Source: Flavonifractor sp. An112
Lineage (GTDB): Bacteria > Bacillota > Clostridia > Oscillospirales > Oscillospiraceae
Assembly: GCF_002161085.1 (NCBI RefSeq)
Contig: NZ_NFLU01000010.1
Span: forward strand, 62,001 to 126,000
Reading direction: 5' to 3'
Length of the DNA: 64,000 nt
Position numbers and translations under genes: made by a program. The notes beneath the pieces are model-generated. The model searched no databases and was not told the DNA's origin. It saw only the letters and a list, made by a program, of their open reading frames with translations. The first letter of the stretch is position 1. Each line of letters starts with the position of its first letter. Positions 1-64,000 of this stretch are shown piece after piece.

Positions 1-685
1 CAGCTATCTGGACCACAGTGGCCATTACAAGGCCCCGGTGGTCCTCCTGTCGGGTCAGTCCCGGCAGGGCGCCTACGATCCGAGCCACCGCCTGGGCAGG
101 GTTACGGCCCAGCTCCGGGGTGCTGGCGTGGGTAGACACCCCTTCAAAGCGATAAGTCACGCCTTTGGAGGCGCAGTTCATGGTACCCTTCCGCAGAGCT
201 AGTGTATGCAGAGGATAGCCGGGCATATTGTGGAAGGCGTATACCTCCCCGATGTGCTCCTCCTTCAGCAGAGCCGCGCAGGCTTCGCCGCCGGCCCCCA
301 CCTCTTCGGCAGGCTGGAAGATCAGGTACACGTCCCGGTCCGCCCCGGTGCGCTCCAGGGTCAGCCCCAGCAGAGCCAGGGCAGCGCTGTGGCCGTCGTG
401 CCCGCACTTGTGGGCCACGCCGGGGCACTGGGAGCGGTAGGGCAGCTCACAGGTCTCCTCCATGGGCAGGGCGTCAAAGTCCGCCCGGAAGGCGATCTTC
501 CCCACTCCCATGCCTCGATACAGGGCGTAAAACCAGTTTCCCCGGTCATGCAGCTCCAACTTGGTATGTTCCTGTAAAAAATCCATCAGCCGTGCCTTGG
601 TCCATGTCTCCTGTCCGGACAGCTCCGGATGGGCGTGGAGTTCATGGCGCAGGGTAACCGCCAAATTCAAATCTGCCTGATTCAC
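1..685 (-). CDS. M20 family amidohydrolase (3' end outside window)
   Basis: Metal-dependent peptidase/N-acyl-amino-acid amidohydrolase of the M20 family, related to hippurate hydrolases. About 228 residues are visible; the C-terminus runs off the window. Metal-binding motifs are present: RADFDALP, then HKCGHDGH, then FQPAEEVGAGG with the paired glutamates. The start is a GTG at 685-683 that overlaps the TGA of the upstream CNNM gene by 4 nt, which implies translational coupling. The sequence does not show whether the substrate is an N-acyl amino acid, an indole-acetyl amino acid or a short peptide. Confidence 0.85.
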   Translation of the reverse strand, partial: MNQADLNLAVTLRHELHAHPELSGQETWTKARLMDFLQEHTKLELHDRGNWFYALYRGMGVGKIAFRADFDALPMEETCELPYRSQCPGVAHKCGHDGHSAALALLGLTLERTGADRDVYLIFQPAEEVGAGGEACAALLKEEHIGEVYAFHNMPGYPLHTLALRKGTMNCASKGVTYRFEGVSTHASTPELGRNPAQAVARIVGALPGLTRQEDHRGLVMATVVQIA

Positions 686-1962
686 TGGTCCTTCGCCTTC
701 TCTTTTTTATCCTCTTCCGGCTGGGGGAGCACTTCCACCCGAATCTCCAGCACCCGCCGGTGATCCACCTTGGTAACGGTGACATCCAGCCCGTCGGAGA
801 CAAAGTGGTCTCCCTCCTCGGGAATACGGCCGATCTGCTCCATCACCCAGCCGGAGATGGTGTTGGCGTCGCACTCGCCCTTGATAGAAAACAGATCAAA
901 CAGATCGGTCAGATCGGCGGAGCAGGAGATCAGGTAGCTGCCGTCCTCCTGCTTTTTGAACTCCTCGATGACCTCGTCGTGTTCGTCCCAGATTTCGCCC
1001 ACCAGTTCCTCTACGATGTCCTCCAGGGTCACCAGGCCTTCGGTGCCGCCGTACTCATCCACCACGATGACCATGTGGGCCTTCTCCCGCTGGAGAATAC
1101 GCAGCAGCTCGGAGATCTTGGTGTTGCCGGTTGTGTACAGCATGGGGCCGGTGATGGCTTTCACGTCGGTCTGACCACGATAGCGGGCGGCGTGGAAGTC
1201 CTTCTCATGGATCACACCGATGATGTCGTCGATGTCCTCATGGTACACCGGCAGACGGGAGTAGCCGCTCTCAGCAAAGGCCTGAGCAATATCGTCCATG
1301 GAGTCGGTGTCCTCCACCGCCACAATATCCACACGGGGGGTGAGGATCTCATCCACCTCCATGTCATTGAACTCAATGGCAGAGCGGATGAGCTTACTCT
1401 CGTGCTGGTCCAGTCCACCCTCACTCTCGGCCTGGTCCACCATGGTCACCAGCTCCTCCTCGGTGATGCCGCTGTCGCCTTGTTTATGGAACACCTTGGA
1501 CAGCAGCTTTTTCAGCAGGCTGAACAGGAAGTTCACCGGGGTGAGGATCACCATCAGGATGCGCATAATGGGAGCGGAGAACATGGCAAAGCTCTCCGGG
1601 TACTCCTTGGACAGGCTCTTGGGGGAGACCTCGCCGAAGACCAGCACCACAATGGTGATGACGGCGGTGGAGATCACCGCACCATTTTGCAGCCGCAGGC
1701 CCTCCGTGAAGAACACGGTGGCCAGAGAGGAGGCGGACAGGTTGACAATGTTGTTGCCCACCAGGATGGTAGACAGCAGGTTGTCATACTGATCCACCAG
1801 CTTGAGAGCCAACGCGGCCCTGCGATTGCCGGCGTCCGCCTTGCTTTTCAGGCGAATGCGGTTCAGAGAGGTGAATGCGGTCTCCGTTGCGGAAAAATAG
1901 GCGGAAAGAATCACGAGCAGGATCAGAATCACAATCATGGTTAAACTTGAACTGTCAGGCAT
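682..1962 (-). CDS. CNNM/CBS-domain membrane transporter (HlyC/CorC family)
   Basis: Membrane protein of the CNNM/CorC (formerly hemolysin C) family, 426 residues, linked in known members to Mg2+ or other divalent cation transport. Order of domains: N-terminal transmembrane CNNM domain (hydrophobic helix, then [11 protein letters not shown]), a CBS pair around residues 195-320 with the typical HEKDF and [17 protein letters not shown] motifs, and a C-terminal CorC_HlyC domain. I chose the ATG at 1962 over an in-frame TTG at 2007 because the TTG lies in the U-tract of an upstream terminator. Its leader looks like a metal riboswitch with its own promoter. Confidence 0.88.
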
Positions 1963-2006
1963 AGGAAAATCATCAACTCCAATGTTCAAAATGTGTGGAA
2001 CGCGCA

Positions 2007-2046
2007 AAAGGACAACCCTATCCCCTGCTCAGGGTAAGGCTGTCCT
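2007..2046 (-). terminator. Intrinsic terminator/attenuator before the CNNM gene
   Basis: On the minus strand a stem of about 11 bp with wobble pairs (left arm begins GGACAGCCTTA, right arm ends TAGGGTTGTCC) is followed by TTTT. It sits between the gene's own promoter and its start codon, so it can only act as a leader attenuator for the CNNM gene. Confidence 0.7.
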
Positions 2047-2126
2047 GTCCCACATAGTCTTTTTTGCAGTTGTTACTGGGCGGAGGTTCGTCCACGAGGG
2101 CTCACCGTCTCCTTTATGGTTTATTG
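2047..2126 (-). promoter_or_regulatory. Structured leader, candidate M-box-like metal riboswitch
   Basis: Transcribed leader between the promoter and the attenuator of the CNNM gene. It contains GGTGAGCCCTC, then CCGCCC, then GACTATGTGGGACAG. These resemble the conserved GGTGAGGCTCC, GCCGCCC and GAC..ATGGGTCAACAG blocks of M-box Mg2+ riboswitches, and CCCA can pair with TGGG as in that fold. The 3' half of a standard M-box is missing or very short, so this may be a variant or another RNA class. Context (promoter, aptamer-sized RNA, terminator, divalent-cation transporter) supports a riboswitch. Confidence 0.4.
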
Positions 2127-2132
2127 TTGCAT

Positions 2133-2161
2133 AGTATACCATAGCATTCCACAAATTGCAA
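2133..2161 (-). promoter_or_regulatory. Promoter of the CNNM gene
   Basis: TTGCAA at 2156-2161 and TATACT at 2133-2138, 17 bp apart, on the minus strand. It lies just after the ribosomal operon terminator, so the CNNM and M20 genes form their own transcription unit. Confidence 0.7.
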
Positions 2162-2175
2162 GAAGTTGCGTATAG

Positions 2176-2209
2176 AAAAAGCGCCCTGCCAGAAGGCAGG
2201 GCGCTTTTT
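2176..2209 (-). terminator. Terminator of the S10-spc-alpha operon
   Basis: Perfect 10-bp stem (GCGCCCTGCC and its complement) with an AGAA/TTCT loop, flanked by A5 and T5. It begins 10 nt after the rplQ stop codon and marks the end of the ribosomal protein operon. Symmetric flanks make it usable on either strand. Confidence 0.9.
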
Positions 2210-2218
2210 AAGATGAAA

Positions 2219-2560
2219 TTACACCAGCTGCACGATGGCCATCTCGGCGGCATCGCCGCGGCGGGGGCCGATCTTGACCACGCGGGTATAACCGCCGTTA
2301 CGGCTGGCATACTTGGGACCCAGCTCGTCGAAGGTCTTCTTGGCCACGTCCTCCTTGGTCAGGTAGGACAGAGCCTTGCGGTAATTGGCCAGGCTGGGGT
2401 TCTTGGCCAGGGTGATCATCTTTTCGGCCATGGGAGCAACTTCCTTGGCACGGGCATAGGTGGTCTTGATCTGACCATTCTCCAGCAGGTAGGTGGTCAT
2501 GGCGCGCAGCATGGCGATGCGCTGATCAGTAGGCTTGCCCAGCTTACGGTTGTGAGACAT
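2219..2560 (-). CDS. rplQ: 50S ribosomal protein L17
   Basis: Large-subunit protein L17, 113 residues, last gene of the cluster. The N-terminus MSHNRKLGKPTDQR is the family signature. The start at 2560 is chosen because AGGAG lies 9 nt upstream; an in-frame TTG three codons earlier has no such site. It is separated from rpoA by about 150 nt that hold no recognisable gene. Confidence 0.97.
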   Translation of the reverse strand: MSHNRKLGKPTDQRIAMLRAMTTYLLENGQIKTTYARAKEVAPMAEKMITLAKNPSLANYRKALSYLTKEDVAKKTFDELGPKYASRNGGYTRVVKIGPRRGDAAEMAIVQLV

Positions 2561-2708
2561 GAAATCCAACTCCTATCGGATGTTCGCCAAGGCGAACTCC
2601 ACAATTTAAATTCGTCCGGGGGGATGAAATCCCCTGAAGAGAGCGCCTTGCGGCCTGCGGGTCCGGGAGGGGACGTTACGTGCCCCCGGGCCGCCCTCTT
2701 CCCTGGCC

Positions 2709-3656
2709 TCAGTTTTCCTCGTCGGCCAGGTGCAGGCCCATCATGGCCAGCTTGTTGATGACCTCTTCCAGGGACTTGCGGCCCAGGTTGCGCACCTTCA
2801 TCATCTCGTCCTCGGTCTTGGAGATCAGATCCTCCACCGTATTGATGTTGGCGCGCTTGAGGCAGTTGAAGGAACGGACAGACAGGTCCAGTTCCTCGAT
2901 GGTCAGCTCCAGCACCTTGTCCCGCTGGGCTTCGGCCTTCTCCACCACCGTGGACTTGGAGCCCATGGTCTCAGAGAGATCGGTGAAGAGGACGAAGTGG
3001 TCGCAGAGGATGCGGGCGCCCAGGCTGACGGCGTCCCGGGCGGTGATGGTACCGTTGGTCCACACCTCCAGGGTCAGCTTGTCGAAGTCGGTCAGGTCGC
3101 GGACACGGGTGTTTTCCACCGTGTAATTGACCTTCCGCACCGGCGTGTAAATGGAGTCCACCGGGATCAGACCGATGATGGTCTGGGCCGGCTTGTTCCG
3201 GTCGGCGGGGACATAGCCCCGGCCATGAGACAGGGTCAGCTCCATGTTGAGGCTGGCGTCCGGTCCCAGGGTGGCAATGTGGAGGTCCGGATTGAGGATC
3301 TCCACCTCGCCGTCGGCCTTGATGTCGCCGGCGGTGACTTCGCACTCACCGCTGGCTTCAATATAGACCGTTTTCACGCCCTCGGAGTGGAGCTTGGCAA
3401 TGATGCTCTTCACGTTGAGGACGATCTCGGTGACGTCCTCCTTCACTCCGGGAATGGTGGAAAACTCGTGCTGCACGCCGGCGATCTTAATGGAGGTAAC
3501 CGCCGTGCCGGGCAGGGACGAGAGCAGGATGCGGCGCAGGGAGTTACCCAGCGTGGTACCATAGCCACGCTCCAGGGGCTCCACGACGTATTTGCCGTAG
3601 GAGCCGTCGCCGGGGTTCTCCACACATTCGATGCGGGGCTTCTCGATTTCTACCAT
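2709..3656 (-). CDS. rpoA: RNA polymerase alpha subunit
   Basis: 315-residue alpha subunit. The N-terminal domain (about residues 1-230, with [15 protein letters not shown]) directs assembly with beta and beta'. After a short linker the C-terminal domain (about 250-315) contains the helix-hairpin-helix [15 protein letters not shown] that contacts UP elements and activators. An AGGAGG-type site precedes the ATG. Standard position between rpsD and rplQ. Confidence 0.98.
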
Positions 3657-3735
3657 GTGTTACCCTCCTTTTCGCGGCGGCGGACTCTGTCCGCCGCCTT
3701 ATACAGCTCACCAATAATCGAGGGTACAAGCACGA

Positions 3736-4365
3736 TTACTTGGAGTACAGCTCGACGATGAGGTGCTCCTCGATGGGCAGGTCCACGTCCTCGCGGGCGG
3801 GGAGCGCAACCACCTTGGCCACCAGGTTGTTCTGGTCAAAGTCCAGCCACTTGGGGGCGGGACGAGAGCCGTTGGCCTCCAGAGAAGCCTTGAACTTCTC
3901 CTTGCTCCGGCTGGTCTCCTTCAGGGCGATGACCTCGCCGGGCTTGACCAGGTAGGAGGGGATGTCCACGCGGTGGCCGTTGATGGTGAAGTGGCCGTGA
4001 CGGACCAGCTGACGAGCCTCAGGACGGCTCATGGCGAAGCCCAGACGATAGATCACGTTGTCCAGGCGGGTCTCCAGGATGCTCAGCAGGTTGTCACCGG
4101 TCACGCCCTTGCGGGCAGCGGCCATCTCGTAATACTTGTGGAACTGGCTCTCCAGCACGCCGTAGTAACGGCGGGCCTTCTGCTTCTCACGCAGCTGCAT
4201 ACCGTACTCGGACAGCTTCTTGGTGCGGCCCTGGTTGTGCATACCAGGGGCAAAGGGACGGCGCTCCATGGCGCACTTGTCGGTGTAGCAGCGGTCGCCC
4301 TTCAGGAAGAGCTTCTGGCCCTCTCTGCGGCACTGGCGGCAGACTGCTCCGGTATATCTAGCCAT
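3736..4365 (-). CDS. rpsD: 30S ribosomal protein S4
   Basis: 209-residue S4, a primary 16S rRNA binder of early small-subunit assembly. This copy is the zinc-binding form: CRQC near residue 9 and two further cysteines by residue 31. The S4 RNA-binding domain follows in the second half ([18 protein letters not shown]). In many Firmicutes S4 lies elsewhere; here it is in the alpha cluster between rpsK and rpoA. Confidence 0.98.
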
Positions 4366-4385
4366 AATTCGTACTCCTCCTTCTC

Positions 4386-4787
4386 TTACACGCGGCGGCG
4401 CTTGGGCGGACGGCAGCCGTTGTGGGGAATGGGGGTCACGTCCTTGATCAGAGTGACCTCCAGGCCCACGGCCTGCAGGGCGCGGATGGCAGCCTCACGG
4501 CCGGCGCCGGGGCCCTTCACGTACACCTCCACGGTCTTCAGGCCGTGCTCCATGGCAGCCTTAGCGGCGGTCTCGGCAGCGGTCTGAGCGGCGAAGGGGG
4601 TGGACTTACGGGAGCCACGGAAGCCCAGGCCGCCGGAAGAGGCCCAGGACAGGGCGTTGCCCCCCATATCGGTCACGGTGACCATGGTGTTGTTGAAGGA
4701 AGAGCGGATATGCACCTGGCCCTTTTCAACGTTCTTGCGCTCGCGGCGCTTACGGATAACTTTCTTACCCTTGGTAGCGGTAGCCAT
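4386..4787 (-). CDS. rpsK: 30S ribosomal protein S11
   Basis: 133-residue S11 of the small-subunit platform. The core [15 protein letters not shown] and the C-terminal [15 protein letters not shown] are diagnostic. It lies 20 nt upstream of rpsD and 15 nt downstream of rpsM in the alpha cluster. Confidence 0.98.
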
Positions 4788-4802
4788 GTGTTTCTCCCTC
4801 CC

Positions 4803-5171
4803 TTACTTCTTCTTGTTAGCGACGGTGCGCTTGGGACCCTTGCGGGTACGAGCGTTGGTCTTGGAACGCTGACCGCGGACGGGCAGGCCCTTGCGGTGAC
4901 GCAGGCCGCGGTAGCAGCCGATCTCGGTCAGACGCTTGATGTCCATCGCCACGTCACGACGGAGGTCGCCCTCCACAGTGTAGCTGTGGCTGATGATCTC
5001 GCGCAGCTTAGCCTCATCGGCCTCAGTCAGATCCTTCACGCGGGTGTCGGGGTTGATACCGGCCTCAGCCAGGATCTTGTTGGCGCTGGTGCGCCCGATA
5101 CCAAAGATATAGGTAAGGCCGATCTCGACCCGCTTATCCTTGGGCAAATCAATGCCAGCAATACGTGCCAT
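4803..5171 (-). CDS. rpsM: 30S ribosomal protein S13
   Basis: 122-residue S13 of the subunit head, which contacts the P-site t[29 protein letters not shown] starts the protein in family form (only part quoted here: [14 protein letters not shown]) and the basic tail [18 protein letters not shown] is typical. It follows rpmJ by about 20 nt. Confidence 0.98.
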
Positions 5172-5190
5172 ACTGTTTCAGCACCTCCTA

Positions 5191-5304
5191 TTAACCTTGT
5201 CTCTGCTTATGCTTGGGGTTTTCGCAAATAACCATGACCTTGCCCTTGCGCTTGATGATCTTGCACTTCTCGCACATGGGCTTCACGGACGGTCTAACTT
5301 TCAT
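5191..5304 (-). CDS. rpmJ: 50S ribosomal protein L36
   Basis: 37-residue L36, short enough to be missed by ORF calling. It starts [14 protein letters not shown] and ends KHKQRQG. Zinc ligands are C11, C14, C27 and H32, so this is the zinc-binding paralogue. AGGAGG is placed just upstream of the ATG at 5304. It lies in the usual infA-rpmJ-rpsM order. Confidence 0.97.
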
Positions 5305-5418
5305 GTCATTAACCTCCTGTAGAGCCTGATGGCCCCGGTACGGCGGAGGCAAGGCCCCGCTGACCCGCACCGGTCATTGATAGGGTCGGCAGGCCTGCGC
5401 CCGCCGGAATGAGCCGGA

Positions 5419-5637
5419 TTACTTGCTTCGCCAAGTGATCCGGCCCCGGGTTACGTCGTAGGGGGACATCTGGACGGTGACCTTATCGCCGGGCAGAATG
5501 CGGATGAAGTTCATCCGCAGCTTGCCGGAGATGTGGGCCAGAATGATGTGGCCGTTTCCGATGTCCACATGGAACGTGGTATTGGGAAGGGACTCGGTGA
5601 CGACGCCCTCCACTTCGATCATATCGTCTTTTGCCAA
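5419..5637 (-). CDS. infA: Translation initiation factor IF-1
   Basis: 72-residue IF-1, an OB-fold protein that blocks the A site during initiation. [15 protein letters not shown] and the end [14 protein letters not shown] are diagnostic. The start is a TTG at 5637-5635 with GGAGGG 9 nt upstream; no in-frame ATG fits. The ribosome site overlaps the end of the KOW gene upstream, so the two are probably coupled. A gap of 114 nt to rpmJ contains no gene. Confidence 0.96.
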
Positions 5638-5641
5638 AGCG

Positions 5642-5920
5642 TCATACCCTCCTTGACTCCTCAGCTCGGAAAGCGGCCAGCGCCCTCCGCACCTCTCGGT
5701 TTGTGATGGGTTCCCCAGTCCGGATCTTCTCCAGAACGGGGTGTTGGAAGTCCCCGGCGTCGGCCGTGTGTACGGTTTTCTTCCGCTTGGGGGACTCTGC
5801 CTTTCGCCGTCTGCCGTCGCAGAGCAGCAGATAGGGGCCGTCTTGATCCAATACGCAGAACAGCTGCCCCTTGTCATGCCCTGCCAGTGAGCGGACGATC
5901 CGCGGATGCTCCGCCGCCAT
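5642..5920 (-). CDS. KOW-domain RNA-binding protein (L14e-like)
   Basis: 92-residue protein resembling the KOW-domain, L14e-type RNA-binding proteins that clostridia carry between map and infA. The N-terminal part ([29 protein letters not shown]) fits the KOW beta-barrel; the C-terminal part is charged and helical. Start ATG at 5920 lies 2 nt after the map stop with a GGAGG-type site. Role unproven; position and fold suggest ribosome or translation association. Confidence 0.8.
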
Positions 5921-5922
5921 AC

Positions 5923-6681
5923 TCAGTCCTCCGCCACGGTAAGCACTTCGGGCTCGCCGTCGGTGATGAGGATGGTATTTTCATAGTGGGCGGTCATGCT
6001 GCCGTCGGCGGACACGGTGGTCCAGCCGTCCTTGAGCACCTTCACCCGCCAGTCACCGGCACACACCATGGGCTCCACGGCGATGGTCATGCCCGGCTGG
6101 AGCCGGGGACCGTGTCCGGCAGGCCCGTAGTTGGGTACCTCCGGAGCCTCGTGGAGCTTGGCGCCCACACCGTGACCCACAAAGTCCCGCACCACGGAGA
6201 AGCCGTTGGCCTCCACATACTGCTGAACGGCGTGGGAGATGTCGTACACCCGCTTGCCCGGCTGGGCCAGACGGATGCCCTCCCAGAAGCTCTGCTCGGT
6301 GACCCGAATGAGCCGCATGGCCTCGTCGCTCACCTCTCCACAGGGGAAGGTGGCAGCACAGTCACCATGAAAGCCGTTGAGGTAAGCGCCCACGTCAATA
6401 GAGACGATGTCGCCTTCCTGCAGCTTCCGGGGGCCGGGGATGCCGTGGATAACCTGCTCATTGATGGAGATGCAGGCGGAGCCGGAAAAGCCGCCATATC
6501 CCAGGAAGGAGGGCTTGGCTCCGTGACTTTCGATAAATTTGCGTACCGCGGTGTCAATCTCATGGGTGGTGACGCCGGGCCGCACCATGGAACCGGCCAG
6601 CGCCCGGGCCTGGGCGGTCAACCGCCCGGCCCGGCGCATCAGCTCGATTTCACGGGGAGATTTCAGTGAGATCATTTCCAT
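5923..6681 (-). CDS. map: Methionine aminopeptidase, type I
   Basis: 252-residue enzyme that removes the initiator methionine from nascent proteins. All metal and catalytic residues of the pita-bread fold are visible: H79, D96, D107, H170, E203 and E234. It lacks the N-terminal SH3-binding zinc extension. It lies 6 nt after adk. An internal ATG at codon 3 is a possible alternative start. Confidence 0.97.
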   Translation of the reverse strand: MEMISLKSPREIELMRRAGRLTAQARALAGSMVRPGVTTHEIDTAVRKFIESHGAKPSFLGYGGFSGSACISINEQVIHGIPGPRKLQEGDIVSIDVGAYLNGFHGDCAATFPCGEVSDEAMRLIRVTEQSFWEGIRLAQPGKRVYDISHAVQQYVEANGFSVVRDFVGHGVGAKLHEAPEVPNYGPAGHGPRLQPGMTIAVEPMVCAGDWRVKVLKDGWTTVSADGSMTAHYENTILITDGEPEVLTVAED

Positions 6682-6687
6682 CTCAAA

Positions 6688-7320
6688 TCACTTCTCCAGC
6701 AGTTCCATGATCTTGTTGTTGGTCTCTTCGATCCCGCCCAGATCAGGCACGCTCATCAGCACGCCGTGAGCCTGGTAATAGTCCTTGAGGGGCTCGGTCT
6801 CGTTGTGATAGACCTCCAGCCGGTGCTTAACGGTCTCAGGCTGGTCGTCCTTGCGCTGCTCCAGCTCGCCGCCGCACTTGTCGCAGATCCCCTCCTGCTT
6901 GGGAGGAGCGGCCACAATGTGGTAGGTGGCGCCGCAGGTGTGGCAGGTCCGGCGGCCCGTCATACGGGCCTCGATGACGCTGTCGGCGATCTCCAGGGAG
7001 AGCACCGCGTCAAAGTGGATGCCGTGGGCATCCAGAGCCTCAGCCTGGGCGATGGTGCGGGGCACGCCGTCCAGGATAAAACCATTGGCACAATCGGACT
7101 CGGCCAGCCGCTCCTGAATGATGCCGATGATGACCTCATCAGGGACCAGCTTGCCGGCGTCCATATAGCTCTTAGCCTCCAGCCCAATGGGGGTGCCGGC
7201 CTTGACGGCGGCCCGGAGGATGTTGCCGGTGGAGATGGTGGGGATACCCAGCTTCTTGCTGATGATCTCAGCCTGAGTACCCTTTCCGGCGCCGGGGGCG
7301 CCCAGAAGAATGATTTTCAT
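6688..7320 (-). CDS. adk: Adenylate kinase
   Basis: 210-residue enzyme for ATP + AMP = 2 ADP. P-loop GAPGAGKGT at residues 7-15. The lid is the zinc type of Gram-positive bacteria: C126, C129, C146 and C149. It is cotranscribed with secY (12 nt upstream) and map, as is usual in the spc cluster. Confidence 0.98.
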
Positions 7321-7332
7321 TTTCCTCGCCCC

Positions 7333-8664
7333 TTACTCCAGGAAGCCCTTGTAGTGGCGCATCATCATCTGAGCCTCCATCGCCTTGGTGGTCTCCAGAG
7401 CAACGCCCACCACGATGATGACGGAAGTACCGCCGATGGCCAGGCTGCTAACGCCGATGATGGCGCCGGTGACGATGGGAGCGATGGCGATCACGGCCAG
7501 ATAGAGAGCACCAAACATGGTGATCTTACCCAGAACCTTGTGGATAAAGTCGGCGGTGGGCTTGCCGGGACGGAAGCCGGGGATAAAGCCGCCGTTCTTC
7601 TTGAGATTGTTGGCCACTTCCACCGGGTTGAACTGCATGGTGGAATAGAAGTAGCTGAAGCCCACAATCAGCAGGAAGTAAACAATGATATAAACAATGC
7701 TGGTGGTGTTGAACACGCGGAGGAACACGCCCCAGCCGCCCTCGCTCTCGACGCTCTTGCCGAAGAACATACCCACGGTAGCGGGCAGGGAGGCAATGGC
7801 CTGAGCAAAGATGATGGGCATAACGCCGCTCATGTTCACCTTCAGGGGGATGTGGCTGGACTGGCCGCCGTACATCTTGCGGCCCACCACCCGCTTGGCA
7901 TACTGGACGGGGATGCGGCGCTCGGAGTTCTGGATGAACACGATGAGCACCACGATGGCCAGCATACCGATTACGATGAGGATGGCGCCCCACCAGGGAA
8001 GGTTGAAGACACCATCGCCGGTGACGCCGTTGAGGTTGTTGCGGATACCGGTGTAGATAGCCTCCACCATACCGGGCACCCGGGACAGGATACCGGCAAA
8101 CAGGATGATGGAGATGCCGTTGCCGATGCCGAACTCGGTGATCTGCTCACCCAGCCACATAACAAAGGCGGAACCGGCGGTAAAGCACAGGATGATCACA
8201 ACGGCCACCCACCAGCCGGGCAGACCGGCGGTGTCCAGCAAAGCGCCGTTGCTGGTGCTGGCGACCAGGGTGTAGTAGCCCAGGCCCTGCAGGATAGCGA
8301 TAGCCACGGTCACGTAACGGGTGATGGCCGCGATCTTCTTCCGGCCCTCCTCGCCGCCGTCCCGCTGGAGACGCTCCAGGGCGGGGATGGCAACGGTGAG
8401 CAGCTGGATGATGATGGAGCTGTTAATATACGGCTGTACGCCCAGGGCGAAAACGGCGGCCATGGAGAAGGCGGTGCCGTTCATGGTACCCAGCAGGGAG
8501 AAGATACCACCCATGCTGTTGAGCGTGCTGCCCAGCAGATCACTGTTGATAAAGGGAACAGGAACCACCGAGCCCAGCCGGAAGATGAGCAGCGCGAAGA
8601 TGGTAAAGAGGATCTTCTTGCGCAGCTCGGGGATCTTCCACGCGTTACGGATGGTCTCGATCAC
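7333..8664 (-). CDS. secY: Protein translocase subunit SecY
   Basis: 443-residue channel subunit of the Sec translocon with ten predicted transmembrane segments. The start is a GTG at 8664 that follows the rplO TAA with no gap (TAAGTG), so translation is coupled to L15. Conserved blocks include the plug region near GSVVPVPFINSDLLG and the cytosolic loop FIQNSERRIPVQYAKR. Confidence 0.97.
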   Translation of the reverse strand: MIETIRNAWKIPELRKKILFTIFALLIFRLGSVVPVPFINSDLLGSTLNSMGGIFSLLGTMNGTAFSMAAVFALGVQPYINSSIIIQLLTVAIPALERLQRDGGEEGRKKIAAITRYVTVAIAILQGLGYYTLVASTSNGALLDTAGLPGWWVAVVIILCFTAGSAFVMWLGEQITEFGIGNGISIILFAGILSRVPGMVEAIYTGIRNNLNGVTGDGVFNLPWWGAILIVIGMLAIVVLIVFIQNSERRIPVQYAKRVVGRKMYGGQSSHIPLKVNMSGVMPIIFAQAIASLPATVGMFFGKSVESEGGWGVFLRVFNTTSIVYIIVYFLLIVGFSYFYSTMQFNPVEVANNLKKNGGFIPGFRPGKPTADFIHKVLGKITMFGALYLAVIAIAPIVTGAIIGVSSLAIGGTSVIIVVGVALETTKAMEAQMMMRHYKGFLE

Positions 8665-9105
8665 TTAGACCACCTCGTACTTTCCACCTGCCGCCACGAT
8701 CTTCTCCTTGGCGGAGGCGGAGAAAGCGGAGGCACGGACGGTCAGCTTCTTGGTCAGGGTGCCGTTGCCCAGCACCTTGTAGCCATACTCACACTTGGAG
8801 AGGATACCCTTCTCCAGAAGGTCGCACACATTGACCACAGCGCCATCCTCGAACTTGTTCAGGACGGACACATTGATGGCCTCCAGGGGCTTGGCAAAGA
8901 TGTTATTGAAGCCCCGCTTGGGGATACGGCGGGTCAGAGGCATCTGGCCGCCCTCAAAACCCACGCGGACGCCGCCGCCGGAACGGGACCACTGGCCCTT
9001 CTGGCCGCGGCCGGCAGTCTTGCCGTTGCCGGAACCGTTGCCGCGGCCCTTGCGGTAAGCCTTGGGGTTGGAACCGGCAGCGGGGGAAAGATCATGCAGA
9101 TTCAT
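8665..9105 (-). CDS. rplO: 50S ribosomal protein L15
   Basis: 146-residue L15. The glycine- and basic-rich N-terminal part ([20 protein letters not shown]) is the family's 23S rRNA-binding extension. The ATG at 9105 has AGGAGG 8 nt upstream; an in-frame GTG at 9114 is too close to that site. Confidence 0.97.
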
Positions 9106-9118
9106 TTCGCGCACCTCC

Positions 9119-9301
9119 TTACTTTTCCTCGGTCACCTGCAGCAGATAGCCGATGTGGGCAATCTTGCCGCGGGTAGCCTCGTTGTCGGGCTGTACGGTG
9201 GTGTCGCCGATGTGGCGCAGCCCCAGAGCCTCGGCGGTGGCCTTATGCTTGGCGATGCGGCCGTTCAGGCTCTTGACCAGCTTGATGTTCAGATTAGCCA
9301 T
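9119..9301 (-). CDS. rpmD: 50S ribosomal protein L30
   Basis: 60-residue L30, starting [15 protein letters not shown]. Start at 9301 with GGAGG about 9 nt upstream. A GTG two codons earlier lies too near the site. It sits between rpsE and rplO as usual. Confidence 0.96.
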
Positions 9302-9315
9302 GTTCACGGCCCTCC

Positions 9316-9816
9316 TTAACCTACGATCTCGCTGACGCTCTTGCCGCGGATGCGGGCGACCTCCTCGGGACCACGGAGAGCCTTCAGGCCCTCGAAGGTG
9401 GCGGAGACCACGTTCTGCGGGTTGTTGGAGCGCAGGCACTTGGCGCGGATGTCACGGATGCCGGCGGCCTCCATGACGGCGCGGACGGGGCCGCCGGCGA
9501 TGATGCCGGTACCGGGGGCAGCGGGCTTCAGGAGCACGCGGCCGGCGCCGAACTCACCAATGACCTCGTGGGGAATGGTAGTGCCGGACAGAGTCACGTT
9601 GCACATATGCTTCTTGGCATCCTCGATGCCCTTGCGGATGGCCTCGGGCACCTCAGCGGCCTTGCCCAGGCCGAAGCCCACGCGGCCCTTCTCGTCGCCT
9701 ACCACCATCAGGGCGGCAAACTTGAAGATACGACCGCCCTTGACGGTCTTGGACACGCGGTTCAGGGCAACCAGCTTCTCGGTGAACTCGCTGGGTTCTC
9801 TTTCAAAACGAGCCAT
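9316..9816 (-). CDS. rpsE: 30S ribosomal protein S5
   Basis: 166-residue S5, which with S4 and S12 shapes decoding accuracy. The double-stranded RNA-binding-like N-terminal domain ([18 protein letters not shown]) is followed by the [10 protein letters not shown] loop and the C-terminal domain ([19 protein letters not shown]). Confidence 0.98.
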
Positions 9817-9833
9817 TTAATCTTCCTCCTCCC

Positions 9834-10193
9834 TTAGAACTGCAGGCCGCCCTCACGGGCGCCTTCGGCCAGGGCCTGCACGCGGCCGTGGTAGACGTAA
9901 CCGCCGCGGTCGAACACGACGTTCTCGATGCCGGCGGCCTTGGCGCGCTCGGCGACAGCCAGGCCAACCTTCTTGGCGGCCTCGCAGTCGGAGCCCTTGC
10001 CCTCAAAGCCCTTTTCCATGGAGGAAGCGGACACCAGAGTCTTGCCGTTCACATCGTCGATGATCTGGGCATAGATGTTGGTGTTGCTGCGGAACACGTT
10101 GAGACGGGGACGCTCGGGCGTGCCGGAAATCTTGCCGCGCACTCTCTTGTGGCGCTTAAGCCGCTGAGCGTTGGTATCGGGTCTGTTGATCAT
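9834..10193 (-). CDS. rplR: 50S ribosomal protein L18
   Basis: 119-residue L18, a 5S rRNA-binding protein. The basic start ([15 protein letters not shown]) and the C-terminal end ([13 protein letters not shown]) match the family. It lies 17 nt upstream of rpsE. Confidence 0.98.
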
Positions 10194-10207
10194 AGTGGCA
10201 CACCTCC

Positions 10208-10756
10208 TTATTTCTTCTTGACGCCGGTCTTGCCTTCCTTGCGGCGGATGACCTCGTCGGTGTATTTGATGCCCTTGCCCTTATAAGGCTCGGGGGGACG
10301 CTTCTCGCGCACTTCGGCGGCGAACTGGCCGACCTTCTGCTTGTCGACGCCGCTGATGACGATCTTGTTGGCGCTGGGCACTTCGATGGAGATGCCGTCG
10401 ATCTCCTCGACGACCACCTGATGAGAGAAGCCCAGGTTCATAACCAGCTTGTTGCCTTCCTTGGTCACACGGTAGCCGACGCCGTTGACGTCCAGCTCCT
10501 TCTTGTAGCCCTCGGTCACGCCCACCACCATGTTGTGCAGCAGGGTGCGGGTCAGGCCGTGGAGGCTGCGGTTCTCCTTCTCGTCATTGGGGCGGGTGAC
10601 ATGGATCACATCGCCCTCCTGGGCAATGTTCATGTTGGGGTGCAGCTGCTGGGTCAGGGTGCCCTTGGGACCCTTCACGGTAACCAGGTTACCGGCTTCG
10701 ATCTTCACGTCCACACCGGCGGGGATGGAGATCGGCATTCTTCCGATACGAGACAT
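10208..10756 (-). CDS. rplF: 50S ribosomal protein L6
   Basis: 182-residue L6 with the two repeated L6 folds. [15 protein letters not shown] and the C-terminal [20 protein letters not shown] are diagnostic; the protein lies near the factor-binding centre of the large subunit. Confidence 0.98.
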
Positions 10757-10772
10757 TTTCTACTCTCCCTCC

Positions 10773-11171
10773 TTACCAGACAAACGCCAGGACCTCGCCG
10801 CCGACATGGGCTGCGCGGGCAGCCTTGTCAGTCATGACGCCCTTGGACGTGGACACGATGGCAATACCCAGGCCGTGGAGGACCCGGGGCAGCTCGTCAG
10901 CACCGGCATAGACACGCAGGCCGGGCTTGGAAACGCGGCGAAGACCAGTGATGACCTTCTCCTTGCCGGGGTTGTACTTCAGAGTAACGCGGATGACGCC
11001 CTGAGTGCCGTCGTCGATCAGCTGGAAGTTCTTGATATAGCCCTCATCCAGCAGGATCTGCGCGATGGACTTCTTCATGTTGGACGCGGGGACGTCCACG
11101 GTGTCATGCTTGGCGTTGTTCGCGTTGCGGATGCGGGTCAGCATATCCGCAATGGGGTCTGTGATGTGCAT
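10773..11171 (-). CDS. rpsH: 30S ribosomal protein S8
   Basis: 132-residue S8, a central-domain 16S rRNA binder and translational autoregulator of the spc operon in E. coli. [19 protein letters not shown] and the end [19 protein letters not shown] are diagnostic. Here it is first after a 371-bp gap that carries its own promoter and hairpins, unlike the tight spacing elsewhere in the cluster. Confidence 0.98.
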
Positions 11172-11276
11172 GAGTTTACCCTCCTTTTTGAATGACGGGC
11201 CGTGAGAAGACCCGTTAAGGCGGTAAGGTATCGGAGTTCGCGGGGCTCCGACCTTTTAACCGTCTGCCAAGGAATT

Positions 11277-11305
11277 ATTATATCGTGAAAACCCTTGTGT
11301 GAAAA
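11277..11305 (-). promoter_or_regulatory. Candidate internal promoter before rpsH
   Basis: TATAAT at 11277-11282 with TTTTCA 17 bp upstream (11300-11305) on the minus strand. The transcript would have a leader of about 100 nt with two small hairpins (GGTCGGAG..CTCCGATACC and ACGGG..CCCGT) before the rpsH start. Confidence 0.5.
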
Positions 11306-11307
11306 GG

Positions 11308-11373
11308 AAAAAGTGACTTTCCGCCAAACTTTTGTAGGAATGCCCTGCCCTACCCCGTGGAGAGGGCGTCACT
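11308..11373 (-). terminator. Terminator-like hairpin in the rpsN-rpsH gap
   Basis: A long imperfect stem opens with AGTGAC and closes with GTCACT, followed by T5, on the minus strand. It would stop or attenuate transcripts coming from rpsN just before the internal promoter. Confidence 0.5.
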
Positions 11374-11477
11374 TATTCATTTTTCACAGTCGGATTGACA
11401 CAATCTCAGGGTTTTTCTCCTAAACGGAGAATTTTATTTTTTGGACTGCAAGGCAAATCCAAAAACCTCATCACGCA

Positions 11478-11525
11478 ACGCAAGCGCCTGACGTGCTTTC
11501 GCACGCCGGGCGCGGGCGTTTGCGT
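11478..11525 (-). promoter_or_regulatory. Nested hairpin after rpsN
   Basis: An 11-bp outer stem (ACGCAAACGCC with GGCGCTTGCGT, one wobble) encloses an inner stem closed by a GAAA tetraloop. It lies about 18 nt past the rpsN stop. No U-tract follows, so a processing site, 3'-end stabiliser or protein-binding site is more likely than a terminator. Confidence 0.5.
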
Positions 11526-11542
11526 CATTCAGGCTGTCCTGA

Positions 11543-11728
11543 TTACCAGGAGGCCTTCTTCACACCGGGGATCTGGCCCTTGTAAGCCAGCTCGCGGAAA
11601 CAGATACGGCAGATGCCGTAGTCCCGCAGGTAGGCGTGGGGACGGCCGCAGATCTTGCAGCGATTGTAGCGGCGGGTGGAGAACTTGGGCTCCGCCTGCT
11701 GCTTCAGGATCATAGACTTCTTAGCCAT
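11543..11728 (-). CDS. rpsN: 30S ribosomal protein S14, zinc type
   Basis: 61-residue S14 of the short zinc-binding type (rpsZ form): CKIC and CRIC pairs supply four cysteines. It follows rplE by 14 nt. It ends the first half of the cluster, before the 371-bp gap. Confidence 0.97.
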
Positions 11729-11742
11729 TACGTTCTCCTCCT

Positions 11743-12297
11743 TTAGCGGGCAAAGGGAGCGCCGATCAGGGTCAGCAGCTCTTTGGCCTCTTCGTCGGTC
11801 TTGGCGGTGGTGCAGATGACCACGTCCAGGCCGCGGATCTTGTCGATCTTATCGTACTCGATCTCGGGGAAGATCAGCTGCTCCTTGATGCCCAGGGCGT
11901 AGTTGCCGCGGCCATCGAAAGAGTTGCCGTTGATGCCCCGGAAGTCACGCACGCGGGGCAGGGCCACGTTGAACAGGCGGTCCAGGAACTCCCACATACG
12001 GTCGGCACGCAGGGTGACCTTGGCGCCGATGGGCATACCCTCACGCAGCTTGAAGTTAGCCACGGACTTCTTAGCCTTGGTGATGATGGCCTTCTGGCCG
12101 GTGATCTTGGTCAGATCGCCCACAACAGCCTCCAGAACCTTGGCATTGTCGCGGGCCTCGCCGCAGCCGCAGTTGACCACGATCTTGTCGATCTTGGGGA
12201 TCTGCATGGTGGACTTGTAGCCGAACTTCTGCATCAGAGCAGGAGCGACCTCGGCCTGGTACTTCGCCTTCAGGTTGGGCACTTTCTTATCAGCCAT
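11743..12297 (-). CDS. rplE: 50S ribosomal protein L5
   Basis: 184-residue L5, a 5S rRNA-binding protein at the central protuberance. Conserved blocks [30 protein letters not shown] and the end [16 protein letters not shown] identify it. Confidence 0.98.
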
Positions 12298-12316
12298 TGT
12301 CTATACTCCTCCTCTC

Positions 12317-12634
12317 TCAGATCTCGGCGCCGCACTTCTTGCAGATGCGGACCTTCTTGCCGTCGGCCAGCAGCTTGTGAGCGGGCCGGGTGGGCTTGTT
12401 GCACTTGGGGCAGACGCGCTGCACCTTGCAGGCGTAGATGGGGGCTTCCTTCTTGATGATGCCGCCCTGCTCGCCCTGCTTGCGGGGCTTGGTGTGACGG
12501 GAGACCACGTTGATCTTCTCGACGACGACCTTGCCCTCCTTGGGCATGACCTCCAGGACCTTGCCCTGCTTGCCCTTGTCCTTACCGGACAGGACGATGA
12601 CGGTATCGTCCTTACGAATGCTCATCTTATTCAT
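12317..12634 (-). CDS. rplX: 50S ribosomal protein L24
   Basis: 105-residue L24, an assembly initiator with an N-terminal KOW motif ([18 protein letters not shown]). Two CxxC pairs in the C-terminal half (CPKC, CKKC) suggest a zinc-binding form. Confidence 0.97.
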
Positions 12635-12650
12635 GTCTTCTCCTACCCCC

Positions 12651-13019
12651 TTACAGCACTTCGGGAGCCAGGGACAGGATCTTCATATAATCCTTGTCGC
12701 GCAGCTCGCGGGCCACGGGCCCAAAGATACGGGTACCGCGGGGATTCTTGTCGTCCTTGATGAGGACGGCGGCGTTCTCGTCAAAGCGGACGTAGCTGCC
12801 GTCGGCGCGGCGGACGCCCTTAGCGGAACGGACGATAACGGCCTTCACGACCTCGCCCTTCTTCACGGTGCCGCCGGGCTGAGCCTTGCGGACAGAAGCC
12901 ACGATCACGTCGCCGATGTTGCCAAACTTGCGGCTGGAGCCGCCCAGCACGCGGATGGTCTTAATTTCCTTGGCGCCGGTGTTGTCGGCCACCTTCAGAT
13001 AAGTTTCCTGCTGAATCAT
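12651..13019 (-). CDS. rplN: 50S ribosomal protein L14
   Basis: 122-residue L14 at the subunit interface. [18 protein letters not shown] and [24 protein letters not shown] (last 24 residues, quoted in part as [14 protein letters not shown]) match the family exactly. Confidence 0.98.
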
Positions 13020-13031
13020 ACCGGCACCTCC

Positions 13032-13292
13032 TTACTTCGCCTTCTCGATGATCTCGACGACGCGCCAGCGCTTGTCCTTGGACAGGGGCCGGGTCTCCAT
13101 GACCCGCACGCGGTCGCCGATGCCACACTCGTTGTTCTCGTCGTGGGCCTTCAGCTTGTAAGTGCTCTTGACGATCTTCTTGTACAGGGGGTGGGCCACA
13201 CGGTCGGCGATGGCCACCACCACGGTCTTGTCCATCTTATCGGAAACTACCAGGCCGACTCTGGTCTTGCGGGAAGAAGTTCTGTTTTCCAT
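13032..13292 (-). CDS. rpsQ: 30S ribosomal protein S17
   Basis: 86-residue S17, an OB-fold 16S rRNA binder. The core [20 protein letters not shown] is typical. It is placed between rpmC and rplN. Confidence 0.97.
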
Positions 13293-13309
13293 GATCTAGT
13301 TCCTCCTTC

Positions 13310-13513
13310 TTATCGGCCTGCGAGCTCGAGCTCACGGATGATGGTCTTGACGCGGGCGATATCCCGCTTGACCTCAGCGATCTTCACCGGGTTGTCCAGC
13401 TGATTGGTGGCGTGCTGAAGACGGAGCTGGAAGAGATCCTTCTTCAGGTCGCCCAGCTTGCTGGTCAGCTCCTCGGCGCTCATCTTACGGATTTCAGTAG
13501 CCTTCATCTTCAT
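13310..13513 (-). CDS. rpmC: 50S ribosomal protein L29
   Basis: 67-residue L29, two helices at the exit tunnel where trigger factor and SRP dock. Its ATG at 13513 overlaps the rplP stop (ATGA), and a second in-frame ATG two codons later is an alternative start. Confidence 0.96.
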
Positions 13514-13944
13514 TCACCACCATTCTCGGTCTCGGCGGTCTCTTTCGCCACGATCTTGCACTTGACAGGCAGCTTGTGGGAAGCGAGACGCAGGGCCTCG
13601 CGGGCGATCTCCTCGGAGACGCCGGCGATCTCGAACATAACACGGCCGGGCTTAACCACGGCCACCCAGTACTCGGGGGAACCCTTACCGGAACCCATGC
13701 GGGTCTCGGCGGGCTTCTCAGTGATGGGCTTATCGGGGAAGATCTTGATCCAAACCTTACCGCCACGCTTGGTGTAACGGGTCATGGCGATACGGGCGGC
13801 CTCGATCTGGTTGCTGGTGATCCAGCTGGGCTCAGTGGCCTGCAGACCGAACTCACCATAGGTCACGGTGTTGCCCTTCAGGGCCTTGCCCTTCAGGCGG
13901 CCGCGGTGCACGCGGCGATACTTAACGCGCTTAGGCAGCAGCAT
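13510..13944 (-). CDS. rplP: 50S ribosomal protein L16
   Basis: 144-residue L16 near the A site. [20 protein letters not shown] and [19 protein letters not shown] are diagnostic. Its ATG overlaps the rpsC stop by one base and its stop overlaps rpmC, so the three are coupled. Confidence 0.98.
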
Positions 13945-14807
13945 TACTGAGCGCCTCCTTCCTTGGCAGCGGCAGGACGAGCGCCGCCCTGGGGACGGGC
14001 ACCGCCCTGGGGACGGTTGTTATTGAAACCACCCTGGCGGTTGCCGCCGTTGCGGTTGAAGCCACCGTTGCGGTTGAAGCCGCCCTTACGGTCGCCGTCG
14101 CGGCGGTCGCGGCGGGGACGGTCGGAACGCTCCTTGAAGTTCTTGGTGTCCAGGGTGCGGGGGGTGGTGCGCAGGGTCTGAGTCAGCACCTCGCCCTTGT
14201 AGATCCACACCTTCACGCCGATGCGGCCGTAGGTGGTGGCAGCCTCAGCGAAGCCGTAGTCGATGTCGGCGCGCAGAGTCTGCAGGGGGATGGTGCCGTC
14301 GTGATAGTGCTCGGTGCGGGCGATCTCAGCGCCGCCCAGACGGCCGGACACCTGAGTCTTGATGCCGCGGGCGCCGATGCGCATAGCGCGGCCCATGGCG
14401 TTCTTCATAGCGCGGCGGAAGCCGATGCGCTTCTCCAGCTGCTGAGCGATGTTCTCGGCCACCAGCTGAGCGTCCATGTCGGGGCTCTTGACCTCAACAA
14501 TGTTGAGGGCCACGGGCTTGCCGATCATCTTCTCCACCTTCAGGCGCAGGGCCTCGATGGCCTCGCCGCCCTTACCGATGACCACACCGGGACGGGCGCA
14601 GTGCAGGTAGATGCGCACCTTGGCGTTGTCGCGCTCGATCTCGATCTTGGGGATACCGGCGGAATACAGGGTCTTCTTCAGGTAGTCCCGGATCTTCTTG
14701 TCCTCCACCAGCAGGTCGCCCACCTTCTCGTTGCGGGCATACCAGCGGGAGTCCCAATCCTTAATGACACCCACGCGCAGGCCGTGGGGATTCACTTTCT
14801 GTCCCAT
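13944..14807 (-). CDS. rpsC: 30S ribosomal protein S3 with a Gly/Asn/Arg-rich tail
   Basis: S3 of the mRNA entry tunnel, 287 residues against about 218 in Bacillus. The standard part (KH type 2 domain with [14 protein letters not shown], then the C-terminal domain to about residue 220) is intact. After it comes a 65-residue low-complexity tail built from [14 protein letters not shown] and PQGGAR repeats, resembling RGG-type RNA-binding regions. Related clostridia also have extended S3, but the repeat number looks recently expanded. Confidence 0.97.
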
Positions 14808-14822
14808 ATTCTTCCTCCTCCC

Positions 14823-15155
14823 TTAGCGCTCAGCCACGCAGATGGTGATGTGAGAAGTGCGCTTGTTGATCCGATAGGCGCGGCCCTGAGCCCGGGGACG
14901 CATCCGCTTGATGATGGGGCCGGGGCAGGCGAACACCTGGGAAACATACAGCTTCTCGGGGTCCATCTGATGGTTGTTCTCCGCGTTGGCAGCGGCGCTC
15001 TTGAGGAGCTTGAGCAGCAGCTCGGAGGCAGCCTTGGGGGTGGCCATCAGGATGGCGGTGGCCTGGGCTACGCTCTTGCCGCGGATCAGGTCACAGACGA
15101 TCTGGACCTTACGGGGAGAGATACGGGTATATCTCAGATGTGCTTTAGCTTCCAT
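14823..15155 (-). CDS. rplV: 50S ribosomal protein L22
   Basis: 110-residue L22, whose beta-hairpin lines the exit tunnel ([19 protein letters not shown]). [20 protein letters not shown] near the start is diagnostic. A macrolide-resistance-type deletion in the loop is not seen. Confidence 0.98.
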
Positions 15156-15169
15156 ATTCTCTCTCCTCC

Positions 15170-15442
15170 TTACTTACCAGACTTGGCGCCGGCGTGGCCG
15201 CGGAAGGTACGGGTGGGGGCGAACTCGCCCAGCTTGTGGCCAACCATATCCTCGGTCACATAGACGGGAACGTGCTTGCGGCCGTCGTGCACGGCAAAGG
15301 TGTGTCCGACGAAGGAGGGGAAGATGGTGGAGGCGCGGCTCCAGGTCTTCAGAACCTTCTTCTCGCCGGTCTGATTCATTTCGTCGACCCGCTTCAGCAG
15401 CTCGGGAGCGCAAAAGGGGCCCTTCTTGATACTTCTGCTCAT
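15170..15442 (-). CDS. rpsS: 30S ribosomal protein S19
   Basis: 90-residue S19 of the subunit head. [19 protein letters not shown] and [19 protein letters not shown] are diagnostic. Confidence 0.98.
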
Positions 15443-15457
15443 CTTTTACTGCCTCCC

Positions 15458-16291
15458 TTACTTCGCGTTGCGGTGCTTGACGATGAACTTCTCGGTGCGG
15501 TTCTTCAGCTTGCGGGTCTTGTAACCCATAGCAGGCTTGCCCCAGGGGGTAACAGGGCCGGGACGACCGACAGGGCTCTTGCCCTCGCCGCCGCCGTGGG
15601 GGTGGTCATTGGGGTTCATGACGGAACCACGCACGGTGGGACGCCAACCCATGTGACGCTTACGGCCGGCCTTACCGATCTGGATGTTGGCCCAGTCGGT
15701 GTTGCCGACCTGGCCGATGGTGGCCTTGCAGTTCTCGCGGATATAACGCACCTCGCCGGAGGGCAGACGGACCTGAGCCATGCCGTTCTCCTTGGCCATC
15801 AGCTGAGCGGCCTCACCGGCAGCGCGGACCAGCTGGGCGCCCTTGCCGGGGTAGAGCTCGATGCAGTGGATCATTTCGCCCACGGGGATGTTGGCGATGG
15901 GCAGGCAGTTGCCGGGCAGGATGTCGGCGTCAGGACCGGTCATGATGATGTGGCCGGACTTCAGGCCCACAGGAGCCAGGATATAGCGCTTCTCGCCGTC
16001 CTCATACTGGATGAGGGCGATGTTGGCGGAACGGTTGGGATCGTACTGCAGGTTGATCACAGTAGCGGTGCCTTCCTTGTCGCGCTTGAAGTCGATGATG
16101 CGGTACTTCTTCTTGTTACCGCCGCCGCGATGGCGGACGGTGATGCGGCCGTAGCTGTTGCGGCCGGCATTCTTCTTCAGGTTCTCCAGCAGGCTGCGCT
16201 CGGGCTTGGCCTTCTTATCGATGCCCTCGAAGGCGCTCACGGTCATGTGGCGGCGGGAGGGCGTAGTGGGCTTATAAGTTTTGATAGCCAT
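15458..16291 (-). CDS. rplB: 50S ribosomal protein L2
   Basis: 277-residue L2, needed for subunit joining and peptidyl transferase activity. The conserved [20 protein letters not shown]-type loop (here [20 protein letters not shown]) includes the key histidine. Family-normal length. Confidence 0.98.
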
Positions 16292-16306
16292 TGTTCCTTA
16301 TCCTCC

Positions 16307-16606
16307 TTACACCATGCCCTCGAAGAACTCGATGGTCTTGGAGTCCTCGGTCAGGGTAACCATAGCCTTCTTCCAGTTGGCGCGGCGGCCGGCGGGGAAG
16401 CGGCCGGTGCGCTTGGCCTTGCCCTGCATATTCAGGGTGTTGACCTTGGCGACCTTCACGCCGAAGATCTCCTCGACGGCCTTGGCGATCTCGATCTTGT
16501 TCGCGCTCTTGGCCACCTCGAAGGTGTACTTCTTGGCCTCGGTCTCGGCCATGGACTGCTCGGTGATGATGGGGCGCTTGATGATATCATAAGCGGTGGT
16601 AGCCAT
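16307..16606 (-). CDS. rplW: 50S ribosomal protein L23
   Basis: 99-residue L23 at the tunnel exit, docking site for trigger factor. [15 protein letters not shown] starts the protein. Its ATG overlaps the rplD stop (TAATG). Confidence 0.98.
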
Positions 16607-17226
16607 TACGCAAACACCTCCTCGATGACGGCCAGAGCGGCCTTATCTACGATAAACTTGCCAGCGTTCACGATGTCGTACACGCTGAGGATCTTGGCAG
16701 TGGTGATCACCACGCCGGGGATGTTGCGGGCGGACTTGATGACGGTCTCGTTGACCTCGGGGGTCACGATGACGGCCTTCTTGGCGCCCACAGTGCTCAG
16801 GAAGCCCTGCATGGCCTTGGTCTTGATGGAGTCCATGGTCAGGCTGTCCACAACCACGATGTCGCCGGAGGCGGCCTTGGCGGACAGAGCGGACTTCAGA
16901 GCCAGACGCTTGACCTTCTTGTTCAGCACGTAGCTGTAGTCGCGGGGCTTGGGAGCAAAGACGATACCACCGTGAGTCCACTGGGGAGCGCGGGTGGAAC
17001 CCTGACGGGCACGGCCGGTGCCCTTCTGGCGCCAGGGCTTGATGCCGCCGCCGGAAACCTCGGCGCGGGTCAGAGCGGACTGGGTGCCCTGACGGCAGTT
17101 GGCCAGGTGGTTCTTAACCACCTCGTGGACAACGGTCTGATTGGGCTCGATCCCGAACACAGCTTCGGAGAGCTCCACTTCGCCGACCTGGTTGCCGGCC
17201 ATGTTCACAAGAATTGCCTTAGGCAT
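16606..17226 (-). CDS. rplD: 50S ribosomal protein L4
   Basis: 206-residue L4. The extended loop ([20 protein letters not shown]) reaches into the exit tunnel. In E. coli L4 also represses the S10 operon through its leader; whether it does so here is unknown, but a structured leader exists upstream of rpsJ. Confidence 0.98.
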
Positions 17227-17243
17227 TTGAGTTCTCTCCTTTC

Positions 17244-17969
17244 TTACTTGTTACGGGCGGAAGCCTTCTGGGGATTGACGCGGGCGGAAGCCTTCTGCGG
17301 GTTGACGCTGGCGTTGGCAGCGGCGCCCTTCTCCTTGACGTTGATCACGGAGTTGCGCAGGTACACGATGCCGCCCTTGGGGCCGGGGATGGCGCCGCGG
17401 ACAGCGATGATGCCCAGCTCGGAGTCAACCTTGATGACGTCCAGGTTCAGAACAGTGACCTGCTCGTTACCCATCTGGCCGGCGCCGATCTTACCCTTGA
17501 AGATACGGGAGGGATCGGTGCTGGAGCCCATGGAGCCGGCGTGACGGTGCACAGGGCCGGTACCGTGGGATTCCTTCAGGCGGTGAGCGCCGTGACGCTT
17601 GATAACGCCCTGATAGCCGTGGCCCTTGCTGATGCCGGTCACGTCCACGCGGTCGCCCTCGGCGAACACGTCAACCTTGACCTCGTCGCCCACGTTGAGG
17701 GCGTCGCAGTTGTCCAGCTTGAACTCCTTCAGGGTGCTCTTGCGAGCGTCGCCAGCCTTCTTCAGGTGACCCAGCTCAGGCTTGGTGAGCTTCTTCTCAG
17801 CTACGTCGCCGTAGCCCAGCTGAACGGCGTTGTAGCCGTCCTTCTCCTCGGTCTTCTTCTGCACCACGGTGCAGGGGCCCGCCTCGATGACGGTGACCGG
17901 GATGACCTTGCCGGCTTCGTCGAAGATCTGCGTCATGCCGACCTTCTTGCCGATAATGGCCTTTTCCAT
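17244..17969 (-). CDS. rplC: 50S ribosomal protein L3 with duplicated tail
   Basis: 241-residue L3 near the peptidyl transferase centre, with [20 protein letters not shown] at the start and [20 protein letters not shown] in the middle. The C-terminus carries a nine-residue tandem duplication (VNPQKASAR twice), encoded by an almost exact 27-nt repeat at about 17250-17305. Confidence 0.97.
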
Positions 17970-18100
17970 GTGTTTTCCTCCTTAATAAGGTTATTGGTTG
18001 GGCGAGTTACCCATTGGACTGGTATTGCTCGGCCAACTTGACCCGTCCGCCTCAAAACGCGGCGGACTGCGGTACAAACAAAGGAATGGATCGCTGCCTC

Positions 18101-18415
18101 TTACAGCTTGATCTCGATCTCCACACCGGCGGGGAGCTCCAGGCTCATCAGGGCCTCGACGGTCTTGGGAGAGGGCTTGAGGATGTCGATCAGGCGCTTG
18201 TGAGTGCGGCGCTCGAACTGCTCGCGGGAGTCCTTGTACTTATGGACGGCGCGCAGGATGGTGACGACTTCCTTCTTGGTGGGCAGGGGGATGGGGCCGG
18301 ACACGGAAGCGCCGGTGCGCTTGGCGGTCTCAACGATCTTCTCAGCGCTCTGGTCGATGAGCTGATGATCGTAGGCCTTCAGACGGATGCGGATCATTTC
18401 TTTCTGAGCTGCCAT
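18101..18415 (-). CDS. rpsJ: 30S ribosomal protein S10 (NusE)
   Basis: 104-residue S10, also the NusE antitermination factor. [20 protein letters not shown] is diagnostic. First gene of the S10 operon; a gap of about 130 nt separates it from rplC, longer than other spacings in the cluster. Confidence 0.98.
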
Positions 18416-18421
18416 GGTGTT

Positions 18422-18711
18422 TGTTCCTCCTTAAACATACGAAGTGGTGCGCTTTTGCCGGGTCCACGGGGCCAAAGCGCGGTGTCTTTCCTCGCTTCGT
18501 ACGGTGAGAGATTTCAGTACACGTTTCCGTGCGTATCACTCCGTGACATGAAGAAAACCGGCACAAGCAGGCCGGTTTTACCCATACATGGCGATATACG
18601 CCGTGTACAGATCCCTCAGCCGCCCGATTCTAGCTCGGACATACTCCGCGGAAGTTACCTCATTGCTGAGCAATCTCCCGCATCATCGCAGACTGCGCCC
18701 CAAACAGGCGC
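18422..18711 (-). promoter_or_regulatory. Structured leader of the S10 operon
   Basis: About 295 nt of untranslated leader before rpsJ. Close to the start codon is a long hairpin (18438-18501): outer arms TACGAAG/CTTCGTA and inner arms GCGCTTT/AAAGCGC. Further upstream lies a terminator-like hairpin listed separately. No ORF in it is convincing. The layout fits autogenous control of the operon, but the ligand (for example L4) is inference. Confidence 0.5.
18554..18579 (-). terminator. Attenuator-like hairpin in the S10 leader
   Basis: Perfect 9-bp stem AAAACCGGC/GCCGGTTTT with an 8-nt loop, the T-rich right arm running into TTTTCTTC on the minus strand. It lies about 130 nt into the transcript and 140 nt before rpsJ. 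Confidence 0.5.
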
Positions 18712-18717
18712 TTGATT

Positions 18718-18746
18718 ATGATACTCTAAAACCCATTCCCTGTCAA
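18718..18746 (-). promoter_or_regulatory. Main promoter of the S10-spc-alpha operon
   Basis: Consensus TTGACA (18741-18746) and TATCAT (18718-18723), 17 bp apart, on the minus strand. The -35 box overlaps the stop codon of the preceding glycosyltransferase gene. Confidence 0.85.
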
Positions 18747-20185
18747 GAGCTTTCCCGGTTTTTTTGAAAAATTTTTGTCTCTGCCGGAGCAGGCGGGAAA
18801 AGGGCCGCCTGTCCCAGCAGCAAAAGCACAGGAATCAGGGAATAGTGGTACCGCCCGGCCACCTCCACCAGCATCTGGGCGCAGGTCAGCCCCAGCACAT
18901 ACAGGGGCAGCAAAACCACAGCGGAGCGCTCCCGGTTTCGCCACAGCCGGACCAGGGCACCTCCCGCCAGTACCATGGCTGCATAATAGAATCCGTTGCA
19001 GGCCAGGGCAAACAGCTTGGTATGACGCACCACGCTGCCCACATAGCCCACGCAGGCGTGGTCAGAGTCCAGAAAAGCCCTCAGTTTATCCCGCAGCAGA
19101 GGCAGCAAGGCCACCTTCCCGGAGGTGATGCGGTCTTTGGCAGCCTCCAAAGCTCCCTCCTGAGCCTGCTGGGCGGTGGCCCCCGGCGCATCGCTGAGGG
19201 AAAAGAGCAGATCGCTGTCCTCCTGGTTCCATGCCCCGCCGGAGTCTTGGTTAAATCCCACCAGAACACTGTAGCCCAGCGTGGTGGAGGGCTCCTCCCC
19301 AATGCGGCGGGTCAAATGGGCCTGCCACAGCGGGCCGGTGACGGCATAGACCGCCAGCAGGGCGGCCAGCAGCCCCAACCAGTACCGCCGGGATTCTCCC
19401 AGCAGCCATTCCTCCGGCTTCAGCACCAGGCGCCAGATCAGCAGAGCAATGATCACCACCGCCGCAATGGGACGCACCCCGTTGAACCACCGCAGCACCA
19501 GCCCTGCTGCCACCCCCCGCAGGATGGGCCGTCTCCCTTCCCCTGCCGTCAGCAGCACCAGGGCTCCCAGCATCAGAGTGGTATAGAGGGGCTCGGACAG
19601 AACCAGACTATTATAAATGGTCTGGGAGGGGCAGGCGATCCACAGCAGATAGGCGGAGATCCCGGCCAGCAGTCCCCACCACCGCCGCCCCAACAGGAAA
19701 AGAAAACTGCCGGAGACAGCGGTGAGGACCACATTAAGCATCTGGGCCAGCAGTTCCCCCGGCCCCAGCAGGCGGATAAACCAACTGAGAAAGGAGGAGT
19801 AGCCGAAGATATGAGGGAAGAGGGCCATATAGCGCCCGCCCTCCAGTACCGGCTGCCGGGCCAGGGCATTGGCATAGCCCCAGAAGGTGGCGTAATCCCC
19901 GGAGGGAGTTACCCGTACCAGGAACACCCAGGCTCCCTTGACCGCCAGACAGAGTAGGGTAAGCCCCAGCCAGATCCTGACCGCCCCCATTCTCTCCAAC
20001 CAACGGCACAGCGGCGGCAACCCTTTCCAGCCCGCTGTCAGGACGGGAACTGCCAGCGCCAGGGCCTTCCAGGTCTCCCCATTCTGCCCCACCCCCAGCA
20101 CCAGCCCGCCGGCCAGCAGGGCCAGCGCCAGCCCCAGCATAATCCGGGTCAAAAGACCGGCCCCCGCCGTCAAACGCCGTTCCAT
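18743..20185 (-). CDS. Polytopic membrane protein, GT-C glycosyltransferase-like
   Basis: 480 residues with about 11-12 hydrophobic segments over its whole length. The first outside loop carries SGDYATFW with D97, the acidic position expected in GT-C fold enzymes that use lipid-linked sugars (ArnT/PMT-like), and a second loop has RRIGEEPSTTLGYS. No close family can be named. It is transcribed away from the XRE gene and its end overlaps the ribosomal promoter. Confidence 0.6.
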   Translation of the reverse strand: MERRLTAGAGLLTRIMLGLALALLAGGLVLGVGQNGETWKALALAVPVLTAGWKGLPPLCRWLERMGAVRIWLGLTLLCLAVKGAWVFLVRVTPSGDYATFWGYANALARQPVLEGGRYMALFPHIFGYSSFLSWFIRLLGPGELLAQMLNVVLTAVSGSFLFLLGRRWWGLLAGISAYLLWIACPSQTIYNSLVLSEPLYTTLMLGALVLLTAGEGRRPILRGVAAGLVLRWFNGVRPIAAVVIIALLIWRLVLKPEEWLLGESRRYWLGLLAALLAVYAVTGPLWQAHLTRRIGEEPSTTLGYSVLVGFNQDSGGAWNQEDSDLLFSLSDAPGATAQQAQEGALEAAKDRITSGKVALLPLLRDKLRAFLDSDHACVGYVGSVVRHTKLFALACNGFYYAAMVLAGGALVRLWRNRERSAVVLLPLYVLGLTCAQMLVEVAGRYHYSLIPVLLLLGQAALFPPAPAETKIFQKNRESS

Positions 20186-20222
20186 CGTCTTCTCCCCCCT
20201 CCTGACCTTACATTTTTTAGTT

Positions 20223-20241
20223 TTGTCCTATGATAGGACAA
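20223..20241. promoter_or_regulatory. Palindromic operator 1 of the XRE gene
   Basis: Perfect palindrome TTGTCCTAT-G-ATAGGACAA. Its right arm (AGGACA) doubles as a plausible -35 box for TATAAC at 20259-20264. Confidence 0.6.
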
Positions 20242-20271
20242 CTCAGGACGATTTTCAGTATAACGTTGGGG

Positions 20272-20290
20272 TTGTCCTATGTCAAGACAA
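20272..20290. promoter_or_regulatory. Operator 2 of the XRE gene
   Basis: A second TTGTCCTAT half-site followed by an imperfect inverted half (TCAAGACAA), between the -10 box and the ribosome-binding site. Its centre is 49 bp from that of operator 1. Confidence 0.5.
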
Positions 20291-20306
20291 AAGGAGGTGT
20301 ATTCTC

Positions 20307-20555
20307 ATGGCCAGGATCATTGACGGGACTGCCAAAAACCTGGTGGGCGAGCAGGTGCGGGCCCTGCGCATCAAGCGGGGCATGAGCCAGCAGGCCCTGT
20401 CCGATAAGCTGGAAACCATGGCGATCTATGTCTGCCGGGGCTCGGTCTCCCGGATTGAGGACCGGCAGCGTACGGTCACCGACATCGAGCTGTACGGCCT
20501 GTCTCAGGTGCTGGGGGTGCCCATCTCCCAGTTGTTTGGTCCCGACGAGCCGTAA
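20307..20555 (+). CDS. XRE-family regulator (small HTH protein)
   Basis: 82-residue protein that is almost entirely one HTH_3/XRE domain: VGEQVRALRIKRGMSQQALSDKLE, then SVSRIEDRQRTVTDIELYGLSQVLGV (longer runs abbreviated to MSQQALSDKLE and SVSRIEDRQRTVT). Start ATG at 20307 has AAGGAGG 9 nt upstream; longer in-frame starts read through the promoter. Flanking palindromes suggest it represses itself and perhaps the divergent glycosyltransferase gene. Confidence 0.8.
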   Translation: MARIIDGTAKNLVGEQVRALRIKRGMSQQALSDKLETMAIYVCRGSVSRIEDRQRTVTDIELYGLSQVLGVPISQLFGPDEP

Positions 20556-20558
20556 AAA

Positions 20559-20592
20559 GAGGCCCCGCCGTCCCAACGGACGGCGGGGCCTC
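20559..20592. terminator. Bidirectional terminator between XRE and the aro operon
   Basis: Perfect 15-bp stem GAGGCCCCGCCGTCC and its complement with a CAAC loop. A-rich sequence precedes it (AAAAA on the plus strand), so it best terminates the aro operon coming from the minus strand and blocks XRE read-through. Confidence 0.75.
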
Positions 20593-20607
20593 CTATCAAA
20601 TATCACA

Positions 20608-22005
20608 TTATAAAACTTCAGCAATCCGCTTTTTCATCTCGGCGGCGTCGATTTTAGTCTGGGTGAAGTGCTCCAGAGCCAGCACCGCCTGGTTGACCAG
20701 CAGTCCCAGCCCATTGGCGGTCTTGTGGCCCCGTTTCTTGGCCTGGCGGAGCAGCTCGGTTTCGGCGGGCGCGTAAATCAGGTCCACCACCGGCACGCCG
20801 GGCTTCAGATGATCCAGGAAGGAGAAGTCGGCAAACTGTCCGGCGGTGTCCGCCATTCCCAGGGAGGTGCAATTCACCAGCAGGTCGCACTCCTCCGCCG
20901 CCCGGGCCAGTTCATCCTGGGAAAAGCCCGCCGGATGAAGGTGCTCCGGGTCGTGGTCACAGATGGCCTGAGCCTTGTCGAGGGTACGGTTGCACACGAT
21001 GACCCCCGCTCCGGCCTGGGCCAGCTTGAGACATACCGCCTTGGCGGCGCCTCCCGCTCCCAGCACCGTCACCTTTTTACCCGCCGGATCGATGCCCTCG
21101 TCGGCCAGTGCCCGAAGGAAGCCCTCGCCATCGGTGTTGTAGCCGTAGGTTTTGCCCTCCCGGATGCATACGGTGTTCACCGCTCCGATAAGCCTGGCGT
21201 CCTCGTCCAGCACATCCAGCAGGGGCACCAGTTCCTCCTTGTGGGGCATGGTGGCGTTGAATCCGGCGTACCCGGCAAATTTGGCACACTCCAGCCATTC
21301 CCTGCACTGTCCCCGAGGCACCGGCTGACACAGATACACATAGTCCAGACCCAGAGCCTTGAGCATGGTATTCTGGATCAGAGGGGACTTTGAGTGGGCC
21401 ACCGGGTCCCCAATAACGCACAGCTTGCGGGTAGTGTTTTTCAGTTCCACATTCATATCCATCTCTCCCCGTTCGCCCTCCGGCCGGTGGTCGGGGAGGG
21501 CGGCGTTGATTGCCAGGGCCACCAGCAATCCCACAATGGTCTCAATCATGCGGGCAGCGGCGTAGTAATACCGGGTCACACCGGTGACGCCGGTGATGAG
21601 AATGACACAGGGCAGAATGCAGGCCATGCCGCAGGCGGTGGGCCGCTTGATGAGCAGACACAACCAAACCCCTGCCACACATACCACACCAAGAATGATG
21701 GTCTTGAGCCAGAAATGCTCCAGGGCCGGTCCCAGCAGCAGGGTAGCGGTACCCAGGGCGCCGCCCACAATGACGCCGATCAGGCGGGAAATACCCTGGC
21801 GGAAGGTCTGACCCAGGGTGCTCTGGGTGCAGATGATGCAGGCAATACAGGCATACAGAGGCCCCATCTGCCCCAAAATACCTCCCAGCTCCTCCCGATA
21901 GGTGAGGCCAAAGGGAAGGAACAGCGCATAGGACACCATCACCGCCACGGCTGTCTTGATGACCCGCATTCCAATGCGGGGCAAGGGAACAGAAGGATAT
22001 TTCAT
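20608..22005 (-). CDS. aroE: Fusion: aromatic-acid-exporter-type membrane domain + shikimate dehydrogenase
   Basis: One continuous 465-codon frame. Residues 1-172 form a membrane domain of the FUSC/ArAE_1 (aromatic acid exporter) type with about six hydrophobic segments and the QSTLGQTFRQGISRLIGVIVGG signature (QSTLGQTF..RLIGVIVGG). Residues 190-465 are a complete shikimate dehydrogenase: SKSP at 205-208, catalytic K256 in NATMPHK, AVNT, D292 in NTDGEGF and the GAGGAAKA nucleotide loop. A good ribosome site (GGGGAG) precedes Met184, so free AroE may also be made. Last gene of the aromatic operon. Confidence 0.85.
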   Translation of the reverse strand: MKYPSVPLPRIGMRVIKTAVAVMVSYALFLPFGLTYREELGGILGQMGPLYACIACIICTQSTLGQTFRQGISRLIGVIVGGALGTATLLLGPALEHFWLKTIILGVVCVAGVWLCLLIKRPTACGMACILPCVILITGVTGVTRYYYAAARMIETIVGLLVALAINAALPDHRPEGERGEMDMNVELKNTTRKLCVIGDPVAHSKSPLIQNTMLKALGLDYVYLCQPVPRGQCREWLECAKFAGYAGFNATMPHKEELVPLLDVLDEDARLIGAVNTVCIREGKTYGYNTDGEGFLRALADEGIDPAGKKVTVLGAGGAAKAVCLKLAQAGAGVIVCNRTLDKAQAICDHDPEHLHPAGFSQDELARAAEECDLLVNCTSLGMADTAGQFADFSFLDHLKPGVPVVDLIYAPAETELLRQAKKRGHKTANGLGLLVNQAVLALEHFTQTKIDAAEMKKRIAEVL

Positions 22006-22041
22006 AATCTCTCCTTGCTCATTTATGGAAGCTCTCTTCGG

Positions 22042-22473
22042 TTACAACTCTCTGGCGAGAAAGTAACCCATTGCCGCCTCGTAGCCATACAGGCCCAGGC
22101 CGCAGATCTGACCCACACAGGCGGGGGCGGTGACGCTCTTGTGCCGGAACTCCTCCCGCTGGTGGACGTTGGAGATGTGGACCTCAATACAGGGCACATC
22201 CACCGCCTTCAGGGCGTCCAGAATGGCGTAGGAGTAGTGGGTAAAGGCCCCTGGGTTCATGACGATGGCGTCATACACCCCGTCGGCGGCGTGGATGGCG
22301 TCAATAATGGCCCCCTCGTGGTTGGACTGGAAGCAGTGGGCCTCAGAGCCGTGGGCGGCGGCAAAGTCCTCCAACCGCTTGCACAGGCTGTCATAGGTGT
22401 TCTCCCCATAAATACCCGGCTCCCGCTTGCCCAGCAGGTTCAGGTTGGGTCCGTTGATGACGAGAAATTTCAT
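22042..22473 (-). CDS. aroQ: 3-dehydroquinate dehydratase, type II
   Basis: 143-residue type II dehydroquinase that turns dehydroquinate into dehydroshikimate. NGPNLNLLGKREPGIYG with the catalytic Tyr, NPGAFTHYSYAI, and EVHISNVHQREEFRHKS are diagnostic. The ATG at 22473 overlaps the aroK stop (ATGA). Confidence 0.97.
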   Translation of the reverse strand: MKFLVINGPNLNLLGKREPGIYGENTYDSLCKRLEDFAAAHGSEAHCFQSNHEGAIIDAIHAADGVYDAIVMNPGAFTHYSYAILDALKAVDVPCIEVHISNVHQREEFRHKSVTAPACVGQICGLGLYGYEAAMGYFLAREL

Positions 22474-22964
22474 TTCAGCACCTCCAAAATCCGCTGGACG
22501 GTCTCCGCCGGGGTGGCCTGGACATCCACCACATGGTCCGCCCACTCCAGGTAGATGGGCTCCCGTCCGGCATATCGCTCCAGAAAGGCCTCTCTCCCCT
22601 GCTGGCCCAGGGGGCGGCTACCCATAGACACATTGTCGTAGATCTCTCCCGGGTCCCGCCGGAGGAAAACCACAGTACCACTATATTTTAGAGAAGCGAT
22701 GGAATCCGCCCGGGTGGGCAGGCCGCCGCCGCAGGCAATGACCTGTCCCTTACGCCGGGCCAGTTCCTCTGCCGCGCCCAACTCCCAGTCCCGGAAGAAG
22801 GCCTCTCCCTCCCTGGCAAAGATGTCGGGGATGGACCGGCCCAAGGCCTCCTCTATATATTGGTCGGTATCCACGAAGGTGAAGCCCAGCTCTTTGGCCA
22901 GCAGCTTCCCTACCGTGGACTTGCCGCAGCCCATCATACCGATGAGCACCACGTTATCCCTCAT
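22470..22964 (-). CDS. aroK: Shikimate kinase
   Basis: 164-residue kinase that phosphorylates shikimate at the 3-hydroxyl. Walker A GMMGCGKST at residues 9-17, shikimate-binding DTD and the GGG loop (ACGGGLPTR) are present. Overlaps pheA by 4 nt upstream and aroQ by 4 nt downstream. Confidence 0.96.
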   Translation of the reverse strand: MRDNVVLIGMMGCGKSTVGKLLAKELGFTFVDTDQYIEEALGRSIPDIFAREGEAFFRDWELGAAEELARRKGQVIACGGGLPTRADSIASLKYSGTVVFLRRDPGEIYDNVSMGSRPLGQQGREAFLERYAGREPIYLEWADHVVDVQATPAETVQRILEVLK

Positions 22965-24124
22965 GCCTGCTCCTCCCAGGCTTTGTAGTTGCCCAGAATG
23001 CGCACCTCGGTGGCCAATTGGCTCAGCTCGTGGAGCACCCCGTCCATGCCGGGGGCGGTGAGGTCGCCGGTGAAATCCAGGAAGAAGAGGTACTCAAAAC
23101 CCCGTCCAGGGATGGGCCGGGACTCGATCTTCAGCAGGTTGAGCCCCTGGACGGCAAAGATGGTGAGGATCTCATGGAGGGAGCCGCTCTGGTGGGGCAG
23201 GCGGAACACGGCACTGATCTTGTTGCGGTCGGGCCGCAGTTCGGGGACCGGAGACACCACGGCAAACCGGGTATGGTTCATGGTATTGTGGTTGACCCGT
23301 TCAGCCAGGATGTTGAGGCCGTACAACTGGGCAGCCCGCTTGGAGCAGATAGCGGCTGCGGTCAGATCCCCCTTCTCCGCCACCAGCTTGGCAGAACCGG
23401 CGGTGTCCAGGGTGGGCACCCGCTTCCAGTCCCGGTGGGCGTCCAGATACTTCTCGCTCTGCATCAGCCCCTGCTCATGGGAATAGACGGTGGTAATCTG
23501 GGACAGTTCCACGCCCGGCAGTGCTGCCAGGCAGTGCTCCACCGGCACCTGCCACTCCCCCACAATGTAATAGCGGTACTGGGCCATCAGGTCGTATACC
23601 TGCCGGATAGACCCGGTGGAGGAGTTCTCCACCGGCAGCATGGCGTAGTCCACCTCGCCGCTCTCCAGGGCAGCGAATACATCGTTGAACCAGGACTTGC
23701 CCACGCTGTTCACGTCTCCGCCGAAGAAGCCCACGGTGGCCTCCTCGCTGTAGCAGCCCGGCTCTCCCTGGTAGGTCACCCGGGGATTGGCCACCGGCTG
23801 ACGCACTCTGGCCAGGTCGGCCAGATAGGCGGCATAGCCCGGGTCCTCCGCCCCCTCCTTCACCAGATGGCGCTGCTGGCGGCGGGAGATGGCCATGATG
23901 CTCTCATAGAGCGCCGCCAGATCCGCCTTCCGGGCGGGATCGTCGGTCAGGGCCGTCTTGGCGGCAATGACCTGCTTCTCCCGGTTGGCGTCCAGCACCG
24001 GGATGCCCTGGCGCTGCTTATATTCCCCCACCTTGCCGGTGACGGCCATCCGCTCCAGAAAGAGTTTGACCAGTTCCCCGTCGATGCGGTCGATCTCCTG
24101 CCGATATTGCTCCAGTTCCGTCAT
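22961..24124 (-). CDS. pheA: Bifunctional chorismate mutase/prephenate dehydratase (P-protein)
   Basis: 387 residues. An AroQ-type chorismate mutase (about 1-85: RQEIDRIDGELVKLFLERM) is followed by prephenate dehydratase (about 110-285, with catalytic NHTRFAVVS) and a C-terminal ACT domain with the phenylalanine-binding ESRP motif. It commits chorismate to phenylalanine, so Phe is the expected allosteric inhibitor. Start at 24124 is chosen because GGAG lies 8 nt upstream. Its presence in the operon fits the Phe-rich leader peptide. Confidence 0.96.
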   Translation of the reverse strand: MTELEQYRQEIDRIDGELVKLFLERMAVTGKVGEYKQRQGIPVLDANREKQVIAAKTALTDDPARKADLAALYESIMAISRRQQRHLVKEGAEDPGYAAYLADLARVRQPVANPRVTYQGEPGCYSEEATVGFFGGDVNSVGKSWFNDVFAALESGEVDYAMLPVENSSTGSIRQVYDLMAQYRYYIVGEWQVPVEHCLAALPGVELSQITTVYSHEQGLMQSEKYLDAHRDWKRVPTLDTAGSAKLVAEKGDLTAAAICSKRAAQLYGLNILAERVNHNTMNHTRFAVVSPVPELRPDRNKISAVFRLPHQSGSLHEILTIFAVQGLNLLKIESRPIPGRGFEYLFFLDFTGDLTAPGMDGVLHELSQLATEVRILGNYKAWEEQA

Positions 24125-24139
24125 ATCCATCGCTCCTTA

Positions 24140-25183
24140 TCAGATGCCCAATACAGCGCAGGCCGCCAGGGCAGCCGCCGCCTCGATCACCGGCACCGCC
24201 CGGGGGACGATGCAGGGATCATGGCGGCCGTGGATCTCAATTTCCGTCTCCTCCCCAGTCCGCAGGTCCACGCTCTCCTGAGGCAGAGAGATGGAGGGAG
24301 TGGGCCGGATGGTGACCTCAAAGGTCACCGGCATCCCGTTGGTGATGCCGCCGTTGATTCCCCCGGCGTGGTTGGTCTTGGTGACCACTTTGCCGTCCTC
24401 CACGGCGAAGGGGTCGTTGGCCTCGCTGCCCCGCATGAGGGAGAAGGCCACACCGGCCCCGAACTCGATGCCCTTCACCGCGGGTACGGCAAAGAGATAC
24501 TGGGAGAAGACGCCCTCCACATTGCAGCCGAAGTCGGGGGCGCCCAGTCCGGCGGGCAGGCCGGTGACGGCGCACTCGATGGCGCCGCCCACGCTGTCCT
24601 GCTCCTCCTTGGCCTCCAGAATGGCCTGGCGCATCTCCTCTCCCTTGCTGTCATTCAGTACCGGGAAGGATTTGGCCGCCACAGCTTTCAGTTCCTCCGG
24701 GTCCTCCAGGGCGGCGTCGCAGATGCCGTAGATGGAGCTGATGTGGGCCCCCACCTGAACGCCCCGGCCCGCCAGCACCTGCTTGGCCACTGCGCCGGCG
24801 GCTACCAGTGGAGCGGTGAGACGGCCGGAGAAGTGGCCGCCGCCCCGATAGTCCAGACAGCCTCTGCTCTTGATGAATCCGGCGTAATCCCCGTGGCTGG
24901 GCCGGGGGGTGTACCGGATGGATTCATAGTCCTTGGAGTGCTGGTCGGAGTTGCGGATCACCATAGCCAGAGGGGCCCCGGTGGTCTTGCCCTCAAACAC
25001 CCCGGAGAGCACCTCCACCAGGTCGCTCTCCTTCCGGGCAGTTGCGGTGGGGTCCTGGCCCGGCTTGCGCCGGTCCAGCTCCTTCTGTACTCGTCCCAGA
25101 TCCAGCTCCAGCCCGGCGGGTACCCCCTCCAGCACCACGCCGATGGCAGGGCCGTGGGACTCCCCGAAGATCATATGTCGCAT
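24140..25183 (-). CDS. aroC: Chorismate synthase
   Basis: 347-residue FMN-dependent enzyme making chorismate from EPSP. FGESHGPAIG close to the N-terminus and RPSHGDYAG are family motifs. The ATG at 25183 has GGAGG about 9 nt upstream and overlaps the aroA end by 13 nt. The N-terminus is several residues shorter than in most family members. Confidence 0.95.
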   Translation of the reverse strand: MRHMIFGESHGPAIGVVLEGVPAGLELDLGRVQKELDRRKPGQDPTATARKESDLVEVLSGVFEGKTTGAPLAMVIRNSDQHSKDYESIRYTPRPSHGDYAGFIKSRGCLDYRGGGHFSGRLTAPLVAAGAVAKQVLAGRGVQVGAHISSIYGICDAALEDPEELKAVAAKSFPVLNDSKGEEMRQAILEAKEEQDSVGGAIECAVTGLPAGLGAPDFGCNVEGVFSQYLFAVPAVKGIEFGAGVAFSLMRGSEANDPFAVEDGKVVTKTNHAGGINGGITNGMPVTFEVTIRPTPSISLPQESVDLRTGEETEIEIHGRHDPCIVPRAVPVIEAAAALAACAVLGI

Positions 25184-26400
25184 ATCAGTTCTCCTCCCAA
25201 TCTGCGGTAATCCTCCCAGAACCGTGGATAGGACTTCTTGACGCACTCCGCACCAGTGATGGTCACCGGCGCTTCACACCGGATGGCGGCAATGGCCGCC
25301 ATCATGGCAATGCGGTGGTCATTGTGGCCGGAGACGGTAACACCCCCCGCCAGCTTCTCCTTCCCATGGATCACCAGGTAGTCCTCATATTCCTCTACCT
25401 GGGCCCCCAGGGCGTTGAGCACTTCGGTCACGGTAGCCAGCCGGTCGCTCTCCTTGATCCGCAGCCGCCCGGCGTTGACAATGCGGGTGGTCTCCCCCGA
25501 TCGCAGGGCGGCCATGGCGGCCAGAGGGGGCACCAGATCGGGGCACTGGCTTACATCCAGGTCCAGGCTGCCGATCCCCTGCAGCTGGTCATAAAATCCG
25601 GCAATGGCCCGGTCCCCCTGAACGGAGGCCTGATCCAGCCCACCGATCTCCACCGGGCAGCCCAGGCATTTGGCTCCGTACCAGAAGGCGGCGTTGGACC
25701 AGTCGGCCTCAATGGCCAGATTCTGATGCTGGTAATACTGATTTCCCGGCACACGGAAGGTGCGCTTGCCGTCGTATTCCGCCTTTACTCCAAACCGTTC
25801 CAGGGCGTCCAGGGTCATGTCCACATAGCCCCGGCTCTCCAGGCCGGTGGTGAGTACGATCTGGCTGTCCCCCTCCAGCAGGGGCAGGGCATACAGCAGG
25901 CCGGTGATGAACTGGGAGGACACGTTGCCCGGCAGAGTGTAAATGCCGGGGGTCAGCTTGCCCCGTACCGTCAGCACCCCGTCCTTCTGTTCGTAGAAGA
26001 TGCCCTTCTCCCGGAAGAGGGCAAAATAGGGCCCCTGGGGCCGCTCCATCAGCCGCCCGTGGCCGGTGAATTTCCCGCCCCCCTTGAGGGCCAGAGCCAC
26101 CGGAATGAGAAAGCGGAGGGTGGAGCCGCTCTCCCCGCAGTCCATCACCTCGGGGGCGGGCTCCTCATGGCCATCCACCAGGTCGGCGCCCCGGATGATG
26201 GTACCATCAGCAGAAGCGTCGGCGTCCAGGGTGCGCATACACCGCAGGGTGGCCTGGATGTCCTCCGACAAATCCACGTTGGACAGCTTGCAGAAGCCGT
26301 CGGACAGAGCGGCGGCGATGATGAGCCGGTGGGCCTGGCTCTTGGAGGGGGGCGGAGTTACCGCCCCCGCCAGCGAGGTTGGCGTAATGGTCACATTCAT
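25171..26400 (-). CDS. aroA: 3-phosphoshikimate 1-carboxyvinyltransferase (EPSP synthase)
   Basis: 409-residue enzyme joining PEP and shikimate 3-phosphate. PPPSKSQAHRLIIAAALS (binding Lys/Ser), DCGESGSTLRFLIP and the C-terminal RIKESDRLATV and GHNDHRIAM blocks are visible. The residue after the second GESGS motif does not show the classical resistance pattern clearly; glyphosate response cannot be read from it. Confidence 0.96.
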   Translation of the reverse strand: MNVTITPTSLAGAVTPPPSKSQAHRLIIAAALSDGFCKLSNVDLSEDIQATLRCMRTLDADASADGTIIRGADLVDGHEEPAPEVMDCGESGSTLRFLIPVALALKGGGKFTGHGRLMERPQGPYFALFREKGIFYEQKDGVLTVRGKLTPGIYTLPGNVSSQFITGLLYALPLLEGDSQIVLTTGLESRGYVDMTLDALERFGVKAEYDGKRTFRVPGNQYYQHQNLAIEADWSNAAFWYGAKCLGCPVEIGGLDQASVQGDRAIAGFYDQLQGIGSLDLDVSQCPDLVPPLAAMAALRSGETTRIVNAGRLRIKESDRLATVTEVLNALGAQVEEYEDYLVIHGKEKLAGGVTVSGHNDHRIAMMAAIAAIRCEAPVTITGAECVKKSYPRFWEDYRRLGGELICDI

Positions 26401-27461
26401 TTCAGTTCCTCCAGCAGTGCGGCTTTGGGCATTTTATGGGGGATAGCCCGGCCCATCTCTTCCAGCAGGATCACGCTGATGTCCGCCCCCGCCCCCTTCT
26501 TGTCCAGACCAATGGCGGCGGCATACTCCTCCGCCGTACAAGAGATCTCCACCGGCAGATCCAGAGCGGTGAGAACGGCGGCAATCCTGTCCGCCGTCCC
26601 CGCCGGAGTAATCCCCAGCCGCTCCCCCAGTCCGGCGGCCCTCACCATACCGGCGGCCACCGCCTGACCGTGGGTCCACTTCTCATAGTGGCCCGCCTTC
26701 TCGTAGGCGTGGCCCAGGGTGTGGCCGAAGTTGAGCAGCATCCGTTTTCCCGTGTCCCGCTCGTCCCCTTCCACAATATTCCGTTTTAAATTGCAGCAAA
26801 TATACAGAACGTGTTCGATTTCCGCCATAATTCCCTTCCGGCTGGGCCGGTGGGCCAGGAAATCAAAGAAGGTCCCGTCCAGGATACAGCCGTACTTGAT
26901 GACCTCTGCCATACCGTCGGCAAAGGTAGCGTCGGGCAGGGTATCCAGGGTATCCGGGTCCATCAGCACCAGCTTGGGCTGCCAGAAGGCACCGGCCAGA
27001 TTCTTGCCCGCCTCCAGGTCGATGGCCACCTTGCCTCCCACAGAGGAGTCCACCTGGGAGAGGAGGGTGGTGGGGATCTGGACGAAGTCCACCCCACGCA
27101 GGATAGTAGCTGCGGCAAAGCCCGCCAGGTCCCCCACCACGCCGCCGCCCAGAGCCACCACGGCATCGGTACGGGTGAGCCCGGCGGCCATCATGGCCTC
27201 CCACAGGCCGGCCAGCTGACCGGCACACTTGGAGGCCTCTCCGGCGGGCACAACATGGATCGTCACAGAAAACCCGGCGGCGGTGAGACTTGCTTCCAGC
27301 CGGGGGGCATAGAGGGGGGCCACGTTGGAGTCGGTGACCACAAAGAGCCTGCCCGCCCGGGGCAGGGCCTTCCGGCAGTATGCTCCCGCCTGGTCCAGCA
27401 GGCCCCGCTGGATCAGAATATCATATTCCCGCCCCGGCAGGGCAACGGTGAGGGTCTTCAT
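26397..27461 (-). CDS. aroB: 3-dehydroquinate synthase
   Basis: 354-residue NAD- and metal-dependent enzyme, second step of the pathway. LGGGVVGDLAGFAAATILRG, the FVQIPTTLLSQVDSSVGGK block and FGHTLGHAYEKAG (metal histidines) are present. Start MKTLTVALPG at 27461 has AAGGA about 10 nt upstream. Its stop overlaps the aroA start by 4 nt. Confidence 0.96.
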   Translation of the reverse strand: MKTLTVALPGREYDILIQRGLLDQAGAYCRKALPRAGRLFVVTDSNVAPLYAPRLEASLTAAGFSVTIHVVPAGEASKCAGQLAGLWEAMMAAGLTRTDAVVALGGGVVGDLAGFAAATILRGVDFVQIPTTLLSQVDSSVGGKVAIDLEAGKNLAGAFWQPKLVLMDPDTLDTLPDATFADGMAEVIKYGCILDGTFFDFLAHRPSRKGIMAEIEHVLYICCNLKRNIVEGDERDTGKRMLLNFGHTLGHAYEKAGHYEKWTHGQAVAAGMVRAAGLGERLGITPAGTADRIAAVLTALDLPVEISCTAEEYAAAIGLDKKGAGADISVILLEEMGRAIPHKMPKAALLEELK

Positions 27462-27527
27462 GGGCACTTCGTCCTTTCCATAATACCGTAGGAGCAATCT
27501 TTCTGGCCACCCCTGCGTCATTTCTTT

Positions 27528-28547
27528 TTATTTTACCAACTTTTTCTCCACCAGGTCAACCAGCATACCCACCTTGTGCATGAGGGCGTCGAACTTCTGG
27601 GGGGTAAGGGACTGCTGGCCGTCGCACTTGGCGTGGGCGGGATCGTTGTGGACCTCGATGATGAGACCGTCGGCGCCCGCCGCCACGGCGGCCAGGGCCA
27701 GAGGCTCCACCATCCAGTACATACCGGCAGCGTGGGAGGGGTCCACGATGACGGGCAGATGGCTCATCTGCTTGACGGCGGGGATGGCGGACACGTCCAG
27801 GGTGTTGCGGGTGTAGGTCTCAAAGGTACGCACGCCCCGCTCGCACAGGATCACGTTCTCATTGCCCTCGGCCATAATATACTCGGCGGACATGATCCAT
27901 TCCTCGTAGGTGTTGGACAGGCCCCGTTTGAGCAGGATGGGCTTGCTCATCTTGCCCACTTCCTTAAGCAGCTCAAAGTTCTGCATATTGCGGGCGCCCA
28001 CCTGGACCACGTCCACCTCCCGCTCAAAGAGGTCGGCCATCCGGGGGTCCATGATCTCGGTGACGATGGGCAGACCGGTCTTGGCCCGGGCCTCCACCAG
28101 CAGATCCAGGCCGGGAGTGCCCATGCCCTGGAAGGAGTAGGGGGAGGTGCGGGGCTTGAAGGCGCCGCCCCGCAGCATGGCCGCGCCGGAGCGCTTCACG
28201 TCCTCGGCCACGGCGCAGATCTGCTCCTCACTCTCCACCGAGCAGGGGCCGGCAATGACGGAGAAGTTGCCGCCGCCGATCTTGGCATTGCCCACGGTGA
28301 CCACCGTGTCCTCGGGGTGGAACTTGCGGTTGGCCTTCTTGTAGGGCTCCTGCACCCGCATGACCCGCTCCACGTTGGGGTTGATGGAGATCTTGTCCAT
28401 ATCCACGGCGGTGGTATCGCCCACCAGGCCCAGGATGGTGCAGCCCACGCCGTTGGTAATGCCCACTTCCAGGCCCAGCTGCTTCAGTTTATCTGCCAGA
28501 TGTTGAATATCCTCCTGCCGGGTACCGGGCTTCATGACGACTACCAT
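27528..28547 (-). CDS. aroF: 3-deoxy-7-phosphoheptulonate synthase (DAHP synthase, type I-beta)
   Basis: 339-residue first enzyme of the pathway, condensing PEP and erythrose 4-phosphate. The N-terminal 70-80 residues form the ferredoxin-like regulatory domain typical of the Thermotoga-type enzyme; the barrel follows with IAGPCSVES, GGAFKPRTSPYSFQG, and DPSHAAGM. First structural gene of the operon, about 25 nt downstream of the attenuator hairpin. Confidence 0.96.
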   Translation of the reverse strand: MVVVMKPGTRQEDIQHLADKLKQLGLEVGITNGVGCTILGLVGDTTAVDMDKISINPNVERVMRVQEPYKKANRKFHPEDTVVTVGNAKIGGGNFSVIAGPCSVESEEQICAVAEDVKRSGAAMLRGGAFKPRTSPYSFQGMGTPGLDLLVEARAKTGLPIVTEIMDPRMADLFEREVDVVQVGARNMQNFELLKEVGKMSKPILLKRGLSNTYEEWIMSAEYIMAEGNENVILCERGVRTFETYTRNTLDVSAIPAVKQMSHLPVIVDPSHAAGMYWMVEPLALAAVAAGADGLIIEVHNDPAHAKCDGQQSLTPQKFDALMHKVGMLVDLVEKKLVK

Positions 28548-28570
28548 ATGACACGCTTCCTTTCCAGTGA

Positions 28571-28607
28571 CAAAAATAGGCGCTCATTGATGAAATCAAT
28601 GAGCGCC
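28571..28607 (-). terminator. Attenuator terminator of the aro operon
   Basis: Perfect 13-bp stem GGCGCTCATTGAT with its complement, 3-nt loop, then TATTTTTG on the minus strand. It lies between the leader peptide and aroF. The 5' arm plus adjacent bases (CAGGGC) can also pair with GCCCT about 40 nt upstream, a possible antiterminator. Confidence 0.85.
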
Positions 28608-28666
28608 CTGTCTGTGTTACAAGGTAATATCAGGCCCCATAGGGCCCACCCATTTACTCCATCCTG

Positions 28667-28759
28667 CTATTTTCCCATGCCAAAAAAGCCGGTGCCCATA
28701 AATCGAGCCCAGCCAAAGGAAAACAGGAAGGATGCAGTTGTGAGGGAACGTCTGGTCAT
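28667..28759 (-). CDS. Phenylalanine-rich leader peptide of the aro operon
   Basis: A 30-residue open frame not long enough for ordinary gene calling. It starts ATG at 28759 with GAGG about 9 nt upstream, and reads MTRRSLTTASFLFSFGW then ARFMGTGFFGMGK before TAG. Six of 30 residues are Phe (11, 13, 15, 20, 25, 26) and one is Trp; there is no Tyr. It lies between a near-consensus promoter and a perfect terminator in front of aroF, the classical layout of a ribosome-mediated attenuator, as for the E. coli pheA leader. A stalled ribosome on Phe codons when Phe-tRNA is scarce would favour read-through. Confidence 0.8.
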   Translation of the reverse strand: MTRRSLTTASFLFSFGWARFMGTGFFGMGK

Positions 28760-28791
28760 GCCTGTACGCCTCACTTTTCTAGGTTGGAGTC

Positions 28792-28820
28792 ATTATACCC
28801 TCTTTTTCCCGTGATTGCAA
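28792..28820 (-). promoter_or_regulatory. Promoter of the aromatic operon
   Basis: TTGCAA at 28815-28820 and TATAAT at 28792-28797, 17 bp apart, minus strand; predicted start of transcription about 25 nt before the leader peptide ATG. Confidence 0.85.
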
Positions 28821-28884
28821 CGGGAATTGTGTACAAATACCGCCGGTGTTTTCTCCACTCTCACTGTGTTTTCCCCCTGTCCGG

Positions 28885-30249
28885 TCACATGGGCGCGCTT
28901 TGCAGCTCGCCGGGGGGCATATGCCGCAGCAGCTGCCGCAGGCAGAGGGCGAAGAGCACCGAGCTGATGGACCAGGTGAGGGGATAGGCCCAATAGACCA
29001 CCCGGATGTCGGGGATGACCCGCACGGTAAGGGTGATGTAGGTGATACGCAGGGCGCACCACACCGTCAGCATAATGGCCATGGGTACGATGGGCCGCCC
29101 CATGCCCCGCAGGATGCCGGCGCAGCAGTGGGAGAAGGACAGCAGGCAGTAGAACAGAGATACCGTGCGGGCGTAGGCCACACCAAAGGCCACCACCTCC
29201 GGCTCGCTGTTGAAGGCGGCCACCAGCAGCGGGGAGGCCAGGAAGATGATCCCGCCGATGGCCTCTGCCAAAATGGGGCTGCACACCAGGCCGAACTTCA
29301 TACCCGCCCGCACCCGGTCGAAGCGGTGGGCCCCCAGGTTCTGACTGACGAAGGTGGACAGGGCCAGCGCAAAACAGGTTACCGGCAGGAAGGCAAAGCC
29401 TTCGATACGGCTGTAGGCGCCGCAGCCCGCCATGGCGGCGGAGTCAAAGGCGTTGATGTTGGCCTGGACGATGACGTTGGCCAGGGAGACCACCGAGCTC
29501 TGTACTCCGGAGGGGATACCCAGGGTGATGATCTGCTTGAAGGTAGGTCCCTCGAAGCGCACCCGCCGCCAGTTCACCCGGTAGCCCGCCTTGGTGAGGG
29601 TCAGCTTGCGGAAGGCCAGGAAGGCGGACAGGCACTGGCTGAGGATGGTGGCCAGGGCGGCGCTGCCCACCCCCAGTTTCAGTACCGCCACAAAGAGCAG
29701 ATCCAGCACCACATTGGTAAGGGAGGCGGCAATGAGGTACTTCATGGGGCTGCGGCTGTCACCCACCGACTGGAGGATACTGGCCCCCATGTTGTAGAGC
29801 ACCACAGCGGAGGAGCCGAAGAAGTAAATACGGAAGTAAAGAATGGAGTTGTCAATGACGTCGGCAGGGGTGCCGATCCACTGGAGGATCTGTGGGGTTA
29901 AAATGGCCCCCACTACTGTCAGGATCACACCTGCTGTCAGGCCCAGGGCCACGGTGGTGTGGACCGCCCGCTCCATATGGTCGTCGTCCTCCGCCCCGTA
30001 GTACCGTGCGATGAGCACGCCCGCACCCAGGGATACACCGTTGATAAAGCCCACCATGAGCAAAATCATGCTGCTGGAGGAGCTGACCGCCGCCAGAGCG
30101 GACCGACCGATGAAGTTGCCCACAATGAGGGAATCCACCGCATTATATAATTGCTGAAACAGGTTACTGAAAAAGATGGGCAGGGCGAAGGCCAGCATCT
30201 TTTTGGGGACGCTGCCTTCGGTCAGGCGATTTTGTTCGTTTCGGTCCAT
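28885..30249 (-). CDS. MATE family efflux transporter
   Basis: 454-residue multidrug/toxin extrusion-type transporter with 12 predicted membrane segments. The N-terminal ILxFALPIFFSNLFQQLYNAVDSLIVG-type block (seen as FALPIFFSNLFQQLYN, DSLIVGNFIG) is a clear MATE signature. The start at 30249 has GGAG 9 nt upstream; an in-frame ATG three codons earlier is less well placed. Substrate unknown. Confidence 0.92.
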   Translation of the reverse strand: MDRNEQNRLTEGSVPKKMLAFALPIFFSNLFQQLYNAVDSLIVGNFIGRSALAAVSSSSSMILLMVGFINGVSLGAGVLIARYYGAEDDDHMERAVHTTVALGLTAGVILTVVGAILTPQILQWIGTPADVIDNSILYFRIYFFGSSAVVLYNMGASILQSVGDSRSPMKYLIAASLTNVVLDLLFVAVLKLGVGSAALATILSQCLSAFLAFRKLTLTKAGYRVNWRRVRFEGPTFKQIITLGIPSGVQSSVVSLANVIVQANINAFDSAAMAGCGAYSRIEGFAFLPVTCFALALSTFVSQNLGAHRFDRVRAGMKFGLVCSPILAEAIGGIIFLASPLLVAAFNSEPEVVAFGVAYARTVSLFYCLLSFSHCCAGILRGMGRPIVPMAIMLTVWCALRITYITLTVRVIPDIRVVYWAYPLTWSISSVLFALCLRQLLRHMPPGELQSAPM

Positions 30250-30386
30250 CGGGTCCATCTCCGCTCTCTCTTGATCTGTCTTTTTATTATTAGCCTGTTA
30301 AAGCAAAAAGTCAAGCTGTGCCACCCAGTCACCCTTTTCCGGCGGCGGAATAGGATGGAGCAGTCACTGGGAACGGAGGGCTTACC

Positions 30387-30824
30387 ATGAGATATGAACT
30401 GAACCTGTGGGTGGCGGGGGGTGACCTGCGGCAGGCCAAACTGGCGGAGCTGCTGGCTGCCGACGGCCACACGGTACATACCTGGGCCCTGGAGGGCCAC
30501 GGCCCTCTGACGGGGGTACAGATGGAGACCGACCCGGCGGGGGTGGAACTGGCCGACTGCCTGATCCTGCCTCTGCCGGCGGAGGAGGAGGGCGGCCTGC
30601 TCCACGCCCCTCTGTCCGACCAGCCCCGGAAGCTGGAGGAGCTGCTCTCCCCTCTGCGGCCCGGCCAACTGGTGTGCGCCGGGATGGTGGGCCCCAATCT
30701 CACCGCCCTGGCCGCCCAAAAAGAACTGGTCCTCCAGGATTACTTCGCCCGGGAGGAACTGGCGGTGGCCAACGCAGTGCCCACCGCATTACCGAAAGGA
30801 CACAGGCGCGTTCCATCAAAATAA
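30387..30824 (+). pseudogene. dpaA: Truncated dipicolinate synthase subunit A
   Basis: 145 codons. The first about 132 residues resemble the N-terminal domain of dipicolinate synthase subunit A (SpoVFA/DpaA): AGGDLRQAKLAELL, then a hydrophobic CLILPLP strand, and ending in NAVPTA, where intact proteins continue into the Rossmann-type second domain. After NAVPTA the frame carries an unrelated 11-residue tail (LPKGHRRVPSK) and stops. The missing second half marks the edge of the accessory island. An intact copy is needed for spore dipicolinate, so either another copy exists or the strain is impaired. Confidence 0.65.
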
Positions 30825-30836
30825 CCCTCAAAAACG

Positions 30837-31874
30837 TTAAAATAGAATATCACTCATGCCGATATCAAAGATATTTTGATACATCAAGTGCCCATCCAAT
30901 TCTATTTTCAGTTGGATGTAATCACTTAAATACCTCTGGTATTTCATTTTAACTCCCGCGGACTGCTTGTAATCAAGAGAACCACTATAGGTATCACAGG
31001 CAAGAGTATTACCATTACTGCCTTTCCAATAAAGGGTTCCTGTAAATTGAACAGGTACTGTTCCACTCCGCGCCTTATTTTGATCATAGCGCAGTTTTGC
31101 TTCGTTAAGCTCAATCGAAATCCCATCCGGATAGGATTTTACATTTCTCACAAAGATTCCATGTCTGAAAAATAGATATGTCCCCAGATCTGCAGGTGCA
31201 GCCGTAATCAAATCTTTATACTGTGCATACCTTGCTGGGCAGCGCTCCTGTAGTAACGCAAACAACGTTTCTTTCTCCGCAACGCTCCGACAAACAATGC
31301 GTCTGAGCAGACCATTCAATGGAAGTCCGTCATCACGTAGCACTTCTGTACGTCGGTAACGGAGAATAGATGAGTCATGAGAAGTCGGGCCATTGTGAAA
31401 TATCTTTTGAAAATTTAACTCAGCAAATTTTCCCGGTCCAAAACGCCTCTGTTCAATTTGATGGCCAGCTCCCCCTCGCTCCACAAAGCAAACGCCCGGA
31501 TATTCAAGGGTCTTGACCGCATCAAATAGAAAGAAGACCGCCACAGGGCAGTCTGCCTCCTTATATTCTTTATGTCGCACTGTTTTAGGCTTATAGCCTT
31601 CATTATAAAATTGAGTTGGAGTCAATGGACGCATATACAAACGTGCGCAATGCTTAATATCATCTCGTGTTACTTCCAATACATTATGGCTTGCAGCATC
31701 AATTTTTACAAGCTGACGCGTTTCTACTGTTTTCCTGTCATAAAGCCATTCCTGCTCAATGATTCCGACTGCATTATTTACGTCCGTATAGTGATATAAA
31801 TAGCTAGGCCACCAATTGATTTCCCGTGGAAGCCGTTTTCTCTGTTGTCGTATGGTTTCCAAATAAGTCGGCAC
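30837..31874 (-). CDS. darT: DarT-family DNA ADP-ribosyltransferase toxin
   Basis: 345-residue protein resembling DarT (DUF4433), which ADP-ribosylates thymidine in single-stranded DNA. LYHYTDVNNAVGII with H28 and N33/N34 fits the NAD-binding start; YMRPLTPTQFYNEG and RRTEVLRDDGLPL with the likely catalytic E177 follow. DarT proteins are about 200-220 residues; this one has about 120 extra C-terminal residues predicted beta-rich, with no recognised family. GTG start at 31874 with GAGGTGAG upstream, 12 nt after the DarG stop. AT-richer than the flanking core genes. Confidence 0.8.
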   Translation of the reverse strand: MPTYLETIRQQRKRLPREINWWPSYLYHYTDVNNAVGIIEQEWLYDRKTVETRQLVKIDAASHNVLEVTRDDIKHCARLYMRPLTPTQFYNEGYKPKTVRHKEYKEADCPVAVFFLFDAVKTLEYPGVCFVERGGAGHQIEQRRFGPGKFAELNFQKIFHNGPTSHDSSILRYRRTEVLRDDGLPLNGLLRRIVCRSVAEKETLFALLQERCPARYAQYKDLITAAPADLGTYLFFRHGIFVRNVKSYPDGISIELNEAKLRYDQNKARSGTVPVQFTGTLYWKGSNGNTLACDTYSGSLDYKQSAGVKMKYQRYLSDYIQLKIELDGHLMYQNIFDIGMSDILF

Positions 31875-31885
31875 AGGAGCTCACC

Positions 31886-32728
31886 TCATTCGATATACTG
31901 ATACCCATCACTGAAGTCAATGCCATTTAGGGAGGTCAAAACCGGCTGTAGATAATCCATTTTTTCCAGGACTTTTAACAAAAGCTCGGCATGCGCTGAA
32001 AACTTTTCCGGAAGCCTGTCCATGCTAACTACACCACTATCCCGGATATAGACCCAAAATTTGCACAACTCCGTTGACTTCAGTGTTACCTCCTGTCCAT
32101 TTTTTAGGATAATTCCATCTTCAGACCACCGCGCGCGGCCATATTCCCCATCTTTAAGAGGAAGACACACTTCCTGTGAGAAATACTTCCGCAAATCTTC
32201 CTCCAACACAGCAAATCCTATATTTTCCGGATGGGTGTGAAGCCATCTCTCCATCGGCTCTGGCTCTACATGCTCCGGAGTCTGATCTCGATAGCTACCA
32301 ACATAGATATAGACAGGAATTGGAAGCGATCTTAGATATTTCTCCATCAGAGGTTGTACAAGTTTCCAATCCAGGCCTCCATTCCCGCAGCCAAGGCGCG
32401 GAAACGCAGCCGAGGTAATCCCTTTATCTGCATAGGAAGCCGCAAATTTTTGTAATCCGGCTTCAATATATTCAATTTTTGATGGATTTCGCCAATGAAT
32501 CTTTGTTGGAAACATGAGAACCCACTTATCTGGTCCCTTCCAGAGAAAAAGCTTCCCAACTTCTAACTGCCTTGATTTGCAAACTCGTTCATAAGCAGAA
32601 AACATCTCTGGATAGCGCTTTTTAAATTCTAGTGCAACTCCTTTTCCCATAACACCGACTGTATTAACAGTATTGATCAATGTCTGAGCGGGAGAACTAA
32701 ATATATCGCCTTTAAGATAGGTAATCAC
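31886..32728 (-). CDS. darG: DarG-family macrodomain antitoxin
   Basis: About 280 residues. The N-terminal 150 residues are a macrodomain (LKGDIFSSPAQTLINTVN, VGVMGKGVALEFKKRYP, FPRLGCGNGGLDW), which in DarG removes ADP-ribose from DNA. The C-terminal half matches the DarG region that binds DarT only in general placement. The GTG at 32728 has GGGGTGAT just upstream and gives the normal N-terminus; an ATG at 32743 is the alternative. It is the first gene of the pair. Confidence 0.82.
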   Translation of the reverse strand: MITYLKGDIFSSPAQTLINTVNTVGVMGKGVALEFKKRYPEMFSAYERVCKSRQLEVGKLFLWKGPDKWVLMFPTKIHWRNPSKIEYIEAGLQKFAASYADKGITSAAFPRLGCGNGGLDWKLVQPLMEKYLRSLPIPVYIYVGSYRDQTPEHVEPEPMERWLHTHPENIGFAVLEEDLRKYFSQEVCLPLKDGEYGRARWSEDGIILKNGQEVTLKSTELCKFWVYIRDSGVVSMDRLPEKFSAHAELLLKVLEKMDYLQPVLTSLNGIDFSDGYQYIE

Positions 32729-32764
32729 GCTATCACCCCACATAGTAACATACTTCTAATAGGG

Positions 32765-32781
32765 ATTATATCATATATGAT
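32765..32781 (-). promoter_or_regulatory. Promoter/operator of the darG-darT pair
   Basis: TATAAT at 32765-32770 on the minus strand, overlapped by the perfect palindrome ATCATATATGAT (32770-32781). The -35 region is poor (TTTATA at 17 bp). The overlap suggests a bound repressor. Confidence 0.45.
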
Positions 32782-32820
32782 TCTGATATAAAACAGATTT
32801 TCTATTGCAGTTAAATTACG

Positions 32821-33381
32821 TCAATTAATGAGCTTTTTGGATTTTACATATCGGTAAAAAGTTGCTTTGCTCATGCCAAGTTTCTTCATAGCCTGCACAG
32901 CTGTAAGGTGACCTGCGCGCCATTGATCAACTACAACATCAAGGTCATCCGGCTGGATCGGCTTCCGCCCCCTGTATTTCCCCTGGGTCTTGGCGATATC
33001 GATTCCCTCCCGCTGACGCTGGAGGAGGTACGCCCGCTCCAGCTCGGCCACCGCGCCAAACACGGTGAGCATGAATTTCCCAGTGGGGGTGGCGGTGTCG
33101 ATGGCCTCCTTCTGGGAGATGAATACCACTTCCTTGGCGGCCAACTGCTCCACCAGTTCCAGCAGATCTTTCGTGTTGCGGGCGAAGCGGCTGATGGACT
33201 CCACGATGACGGTATCTCCCCGGCGAACGAAGGACATCATCTCTTTCAGCTGAGGCCGCTCAACGTTTTTGCCGCTCATCTTATCGATATAGATCTGGTC
33301 CACTCCCAGCGCCTCCATCAGCACCTCCTGGCGCAGGGTGTTTTGTTCCTGGGTACTTACTCTGATATATCCGATTTTCAT
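32821..33381 (-). CDS. Serine recombinase (resolvase/invertase type)
   Basis: 186 residues, the size of Tn3-type resolvases and DNA invertases. Catalytic S9 in YIRVST, then the resolvase domain with ESISRFARNTKDLLELVEQL, and a C-terminal HTH (AVQAMKKLGMSKATFYRYVK). Probably acts on a res or inversion site nearby; no clear subsite array was identified. Divergent from the nucleotidyltransferase gene. Confidence 0.92.
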   Translation of the reverse strand: MKIGYIRVSTQEQNTLRQEVLMEALGVDQIYIDKMSGKNVERPQLKEMMSFVRRGDTVIVESISRFARNTKDLLELVEQLAAKEVVFISQKEAIDTATPTGKFMLTVFGAVAELERAYLLQRQREGIDIAKTQGKYRGRKPIQPDDLDVVVDQWRAGHLTAVQAMKKLGMSKATFYRYVKSKKLIN

Positions 33382-33442
33382 AATGGGATCGTTCTCCCTT
33401 CAACATGATCTCTGTTTTATTCTGTGGTATACTTTTCTTGTA

Positions 33443-33471
33443 TTGTTGTGTGCGCTTGTCTGTGCTAAGAT
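33443..33471 (+). promoter_or_regulatory. Promoter of the nucleotidyltransferase-HEPN gene
   Basis: TTGTTG at 33443-33448 and TAAGAT at 33466-33471, 17 bp apart, plus strand, 32 nt before the ATG. Confidence 0.55.
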
Positions 33472-33502
33472 AGAGGAGCACAAACGCAGAGGAGGGAGCT
33501 GG

Positions 33503-34159
33503 ATGGATCGCCTGATCGAAGAGATGAAAGCGGTAGCGGAGCGCTATCATGCCCAGCGGCTGTGCCTGTTTGGCTCCCGGGCCAGAGGTGATTTTCGCCC
33601 GGACAGCGACTACGACTTTGCCCTCTGGGGAGTCCCGGCTGCCTGTCAGCCTCAACTGCTGAATGCTGTGGATGACCTTCCCAGCCTCCATAAGGTCGAT
33701 GTGGTCTTTGTTGATGACCGCACATCCCAGGCACTGTTAGATAACGTGAGAAAGGACGGAGTGATCCTGATGGACAAGTTTACGATCAAACGGGAAAATT
33801 TTGAGAGTGCCCTGCTTCGTCTGAAGGAGGGCCTTGCAGGATACGAAGGTGCCTCCGATCCGCAGCTGGCCCGGGATGGCATCATCCAGCGATTTGAGTT
33901 CACCTGTGAGCTGGCGTGGAAGACCACCAGGGAGTGGCTGCTGGACCAGGGCCATGTGGATCTGAACAGCCCCAAGGCGGTGATGCGGCAGGCCTTTGCG
34001 GACGGCCTGATCTCCGACAGCGACGGATGGATCGGCCTGCTCAACGACCGCAATATGACCTCCCATATTTACGATGAGAACACCGCCGACCAGATTTTCC
34101 GGCGGATCCAGACCTGCTACCTGTCCCTCTTTGAAGGGCTGCTGGAAAAGCTGATTTGA
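33503..34159 (+). CDS. Fused MNT nucleotidyltransferase-HEPN protein
   Basis: 218 residues. Residues 1-90 are a minimal nucleotidyltransferase with GSRARGDFRPDSDYD (G24, S25, D36, D38) and third acidic D66. Residues 92-218 are an HI0074-type HEPN helical domain with R183-N-M-T-S-H188, an Rx4H pattern like that of RNase HEPN toxins. In known MNT-HEPN toxin-antitoxin pairs the two domains are separate proteins and the MNT adds AMP to the HEPN. ATG at 33503 has GGAGGG 6 nt upstream; the longer frame reads the promoter region. Confidence 0.8.
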   Translation: MDRLIEEMKAVAERYHAQRLCLFGSRARGDFRPDSDYDFALWGVPAACQPQLLNAVDDLPSLHKVDVVFVDDRTSQALLDNVRKDGVILMDKFTIKRENFESALLRLKEGLAGYEGASDPQLARDGIIQRFEFTCELAWKTTREWLLDQGHVDLNSPKAVMRQAFADGLISDSDGWIGLLNDRNMTSHIYDENTADQIFRRIQTCYLSLFEGLLEKLI

Positions 34160-34166
34160 ATGAGCG

Positions 34167-34240
34167 GAGTCCCAATAGGGTGTGCCGGACAAATGAGACG
34201 TCTCAAATGTCCGAAACCGACCCTCTTGGGACTCTTTTTT
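34167..34240 (+). terminator. Long nested inverted repeat after the MNT-HEPN gene
   Basis: Nested arms GAGTCCCAA/TTGGGACTC, AGGGT/ACCCT, CGGACA/TGTCCG and GAGAC/GTCTC centred on one axis, 68 bp, then T6. It begins 8 nt after the stop codon. A terminator is the simplest reading; a recombinase target or MITE-like element is possible. Confidence 0.6.
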
Positions 34241-34261
34241 ACCGTCTCACTGGGGTATACC

Positions 34262-35179
34262 CTAACGATACTCCTGCCAGCCCGGGATGCCGTACAGTTC
34301 CTCCTCGATCTCATCAGTGGAATACCCGGCCTCCAGCAGCTCGTCGATATCCTCCGGCGTATAGCCCAGTGCGGAGGCGATGTTCTTGAGGGTGCGCAGA
34401 TAGCTCCGGTCCGGCTGATACGAGCGGGCGCAGGGATGCCATGGACGATAGATAGGGTAGGTCATCATGAACTGTCCCGCCGTGGTCAGGCCGTGCTTGT
34501 CCCATCTTAGAATCTCCCCGTCCGAGACCGGCACCTCCCGGAAGGGCTCCCCGGCCAGCCAGGTGCGGTTTACTGCCTGATGCAGAATGGCCAGGGTTGA
34601 GGCGTAGATGTACAGCCCCAGCCGCGGGTAATGCCAGATGGTCAGTGGGTTATCCCCCTTCACCAGATACAGCCGGTCTTTATGGTCAAGCACCGTAAAC
34701 ACAAAGGAGCCCTCCACCGTCTCAGCCATCTTGCTCAGGCTGTCCGGTGTGAGGGCTCCCTGTTGTTCCAGCAGCTGCACCGCTACATAACTGTCCGTTT
34801 GAATATTTGTCTGAGGCAGCTTCTTGCTCTTGCGCAGGCTCTTGTCGTTGTACAGCACCCCATTGTGGGCTAAGGCAAAGTGCAGCCTGCCCACTTTGCC
34901 GGCAAAGGGATGATTGTTCTGGGGATATTTCGCGTCTCCCTGGGTCGTCATGCGGGTATGGCCCATCACCACTCTGGCGTCTCCCGGTACAAAGAAACGG
35001 TGCTTGCGGGCGGGACCGGGACCTTTGCAGATCTGGAGCCTGCCGCCGCTGTTGTACGCGATGCCGGCGGCGTCCGTCCCCCGGACCTCGCTCTCAGCCG
35101 CTAGTGCCCGGATAAGCTTGGTCTTTTGCTTACCGGTGAGACTTCCGTTGTTGTCCATGATTCCAAACAAACAGCACAT
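34262..35179 (-). CDS. Class II glutamine amidotransferase
   Basis: 305-residue protein with an N-terminal-nucleophile glutaminase fold: after Met removal Cys2 (MCCLFGIMD) is the catalytic residue. GHTRMTTQGDAKYPQNNHPF, LAHNGVLYN and the QTDSYV segment are the expected Gln-binding blocks. It should supply ammonia from glutamine. Its ATG overlaps the amidoligase stop by one base (TGATG-type coupling), so the two act together. The C-terminal 60 residues are charged and unassigned. Confidence 0.85.
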   Translation of the reverse strand: MCCLFGIMDNNGSLTGKQKTKLIRALAAESEVRGTDAAGIAYNSGGRLQICKGPGPARKHRFFVPGDARVVMGHTRMTTQGDAKYPQNNHPFAGKVGRLHFALAHNGVLYNDKSLRKSKKLPQTNIQTDSYVAVQLLEQQGALTPDSLSKMAETVEGSFVFTVLDHKDRLYLVKGDNPLTIWHYPRLGLYIYASTLAILHQAVNRTWLAGEPFREVPVSDGEILRWDKHGLTTAGQFMMTYPIYRPWHPCARSYQPDRSYLRTLKNIASALGYTPEDIDELLEAGYSTDEIEEELYGIPGWQEYR

Positions 35180-36291
35180 CAGGCTTCCTCCTCGCTTTCT
35201 ACCGGCTCGTTCACATAGAGCCGCCGTTCTTTCAGGTACTGCACCAGCTCCGGCTGCTGACAGCCGGATACAAAGGTAGTCCAGGCCATGCCTTTCAGCT
35301 CGTCATCAGACAGATGCACTGCTGCATCACAGATGTGGTCAATCAATTCCAAGGTAGCCAAAATGGTGTTGGTTTTCAGGGTGCCCCGGAACATCCGGAA
35401 CTCCACCGTGTCCAGGTTTTGCAGATTGACGCAGGTATACCGTCCCCCGTGGTAGCCCTTCTTTGCAAAGTCCAGAATATCCATGGGGTGCTCCTTGTAG
35501 CCGTACCGGGCGGCCCACCGCTCCAGCTGCCGCTGGGTGCGGCGGCTGAACTTCAGCAGCTCCTCCCAGTGTTTCTCAAAGAAGTAGAGCACCCGGGCAA
35601 TGGCCTGGTCCTGCTCCTGCTGGGTAGGCCCGAAGGCCGCCCGGCTCACATGGATGTGGAGCCCGCAGGTGCTGGCCCGGTGGCTGCGGTAGCCCAGGGA
35701 GAGGGCCTTCCGGCAAACATCCTCCCAGGGCATAGCGTGGAGCTGCCAGTCCAGGGACAGAGGATGGGTCACCAGCTCCAGGCCGTCGTCCAGGGAACCG
35801 TCGTGTTTGATGTACATCAGAGGATACCCGGCGTTAGCGATATCCAGTAGCGCCCGGGCGCTGTCCGGATCCTCGCCGCCCTGATCCAGCTCCAGTTCCA
35901 CACCGAAAAACCGGGGCCCCTCTCCCTGGAAGATGGGCTCCGGTTTGTAATAATAATCGTGGATGGGCTTGTCCCGGGACAGGGTATGGAAGCAGTCCAG
36001 GCAGTAGGGCCGCTCGTCAAATTCGTCCGACTCTTCGTAATAGGCCCCGGTCTCTCTCACAAGAGCACCGCAGCGGCAGCAGCGGACATAGTGGTCGTCA
36101 AAGCAGTCCTGGCACAGTGGGGTGTCAGTGGTGCCTGCGTTGTCACTCTCCCAGATCCGCTCGCCGCAATAGCTGCAGAACAGGGTGTGGTTGTCCAGGC
36201 ATTGGGCGCACAGCTCCTGGCCATCGAAATGGTACAGCTGCCCGGTTGGCAGAGAAGCGCCGCAGAGTTCGCAGGTATGCAGTTCTTTCAT
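35179..36291 (-). CDS. Amidoligase with N-terminal treble-clef zinc fingers
   Basis: 370 residues. Three cysteine-rich LIM-like units come first (C7/C10/C28/C31, C39/C42/C60/C63, C71-C74/C97/C100). The rest resembles the COOH-NH2 amidoligase family (PF12224): FGVELELD (130-137), HDGSLDDGLELVTHPL, TCGLHIHVS, and TVEFRMFRGTL. The family is predicted to form amide bonds using ATP; with a class II amidotransferase it would make amides from glutamine-derived ammonia. The substrate, perhaps a peptide, is not shown. Confidence 0.8.
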   Translation of the reverse strand: MKELHTCELCGASLPTGQLYHFDGQELCAQCLDNHTLFCSYCGERIWESDNAGTTDTPLCQDCFDDHYVRCCRCGALVRETGAYYEESDEFDERPYCLDCFHTLSRDKPIHDYYYKPEPIFQGEGPRFFGVELELDQGGEDPDSARALLDIANAGYPLMYIKHDGSLDDGLELVTHPLSLDWQLHAMPWEDVCRKALSLGYRSHRASTCGLHIHVSRAAFGPTQQEQDQAIARVLYFFEKHWEELLKFSRRTQRQLERWAARYGYKEHPMDILDFAKKGYHGGRYTCVNLQNLDTVEFRMFRGTLKTNTILATLELIDHICDAAVHLSDDELKGMAWTTFVSGCQQPELVQYLKERRLYVNEPVESEEEA

Positions 36292-36312
36292 GGTAATTCC
36301 TCCTTAAAACGC

Positions 36313-36359
36313 AAAAAAGCCCCGGGGCTTTCCCCGAGGCCATCGTAGCTTATAGTATA
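36313..36359 (-). promoter_or_regulatory. TATACT box plus terminator hairpin before the amidoligase
   Basis: TATACT at 36354-36359 (minus strand) followed after 13 bp by a 9-bp stem GCCTCGGGG/CCCCGGGGC with loop AAAG and T6 (36313-36340), then the amidoligase site and ATG at 36291. The same layout appears before the DUF3846 gene. Confidence 0.5.
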
Positions 36360-36363
36360 CAGT

Positions 36364-36621
36364 TCAAGGTTCGGGCGGTCCGGAAGGGGGAAAGAGGTCC
36401 AGAGCCAGCAGAATGGCCACCCGGACTCCCTCCCGAAAGGCCCCCTCCACGGAAGCCGTCTCCCGCTTCACAAAGACATCCTCCAACCTGTCCAGCAGAT
36501 CGGCCGCCTCCCGGTCCAGCTGTTTACGCAGTTCCTCTGACAAGGCTATCATCTCCTCTGAGCATTGGGTGTACACCGGTTCCCCGTAGCGGAAGCCGTC
36601 CTCCATAAGCCGCTCCATCAT
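36364..36621 (-). CDS. Small helical protein (DUF6809-like), unknown
   Basis: 85 residues, mostly helical: a charged MIALSEELRKQLDREAADLLDRL region, then EGAFREGVRVAILLALDLF. It resembles small proteins of the DUF6809 type found in mobile islands of gut Firmicutes. Its ATG at 36621 overlaps the upstream DUF3846 stop by 4 nt. Function unknown. Confidence 0.6.
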   Translation of the reverse strand: MMERLMEDGFRYGEPVYTQCSEEMIALSEELRKQLDREAADLLDRLEDVFVKRETASVEGAFREGVRVAILLALDLFPPSGPPEP

Positions 36622-36956
36622 AGGTAAATCTCCGGCCGCGCAAAGCGGCAGCGATAGCGTTCCAGCTGCTCCGGCGTCAGGCTCTCAAAGTCCTCGCTGT
36701 CCGGCGGGGCGGCGCACAGAAAGAAGGTTCCTGCGACAATGTCGTAGATCTCCCCGTTGTCCAGCCGCAGGCAGCGGTTGAGGGGCAATCCCACCAGTTT
36801 GCCCTCCTCGTGACAGATGAGGGCCACCGGCTCTTCGAAGGGGTAGATCGCCTGGATGGGCCCTCCTACCGCTCGCTGCATAGCCTCCGGGGTGTTGTCC
36901 AGTTCTGCCGCCCGGGGCGGCTCCAGGGGTGGGACCAGCAATACGTTCATAACCAT
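36618..36956 (-). CDS. DUF3846-domain protein
   Basis: 112 residues. The middle (IQAIYPFEEPVALICHEEGKLVGLPLNRCLR) and the end (IVAGTFFLCAAP) match DUF3846 proteins, which are common in conjugative elements and prophages beside amidoligases. Function unknown. Forms a two-gene unit with the next gene. Confidence 0.65.
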   Translation of the reverse strand: MVMNVLLVPPLEPPRAAELDNTPEAMQRAVGGPIQAIYPFEEPVALICHEEGKLVGLPLNRCLRLDNGEIYDIVAGTFFLCAAPPDSEDFESLTPEQLERYRCRFARPEIYL

Positions 36957-36974
36957 ACCTCCAGATAAAAGGAT

Positions 36975-37018
36975 AGCCCAGGAAGCATATGCTCCCTGGG
37001 CTTCATGGGTATAGTATA
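36975..37018 (-). promoter_or_regulatory. TATACT box plus hairpin before the DUF3846 gene
   Basis: TATACT at 37013-37018, then an 8-bp stem AGCCCAGG/CCTGGGCT (36975-37002) with a self-complementary GCATATGC loop, ending ATCCTTTT on the minus strand. Same arrangement as at 36313-36359, with different stem sequence. Confidence 0.45.
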
Positions 37019-37056
37019 CAGATGATTATGGACACAGTTCGGAGAAAGAGTGATAC

Positions 37057-38544
37057 CTATTTTTCCAGTGCTGCCAGTAGCTCACTGAACCCATCCATAG
37101 CCGATTGCAAGTTCTCCATGATATCCTGAGCCAGCTCCTCCGGGGCGGGCAGGTTGTCCAGGTCGGCCAGGGACTTATCCTTGATCCAGAAGATATCCAG
37201 GCTGGTCTTGTCCCGGGCAAGGATCTCCTCTGCCGTAAAGCGGCGCCAGCGGCCCTCGGGGTTTTCCTCACTCCAGGTCTCGTGGCGCTCATGTCGGTTT
37301 TCCGGGTTGTAGCACTGAATGAAGTCCTCCAAATCCCCAAAAGTCATGGGATGCTGCTTGAGGGTGAAGTGCATATTGGTCCGCAGGTCGTAGACCCAGA
37401 CCTCTTTGGTCTGCTTCTCCGGGCTGGCAGGGCGCTTGTCAAAAAAGATCACGTTGGCCTTAACGCCGGGCTTGTAGAAGATACCGGTAGGCAGACGAAG
37501 AATGGTATGGAGGTCGCAGGTCTCCAGCAGCTTCTTTCGGATGGTTTCACCGGCTCCACCCTCAAAGAGTACATTGTCTGGCACCACCACCGCCGCCTTA
37601 CCGGTGGCTTTCAGCAGGGTGTTGATGTGCTGGAGGAAGTTGAGCTGCTTGTTGGAGCTGGTGGTCCAGAAGTCCTGCCGGTTGTAGACCAGATCTTCTT
37701 CCTCCTGCTCTCCCTCCTCGTTAGTGAAGGTGAGGGCGGATTTTTTGCCGAAGGGCGGGTTGGTGAGTACATAGTCAAACCGCTCACCAGGGTCAGTGAG
37801 CAGGGCATCCCCCAGGGTGATGGGCACCTGACCGTAGAGGTCGCCGATGTTGTGGAGGTAGAGATTCATCAGGCTCATCTTGAAGGTGGTGGGCACGATC
37901 TCCCAGCCACGGAAGGCCTCTTTTTTCAAGAACTCCTTTTCCTCCCGGTCTAGGTTGTAGCGCTTCGGGTCGGCCAGATAGCTCTGGGCCGCCAGCAGAA
38001 AGCCGCCGCTGCCGCAGCAGGGATCGGCAATGGTCTTCTTGGGCTCCGGGCGGATACACTCCACCATGGCCTGGATCAGCGGGCGGGGGGTAAAATACTG
38101 GCCCGCTCCGCTTTTCACGTCCTCGGCATTCTTTTGCAGCAGGCCCTCGTAGATCTCACCCTTGACGTCAGTGGACATGGACACCCATTTTTCCTTGTCG
38201 ATCATCTGGACGATGCGGTACAGGATTGCGGCGTTGTTGATCTTGTTGGTAGCGCCCTTGAATATCTTGCCCAAGGTACCGCCCTGCTCGCCCAGAGTCT
38301 CCAGGATGGCTTTATACTTCTCTTCCAGCTCCGCGCCCTTGAGATCGCTCATGTCCGCCCAGCCGCAGCCAGCCGGGATGCCGGTTTGGCGCTTATACGG
38401 GGGCTTTGCATACTCGTCGGACATCTTTAAAAAGATCAGGTAGGTGAGCTGCTCCAGGTAGTCACCGTAGGACACGCCATCGTCCCGCAGCGGCCCGCAC
38501 ATTCCCCAGACCTTGGAGATGATGGTTGTGGTTTGTTCAGACAT
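37057..38544 (-). CDS. hsdM: Type I restriction-modification methyltransferase (HsdM)
   Basis: 495-residue N6-adenine methyltransferase subunit. The AdoMet loop (DPCCGSGGFLLAA) and the catalytic NPPF motif (TNPPFGKKSAL) are present; the N-terminal helical bundle is typical of HsdM. Last gene of a minus-strand unit hsdR, orf259, hsdS, HNH, hsdM. Confidence 0.95.
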   Translation of the reverse strand: MSEQTTTIISKVWGMCGPLRDDGVSYGDYLEQLTYLIFLKMSDEYAKPPYKRQTGIPAGCGWADMSDLKGAELEEKYKAILETLGEQGGTLGKIFKGATNKINNAAILYRIVQMIDKEKWVSMSTDVKGEIYEGLLQKNAEDVKSGAGQYFTPRPLIQAMVECIRPEPKKTIADPCCGSGGFLLAAQSYLADPKRYNLDREEKEFLKKEAFRGWEIVPTTFKMSLMNLYLHNIGDLYGQVPITLGDALLTDPGERFDYVLTNPPFGKKSALTFTNEEGEQEEEDLVYNRQDFWTTSSNKQLNFLQHINTLLKATGKAAVVVPDNVLFEGGAGETIRKKLLETCDLHTILRLPTGIFYKPGVKANVIFFDKRPASPEKQTKEVWVYDLRTNMHFTLKQHPMTFGDLEDFIQCYNPENRHERHETWSEENPEGRWRRFTAEEILARDKTSLDIFWIKDKSLADLDNLPAPEELAQDIMENLQSAMDGFSELLAALEK

Positions 38545-39366
38545 TCAGTTCTCCTCCAGAGTCTTCTCTTTCTGTGATAGCTCAATTCCTTTGACAATTT
38601 CATCTTTACTCCGATAGTCATCAGGGAATTGTGTATTGATTTCTAAAAGTGGAATGCCATAAAAAGACACATTACATTCATCGGAATATTTACAGTCAGC
38701 AAATTGAGTAATGTCTAATCCCAGTGGTGTCAATGCTTTTGGTTTATCGATGTACAGCACTGCTCCTACTGGATAGCGGGATATTTCAGATTGTATGACA
38801 ATCCCCACATCTGAGCGGCAAATTGCTGCCAGACTATTAATTCTTACCATCGGGCCTTTTGTGAGGTAGAGATAAACAGAGTATTTTTCCTTATTGAACA
38901 CATTCGATTCTTTGTTCAATAAAAATTCCCTTAAAGATTCATCACCAAAGCACCCATTATTGATATCGCAAAACATTGTCATGATTGCTTTAAAAATTTG
39001 GAGCGGATGGAGTTTCTCAACCTCAAAATAGCATCTATCATTGGTATTGGGGTTCAGATTAGATATCACTTCGTGTAATGTTCTCACCAAACGAACATAT
39101 TCGCTAATATACCAAGATCCAGTATTACTGTTACAGTCTGAGCAAAGAAAATAGCCTCCTCCACCTCGCTGATTCAGCTTGCCTTTTAAGCCTTCCATAT
39201 CCCACGGGAGACGACCATCTTCTCCGGTCATGAGTTTGATGCTTTCTTCAAATGGGATTTCTCTCACTGGTAAGGAATTAAAGGCACTTTCCGGCGGTAC
39301 GTGTTCAAAAGTCAAAGGTTTTACTTGCCCACAGAGCTTGCATTTGCCTTCTATCCGTTTTCCCAC
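38545..39366 (-). CDS. HNH-like zinc protein inside the restriction operon
   Basis: 273 residues. CKLC (11-14), the LTFEHVPPESAF histidine region and YFLCSDCNSNTG form a C..C-H-C..C..N arrangement of HNH nucleases. The rest has no recognised domain. GTG start at 39366 immediately follows the hsdS TAG, and the stop abuts the hsdM ATG. Markedly AT-richer than hsdM/hsdS. Might be an extra nuclease or regulator of the restriction system; not proven. Confidence 0.6.
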   Translation of the reverse strand: MGKRIEGKCKLCGQVKPLTFEHVPPESAFNSLPVREIPFEESIKLMTGEDGRLPWDMEGLKGKLNQRGGGGYFLCSDCNSNTGSWYISEYVRLVRTLHEVISNLNPNTNDRCYFEVEKLHPLQIFKAIMTMFCDINNGCFGDESLREFLLNKESNVFNKEKYSVYLYLTKGPMVRINSLAAICRSDVGIVIQSEISRYPVGAVLYIDKPKALTPLGLDITQFADCKYSDECNVSFYGIPLLEINTQFPDDYRSKDEIVKGIELSQKEKTLEEN

Positions 39367-40596
39367 CTATACCAGTCTCCCTTCAAACGCCTGGTTCAAA
39401 ACACTCTGCCGCAGGGCCTCTGCCTGCTGTAAGGAGGTGTCAATGGTTTGCTCTACACTGTCACATATAGATAACCGAGATTCTATGCGCTCAACAATTA
39501 CTCTCTGCTCCTCGAACGATGTAAATGGAAAACGCAATGCACGAACTCGCTCTTTATTCAATGCCTTTTGATTATTTCCAGAGCCAACTCGTCTGGTATT
39601 TTCGTAGTTCAAGAGAAGAAAATAATAGATATATTTAGGTTCACAAGGGGTTTTGGATACCAATATGGCTGCTGTATTTTGGTTATGTGCTGCAACGATA
39701 TTCAAAATAGCTGCCTGGCCCCTCGTTTTTCCTTCTCCTATCATAGCCAGCATAACGGTTCCAACAGGGTGCAAATTTGTAGATGAGTTAGCCAACCCGG
39801 ATTCAGTGATTCTTTCTTTCGTCTTGGTAATTGTATTGAAATGTACCTCGCCACTACTTACCCAATTGATGTCACCGTTCCAATATTCAGGGATTGAACG
39901 TTTAGGAGTTGCTCCAACCTCTACATCAAAAACATCACCAATACGCACTTTTAGCCATGTGTCCGGCAAGTCGAGTGCTATTTCGTTTTCATCGCCAGAT
40001 GTATCTTTAAAAGATTGATTTTGCTTACAGATACTCAAAAAATCATCTTGTGGGGATATATTGTGTCCCCCTCTCCATTGCTCAGAGAGCTTGCCCTCAA
40101 ACGCCTCTTTCAGCACCGCCTGGCGGTAAACCTTCAGCTTCTCCTTTGCGGTTTGCAGTTCCGCCACGCTGGCGTCCAGTTTGGAAAACAGCTCCTCAAT
40201 TTTGGAGACAATGCGCTCCTGCTCGTTTAGATGTGGAACAGGCATCTGGATTTGAAGAAGATCTCTTTTTGCAAGACTTGGAATTGTAGTTGATTTATCC
40301 AATTCTTTAAAATTAAAGGAGCAACAGAAATAATATAAATATTTGGGATGCAATTCGTCTCCTGGCGATATTCCGAAAGCAGTATCTACATTCCAAAATG
40401 GTTCATTCACAAAAATAGGATTGTTAATTGTTCCTTTCCGGCCTACAATCGTGGTTCCGGCTTCGCATAGATATGAACGGGCATACCCCATCACTCCGCC
40501 GCTCCCATATATTGGGTATCGGCCATTGGGATCAGTAACCAGTTTCTGGTTTTTCCCACTCACAATAGTAAGAACATCACTCCACTTTTTCAACAT
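39367..40596 (-). CDS. hsdS: Type I restriction specificity subunit (HsdS)
   Basis: 409 residues with two target-recognition domains. Each ends in a conserved helix region: LNEQERIVSKIEELFSKLD around 145-165 and FEEQRVIVERIESRLS near 360-375, followed by VLNQAFEGRLV at the end. Start at 40596 (AGGA 9 nt upstream) is chosen over two closer in-frame ATGs. The recognition sequence cannot be predicted. Confidence 0.93.
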   Translation of the reverse strand: MLKKWSDVLTIVSGKNQKLVTDPNGRYPIYGSGGVMGYARSYLCEAGTTIVGRKGTINNPIFVNEPFWNVDTAFGISPGDELHPKYLYYFCCSFNFKELDKSTTIPSLAKRDLLQIQMPVPHLNEQERIVSKIEELFSKLDASVAELQTAKEKLKVYRQAVLKEAFEGKLSEQWRGGHNISPQDDFLSICKQNQSFKDTSGDENEIALDLPDTWLKVRIGDVFDVEVGATPKRSIPEYWNGDINWVSSGEVHFNTITKTKERITESGLANSSTNLHPVGTVMLAMIGEGKTRGQAAILNIVAAHNQNTAAILVSKTPCEPKYIYYFLLLNYENTRRVGSGNNQKALNKERVRALRFPFTSFEEQRVIVERIESRLSICDSVEQTIDTSLQQAEALRQSVLNQAFEGRLV

Positions 40597-40650
40597 TACC
40601 ATCATTCCTGTGCGTCTTAATATTCAATATTTGTAGCGATAGCAAACGGC

Positions 40651-41430
40651 TTATATATCTTCCAATTCCACAAAAGCAGTGCGATATTCCCAGTTCACAC
40701 CATAATTTGATTTTAGCGGAGAGAGCAGTGATTCATCTATGTTATTTATTAGCAAACCATGTTCATATTCTCCAACGGAAATTGTGTAACAAAAATGTTT
40801 AATCTCTTTGTTGTAATTTACCTCAATATCAATATCATATTTTCCAATCTCCCAGAAAAACTCCTTGTTAAGCACCTCTTTTGCTTGTGCATATTCGGAA
40901 GTAGTTCTATAAAAAGCAGCAGCTTCAGCATAGTTTTGGTAGGAATTTCTAATATCTGCAATCCGCTTAAACAAATTCTCTGTACTGGCCTTAAAGGTCT
41001 TACCAAAAGAATCAAAGGCATCTCCAAATTCTGTAAACGCGCAGATAATACTGTCTGCTTCAATTCTAAGAGGATGAGCAGATTCTGTTGTTTGCAGATA
41101 ATTTCCAACCATACTTTGGTTTACTGGAGAAATAAAACTGGACCAAGCTAGATTTAATTTTCTCTCATCTCTTTGCCGTGTTACTTTAATTTTAATTTTT
41201 TTAATAGATATCGGTTTTCGTTCAGACTCATACACACCATCAATACGAATGTATGAACCACTCTGATTGAAAAAGAGCAGAGCTCTACCAGTAGGCAAAA
41301 AACTAAGTTTGGCAGTAATAAACCATTTTTTCCAAACTGCTTGAGCAATAGGGATAATGATAGCCACAGCAGCTAATATGATTGCTACTAATTCATAAAA
41401 TGTCATGGGTGTAGAAAAATCAATTTTCAT
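40651..41430 (-). CDS. Membrane-anchored unknown protein in the restriction operon
   Basis: 259 residues. One N-terminal membrane helix (about 11-30) anchors a large soluble part with alternating beta strands (WSSFISPV, FCYTISVGEY) and a central helical stretch. No known family. AT-rich compared with hsdR. It starts 12 nt after hsdR and lies 55 nt before hsdS, so it is cotranscribed. A defence accessory role is inference. Confidence 0.6.
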   Translation of the reverse strand: MKIDFSTPMTFYELVAIILAAVAIIIPIAQAVWKKWFITAKLSFLPTGRALLFFNQSGSYIRIDGVYESERKPISIKKIKIKVTRQRDERKLNLAWSSFISPVNQSMVGNYLQTTESAHPLRIEADSIICAFTEFGDAFDSFGKTFKASTENLFKRIADIRNSYQNYAEAAAFYRTTSEYAQAKEVLNKEFFWEIGKYDIDIEVNYNKEIKHFCYTISVGEYEHGLLINNIDESLLSPLKSNYGVNWEYRTAFVELEDI

Positions 41431-41441
41431 CTATATTCTCC

Positions 41442-44183
41442 TTACGCTACCAATTCCATATTCATTTCCATCAAAATCGCCTCATACTGCTCCCCGAACA
41501 CCTCATAGAACCGCCCAAGGCCGCCCTTGCGGTCAAAGGGGCTCAGGTCCAGGTCCTCTGGCTGGATACTCAAAGAGGTGGCGATATGATCCTTCACCAG
41601 CTGGAGCCACTCCATCTGCTCCGGGGTGAAATGTACCGCACCGGCGTTGCGGCGGAAGGTCCACTGCTGGAAGTTGTAGTTTACCTTATCGGCAAAGGGT
41701 TGTAAACCCTCTGCTTCGCCCATCTCAAACCGGATGATGGACACCAAGTCGGCCAGCTGGCGCAGCGTGCCCGTTCCCTTTACTTTCTCCGGCTTCTTGA
41801 TGGCATAGCAATCCCACAGCCGCTCGATGGTTACGCCCTTGCTCCGCAGCTTCTCATAGAGAGCTTTCAGCTTCTCAATGGCCATGGGCCGGTCCTGATA
41901 GGTCTGGCTGTACAGGATGCGCAGGGCAATGATCTCATCCTTGTTTTCCTCAATAAACTCATGGAAGGTCCGAATCACCCGGTCGGCGTTTTCCTCCTTC
42001 TGGGCGTCAAACCCGGCAAAGAGCAGGGTGTCCGGGTTGGTGTTGTCGATGATCTGCTCATGGCTGCGGCGGACATTTTCAATGAAGTCCCGAACCTCCG
42101 GGCGGCAGAAGGGCGCGGCCGCTTGGGCTGCTGCCTCCCGCTGTACCGTCTGCATCTGATCCTCCGTGGGTTCCTGGGTCTGGAATTGCTTCCGGGCCCG
42201 GGCGGTGAGAATATCCTCGTCAAAGGCATCCAGCAAATCTTCCGCCAGCTGACTGGCCGGAACGCCCACCACCTGGGTAAATTCCTTCCGCTCGCTGGAA
42301 CTCATCTGGCTGTTGAGGCGGATCACCCGGTTGGCAAGGGAGGTCAGGGTGTCCTCATCCCGAGCACCCAAAGCCACCGTCATCATCAGCTCTTTCAGAG
42401 AGACCGAAGGCTTGCGCTCCAAGGTACGGGTCTCGGACTTCTTGGAATTGGTAACGCCCACCGCATCCACGATGATAAAGTGGTCCTTGTTCTCGGTGGC
42501 CGAGGGGGTCACCTTTTGCAGGTCGTCCTTGCTGAGAGTACGGGTACCCCGGCCCTTCATCTGTTCAAAATAGTTTTTGCTGCGCACATCCCGCATAAAA
42601 ATCAGGCACTCGATGGGTTTGACATCGGTGCCGGTGGCAATCATATCAACTGTCACCGCAATGCGGGGATTGTAGCCATTGCGGAACTCACTGAGCACAC
42701 CCTCCGGATTTTCGGCGGAGTAGGTGATCTTTCTGCAGAACTCGTTCCCCTCGCCGAACTCCTCCCGGACAATCTGGATGATGTCGTCGGCGTGGCTGTC
42801 GGTTTTGGCGAAAATCAGAGTTTTGGGGACTTCCTTACGCCGTGGGAACAGCGTGGTAAACAGGCTTTCCCGGAAGGTACGGATTACCATACGGATCTGG
42901 CTGGGATTGACGATGTCCCGGTCCAACTGGGTGGGCTGGTAATCCACATCCTCGTCCAGCTGCTTCCAGCGTTTTTCCCGCGAAAGCCGGTTTCGGCATT
43001 CGATTATCTGCTTCATGATGTGGGCGCCGCTTTTGGTCACCTGGGTCTCAATGAGGAAGATATCCTCTCCCACATTGACGCCATCGATGATAGCCTGCTC
43101 CCGGGAATATTCGCTGACCACATTCTCATTGAAAAAGGCAAAGGTACGCTTGTCCGGCGTGGCAGTGAGGCCGATGAGGAAGGCATCGAAATAGTCCAGC
43201 ACCTGCTGCCAGACATTGTAGATGGAGCGGTGACACTCGTCGATGATGATGCAGTCAAAAAACTCCGGCGGGTACTTCTCGTTGTAGACCACCTCTTTGG
43301 CCGCCTGGCGGTCTGCCGAGGTCAGCTCATTGAAGGAAGTCTCCTCCGCCGACTCATCCAGTTCCTCCCCCTTCAGAATAGAGTACATCCGCTGGATGGT
43401 GCTGATGCACACCTGCACATCCTGGGGGATGTAAGAACTTTTCAGCCTCCGCACCCCATAGATTTCAGGAAAAGAGCGGTTGTCATCGTTGGGGCGATAG
43501 GCCAGGAATTCCCGTTCCGCCTGTTCGCCCAGGCCCTTGGTGTCCACCAGGAAGAGGACTCGGTTGATTTTGGCATATTTCAGCAGACGATATACCGCCG
43601 TAATGGCTGTGAAGGTCTTGCCAGCACCGGTGGCCATCTGGATCAGCGCTCTGGGACGATTTTGTGCAAAGGACTGCTCCAGACTTTCGATAGCCGTGAT
43701 CTGACAGCTGCGGAAGCCCGCAGTGTCAAAGGGTGGGAAATGCTTCATGTTGTTGCGGATAGTATCCTCAAATTTCAGCAGAGCACGGAGGCTTTCAGGA
43801 CGGTGAAAGCTGAAGATACGGCGGGAGCGATATTTCTGGTCGTTATAATCGGTGAAACGAGTCAGCTTTCCAGTGGCCTCATAGGTAAACCGAATACGGT
43901 ATCCCGCTTTGACCCATTTAAAAGTGCTTCCGGCATATCGGCTGGACTGCCCTTCCACAGTGGTGATGTTCTCACCCTTTTCGTCCGCCTTGGCCTCCAC
44001 GACACCAACCGGGACGCCATCTACAAAAAGGGCATAGTCCACCGGCCCAGTGCTGGTGGGAAATTCCCGCACCGCCACACCTGGGCCTGCCAGTGGATTG
44101 AGCTGGCGCATATCCTGCAAAATCCACCCGGCCTGGGTTAGCCTCTGGTCGATTGCCTCCCGGGCTTTTTGTTCTGGCGTCAT
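41442..44183 (-). CDS. hsdR: Type I restriction endonuclease (HsdR)
   Basis: About 913 residues. The N-terminal PD-(D/E)xK nuclease core shows DYALFVDGVPVGVVEAKADE. Helicase motifs follow: MATGAGKTFTA, IDECHRSIYN, VDMIATGTDV and QMKGRGTR. It translocates DNA and cuts at distance. Start ATG at 44183 with GGAGG 8 nt upstream; a TTG six codons earlier is less likely. Confidence 0.94.
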   Translation of the reverse strand: MTPEQKAREAIDQRLTQAGWILQDMRQLNPLAGPGVAVREFPTSTGPVDYALFVDGVPVGVVEAKADEKGENITTVEGQSSRYAGSTFKWVKAGYRIRFTYEATGKLTRFTDYNDQKYRSRRIFSFHRPESLRALLKFEDTIRNNMKHFPPFDTAGFRSCQITAIESLEQSFAQNRPRALIQMATGAGKTFTAITAVYRLLKYAKINRVLFLVDTKGLGEQAEREFLAYRPNDDNRSFPEIYGVRRLKSSYIPQDVQVCISTIQRMYSILKGEELDESAEETSFNELTSADRQAAKEVVYNEKYPPEFFDCIIIDECHRSIYNVWQQVLDYFDAFLIGLTATPDKRTFAFFNENVVSEYSREQAIIDGVNVGEDIFLIETQVTKSGAHIMKQIIECRNRLSREKRWKQLDEDVDYQPTQLDRDIVNPSQIRMVIRTFRESLFTTLFPRRKEVPKTLIFAKTDSHADDIIQIVREEFGEGNEFCRKITYSAENPEGVLSEFRNGYNPRIAVTVDMIATGTDVKPIECLIFMRDVRSKNYFEQMKGRGTRTLSKDDLQKVTPSATENKDHFIIVDAVGVTNSKKSETRTLERKPSVSLKELMMTVALGARDEDTLTSLANRVIRLNSQMSSSERKEFTQVVGVPASQLAEDLLDAFDEDILTARARKQFQTQEPTEDQMQTVQREAAAQAAAPFCRPEVRDFIENVRRSHEQIIDNTNPDTLLFAGFDAQKEENADRVIRTFHEFIEENKDEIIALRILYSQTYQDRPMAIEKLKALYEKLRSKGVTIERLWDCYAIKKPEKVKGTGTLRQLADLVSIIRFEMGEAEGLQPFADKVNYNFQQWTFRRNAGAVHFTPEQMEWLQLVKDHIATSLSIQPEDLDLSPFDRKGGLGRFYEVFGEQYEAILMEMNMELVA

Positions 44184-44340
44184 GGAGTCCACCTCCGACA
44201 AATCACAGCAATTTTAGTCATTATACCATGATTTTTAGATGCAGGCCACAATTTTCCATGTAACTGTCAAAGGTGCAGGCAGATAGGTTTGTATGAGATA
44301 ATAGTGCTGGAAGGTAGCGGAACGTTCCGCTACGCTGCAT

Positions 44341-44741
44341 ATGGGTAATGTGAGAATTGATATCTATACGTCGAGCGGGAAGGAGCAGATGAAAGAATTG
44401 GTTGAGATGCTTAATCATCTGCGGGAGCAGTGGACCTATCTGGTACGCTATCTGAAGGATGGCAGACTGGAACTATCCAACAACCGTGCCGAGCACAGCA
44501 TAAAACCCTTTGTGATGGGCCGGAAGAACTAGCTCTTTTCTCCGATACTTCTGCCGGCGCTGAGTCCGGCGCTGTGATCTGCAGTTTGATTAAAACTGCA
44601 AAAGAAAATGACCTGGATCCCTACTGCTACCTGCTTTGTCTTCTGCACAATGCGCCGGGCCTGAGCCGGAAGGATGAAGCCTGGGCGGAATCTTTCCTCC
44701 CGGTGAATGCGCCCCAGAAATGTAAAATTCCAAAACCATAA
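44341..44741 (+). pseudogene. IS66-family transposase remnant (frameshifted)
   Basis: C-terminal part of an IS66-type transposase. The first frame holds LVRYLKDGRLELSNNRAEHSIKPFVMGRKN; the second continues with LFSDTSAGAESGAVICSLIKTAKEN and DPYCYLLCLLHNAP. The break lies near 44522-44530. No full-length transposase remains. Confidence 0.8.
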
Positions 44742-44753
44742 TGAAAATGCAGA

Positions 44754-44794
44754 CCGCCATCTCTTTGCCTGTGCGCTGAGATGGCGGCCTTTTT
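44754..44794 (+). terminator. Terminator-like hairpin after the IS66 remnant
   Basis: 10-bp perfect stem CCGCCATCTC/GAGATGGCGG, 14-nt loop, then CC and T5. It probably belonged to the old IS66 end or its host gene. Confidence 0.55.
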
Positions 44795-44968
44795 ATACGC
44801 CGAAAGATTTTACGGTTACGACACATCTGTTTTTGATCGGCTCTTGTAGTCATATCTTTTGATTGTTAGGGTCGGGAGAAATTAACCATTTTGGGCCGGG
44901 AGAAAATCGCCAATCTCGGCCGGACGAAAATCGCCAATCAAGGGTAGCCAGCCCCCAGACAATATTGT

Positions 44969-45778
44969 TTACCCGGCCTGCTGCGGGTCAGCCGGTGAGC
45001 CAGTAGAAGTACGCAGGGCAACCGTCTCCAACTTCCTGCCCCGGAAGCTCTCTCCCTTAATGGTAAAGACCACAGCATCGTCAAAGATGCGGTCCAGGGC
45101 GCACAGAAGAGCATCGTTCTCACAGAAGTTCTCCTTCCACTGAGCAGGGTCACGGTTGCTGGTAAAGACCATGTTGGAGTAGCCCTCCTTCTGGTAGCGG
45201 CGGTCCACCATGTCAAAGAACAGCCGGGTATTCTCCTTGTCAAACTCACAGTGTCCCACCTCATCAATAATCAGGCAGGAAGGGCGGACAAGGTAGGACA
45301 GAAGGTTGCTCTCCCGGCCGGATCGGCGTGCGGAAGTCATGCGGTCCCGCAGCTCTGTCATCTTAATGAAGTAACTCCTAAATCCATGCTCACAGCAGGT
45401 ACGCCCAAAAGCCTGGGCCAGATGGGTCTTGCCCGTACCAGGCCGTCCAATAAAGGCAATGTTTTTGTGAGCATAGAGGGCAGACAGCGTGGGGAGGCTG
45501 CGGAGCTTGTCAACATTCTTTCCGGTGACTCGGCTGAAATCAAAGTTGTCAAAGGTCTTGGGAACCTTCAGTGGGAGGCGGCTGGTGCGGAGCAGGAAAT
45601 CCACTGTGGAACGCTCCCGCTTTTCCAGGAGATAGTCAAATACCTTCGCCACGGCAAGGGCTTCAGTATCGGTCATGTTGTGCTGCTGTACCAGCATTGC
45701 AAATTCCTGGGTGGAGAAACCATACTTCGTCAGCTCACGGGTGGCATGGGCCACCGCTTCAAACAGAGAGTCAGTCAT
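44969..45778 (-). CDS. istB: IS21 helper ATPase IstB
   Basis: 269 residues, AAA+ helper of IS21 transposition related to DnaC. Walker A GRPGTGKTHLA, Walker B LIIDEVGHC and sensor TSNRDP are intact. ATG at 45778 overlaps the istA end by 8 nt. It appears complete while its partner is broken. Confidence 0.92.
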   Translation of the reverse strand: MTDSLFEAVAHATRELTKYGFSTQEFAMLVQQHNMTDTEALAVAKVFDYLLEKRERSTVDFLLRTSRLPLKVPKTFDNFDFSRVTGKNVDKLRSLPTLSALYAHKNIAFIGRPGTGKTHLAQAFGRTCCEHGFRSYFIKMTELRDRMTSARRSGRESNLLSYLVRPSCLIIDEVGHCEFDKENTRLFFDMVDRRYQKEGYSNMVFTSNRDPAQWKENFCENDALLCALDRIFDDAVVFTIKGESFRGRKLETVALRTSTGSPADPQQAG

Positions 45779-47095
45779 CCTCGTCGTCCTCCTCCTCCTT
45801 GGTGAAGTTAAACTTCTCAAAGGAGAGGTCGGTGGAGGTCTGCGGGAGTTGCCTAATCACCGTTTTCACCGGCATGGAGGGAAACTCCTCCGGCTGCTCT
45901 GGGAACGCATACTGGTTAGCACAGAAGCTGTCCTGGTAAGCCCAGGTCACTTCATGGGTAGCGAGCAGGCGGGCCATATCTGCGGAGTAGATATAAAGGC
46001 AGGAGCCGTTTCGCATAACACGGACCGTCTTGCCGCCATAGGCGTAGGGGACTCCAAAGCGCCGCCCCTCGTAGTTCACAAACCCGTCAAAGGAAATCCT
46101 CCGCTCGGGGCAAAGGTAGAGCAACAATTCAGGGCTGTCGTTCAGTTTCGTAACCACAGAGCCACACCGCTCCCTGTGGATGTCCTGCGGAATACCCAAT
46201 CCCCGGTGGAAGGTGGTGTTCTGCTCGTCACACCAGTCCAGCGCGGAGAGGTTCAGGTCAGTCACATTCCAGAAGGTCCTTCCAGCCAGGAAGTTGTCCT
46301 TCACGAAACGGACCAGGCGCTCCACTTTGCCCTTCGTAAAGGGGTGGCGAGGCTTGCAGAGTTTGGTCTGGAAACCCACAGTCCGCATGAACTGCTCATA
46401 GTCTTTCTGCCAGAGAGGATGTCCGTCCTGGTTCCGCCGGATAACCACGCTCTTCATGTTGTCCGTGAGGATATACTGAGGGACGCCCATGTACTGGAAT
46501 CCGTGGAGCATACCAATGAACAGGTTTTCCTGCTTGGCGTTGGGGAAGAACTCTACATACCGCTCACCGCAGTGGTGGCAGACCATAGCAAAGCAGGCAA
46601 CAGAGTATTCCTCTCCGGCAAAAGAGTGGACTTTGGTAAATCCCCAGTCCATCTGGAACGCCTCTCCGGGGCCGGTAGTGTAACGCCGCCCACGGTTCCC
46701 TTGCGGAGCAACCGCATAGCGAGCAGGCGGAATGAGATGTTGTGCGCCAGGATGTAGTTTTTAATCGTGGTCTGGCTGCCAATATATCCGTTTGCACGGA
46801 GCCTGCTGAGGCACACAGCGGAGTTTGTCACGCCGTTCTTCAGCAGACCGTCCAGGATGCCTGTATAGCTGCTCAGGAGCGTGGTGCTCGCCTTCCGGCC
46901 CTTTGCGGCGTGCTCAGTGTCCTCAAAGCCGTGTTCCTTCATCCGGCGCAGTCTGGCACGGGAAATCCCGGTACGGCGCTCCAGCTCTGCAAGGTTGATT
47001 TTCTCCAGCGAGAACTTGTCTCCCTGCTCGGCCATCATCTGCTCAATGGCCTTTGCCACAACCGGGGACATGGCTGCGAAATTGGGTTGTTTCAT
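45771..47095 (-). pseudogene. istA: IS21 transposase IstA, frameshifted
   Basis: The N-terminal HTH part (from 47095, ATG with AAAGGAGA) is in one frame up to about 46731 (ILAHNI), then the reading continues in another frame with IPPARYAVAPQGNRGRRY and on through FQMDWGFT. The DDE residues are in QMDWG, LTDNMKS and KGKVERL. The break equals loss of one base. No slippery heptamer was seen, so this is taken as a mutation rather than programmed frameshifting. Confidence 0.85.
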
Positions 47096-47225
47096 CTTGT
47101 CTCCTTTCACCGGGGGCTGGCTACGCCTCCAGTGTAAAGGAACTATTCAAATTGTAAATGGCTGTTTTCAGTTGACCAAAATTGGCGTTTTTCGCCTGAC
47201 CCGGAATGGCGATTATCGCCTGACG

Positions 47226-48557
47226 CTAACAATAGAGATGATAGACATTGAGTTTTTGTGTCGTATAGTGAGGATATAATTCCAAATCCTTCCGTATATT
47301 AAAGCTGGTCGGCACGATTACTGCATATTCGCCCGTATTGTTACTCGTCCCATCCTTCAGATAAGCGAATTTGGTTTCGGTAGAAGCACCGGATGGTTTA
47401 TGGCGATCATAATATGCTTGATATACGATGTATAGGAGATCAGTAGGCGTTCTGGAACCATATTTTCCTGTATAAGTCTTGTAAACAGTTTGATAATTGG
47501 ACTCATATAATGTGATTGTCCACATCTCACGGTCATAATACAAATTCAGTACGGATTTTCCATCGCCGGATACGGTTACCTTTTCACAATGCGAATAGTC
47601 AAACCCGTAAAATTCGTCATCTTCCTCCTCATTGCTGCCATTTCCGTTTAGCTTGTCCTGCTCGTTGGCCGTAACTGTAGCTCCTGTGACGGCTTGCCGG
47701 ATCTCCCCATTACTGTGCAGCGTATAGCCATAATGGCCGTCATCATCTGCTTCTGCATTTTCAAACCAGACAAGAACTGTATAATTTACCTCAGCCGGTT
47801 CCCATACGGCCGTTACATAGGTCAGTGTGGCGGGCATCTTGTTCAAATCCGCAGACAACGCTGCTGCGTTGTCATAAGTCTTGCCATTATATTCCCAGCC
47901 CTTAAATTGATATCCCTGGCGGGTCGGATCCTCAATATTTTTGATCTGCTCGGTGATATCCGTGCCGGGATCTTTGCTTATAGGCTCCACGTAGCTGCCT
48001 TGGGTGCGAAAAATAACATAAGGCGCATCCTTCAGCGTATAGGTCAGCGTCTTGGTGGCCTTGCCGTCAGCGGTGACCGTCAGCCACATTTCATCCGTGC
48101 TGTCCTTGTCATATCCAAAAAACTCTTTGTATTCCACCGGCACTTGTGTGCCTTCCGGCGCATAACCCGTTACCGTATCCAGGGTCACAGGTTCGTCCGT
48201 ATCCGGGAGGTGGCCTTCGTAGATAACCGTATACAGAAAGGTTTCTTCCGCGTATGTGTAGTCGACCGATATTACGGTATCTTTTGTCAAGGTTCCGGAA
48301 ATGGTCTCCTGACCGTCATTTACCAACTTAAAATTTTCAATTTCCGGTGATTTCACCTCGTATGTGCTTCCCACCACCTGCTGGGCAATGTAGGGCTCGT
48401 GGATCATGTTGCCGTTACCATTTTGCAGGTAATAATGAATGGTCAAAGTGGCCAGCTTCACCGGCTCGGAGCCGGCGGCCAGCACGGTCAGGTTAGTTGT
48501 GCATACAGACAGCAGCATGACCGTCGCCAGTAAAATCGATACGCCTCTTCGTTTCAT
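47226..48557 (-). CDS. MucBP-type surface protein, C-terminus cut by IS21
   Basis: 443 residues as it stands. A signal peptide (MKRRGVSILLATVMLLS) precedes two MucBP-like modules (residues about 38-180: IHYYLQNGNGNMIHEPYIAQQ, TVIYEGHLPDTDEPVTL) and an InlB-like GYQFKGWEYNGKTYDNAAAL unit. The last codons are TAT TGT TAG where TGTTAG is the IS21 end, so the natural C-terminus, including any sorting signal, is lost. Last gene of the surface operon, 87 nt after srtB. Confidence 0.8.
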   Translation of the reverse strand: MKRRGVSILLATVMLLSVCTTNLTVLAAGSEPVKLATLTIHYYLQNGNGNMIHEPYIAQQVVGSTYEVKSPEIENFKLVNDGQETISGTLTKDTVISVDYTYAEETFLYTVIYEGHLPDTDEPVTLDTVTGYAPEGTQVPVEYKEFFGYDKDSTDEMWLTVTADGKATKTLTYTLKDAPYVIFRTQGSYVEPISKDPGTDITEQIKNIEDPTRQGYQFKGWEYNGKTYDNAAALSADLNKMPATLTYVTAVWEPAEVNYTVLVWFENAEADDDGHYGYTLHSNGEIRQAVTGATVTANEQDKLNGNGSNEEEDDEFYGFDYSHCEKVTVSGDGKSVLNLYYDREMWTITLYESNYQTVYKTYTGKYGSRTPTDLLYIVYQAYYDRHKPSGASTETKFAYLKDGTSNNTGEYAVIVPTSFNIRKDLELYPHYTTQKLNVYHLYC

Positions 48558-48644
48558 CGGCTTTCCTCCTTATGCATATTGAGAAACAATATCACCCAGA
48601 GAAAGGCCAATACTTTTCAAATTTTTAATGTCCGGGGATTCATG

Positions 48645-49394
48645 TTATACATCACTTGTCTCATTCAGGATTCCCAGCAGTACAAACCGGGCGTTGTTGA
48701 ACTCATAGCTACAGGTTGCCAGGGCAATTATTGTGTCCTCTGAGGATGGAACCACACTACTCTGAAACCAGGACTGCCGCTGTATTTCTGCTGCCCATAT
48801 GGGCAGCTCTTCCGCGGACAGGCCGGTGTTCCACACCGCGTGCTCTACATGAGCCACAAATCCCGCAAAGAACACGATTTCATATTGTGCATGGGGTGTT
48901 TCCAGCACGCCTACAGGATGCTTGTCATAAAAGTCCTGGCTTTTATAGTCCATCAAGCTGGAAAACATAGTCCCGTTGAGCATATTGTGTCCATAAATGA
49001 TGCTGTATGGATCAGAAAAATCAGGCGCGGCCTGGCAGTCCAGAAAAATGCTGCCCGACTTGTTCCATTCGCCAGTGACCAGATGATTGAGATAGTGCTG
49101 GTTGTCCTCCCCCTGTACCACAGGGTAGTCAATGCCGGTATTGGGCACCGTGATCCAGGCCAGCACATCGGGATTCACCGCCTGCAGCGCGGTGAAATCC
49201 CGTGTGGAGGTCCGCTGACCGGCTGCGGTCTCCTCCGGCTCCTGTCGGGGCACGGAGAGCTCTGCCAGCTGCGCATAGGTCTGCTCACCGGCCCGATACT
49301 CCAGCAGGATCTGCACCACCTGCCAGGCGGCCACACAGATGACCACCAGCAGCAGCACGCAGAGGAGTCCATAAATTCTCTTCTTAGCTTCCAT
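48645..49394 (-). CDS. srtB: Class B sortase
   Basis: 249-residue sortase with an N-terminal membrane anchor (residues 8-30). His in SIIYGHNMLNG, catalytic Cys in ALATCSYEF and Arg in NARFVLLG form the triad. Sortase B enzymes join surface proteins to peptidoglycan or to pili. Its ATG overlaps the stop of the PPKTG protein upstream (TAATG), so that protein is its probable substrate. Confidence 0.92.
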   Translation of the reverse strand: MEAKKRIYGLLCVLLLVVICVAAWQVVQILLEYRAGEQTYAQLAELSVPRQEPEETAAGQRTSTRDFTALQAVNPDVLAWITVPNTGIDYPVVQGEDNQHYLNHLVTGEWNKSGSIFLDCQAAPDFSDPYSIIYGHNMLNGTMFSSLMDYKSQDFYDKHPVGVLETPHAQYEIVFFAGFVAHVEHAVWNTGLSAEELPIWAAEIQRQSWFQSSVVPSSEDTIIALATCSYEFNNARFVLLGILNETSDV

Positions 49395-50893
49395 TATGAT
49401 TCCTTATCGCGCCGGAACTTATAGAGGATCAGGACCAACAAGAACACCGCTGCTCCAAGTATGCTCCCCCAGAGGATCAGTTTTCCATCGTCACCTGTCT
49501 TGGGCGGCTGATCAGGATCGGGGGATGTGTCAGGATCTGTGGGCGTCGGCGTTTCCACCGGCTCAGTGGGAATGGGGGTTTCCGTCGGAGCAGGTGATTC
49601 TACCGGTTCCGTTGGGATGGGGGATTCTGTGGGGACAGGGGATTCCACCGGCTCCGTAGGCGTGGGCGTCTGGTTGGGATGGACAGGAGTGGAAGGCTCG
49701 GGATCAACGCCGGGGCCGTCATCAGTGCTCTTAAAGGTAAGGGAGAACCCAAAATCCATGGCCCGCATATCGTAGCTGTTCGGTAACTGAACTTCTAGGG
49801 TAACATTTGGGAGAGTGAAGGATTCACCCGGCTGCAACACGATGTTCTTCAGTACACCTACTTGCTCCTGTACGGAATCCAACCGGTTGAGATAACTCCA
49901 GATCTCCAGATTATCCAGAGTCAGCTGGTCGGCGGAAGTAGGCAAGTTGATGCCCGTACCGTCAAAGGAGAAAAACAGGCCATAGGCATAGAGATAGCGG
50001 TAGCCCAGTGCGATGATCTCCGGATCAGTCTCCAGAATTTCATAGTCCTGCTCCACCCAACGCTCACCAGTAGGGCCGGTCACTCGGGTACCCCAGCCCA
50101 ACACCCGGAAATCGTAATAATCCGGATTGCTTTGCAGCTCGCTGATGGTAATGGTACGGGGCTGTCGGATCTCCGACTGGCCCGTATAGCCGGAGGTGTT
50201 GGAACCCAGAATCTCGCACTGGTGGCTGGGGTGAAGACCAAACAGATTGGTTGCCTCACCGCAGTGGTGAGCGGGGTCGGTGCAGGTGTCCTTATAGTAA
50301 TCCAGCAGATAGTCGGAATAGGAGTCATAACCCAGTTCCGCCAGCCGGTCCTCCAGATGGAGCACCTGCAAAACAGACACATCGGCGCTGTCTTCCATCC
50401 CGTAGACCGCCTTCAGGGGAGTGGTCACCGAGCGCAGCACCGTCATGGTGTAAGGGATCCGGTTACCGTCAAAACCCAACTGATCGGTAAGGGCTCCCTC
50501 CTGTTGGGGCGGTTGGGTACGGATGGTGTAGCCAGGGGTGGTGGGCAGACCGGGAGAGCGCACCGGAACATCCCGGTCAATGTCATTTTCCGTGGTAAAG
50601 GCGTAGTCCTCAAAGACATAGGTGCGGCTGGTGTTGTTCACAAAACGGATACCCACTTGGGCCGCCTGACCAGGCACGGTGAGCTGGGCCATCAGGCTGT
50701 TGGCCGCATCGTTACAGTTGATAGTCACCCGGTCGCCCGCATTGGGGGAAATGGTGTAGACGATGGTATTTTCAGCCGTGTCATAGGTACGGATATAGCC
50801 GCCCGACGCTGCCAGCACTGCGGTTGCGCCCCCTGCAACGAGGCTGAAACCCAGCACTGCCGCCAGCAGTCCGTGGAGTATTCTTTTTTTCAT
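49394..50893 (-). CDS. Surface protein with PPKTG sorting signal
   Basis: 499 residues. A signal peptide (residues 1-28, LVAGGATAVLAA) is followed by a structured part to about residue 390, a Pro/Thr-rich stalk of PTEPVESP and PTESPIP repeats (about 400-455), and a C-terminal PPKTGDDGK, hydrophobic helix and KFRRDKE charged tail. The tail is an LPXTG-type cell-wall sorting signal with Pro for Leu. Placed directly before srtB. Confidence 0.85.
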   Translation of the reverse strand: MKKRILHGLLAAVLGFSLVAGGATAVLAASGGYIRTYDTAENTIVYTISPNAGDRVTINCNDAANSLMAQLTVPGQAAQVGIRFVNNTSRTYVFEDYAFTTENDIDRDVPVRSPGLPTTPGYTIRTQPPQQEGALTDQLGFDGNRIPYTMTVLRSVTTPLKAVYGMEDSADVSVLQVLHLEDRLAELGYDSYSDYLLDYYKDTCTDPAHHCGEATNLFGLHPSHQCEILGSNTSGYTGQSEIRQPRTITISELQSNPDYYDFRVLGWGTRVTGPTGERWVEQDYEILETDPEIIALGYRYLYAYGLFFSFDGTGINLPTSADQLTLDNLEIWSYLNRLDSVQEQVGVLKNIVLQPGESFTLPNVTLEVQLPNSYDMRAMDFGFSLTFKSTDDGPGVDPEPSTPVHPNQTPTPTEPVESPVPTESPIPTEPVESPAPTETPIPTEPVETPTPTDPDTSPDPDQPPKTGDDGKLILWGSILGAAVFLLVLILYKFRRDKES

Positions 50894-50978
50894 GCTTCAG
50901 CCTCCTTGCAGGGGGCGGATGCCGGTTGCCCGGCATCCGCCGCCGTTATGTAAGTTTAGTTGTCAGAAATAAGTAGGA

Positions 50979-52073
50979 TTAACCGGCAGTGTAGTAGCCA
51001 GCGCCAGTTTCAACAATGTTATAGACCAGCTGACCGGCATCATTCTGGGTAACAGTTGCCACAGAGCTGCTATCGTCACCGTTAATTTCCGTCCAGGTAG
51101 CCTTGGCAGCCTCCCAGTCCAGCTGCACGGCCTGCATCTCAGGAGTGATGGTGTAGGTGGCGCCCTTCAGAGCATTGCCGGCAGACTCGCTGATGGTCAC
51201 AGACTTCAGCAGAGGATCGGAGATGGACTCGCCCTTCAGCGCCTTGGTGTAGTAGAAGTAGCCGTCGCTCATCAGGACCCAGGTGGTATTCTCACTGACC
51301 TCACCGTTGGTAGAAACATTGGTGGCAAATTTCAGCGTAACAGCGCCATCGTGGAAGTCGCTGCCGTAGTAGGTATCAAAGGCAGTGTCGTGGCCACTTG
51401 CGCCGTGGGTGCCCTCGAGGGTGTAGGGGGTCTCATCGCTGTCGCTAGCAGCCTTCTGCTCATTGTAGAGATACTTCACGGTGAAGCTCTCGGGAGCCGC
51501 AGCAGAACCACTGCCAATATTAGGCGTCACAGTGACCAGATGATGATAGCCGCTGCCCTCAGAGGATTCATTGGTCACATAGGCCAGGTAGCTGTAGACA
51601 GTGTTGTCGCCGTTGGTAGTGGTCTTGCGTAGGACGGTGATACTGGACAGGTTATCATAAGAGGTGGTTGTAAAGTCTTGATAGCCGCCATTCGTACCCT
51701 TATAGGCATCAATCATAGCCTGGCTGATGGTAACCGCAACCTGTCCAGTAGTAGCAGAAGTACTGTCACTCTCCACAACCTTCAGCTTGTCGCCGTCCAA
51801 GGTCAGCAGGCTCAGAGCCTCCTCCAGCTTCACGCGGACCAGTACATCCACGTTTCCGCTGTTGGTAACGCCCACTTCCTTGGTGATGTCAGCGCCGGGG
51901 GTCAGGGGCACGTCAGGTTTGTCGAAGTCTTCGGTAATGGTCACGTCAAAGTTGTCCATGTTGAAGACGTTTTCCACTTTGTCGGTGGTGGTAAACCAGG
52001 CAAAGGTACCTGCCGCCACCAGAACAGCGGACATCGCGGTGGCCCCAAGGGCAATTTTCTTTTTGTTTTTCAT
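50979..52073 (-). CDS. TasA/camelysin-like fibre protein
   Basis: 364 residues. The N-terminus KIALGATAMSAVLVAAGTFAWF is the SipW-dependent signal seen in TasA and camelysin (CalY) and related BsaA-type matrix proteins. The mature chain continues with NVFNMDNFDVTITEDF, the TasA-like first strand, then VGVTNSGNVDVLVRVKLEE. Expected to form extracellular fibres. Lies next to the SipW-type signal peptidase gene. Confidence 0.82.
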   Translation of the reverse strand: MKNKKKIALGATAMSAVLVAAGTFAWFTTTDKVENVFNMDNFDVTITEDFDKPDVPLTPGADITKEVGVTNSGNVDVLVRVKLEEALSLLTLDGDKLKVVESDSTSATTGQVAVTISQAMIDAYKGTNGGYQDFTTTSYDNLSSITVLRKTTTNGDNTVYSYLAYVTNESSEGSGYHHLVTVTPNIGSGSAAAPESFTVKYLYNEQKAASDSDETPYTLEGTHGASGHDTAFDTYYGSDFHDGAVTLKFATNVSTNGEVSENTTWVLMSDGYFYYTKALKGESISDPLLKSVTISESAGNALKGATYTITPEMQAVQLDWEAAKATWTEINGDDSSSVATVTQNDAGQLVYNIVETGAGYYTAG

Positions 52074-52160
52074 ACTGCATGCTTCCTTTCTCTCTATATG
52101 GATGGTATCTATTGCAGCACACCTCTGCTGTGTGCCAGCAACCGTATTGGGGCGGAGCTG

Positions 52161-52718
52161 TTATGACTCGGGGGCTTCCGCCTTCCCCTTTTCCCTCCTG
52201 TTCTTCCAATGGCCCACCCCGATCCAGGCGGCCATGGCCAGCACCACCACCGCAATGCTCACGATCAGGTGGTTCTGGATCAGGGAAATGACCCCGCCCA
52301 GCAGGGGCACGTGAAACACTACCACGCCGATGACCGCGTCACCGGGAAACATGGGGTCGGTCTGCTCCACCGCGTCACCTTTGGTCTCAATGAAGACCTG
52401 ACCGTCCTTCATCAGGGTGTTTACCACCCGGTGGGTGACGGTGGTGCCCACCTCATCGGTGGGATAATAAGTAACGATATCCCCATTTTGCAGTTCCTCC
52501 GCCGGAACTGCTTTGACGATTACCAGATCGCCCTTGCCCAACACCGGCTCCATGCTGCTTGAGAGGATGTTATAAGCCCGAAAACCCAGGAAAGTCTTGT
52601 CCGGATTCTGGTTCAAAGCAAACATCAGGCTGCCCAACAGAAGTGCCACAATCAGCAGCACAAACACCACATCGCCAACGATCTTTCCTACTTTATTCAC
52701 GGGGTGGTTCCTCCCCAT
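52161..52718 (-). CDS. sipW: SipW-type signal peptidase I
   Basis: 185 residues with an N-terminal and a C-terminal membrane helix. Catalytic S55 (SSSMEP) and H96 (VTHRVV) give the ER-type Ser/His pair of SipW rather than the Ser/Lys of ordinary SPase I. Its start overlaps the end of the preceding fibre-protein gene by about 22 nt. Confidence 0.88.
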   Translation of the reverse strand: MGRNHPVNKVGKIVGDVVFVLLIVALLLGSLMFALNQNPDKTFLGFRAYNILSSSMEPVLGKGDLVIVKAVPAEELQNGDIVTYYPTDEVGTTVTHRVVNTLMKDGQVFIETKGDAVEQTDPMFPGDAVIGVVVFHVPLLGGVISLIQNHLIVSIAVVVLAMAAWIGVGHWKNRREKGKAEAPES

Positions 52719-53572
52719 GTGGTGCCCCAGCCGTCCGGCAGCTCACTGCCCCAGGCGTCCTGCCAGGCAAAGGCGTCGGCCTGCACCGTCTCGGCGTAGA
52801 TGTAGATGTCCAGGTTGTACTTCTCATACTCCGGAGGCTCAAATATGATGCCGGTGGGCAGCTCAGCCGCCGCCTCCAGCTCCTCTTCTGTACGGATGGT
52901 TACCGCCCGGAACACCGGTTCGGTACGTCCGGTTACCTCCACGATCTGATTGTAGTACAGCCACTCGGAGGGGGTGCCGTCGGCATTCTTGCCCCGGTAC
53001 CAGCCGCTGCTCTGCGTCCACATATCGGTGATTTCATTTGTAAATGCGTTGCTGTTGGTCTGATTGGGAAGCAGATTCAAACGGAGGGCAAAGTTCTTCT
53101 TCCCCTCTTCCAGCTGGCTGTCATTGCGGAGAATATCCAACAGCTGCTGGGCGGAGAAATTGGTACCCGCCGCCGGGATCTGGCTGTCTGCCGCAAAGTA
53201 GCGGACATAGTCCGGATTCGTTAGCGTTGGCAACTCACTGGTTGGATCTTTGGGGGTCCATACCTCCTGAATCTTTACCCGTACCACAAAGGCCGTTTCC
53301 CCGGTGTTGACAATCTGGGGGTCCTTGGGCAGTACATCCCCCGGCCGCACCGGGGTATCCGGGTCCTCCCAGGAAGGTTCCTCGATCTCAAAGTCCAAAT
53401 TGGAGATATCCAGTTCATTGACCACCTGATCCTTGGCAGTAAAGTAGGCATAGGTTCCGCCGCAAATGGCGATCAGCAGACAGATCACCGCACCCGCTAC
53501 AGCGGTAGAACGACGGGGCCACTTACTCCGCAGCAGCCTTTTCCCCTTGTGAGGGCTGTTTTTATGAAGCAT
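52697..53572 (-). CDS. TasA-like/camelysin-like protein 2
   Basis: 291 residues. Basic N-terminus, then a membrane helix ending in GGTYAYFTAKDQVVNELDISNLDFEIEE (core GGTYAYFTAKD) as in SipW-processed TasA-like proteins. The rest is a beta-rich domain (VVRVKIQEVW) like the other fibre protein but only partly similar. Its ATG overlaps the stop of the giant gene by 11 nt. Confidence 0.75.
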   Translation of the reverse strand: MLHKNSPHKGKRLLRSKWPRRSTAVAGAVICLLIAICGGTYAYFTAKDQVVNELDISNLDFEIEEPSWEDPDTPVRPGDVLPKDPQIVNTGETAFVVRVKIQEVWTPKDPTSELPTLTNPDYVRYFAADSQIPAAGTNFSAQQLLDILRNDSQLEEGKKNFALRLNLLPNQTNSNAFTNEITDMWTQSSGWYRGKNADGTPSEWLYYNQIVEVTGRTEPVFRAVTIRTEEELEAAAELPTGIIFEPPEYEKYNLDIYIYAETVQADAFAWQDAWGSELPDGWGTTWGGTTP

Positions 53573-56500
53573 CTTTGTTATCCTCCCCGTCCAGGTCTTC
53601 TTTCTTTACCGCCGCCGGTTCCACGGCAAGTGCCTGTTGTTTTCTCAGCGGGCTATCCTCCACCACTTCGTTCAGAATCTCACAGGGATTCTCAATCTCC
53701 TCAGGTACTTGGCTGTCGGTGGGAATGTGGTTGACGACAAACTTGCCGCTGGAGGCGGCATATCCGTCAGAAGTACCGTCCTCATCCGAGTCCACCTGCC
53801 CCGGCGCGGTCACGGTATTGACCACCGTGGCCTGCACACTGGTACCATCTGTCACCTCCACCGTAACATCCGGCGACGGGGTAACATTGCCCGGCAGCAC
53901 GGAAGCTGCCACCTCTTTAATGGTGTATGTTCCGGCTGCGGGGTTGTCCAGCACCATACTCTCGCCGGGATGGAGCATAGCGCTTTCAATCAAATTGTCG
54001 CTGCTGTCGTAGATTTGAATGGTGTAGGCATAGTCCAGATCGCCGATGTTGGGGATGGCCCCGTCCTCGTATTGCAGCTGCTTGGTCACCGTCAGGGTAT
54101 GGGTCACCGTCGGCACCATCAGGTCCGCCTCATTGGCGGCAACGTAGTAAGGCTCCGTCAGCTGGGAAATGGTCTTCTCCCCGCTGTGGCTGACCGGCGC
54201 AGTATCCGATGGCAGGTCCGTGTTGCCGCTGCGGGTCTGGAAGGTGCTTCTCACGACCTCGGACTTGCTGAGATCGCCTTCAAAATCAATCAGTTTCAGC
54301 AGCACATCAAGCTGCAGGTTGGTGAGCAATGCGGTATTTTCCTCTGTGCCCACATAGGGATTGATCCGATCAATGGCGCCCTTTACCGTATCGGCGTAGA
54401 TCGTGTTGCCATCGGTGACCGTACTGCCGAAGTTCAGGCCCAGGAAAGCCCCAGCATAGCCCATGGTGGTATTAGCATCGGAAGTGGCACTGGAGCCGCC
54501 GCCGTACACATCGTAGCCGTCCCAGGTATCCACACCGGTCACGGTGGTGTTTTCAATCCTGGAGCGATTGGCCTTGATGAGGTCAAGCCCCACCGTCACG
54601 CCACCCAGCAGCTTTTCCAAAAGTCCCACATCCAGACTGAGCAGCATGGCGTCACTCATGGCACCCATAAAGCCGCCGGCAATCTCGTCGGACATGACCA
54701 GACGCAAATTGATCGCATCGCACTTCTTGATGCGGCACACATCGGAGTAGCCTACAAAGCCGCCGGCGATCTCATGATGACCGCCCTGGGCCAGCACGGA
54801 ATAGCCATCCGTTGTGCCCGTCAGCTTGGAGTCCTGAATGTGGGAGCCGAACACGTCGCCCACACCCAGTCCTACATCCAGCAAATCGCCCAGAATACCA
54901 AGCTCACTGGTGGTTGCTACATCGTCGGCCTTAAGAATAGAGCTTTTGCCCATGCGGGCGACAAATCCGCCGGCGTAGTTTCTGCTGCTGACCAGCGAGA
55001 GGTCATTGGCCGTACAGTAACGGACGATACCCGCCTGGAGCAGACCGCCAAAGCCGCCGGCGCAGACTGCCTTATCCTTGCTCTCGTCCCAGTCGGCATT
55101 TTTCCAGTCGTAGGCGTTGGTGGTTTCCACCTGATAGCCGCCCTTAATGCCGGTAACACTGCTGTTATAGATGTAGCTCTTGGCCAGCTCAATGGCGGAA
55201 ATATCGCCGATTGCAAGCAACTGAAGCAGATTGAAATTGTCGGCGCTGCCCGCTTCATCTTCTCCCGAAACGGTGAGCGTACTGGCCGCGTCGGCGTAGC
55301 CGAAGAAACCACCGGCGTAGTCGCCGCCCGTCACCGAGCGCAGGCCTGTGATGGTAATGTTGGTGCCGAGATCGCTTTCTCCTGCGGTACCGATTGGTCG
55401 CTCCTTGATACCTACCTGCGCGCCCTGCAGGAAGCCCGCAAAGCCGCCGGCACTTCTGCCACCGTTGCCGCTGACATAGAAACCCCAATCGTCCACCGCC
55501 GATACGTCGGCGTAATAGACGGTGGGCACGGTGGCGGAGAGCAGGTTGAGGAAATTGGTGGGGAGTTCTACCACCCCGCCCAACAGTCCCAAGCCGCCCA
55601 GAGAGGCCACCGATGCCGCTCCCATGTAGCCCACGAAGCCGCCGGCATCGCTAAGGTCGCCGGACGCGGTAACGCTGCGCAGGTTCTTGGTAAAGCAGCG
55701 GTCGGACACATCTTCGTAAGTCTTTACCAGTTGCACATCCGTCCGAGCCAAAGACTCCGTTGCCGGTGTGGCCGTATTATCTTCCTCTTTATTCCATGCG
55801 GGAGACGCCGGGCGGGTGGTATCCTCGCCCCAGATCTGGCCGCCCTTTACTGTACCGGCAAAGCCGCCGGCACTGCCGTCGTGGGCGGTGATCTCACTGC
55901 CGGAGTAGTAGCCATACACACCGCTGGTCTTGATGACCGGCACGATGGCGTTGACCACGTCCAGCAGGTTTGCTCCAAGTGCTTCTACACCACTAAGCAA
56001 CCCGCCCAGCAGGGAGGATTCCAGATCCGCCTGGGCCACGCCGCCGGTGAGCATAGCGCCCACAAAGCCGCCCGCCTGCTGGATGGCCTCCGCCGAAATC
56101 AGGTCGTAAGCAATGCTGTCCTCGATGACACCGGTGGTCATGACGCCGCAGTAGCCGCCGGAAGCCTCCGTTCCCTCGTGGCCCACGGTGTAGCCGTAAT
56201 ACTTGGAGAAGTCAGCCTTGTTGTCGGTGTTTTTCGCGTTAAAATAGTCCATCTGAGCCTCGGTCACGTTCCGCAGCGGACCGGTGATGCCGGTATTCCG
56301 CTGAGTAGGCACCACCACCTGGCCCACAGAGAGCAGGTTGCTCAAATTAAGCAAGCCGTCCAACAGATTGATATTTCCCAAAGACGCCAGATCCGCCGCT
56401 TTGGTGTAGCCGCTGTAACCGCCGGCGTACAGGCTGGCGTCCACCTTCAGGATCTGGAGGATATCGCAGGTCTGACCCGTTCCGTAGACCTCCGTCTCAT

Positions 56501-59500
56501 GGCCTGCGGCATTGCCCGACCAATCGGCGGTTTTAGTGTCACGATCTGGCACAATGGCGGTGTGTTTGGTTACCTGTGTCCAGGTACCGTCCACCAACTG
56601 CCAGGTAGTGATGGCATCATCATAGTTGCCCCAGATCTGGCCGCCGGCGTTGAGCCCCACATAGCCGCCCGCCACACCGATCTTGGTGGTGGTTTGGGTG
56701 GTATCTGCGTAGTCCGTGCCGTAGGCCAGCACGGTGCCGCCGCAGGGGACACACTTGGCGTAGCTGTTTTTCACGCTGGGCACCATGGTCTGGAGGGCGG
56801 ACAACAGACCGTCCTCAATTTTAATAATGCTATCCAGAATGCCAGTGTCCTCCGCCGCTTTCGCCACATCGCCGGGCACCATGCGGCCAATGAAGCCGCC
56901 GGCGTACTCCTCGCCCCGGACAAGGTCGATGTGGTTGGCGTAGCAGCCCTCAATGTGGCTGCCTTCAAAGTTTCCAATGAAGCCGCCCGCCATGCCCTCA
57001 TCGTTCCAGCTGTTACCGCTCAACATCTTGGTCACCCGGTCAAAGGCGGTGACGGTGTAGCCGCCGGAGGTGCCCTGACAATGGCTGGCCTTGATGATGG
57101 ACACGGCGCAGTCCAGCAGTGCCGCGATGCCGGTCACACCAGCCAGTTTTCCCAGAATTCCGGCGTTACCCAGCTGTGCCACCGAGCCGATGGTCACATA
57201 GCCGCCGAAGCCTCCGGCGTAGGAGGTGGCATCTACAGACTGAAGATTTTCATTGGCACAGTCTTCGATCTGTACTGCTGTGCCATAGCCCAGAAAGCCA
57301 CCGGCGCTGCCGCAGGAAGCGTCGATCTCACCGGCACGATTCTGGGCATCCATCCGCTCGCCGGGCGTATCGGCCACGCCCTCGGGCACTGCCTCTACGG
57401 TGTAGGCCAAATCGCTGCCCGTATTGACAGTACAGCCGGTAAAGCGGTTGGGGAAGGTATCCAGCAGGGAGAGCACACCGCTCAGCCCCAGCAGGGAACT
57501 GACATCAATCTCGCCAAAGGTCTTATCCAACACCCCGGCAATGGAGCCGGTATCCGCCACGGCACAGAATCCGCCGGCATAGCCGTCAGCCTGCACCGAA
57601 GCCAGTCTGAAAATCTGGCAGTTGGTAAACTTGCTGTTGATACTCCAAGCCACAAAGCCGCCTGCGGCCGCATTTTTATTGCTGTTCCGGGCCGTCACAG
57701 TAAAGCCGTCAGCAATGCCGCTGACAGAGGAATCGTTGACGAAGGTATGTACCGCATTGATGACGGTAAGCAGGTTGCTCACCGAGATCAGACCCAGCAA
57801 CTTCAGCCCGCTGCCATCCTGACCAGCTACGGTACCAGGGATGATCTGACCGCCGAAGCCGCCGGCATAGGACGCCGCCTGCACCGAAGCCAAGTTGTAC
57901 ACATCCACATTGACCACATCGCCGCCCATGGCATATCCCACGGCGCCGCCGGCATGATCTCCGGTGGCGGTGACGGTATAGCCGCTTTCCGTGTTCTTGT
58001 TCAGCTGCACATTGTTCAGCTCAAAGCGTTCGTACTGCACTACCGTCAAGTTGCTCAGCAGGTCGGTGGCGCTGCACAGCTTGGCCTGTCCGACCACACC
58101 GCCCACATAGTCTGCACCGCTGACCGAACCAAGGCCCTCAATATAGGTGGTGACGATGGTACCGTTCCCGGTGTCCACCATGCTGTCCTCCACGGACACC
58201 TGGAGAGCATCCACAGAGAGGTTTTCCGTATTGACATTGCTAAACTCGGTATATGTTCCATCGGTATTCCGGGTGTAGTAGGTGCCATTGTCACCCCGGT
58301 AAAGGGTCACCTGCATAGCTGCACTTTTCCCATTTTCCTCACCCATATAGTGATAGGTGAACTGAACATAGCCCTCAGCACTGGTGCGCTGCTGGTAGAC
58401 AGGGAACACCACGCCATTGCTGTACCCAGGCAGGTCCTTGACATCACCAATAGGCTTACCGTCTGCATCGGTCACAGCATTCCAATTTTCGTCCCGGAAG
58501 GTGGACATCAATGCGGGCGTATACGTGTTGTTATTACCCGGACTCATGTATACCGTATCATACAGGTTGTAGATTTTGTCGTTATTATCCGAGGTAACAG
58601 TTGTAACGGTGACGGTTTTGCCATGGACATCTTCATAAATCACATTGCCCTTATTGTCCAGCCGGGCATAGATGGCTCCGGTGGGCACGCCGTCCTCGTC
58701 TGTCACCGCGGAAGCATTTACAAACAGCAAGTTGCCATCTGCATCGGTGGCCTGTACCCGGTCGTACCGCTCCTCCACCTGCTGCTCCAGCACCTGACCG
58801 CCGTGGAGATAGCCCACAAAGCCACCCACACGATTGCCACTGGTGGAGCTGACTGCAAAGCTGTCACCACGCACCTCACAGCCCACCAGCTGGGACGCAT
58901 TGAGGCCAATGAGGCTCAAAATACCAGCGTTCAGGTTTACACCCAGCAGGGTATCCAACAAAGTAGTCAGGTTATCGCCCAGGCCCACTTCAATGGTGCC
59001 ATCTTCGCTGCTTTTCAGATTCAGCTCGATGTTCAGCAGTTCCGCCAGCAGATTCATGGCCTCCGCCATATCGCCAACACCAGCATAGCCTGCGAAACCA
59101 CCCACATAGCTGCCCTCGGCAGATACCCTTTTCAGGCCGGTAACGCCGCAGGCTTCTCCGGTCGTACCGTCATAGATCACATCACTGGCCATGATCCCGC
59201 CGGCAAAGCCGCCGGCATAGGCCAGGGCGTTCTCCGTACCACTGTCCATATCAGTCGCCGTGGAAGTTACAATAAGATTGCTTCCGGAAACCGTACAGTT
59301 GGTCACCTCGCTGCTCATGGGGAAGTTCACCAGGTTGACACCAAGGCCCTGGAGCAGACCCAGCAAATACGCATTAGCGATTCGCCCGGCAAAGCCGCCC
59401 ACGTTGGCGTTGGCAGTGACACCGGAGAGGTTGCTCACCGAGCAGCCCGTCAGTTGGGTACCCTGGACTTTTCCGGCAAAGCCGCCGGCATAGTCACCCT

Positions 59501-61115
59501 GTGCAGTCACTGCTCCGCTATCCGCCATGGTCACAGAACAGTTTTCGAATACCGCAGGCTTATATTGGGTGGGCACCAGATTGCGCAAGCCCAGCTTACT
59601 GATGAGCCCGCCTACCAGGTCATCCGTGGGCAGCAAAAAGTCCAGCGTACCGTCCAGAACGCCACCCAGTCCGCTCAGAGTTTTATCCAAGCCACTGGTG
59701 GTACCGTGGAGCAGATATTCCGTGGCGCCTACGGTCTTACCCACGAAGCCGCCCACCTGCTCCTGGCCGGAAATGGTTTTCAGTTCCTCTACATGGCAGT
59801 TGCTGATGGTCACATCACCGGCTACCTGTCCGGCAAAACCACCCACAGGCATGGGGTTATCCACAGTTGTGCCATTGGCATCTGTGGTCTGGTACAGGCC
59901 GTCTGTCTCTATGCTCACATTTTGAAGGGTAATTCCTTCAATGGTAACGGAATCCACACTTAGGGTCGCAATATTGTCCCATCCGGCAATGATTCCAATC
60001 ACATCTGTAACCAGACCGCCCAGCGTTTTAAGCAGTCCACCTACCAGGCCCAAAAGGCCGTCCACCAGGTTACCCACAATATCCCACCAGGGGCGGTCAC
60101 TCTTCTCCGGCTCCACATCCGCTGCGGAGGACGGGGAGTAAATCGCGCCAAAGAAACCTACCCCCCGCTGGGAACTTCCGCGGTCATTGTCGATTTCCGC
60201 AGTTGATGTGTCCCCATCCTCTACCACGGTGATATTGGATATCACAGGGTTTCGATGGCTACCATCGGTCAGGGTCACATCACCACGAATGATCTTTCCT
60301 GTGTAGTCCCAAGGGGTCCAGTTAACACCAATGAGATCAATATCATTGGCAATCAAGTAGTTGGCGTCCTTTGTGTATTCGTATCCCGTGCCACCAACGA
60401 TATATGTATAGGTCAATGTATTGTCATCAACTCTAACTTCCCCGGCCTCTGGAAATTCTGTTGTTACTCCGATCTCATCCACCGACTTCGCCACAAAGTC
60501 TCCGCCAGAAACAGATACGACCTTGGGATTTGTCCATTCATAATCATCTGGTGTGAGCAGTCCACCCGCCTCTACTTTTTCACGCTGAAAAGAAACCGTG
60601 CCCCAACCGCCAACCACCTTTCTCCCAGTGCCAATAGCCTGGAGCTGAGCGGCATTTGTTATGACAATGTAAGTCTCTCCTTCATAGGTGAAGATCGGGT
60701 TAAATACGCCATCATCTGCTTTAATGGTATAGCTATAAGATGCCTGATCTGTCAGAAGTCCAGTCCACTCTGTTGTGCTACCGCTTATCGTACTCGTATC
60801 CATATAGGCGCTCAGATCCACACTTGAAGCCGCAGCCTCCTGCAACACTGGAAGCTCCTGTGGGGCCGAATCCACGGCAGCGTCCATAGAATCCTCGGCC
60901 ACAGGCGAGGATTCCTCCGGTAGTATGCTGTCCTCCGCTGGGACTTCACCCACTGGGACATTTTCCCCGGTCTCTTCCAGAAATTCACCAAGGGTGGACT
61001 CCTCCGCGGGCTGTATTTCTCCCAGCTCTGCAGCAGCCGCCGGCAGCATCATCTGACCCAGCAGACAGACGGTAAGTAAGCAGGAGAGTACCCGCATCGT
61101 CACTCTATATCTCAT
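53562..61115 (-). CDS. Giant repeat surface protein (2517 residues)
   Basis: Signal peptide (MRYRVTMRVLSCLLT..LPAAAAELG), a Glu/Ser/Val-rich N-terminal region (about 30-110), and from about 120 to 2240 many modules each containing a loop of the form (V/A)GGF(A/V/I)G; about 28 such loops are visible. The loops resemble GLUG-type beta-helix repeats of adhesins. Residues about 2290-2400 form a Cna-B/SpaA-like module (TVTKQLQYEDGAIPN, GTYTIKEVA). No LPXTG signal or membrane anchor is seen at the end, so attachment to the wall is unexplained. First gene of the operon; likely matrix or adhesin. Confidence 0.8.
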   Translation of the reverse strand: MRYRVTMRVLSCLLTVCLLGQMMLPAAAAELGEIQPAEESTLGEFLEETGENVPVGEVPAEDSILPEESSPVAEDSMDAAVDSAPQELPVLQEAAASSVDLSAYMDTSTISGSTTEWTGLLTDQASYSYTIKADDGVFNPIFTYEGETYIVITNAAQLQAIGTGRKVVGGWGTVSFQREKVEAGGLLTPDDYEWTNPKVVSVSGGDFVAKSVDEIGVTTEFPEAGEVRVDDNTLTYTYIVGGTGYEYTKDANYLIANDIDLIGVNWTPWDYTGKIIRGDVTLTDGSHRNPVISNITVVEDGDTSTAEIDNDRGSSQRGVGFFGAIYSPSSAADVEPEKSDRPWWDIVGNLVDGLLGLVGGLLKTLGGLVTDVIGIIAGWDNIATLSVDSVTIEGITLQNVSIETDGLYQTTDANGTTVDNPMPVGGFAGQVAGDVTISNCHVEELKTISGQEQVGGFVGKTVGATEYLLHGTTSGLDKTLSGLGGVLDGTLDFLLPTDDLVGGLISKLGLRNLVPTQYKPAVFENCSVTMADSGAVTAQGDYAGGFAGKVQGTQLTGCSVSNLSGVTANANVGGFAGRIANAYLLGLLQGLGVNLVNFPMSSEVTNCTVSGSNLIVTSTATDMDSGTENALAYAGGFAGGIMASDVIYDGTTGEACGVTGLKRVSAEGSYVGGFAGYAGVGDMAEAMNLLAELLNIELNLKSSEDGTIEVGLGDNLTTLLDTLLGVNLNAGILSLIGLNASQLVGCEVRGDSFAVSSTSGNRVGGFVGYLHGGQVLEQQVEERYDRVQATDADGNLLFVNASAVTDEDGVPTGAIYARLDNKGNVIYEDVHGKTVTVTTVTSDNNDKIYNLYDTVYMSPGNNNTYTPALMSTFRDENWNAVTDADGKPIGDVKDLPGYSNGVVFPVYQQRTSAEGYVQFTYHYMGEENGKSAAMQVTLYRGDNGTYYTRNTDGTYTEFSNVNTENLSVDALQVSVEDSMVDTGNGTIVTTYIEGLGSVSGADYVGGVVGQAKLCSATDLLSNLTVVQYERFELNNVQLNKNTESGYTVTATGDHAGGAVGYAMGGDVVNVDVYNLASVQAASYAGGFGGQIIPGTVAGQDGSGLKLLGLISVSNLLTVINAVHTFVNDSSVSGIADGFTVTARNSNKNAAAGGFVAWSINSKFTNCQIFRLASVQADGYAGGFCAVADTGSIAGVLDKTFGEIDVSSLLGLSGVLSLLDTFPNRFTGCTVNTGSDLAYTVEAVPEGVADTPGERMDAQNRAGEIDASCGSAGGFLGYGTAVQIEDCANENLQSVDATSYAGGFGGYVTIGSVAQLGNAGILGKLAGVTGIAALLDCAVSIIKASHCQGTSGGYTVTAFDRVTKMLSGNSWNDEGMAGGFIGNFEGSHIEGCYANHIDLVRGEEYAGGFIGRMVPGDVAKAAEDTGILDSIIKIEDGLLSALQTMVPSVKNSYAKCVPCGGTVLAYGTDYADTTQTTTKIGVAGGYVGLNAGGQIWGNYDDAITTWQLVDGTWTQVTKHTAIVPDRDTKTADWSGNAAGHETEVYGTGQTCDILQILKVDASLYAGGYSGYTKAADLASLGNINLLDGLLNLSNLLSVGQVVVPTQRNTGITGPLRNVTEAQMDYFNAKNTDNKADFSKYYGYTVGHEGTEASGGYCGVMTTGVIEDSIAYDLISAEAIQQAGGFVGAMLTGGVAQADLESSLLGGLLSGVEALGANLLDVVNAIVPVIKTSGVYGYYSGSEITAHDGSAGGFAGTVKGGQIWGEDTTRPASPAWNKEEDNTATPATESLARTDVQLVKTYEDVSDRCFTKNLRSVTASGDLSDAGGFVGYMGAASVASLGGLGLLGGVVELPTNFLNLLSATVPTVYYADVSAVDDWGFYVSGNGGRSAGGFAGFLQGAQVGIKERPIGTAGESDLGTNITITGLRSVTGGDYAGGFFGYADAASTLTVSGEDEAGSADNFNLLQLLAIGDISAIELAKSYIYNSSVTGIKGGYQVETTNAYDWKNADWDESKDKAVCAGGFGGLLQAGIVRYCTANDLSLVSSRNYAGGFVARMGKSSILKADDVATTSELGILGDLLDVGLGVGDVFGSHIQDSKLTGTTDGYSVLAQGGHHEIAGGFVGYSDVCRIKKCDAINLRLVMSDEIAGGFMGAMSDAMLLSLDVGLLEKLLGGVTVGLDLIKANRSRIENTTVTGVDTWDGYDVYGGGSSATSDANTTMGYAGAFLGLNFGSTVTDGNTIYADTVKGAIDRINPYVGTEENTALLTNLQLDVLLKLIDFEGDLSKSEVVRSTFQTRSGNTDLPSDTAPVSHSGEKTISQLTEPYYVAANEADLMVPTVTHTLTVTKQLQYEDGAIPNIGDLDYAYTIQIYDSSDNLIESAMLHPGESMVLDNPAAGTYTIKEVAASVLPGNVTPSPDVTVEVTDGTSVQATVVNTVTAPGQVDSDEDGTSDGYAASSGKFVVNHIPTDSQVPEEIENPCEILNEVVEDSPLRKQQALAVEPAAVKKEDLDGEDNKDAS

Positions 61116-61423
61116 TTCATTCCTCCTACTTTTTCAACGTTCGATCTGCCGCTTTCTAAGGCAAGACCAGCAGTTCCATGTCTGTATTCAGCCATTTCTT
61201 ACGTCTGAGAATCAGACTTACTGCTAACAAAGTTCTTTCAGCAGCACTGCTGGTCAACACCTGATACCTCTGGTCCCACTTTGTTAAACTCCGCAATTTC
61301 CATTACATCCTCTTAAAATTTTTAGCAAATTAGTCTAAAAATTCCGCCACTCTGCCGCCACAAGTTTTCCTTAGTCACCTACATTGCTGCAATCCAACAC
61401 AGGAAGTTCAACCGGTCTGCTTC
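61116..61423 (-). promoter_or_regulatory. Structured 5' leader of the giant surface gene
   Basis: About 300 nt without a convincing gene. Transcribed on the minus strand it holds a hairpin GTCTGA..TCAGAC (61203-61217), a local hairpin CAGCAG..CTGCTG near 61238-61252, outer arms TAACAAAGT/ACTTTGTTA, and a long-range 9-bp pair GACCAGCAG (61255-61247) with CTGCTGGTC (61173-61165). The local and long-range pairings exclude each other, as in RNA switches. AGGAGG precedes the ATG. No known riboswitch class was recognised; the promoter is not clear. Confidence 0.4.
61317..61343. promoter_or_regulatory. AT-rich inverted repeat upstream of the surface operon
   Basis: Perfect 9-bp arms AATTTTTAG/CTAAAAATT with a 9-bp spacer. 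It lies between the Rrf2 gene and the surface operon leader; a likely regulator-binding site. Confidence 0.4.
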
Positions 61424-61824
61424 TACATGAGCAATTGCTTTATGGTCGCTTGTTTAAGCCCTTCTTTTAGCATCGCATTTAATCCTGTGTATACTTTTCG
61501 TACAGGACATATATCTGTAGAATGTCGTGAGCAAAATGCTTCATTTTCCAAGCACCCATTAATTTCCAGCGTCTGCTCCGTTAATGACAAAATATCATAA
61601 AGCGAGGTTTGATCGGCTGCTTTCATCAGTGTGTAACCACCGCCATTTCCTTTGACTGCTCGCACAATACCAGCATTTTTCAATTGCTTTGTAACTTTAT
61701 GCAAATAGGTAGCCGGAACCTTCATATTTTCTTCAATTTCCCCAGCCGTACAACAACGCTCAGCATGGAGTGCAAGATAAAGGACGGTCCTGATAGCGTA
61801 GTCGCTGGTCGTGCTGAACTGCAT
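61423..61824 (-). CDS. Rrf2-family transcriptional regulator
   Basis: 133 residues. MQFSTTSDYAIRTVLYLAL starts the winged HTH in Rrf2 style (IscR, NsrR, RsrR). Three cysteines at the end of the domain (GC-x6-C-x7-C) could hold an iron-sulfur cluster. Start at 61824 with GGGG about 6 nt upstream; the longer frame to 61896 has no ribosome site. Its promoter contains repeated motifs, and it sits directly upstream of the surface operon, so it may control it. Confidence 0.85.
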   Translation of the reverse strand: MQFSTTSDYAIRTVLYLALHAERCCTAGEIEENMKVPATYLHKVTKQLKNAGIVRAVKGNGGGYTLMKAADQTSLYDILSLTEQTLEINGCLENEAFCSRHSTDICPVRKVYTGLNAMLKEGLKQATIKQLLM

Positions 61825-61919
61825 CATATTCCCCTTTTCTACCCCGTTAGTCTTTCTAGACACCCGGCAGCAGTTAGAATCTAACCTTACCGCCATGGTT
61901 TAATTTAAATGTACTATCA

Positions 61920-61969
61920 AAGGAAAGCATACATAGGAAAATTATAACACTTAAGGAAAGCATACGCAA
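61920..61969 (-). promoter_or_regulatory. Promoter with direct repeats of the Rrf2 gene
   Basis: TTGCGT at 61964-61969 and TATAAT at 61941-61946, 17 bp apart (minus strand). Two direct copies of AAGGAAAGCATAC (plus-strand reading) lie at 61920-61932 and 61953-61965, 33 bp apart, about three helical turns, overlapping the -35/-10 spacer and the region after the -10. Probable autoregulatory operator. Confidence 0.6.
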
Positions 61970-61972
61970 GTT

Positions 61973-62020
61973 ATTTTTACAATTTGAGAAGTCAACATTT
62001 TTACAATTTGAGAAGTCAAC
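61973..62020. repeat. 24-bp tandem repeat, two exact copies
   Basis: The 24-nt unit beginning ATTTTTACAATTTGAG is present twice with no gap (61973-61996 and 61997-62020), just upstream of the Rrf2 promoter. Confidence 0.9.
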
Positions 62021-62025
62021 TATAG

Positions 62026-62050
62026 GCCGAAAAGGTTTCCATTTTTCGGC
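62026..62050. terminator. Terminator-like hairpin
   Basis: Stem GCCGAAAA/TTTTTCGGC followed by T-rich sequence on the plus strand. The remaining part of the gap 62051-62226 shows no gene that I can support. Confidence 0.5.
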
Positions 62051-62226
62051 TTTATATTTTCATGTCTATTTTTTTATGCAGTGAAATCTGTTATAGATGC
62101 TTTACCTTTGCCACAACCCAAATAAATATTGTTATTTTTTCATTCCAAGGTAAGGTACTGAAGATAACCTTGCCGTAAGACCCACAGAACTTGGAACAGG
62201 ATAACAGTTTATTGCAATCTCTTTTC

Positions 62227-63135
62227 TCAACCGGCATTTTCATACATGAGCTCCAGGAATAACATGACATCAAACACGTCACTTGATGTCTGCTGACTAT
62301 CCAGCAGGTCGATTCGATTTAAGGAATATTCAAAGGTTCCATCATTCTGGTCCTCATAATAGAAGCGAATACGAACATCCTCTCCCATAATGGGCATATA
62401 GCCTTCCACATAGACGTTGGAGGCGTCCTCATCAATGGATTCTGAGGTCCAGGTGGGGCTGCGCAAGTTGTCGTCCATCAATTCTTTCATGGTCTGAGGA
62501 CCATATTCGTCCAGCGTGACATTTTGAATCTGATAGATCGGACCGCCAACCGCCGCATCCCATCCATAACGAAGAATGCCTGCCCCACCGTTGGCCAGAA
62601 AGATCACAAACCCGATCAAAAGCGCGATCTCTGCCAGCATACCGATCTTTTTCCGGTTCATGGTACCGGCATTGCAGCCAGCCTCTTCGTTGCCGGCATC
62701 CTGAACGGTATAGGGCTGTCCCGGATTCTCGATATGCGTGCCGCAGATGGGGCAGAAAGCCTGCCCGCGTTCCATACGATGATTGCAGGTGGGACAGGGC
62801 ATATATTTCCGCCTCTGGCGGAGTTTGCGGTTATAGCCTAGATTGATCATGCCAATCAGGCCCAGAATTGTCCCCATAACAGTCCAGCCATGGCCCCAAA
62901 AGAACCCCAGAATGATCAGGATTCCGCCCAGAACGGCATAGACATAGTTGGTAAACTGGTTGATCTTTACTGCTGCAACTTCAAAATAGTAGTTATGCCA
63001 CAACCGGTAAAAAAATCCCTTCTCCTGCGAGCGGGTTTTGCCGGCCGGCTCTGGATTCACAGGTGCGCCGCAGGATGTACAGAATTGATCAGTGGGACCC
63101 AGCGGTGCCCCGCACGTTGTGCAAAAGCGCTCCAT
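62227..63135 (-). CDS. Zinc-ribbon membrane protein, unknown
   Basis: 302 residues. A first zinc ribbon (CTTC, CTSC in residues 5-23), two membrane helices (about 60-100), a second ribbon (CPTC..CPIC, about 113-135), a further helix near 165-185, and a C-terminal soluble region. Double zinc ribbons with a membrane helix occur in many Firmicute proteins of unknown role. Divergent from the XRE gene at 63265. Confidence 0.65.
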   Translation of the reverse strand: MERFCTTCGAPLGPTDQFCTSCGAPVNPEPAGKTRSQEKGFFYRLWHNYYFEVAAVKINQFTNYVYAVLGGILIILGFFWGHGWTVMGTILGLIGMINLGYNRKLRQRRKYMPCPTCNHRMERGQAFCPICGTHIENPGQPYTVQDAGNEEAGCNAGTMNRKKIGMLAEIALLIGFVIFLANGGAGILRYGWDAAVGGPIYQIQNVTLDEYGPQTMKELMDDNLRSPTWTSESIDEDASNVYVEGYMPIMGEDVRIRFYYEDQNDGTFEYSLNRIDLLDSQQTSSDVFDVMLFLELMYENAG

Positions 63136-63153
63136 AACTTCCCTCCTATAGGT

Positions 63154-63167
63154 ATCTCAAATGAGAT
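63154..63167. promoter_or_regulatory. 14-bp palindrome before the zinc-ribbon gene
   Basis: ATCTCA-AA-TGAGAT, just downstream of TATACT (63170-63175, minus strand) and upstream of its ribosome site. Possible operator for the divergent XRE protein. Confidence 0.4.
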
Positions 63168-63264
63168 GCAGTATATATTTAAAAGAATATCATATATAAC
63201 TATAGATGTAAATAATCCCAAAAGATTTTGCTAAAGTTATAGTAAAACAGATGGGAGCATCGAT

Positions 63265-63564
63265 ATGGAGATAGGACGACGCATTGCTGAATTGCGAGAA
63301 ACCGCCGGCTGGACCACCAACCGCCTAGCCAATCTGTGCGGGTTATCCCAGAGTTTCCTGCGCTCGGTGGAATTGGGGGAGAAGGGGATCTCGGTGGAAA
63401 ACCTTCAGTTGATCTGTGACACCCTGCACATCTCTCTGCGGGACTTCTTTGATATTCGGTCCGACCAGGATAGAGAGCAGGACCGGCTGCTGCGCCAGAT
63501 CACCAAACTCACAGAGGAACAAAAACTGGCGCTGATTGGTTTCTTAGAAACGATGGTTAAATAA
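63265..63564 (+). CDS. XRE-family regulator
   Basis: 99 residues: HTH_3 domain (IAELRETAGWTTNRLANLCGLSQSFLRSVELGEKG; core LANLCGLSQSFLRSVE), then a helical C-terminus (LRQITKLTEEQKLALIGFL). GGGAG lies 7 nt before the ATG. Confidence 0.88.
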   Translation: MEIGRRIAELRETAGWTTNRLANLCGLSQSFLRSVELGEKGISVENLQLICDTLHISLRDFFDIRSDQDREQDRLLRQITKLTEEQKLALIGFLETMVK

Positions 63565-63568
63565 AATG

Positions 63569-63594
63569 GGGGTTCCCGTCAGTACGGGAACCCC
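63569..63594. terminator. Bidirectional terminator shared by XRE and excisionase-like genes
   Basis: Perfect 11-bp stem GGGGTTCCCGT/ACGGGAACCCC with CAGT loop. It follows the XRE stop codon and contains the stop codon of the convergent small gene in its loop. Confidence 0.75.
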
Positions 63595-63743
63595 AGATAA
63601 TCCAGCAGGGCATTTCTGCTGATCCTCCACTCCCGGCCGACCTTGACGGCCGGGAGTTCTCCATTCTGGATCATCCTGCGGATCTGCTGGCGGCTGGTTT
63701 TGAGCAATGCTGCCGCCTCCTTTACAGTTAGGATCTCGCTCAT
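63579..63743 (-). CDS. Excisionase-type/AlpA-like small HTH protein
   Basis: 54 residues, too short for most calling. A MerR-like helix-turn-helix (LTVKEAAALLKTSRQQIRRMI) followed by PAVKVGREWRISRNALLDYL is the helix_turn_helix excisionase (HTH_17) family. Start overlaps the upstream gene's stop (ATGA). Often part of integrative elements. Confidence 0.8.
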   Translation of the reverse strand: MSEILTVKEAAALLKTSRQQIRRMIQNGELPAVKVGREWRISRNALLDYLGFPY

Positions 63744-63991
63744 GCCCAGGGATCCTGTTGGAAGCTGCTATTGCTTTTAGGCTGGTAGCCCCGCTGCTCT
63801 TTGTAGATGGCATTATGCAGTTTCCGCACGTCAGCCTTGAGGAATCCCCAGTTGCCGAACTGGTCCTCCACCGGGCCGATGGCATACTTGTCGGCGTATT
63901 GTCTCAGCTCCGCCTTGTCCATCTCGAAGAGACGGCACAACTCCGGGATGGTGTAGAACTCCTTCATGTCACGATAGGGAATATACTTCAT
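63740..63991 (-). CDS. Small HTH-like protein (MerR/DUF-type), window edge
   Basis: 83 residues: FYTIPELCRLFEMDKAELRQYADKYAIG looks like a winged HTH of the MerR/excisionase sort (core ELCRLFEMDKAELRQ), with a basic C-terminal part. No good ribosome site is seen before the ATG at 63991, nine bases from the window edge; an in-frame Met at 63967 is an alternative. Cotranscribed with the next gene. Confidence 0.6.
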   Translation of the reverse strand: MKYIPYRDMKEFYTIPELCRLFEMDKAELRQYADKYAIGPVEDQFGNWGFLKADVRKLHNAIYKEQRGYQPKSNSSFQQDPWA

Positions 63992-64000
63992 GTGAGATAC

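Follow-up and report, generated by a model that had tools for sequence, protein, structure and literature searches.

The leader peptide encoded by pheL is rich in phenylalanine and its reading frame is followed by an intrinsic terminator. In Escherichia coli this leader peptide is located before pheA and responds to charged tRNA-Phe (PMC11802643). According to the same account, the leader peptide AroR of Corynebacterium glutamicum lies upstream of the aroF operon, whose transcription goes up under Phe limitation; AroR contains the residues Phe-Tyr-Phe, where the Tyr is given there without a reported effect (PMC11802643). A third system, uORFC-13-1, is a predicted upstream ORF of Acholeplasma that includes one Phe codon or more and is accompanied, before aroF, by a terminator and possible promoter boxes; it is described from 24 sequences which belong to Acholeplasma and unassigned environmental sources only (PMC8632094).

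In the Firmicutes, T-boxes are the usual sensors of tRNA charging and leader-peptide attenuators are described as long unreported (PMC1262725, PMC2965389). Attenuators with His leader peptides have been found in this phylum (PMC2965389, PMC9413887), and for Staphylococcus aureus an attenuator peptide rich in Leu has been reported (PMC5794164). These are examples of classical leader-peptide control where relatives use a T-box, and the accessible parts of these accounts name no aromatic example. A different element, a candidate riboswitch, is given for the region upstream of aroFBC-tyrA in Enterococcus faecium (PMC4448216).

The window analysed here is a stretch of 64,000 nucleotides from Flavonifractor sp. 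An112. An initial annotation had placed a promoter (TTGCAA-17-TATAAT), a leader of 30 codons, six of them Phe, and a perfect 13-bp terminator before aroF, and all of these were found, on the minus strand. Ten of the twelve consensus positions are matched in the promoter, which is of the sigma-70 type. Translation of the leader ORF confirmed that its 30 codons include six Phe, a single Trp and no Tyr, and its stop codon lies 119 nt from the aroF start at 28547. The features of the locus are as follows.

28815-28820, minus strand: -35 hexamer TTGCAA, from the sequence; the promoter as a whole spans 28820-28792
28792-28797, minus strand: -10 hexamer TATAAT, at 17-nt spacing from the -35 hexamer
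28769-28774, minus strand: GTGAGG, the leader Shine-Dalgarno and 5' arm of a small hairpin, P0
28667-28759, minus strand: leader ORF MTRRSLTTASFLFSFGWARFMGTGFFGMGK, from ATG to the stop codon TAG at 28669-28667
28740-28745, minus strand: CCTCAC, leader codons 5-7, the 3' arm of P0
28687-28714, minus strand: hairpin P2 within the leader ORF, GGCUGGGCUC-GAUUUAU-GGGCACCGGCU, with a Phe UUU codon in its loop
28700-28705, minus strand: CGA-UUU (Arg19-Phe20), invariant codons and proposed main control codon
28647-28657, minus strand: strand 2, GTAAATGGGTG, 3' of the stop codon, the proposed antiterminator strand and also a possible partner of the P2 loop
28598-28605, minus strand: CGCTCATT, terminator 5' arm and partner of strand 2
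28579-28607, minus strand: intrinsic terminator stem-loop GGCGCTCATTGAT-TTC-ATCAATGAGCGCC, with 13 perfect pairs
28569-28578, minus strand: U tract of the terminator, TATTTTTG, after the stem
27528-28547, minus strand: aroF, 3-deoxy-7-phosphoheptulonate (DAHP) synthase
26397-27521, minus strand: aroB, 3-dehydroquinate synthase; a later ATG start is possible
25171-26400, minus strand: aroA, 3-phosphoshikimate 1-carboxyvinyltransferase
24140-25246, minus strand: aroC, chorismate synthase
22961-24130, minus strand: pheA, chorismate mutase / prephenate dehydratase
22470-22964, minus strand: aroK, shikimate kinase
20608-22005, minus strand: aroE, shikimate dehydrogenase with an N-terminal domain like that of aromatic acid exporters

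The operon was expected to hold eight genes and to end with pheA. We found seven consecutive genes in the order aroF-aroB-aroA-aroC-pheA-aroK-aroE, where pheA is the fifth and aroE the last, and their spacing and common strand suggest that they form one transcript. In aroE (20608-22005, minus strand) the exporter/FUSC-like N-terminal third and the shikimate dehydrogenase share one open frame, and at another locus (L115) the two parts are found in separate frames. Further downstream, an S10-Clostridia ribosomal protein leader (RF03136) was matched at 18617-18694 on the minus strand (39.8 bits, cut-off 35.1); it lies downstream of a 480-aa ORF at 18743-20185 with no match in Pfam or NCBIfam. On the other side of the leader, adjacent genes at 30837-32743 (minus strand) encode a DarT-like (DNA ADP-ribosyltransferase) protein and a macro-domain protein. 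This pair looks like a toxin-antitoxin system of the DarTG type, and a resolvase and an N-6 DNA methylase are located near it.

The arrangement is like that of pheL-pheA in that a leader peptide of the trpL class is found before a chorismate mutase/prephenate dehydratase gene. It differs in that pheL of E. coli precedes pheA alone whereas the Flavonifractor leader stands before aroF with six more genes behind it, in that the ORF contains an invariant hairpin whose loop carries a Phe codon, and in that there is no Rfam match. The likeness to uORFC-13-1 is one of arrangement and by description only; the Acholeplasma lineage is distant from Clostridia. AroR was likewise compared by description only and has Phe-Tyr-Phe where the leader of the window has no Tyr. 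It belongs to the Actinobacteria and, as described in that source, is without a paired Tyr attenuator on a second DAHP synthase (PMC11802643). The T-box (RF00230) is likewise a sensor of tRNA charging for amino-acid operons but it reads the tRNA directly without a leader ORF, whereas the Flavonifractor element has one.

We propose, with a probability of roughly 0.86, that 28,569-28,820 would act as a ribosome-mediated transcription attenuator which senses charged tRNA-Phe and controls aroF-aroB-aroA-aroC-pheA-aroK-aroE. The strongest evidence for this reading is comparative: the Phe and Tyr codons of the leaders track the end product of the operon. Transcription would start just past TATAAT and a ribosome would enter the leader ORF at once. 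If Phe-tRNA is scarce, the ribosome is expected to stall at the Phe codons, chiefly the UUU in the P2 loop or the later UUU-UUU. Stalling would open P2 and free strand 2 (AAUGGGUG) to pair with CGCUCAUU of the terminator 5' arm, and the polymerase would read through. If Phe is ample, the ribosome would reach the stop codon beside strand 2, which would then be covered or held by P2, so that the 13-bp terminator might form and transcription end. The pairing of CCTCAC with GTGAGG in P0 could mask the leader Shine-Dalgarno, and our guess is that Shine-Dalgarno pairing may allow only a single ribosome onto the leader of each transcript. An alternative pairing of the Shine-Dalgarno (28769-28774) with the terminator 5' arm is also possible.

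Within the window, this upstream region is distinctive. None of the 72 other long-frame starts, many of which are mechanical open frames and not genes, was found to have a small upstream ORF with at least seven aromatic residues under the same ORF rule (mean 2.4), and a terminator was observed by simple scan at 5 of the 72. The leader RNA (28548-28786) has a fold z-score of -5.49 and none of 200 shuffles was equally stable. This excess is smaller when the terminator is left out (28600-28790), where the z-score is -2.36 and 4 of 200 shuffles were as stable.

Absence of the leader from relatives, which the initial annotation had named among the findings that would speak against it, was not observed. 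The genus is represented by 20 genomes, its own included, and the leader peptide, together with promoter and terminator, was found in 19; the sole genome that lacks the peptide is 75% complete. In each of the 19 the stop codon of the leader is located 104-127 nt before aroF. When 300 genomes of the family were searched with a profile, 30 genomes from 14 genera matched at E <= 1.2e-6, and an aroF start was found downstream in 24/24 of the profile-matched loci outside the six genomes of the genus. Searches at the level of the order (394 genomes) and the class (391 genomes), in samples which include some members of the window's family, had no match from any other family with an E-value below 0.001. 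A spread of this leader peptide family across the class was therefore rejected, as the profile matches are confined to the window's family.

In the genome_contigs collection, a 24-nt core pattern was found at 51 loci, which include Flavonifractor plautii ATCC 29863 and named records of Pseudoflavonifractor and Intestinimonas. An aroF-type start is present 146-265 nt past the start of the pattern in 51/51 of these loci. The identity of aroF was confirmed by tblastn in 49 of the 51, the other two stretches being too short, and pheA is visible in 14, the remainder being cut off earlier or having fewer genes. When 94 loci were compared with the core pattern, 45 were found to match, a count in which several loci represent one place counted twice. 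No match was found when the plasmid collection was searched with the leader DNA, nor when the leader peptide was compared with Pfam and NCBIfam. With Rfam at the gathering score no family falls on the leader and the S10-Clostridia leader is the only match in the window; at a relaxed threshold, the region 28400-28900 gave three matches at chance level, none of them a T-box.

For the analysis of structure, 93 processed leaders (42 and 51) were reduced to 60 distinct ones by removing identical segments and two leaders with short 5' sequence; L056 was left out as it has no W.RF motif. A -10 element (at least 5/6 matches) was found in 60/60 of the distinct leaders at 29-42 nt before the ATG, and a -35 element (at least 4/6 matches) in 36/60. 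All 60 also have a Shine-Dalgarno, an aligned start codon and an open frame. In 53/60 no other ATG lies between the Shine-Dalgarno and the one taken as the start; the in-frame spacing between ATG and core is set by the construction of the leader set and was not counted as evidence.

The three hairpins of the model are highly conserved in this alignment. Together, P0, P2 and the terminator have 96.1% of their cells paired (89.7%, 98.7% and 97.2% respectively) while slid controls reach at most 52.6%. Changes on both sides of a pair were observed in 11 pairs, eight of them in the terminator, two in P2 and one in P0, against 3.1 in shuffles, and none of 500 shuffles was as high. The 11 pairs of P2 are predicted with a mean probability of 0.91. 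It could be argued from the exceptionally strong nucleotide conservation of the P2 stem and loop, the strong folding of the leader and the hardly elevated change at third positions of the ORF that P2 with its GAUUUAY loop binds a ligand or a protein, in the manner of a riboswitch or a protein-binding RNA, and that the ORF is incidental. We consider this very unlikely, as the ATG, Shine-Dalgarno and open frame are kept in every one of the 60 leaders and no Rfam family matches, and a ligand-binding RNA would have no need for a codon content that tracks the end product between paralogous operons.

The attenuator further predicts that strand 2 and the terminator 5' arm can form an antiterminator. 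This helix is paired in 89.4% of cells, a value reached by 1 of 500 shuffles, and slid versions have at most 56.2% of their cells paired. The mean energy of the duplex is -10.3 kcal/mol as compared with -5.5 +/- 2.3 kcal/mol when strand 2 is shuffled. Covariation is modest among these related sequences: a slide of -3 equals the antiterminator in double-changed pairs (5) and has 13 double-changed cells against 9, yet only 35.3% of its cells are paired. The 5' arm of the terminator is near-invariant whereas the 3' arm varies between A and G opposite U, the pattern to be expected of a 5' arm that takes part in two helices. Read from the alignment, an antiterminator which would exclude the terminator is thus a conserved pairing possibility. 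A further helix, P1, between leader codons 7-10 and the stop region was only partly kept and was dropped from the model.

Strand 2 also fits the P2 loop together with the three preceding bases, with a bulged G, where 92.3% of cells are paired in register and the best control register (-8 to +8) has 75.6% paired. In this alternative reading, the invariant P2 loop GAUUUAY would pair with RURAAU of strand 2 as a pseudoknot and form an anti-antiterminator inside the coding sequence, and the same few nucleotides might then do double duty, as the codon that senses Phe and as a lock for the antiterminator. The duplex between this strand 1 and strand 2 has an energy of -6.7 kcal/mol against -4.6 +/- 1.8 kcal/mol when strand 2 is shuffled, and the loop part alone gives -1.4. 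Because this duplex is weak, the pseudoknot was kept out of the main model and is offered as an alternative reading only.

Folding of the leader, which the initial annotation had put forward as informative, gave a stability far above that of shuffles but, under nested folding, no switching that depends on Phe20. In these calculations, which are at equilibrium, use RNA truncated before the terminator 3' arm and ignore pseudoknots and kinetics, the mean antiterminator probability over 60 leaders is 0.34 without a ribosome, 0.35 with a ribosome at Phe20 and 0.13 with a ribosome at the stop codon. For the leader of the window the respective values are 0.95, 0.95 and 0.70. When the ribosome is placed at the stop codon, 47/60 leaders have an antiterminator probability below 0.1 (nested folding, no pseudoknots). 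The low value comes mostly from 40 leaders where the stop codon is at most 10 nt from strand 2 (mean 0.02), while the other 20, which include that of the window (12 nt to strand 2), retain 0.35. Ribosome-mask folding was rejected as proof of a switch, as the stalled and untranslated states are alike. That no clear switch is seen for the window's leader would also fit a constitutive partial terminator whose leader is decaying and no longer senses an amino acid. Decay would hardly be expected to leave the terminator arm, strand 2 and the control codons conserved across genera, and we regard it as extremely improbable.

The core of the leader is conserved at the level of codons. In 42 leaders, Arg is CGA in 42/42, the next Phe is UUU in 42/42 and the Gly before Trp is GGC in 40/42; these leaders were chosen by a [WY].R[FL] motif, so that the residues are partly given by selection but the codons are not. 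For comparison, ten ORFs of the window use CGA for 7 of their 206 Arg codons, and UUU encodes 259 of 303 Phe in the 60 related leaders but 48 of 138 in those ten ORFs. When the leader ORF is divided into five segments, variation peaks at the third codon position in just one of them. As the core codons are near-invariant and third positions are rarely the most variable, the core is conserved at the RNA level. Since most of the conserved codons also lie in RNA helices and third positions show this pattern, conservation alone does not prove translation.

These patterns also bear on two readings in which the peptide itself is the active product. TnaC is the model for sensing by a nascent peptide in the exit tunnel, and the GWARFxGxGF core might likewise sense free Phe or another aromatic there and set the attenuator through an arrested ribosome. 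A counter of Phe codons has no need for the Trp, Arg and Gly of this core, which is conserved in 30/300 genomes of the family. However, the core is kept as nucleotides with few changes at any codon position, as in a helix, and in other genera the leaders of orthologues or paralogues have lost it and retain aromatic codons; we would give nascent-peptide arrest only a slight chance. The peptide might instead be a small protein acting in trans, with the terminator merely separating its gene from aroF, for which peTrpL of Sinorhizobium provides a precedent as described (PMC7298713) and the occurrence of a similar peptide across many species could be cited. Such a role is hard to reconcile with the third-position pattern, with sequences that differ between the Phe, Tyr and mixed leaders and with the lack of a Pfam or NCBIfam match, and it seems to us scarcely credible.

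The ribosome-mediated attenuator is most clearly supported by comparison with a second operon. The same genome encodes a second DAHP synthase (aroF2), 64% identical to the first and followed by the prephenate dehydrogenase gene tyrA. The leader of aroF2-tyrA, MLKRTGYGYGYYRCYFASGVSACP, has five Tyr and one Phe and a strong terminator of its own, and its fold z-score is -7.23 with none of 200 shuffles as stable. No T-box match was observed at aroF2-tyrA in two genomes. In the coordinates of the own genome (G000:C1) this locus consists of two features.

5214-5288: Tyr-rich leader (L186)
5385-7276: second DAHP synthase and tyrA

Since a second DAHP synthase before tyrA has a Tyr-rich leader, control of the entire common pathway by Phe alone, as first suggested, is too strong a claim; the Phe-codon attenuator itself is well supported by the comparison. 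With a Tyr-codon sister attenuator at aroF2-tyrA, the two branches would be served by separate DAHP synthases and separate sensors. Trp was rejected as a signal, as no match to the trpE model TIGR00564 was found in the genome and the unsplit leaders described below are without Trp. The absence of a match to this one model in G000, which is 99.86% complete, suggests that the genome has no tryptophan branch.

The family was surveyed at 68 loci, where the most aromatic small ORF upstream of each DAHP synthase was taken by a rule that is blind to Phe versus Tyr and gene content was read by tblastn. Three groups were observed. Of 20 pheA-group loci that were extended, 17 have aroF-aroB-aroA-aroC-pheA, two are short contigs with aroF-aroB-aroA and one has aroF-tyrA. 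Among the second copies (L228-L245), tyrA follows in 18/18 and aroB is absent from the stretch taken, mostly 4 kb. In the unsplit group, aroF-tyrA is followed by aroB in 19/22, and of the remaining three, two are short contigs and one is a 4-kb stretch that lacks aroB; some genomes of this group (G021, G022 and G139) have further copies of DAHP synthase. The locus L183 (G086) was first filed as pheA-type but is aroF-tyrA, and it was moved for the means and p values; the move makes the codon contrast slightly stronger and leaves the kind of result unchanged. Two loci without a start by the motif (L184 and L185) are the same genes (G020 and G028) as those counted as unsplit under L224 and L225, and L158 was left out as it lies at a contig edge.

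We found that the aromatic codons follow the genes. Leaders of the pheA-type operons (26 loci) have a mean of 4.62 Phe and 1.35 Tyr, those of the aroF-tyrA operons (20 loci) 1.75 Phe and 4.45 Tyr, and those of the unsplit aroF-tyrA-aroBA operons (22 loci) 4.86 Phe, 3.68 Tyr and no Trp, with at least two of both Phe and Tyr in 22/22. The Phe share differs among all three groups (p = 7.9e-6, 4.4e-5 and 1.1e-4). These means retain about eight loci of the 68 where the ORF rule has apparently chosen wrongly or no leader exists (L161, L167, L174, L183, L199, L201, L203 and perhaps L223). The pheA gene itself is visible in 18 of the 26 pheA-type loci, namely the window and 17 of the 20 extended; the remaining ones are the two short contigs with aroF-aroB-aroA and six loci placed by the similarity of aroF. 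The leaders contain 6.6, 6.9 and 8.6 aromatic residues in the three groups as compared with 3.2-3.9 in shuffled upstream regions, and a terminator was found by simple scan in 20/27, 12/19 and 20/22 against 7% in shuffles, with L183 still in the pheA group for these terminator and shuffle figures. In addition, 19 genomes that have both copies were compared in pairs compiled by hand from the survey, and in 18 of them the pheA operon has the leader with the stronger Phe bias; where a plausible leader is present on both sides, this is so in 14/14.

We tentatively suggest an extension of this model, which we think doubtful as a whole: a pseudoknot lock between the P2 loop and strand 2, together with a split of an ancestral mixed attenuator into Phe and Tyr forms once the DAHP synthase gene had been duplicated. 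Specificity for Phe would have arisen in one leader copy and specificity for Tyr in the other, and the ancestral Phe and Tyr type might survive in the unsplit operons.

Beyond the family, loci were taken from other families of the order (40, hand-picked from matches in 117 genomes) and from the class (40, from 109 genomes). At least seven aromatic residues were observed in 30 of the order loci and 19 of the class loci, a terminator in 29 and 19, and a T-box in four of each. About half of the class sample has neither an aromatic leader nor a T-box. The loci with a T-box upstream of DAHP synthase are L293, L295, L303, L305, L322, L327, L341 and L344, and many of their relatives carry an aromatic leader peptide instead. 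These samples and the family-limited profile together indicate that this type of control is widespread while the RNA element described here is a trait of the window's family. In the own genome, 14 matches to the T-box (RF00230) were found, six of them above the cut-off and none at the pheA operon.

The element is very probably a real attenuator of a known mechanism class, that of pheL and AroR, and we did not find the family or its partition between Phe and Tyr described. The suggestion that such an attenuator had gone undescribed therefore stands only in part: AroR and the Acholeplasma uORF precede it, but a lineage-wide family with a Phe/Tyr split was not found in the literature searched. 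Within the open-access literature, a scope that largely leaves aside subscription papers and preprints, there was no account of Phe/Tyr leader-peptide attenuators in this family of Clostridia.

This gut lineage seems to use classical leader-peptide attenuators for its aromatic pathway despite the presence of T-boxes in the same genome. The element provides a simple marker for annotation and is a candidate for a new Rfam family. The paralogous operons form a natural experiment, with a Phe leader at pheA, a Tyr leader at tyrA and a mixed leader where the genes are together. This allows one to ask how a sensor shifts its specificity once a pathway has been divided, and how T-boxes and leader peptides take each other's place.
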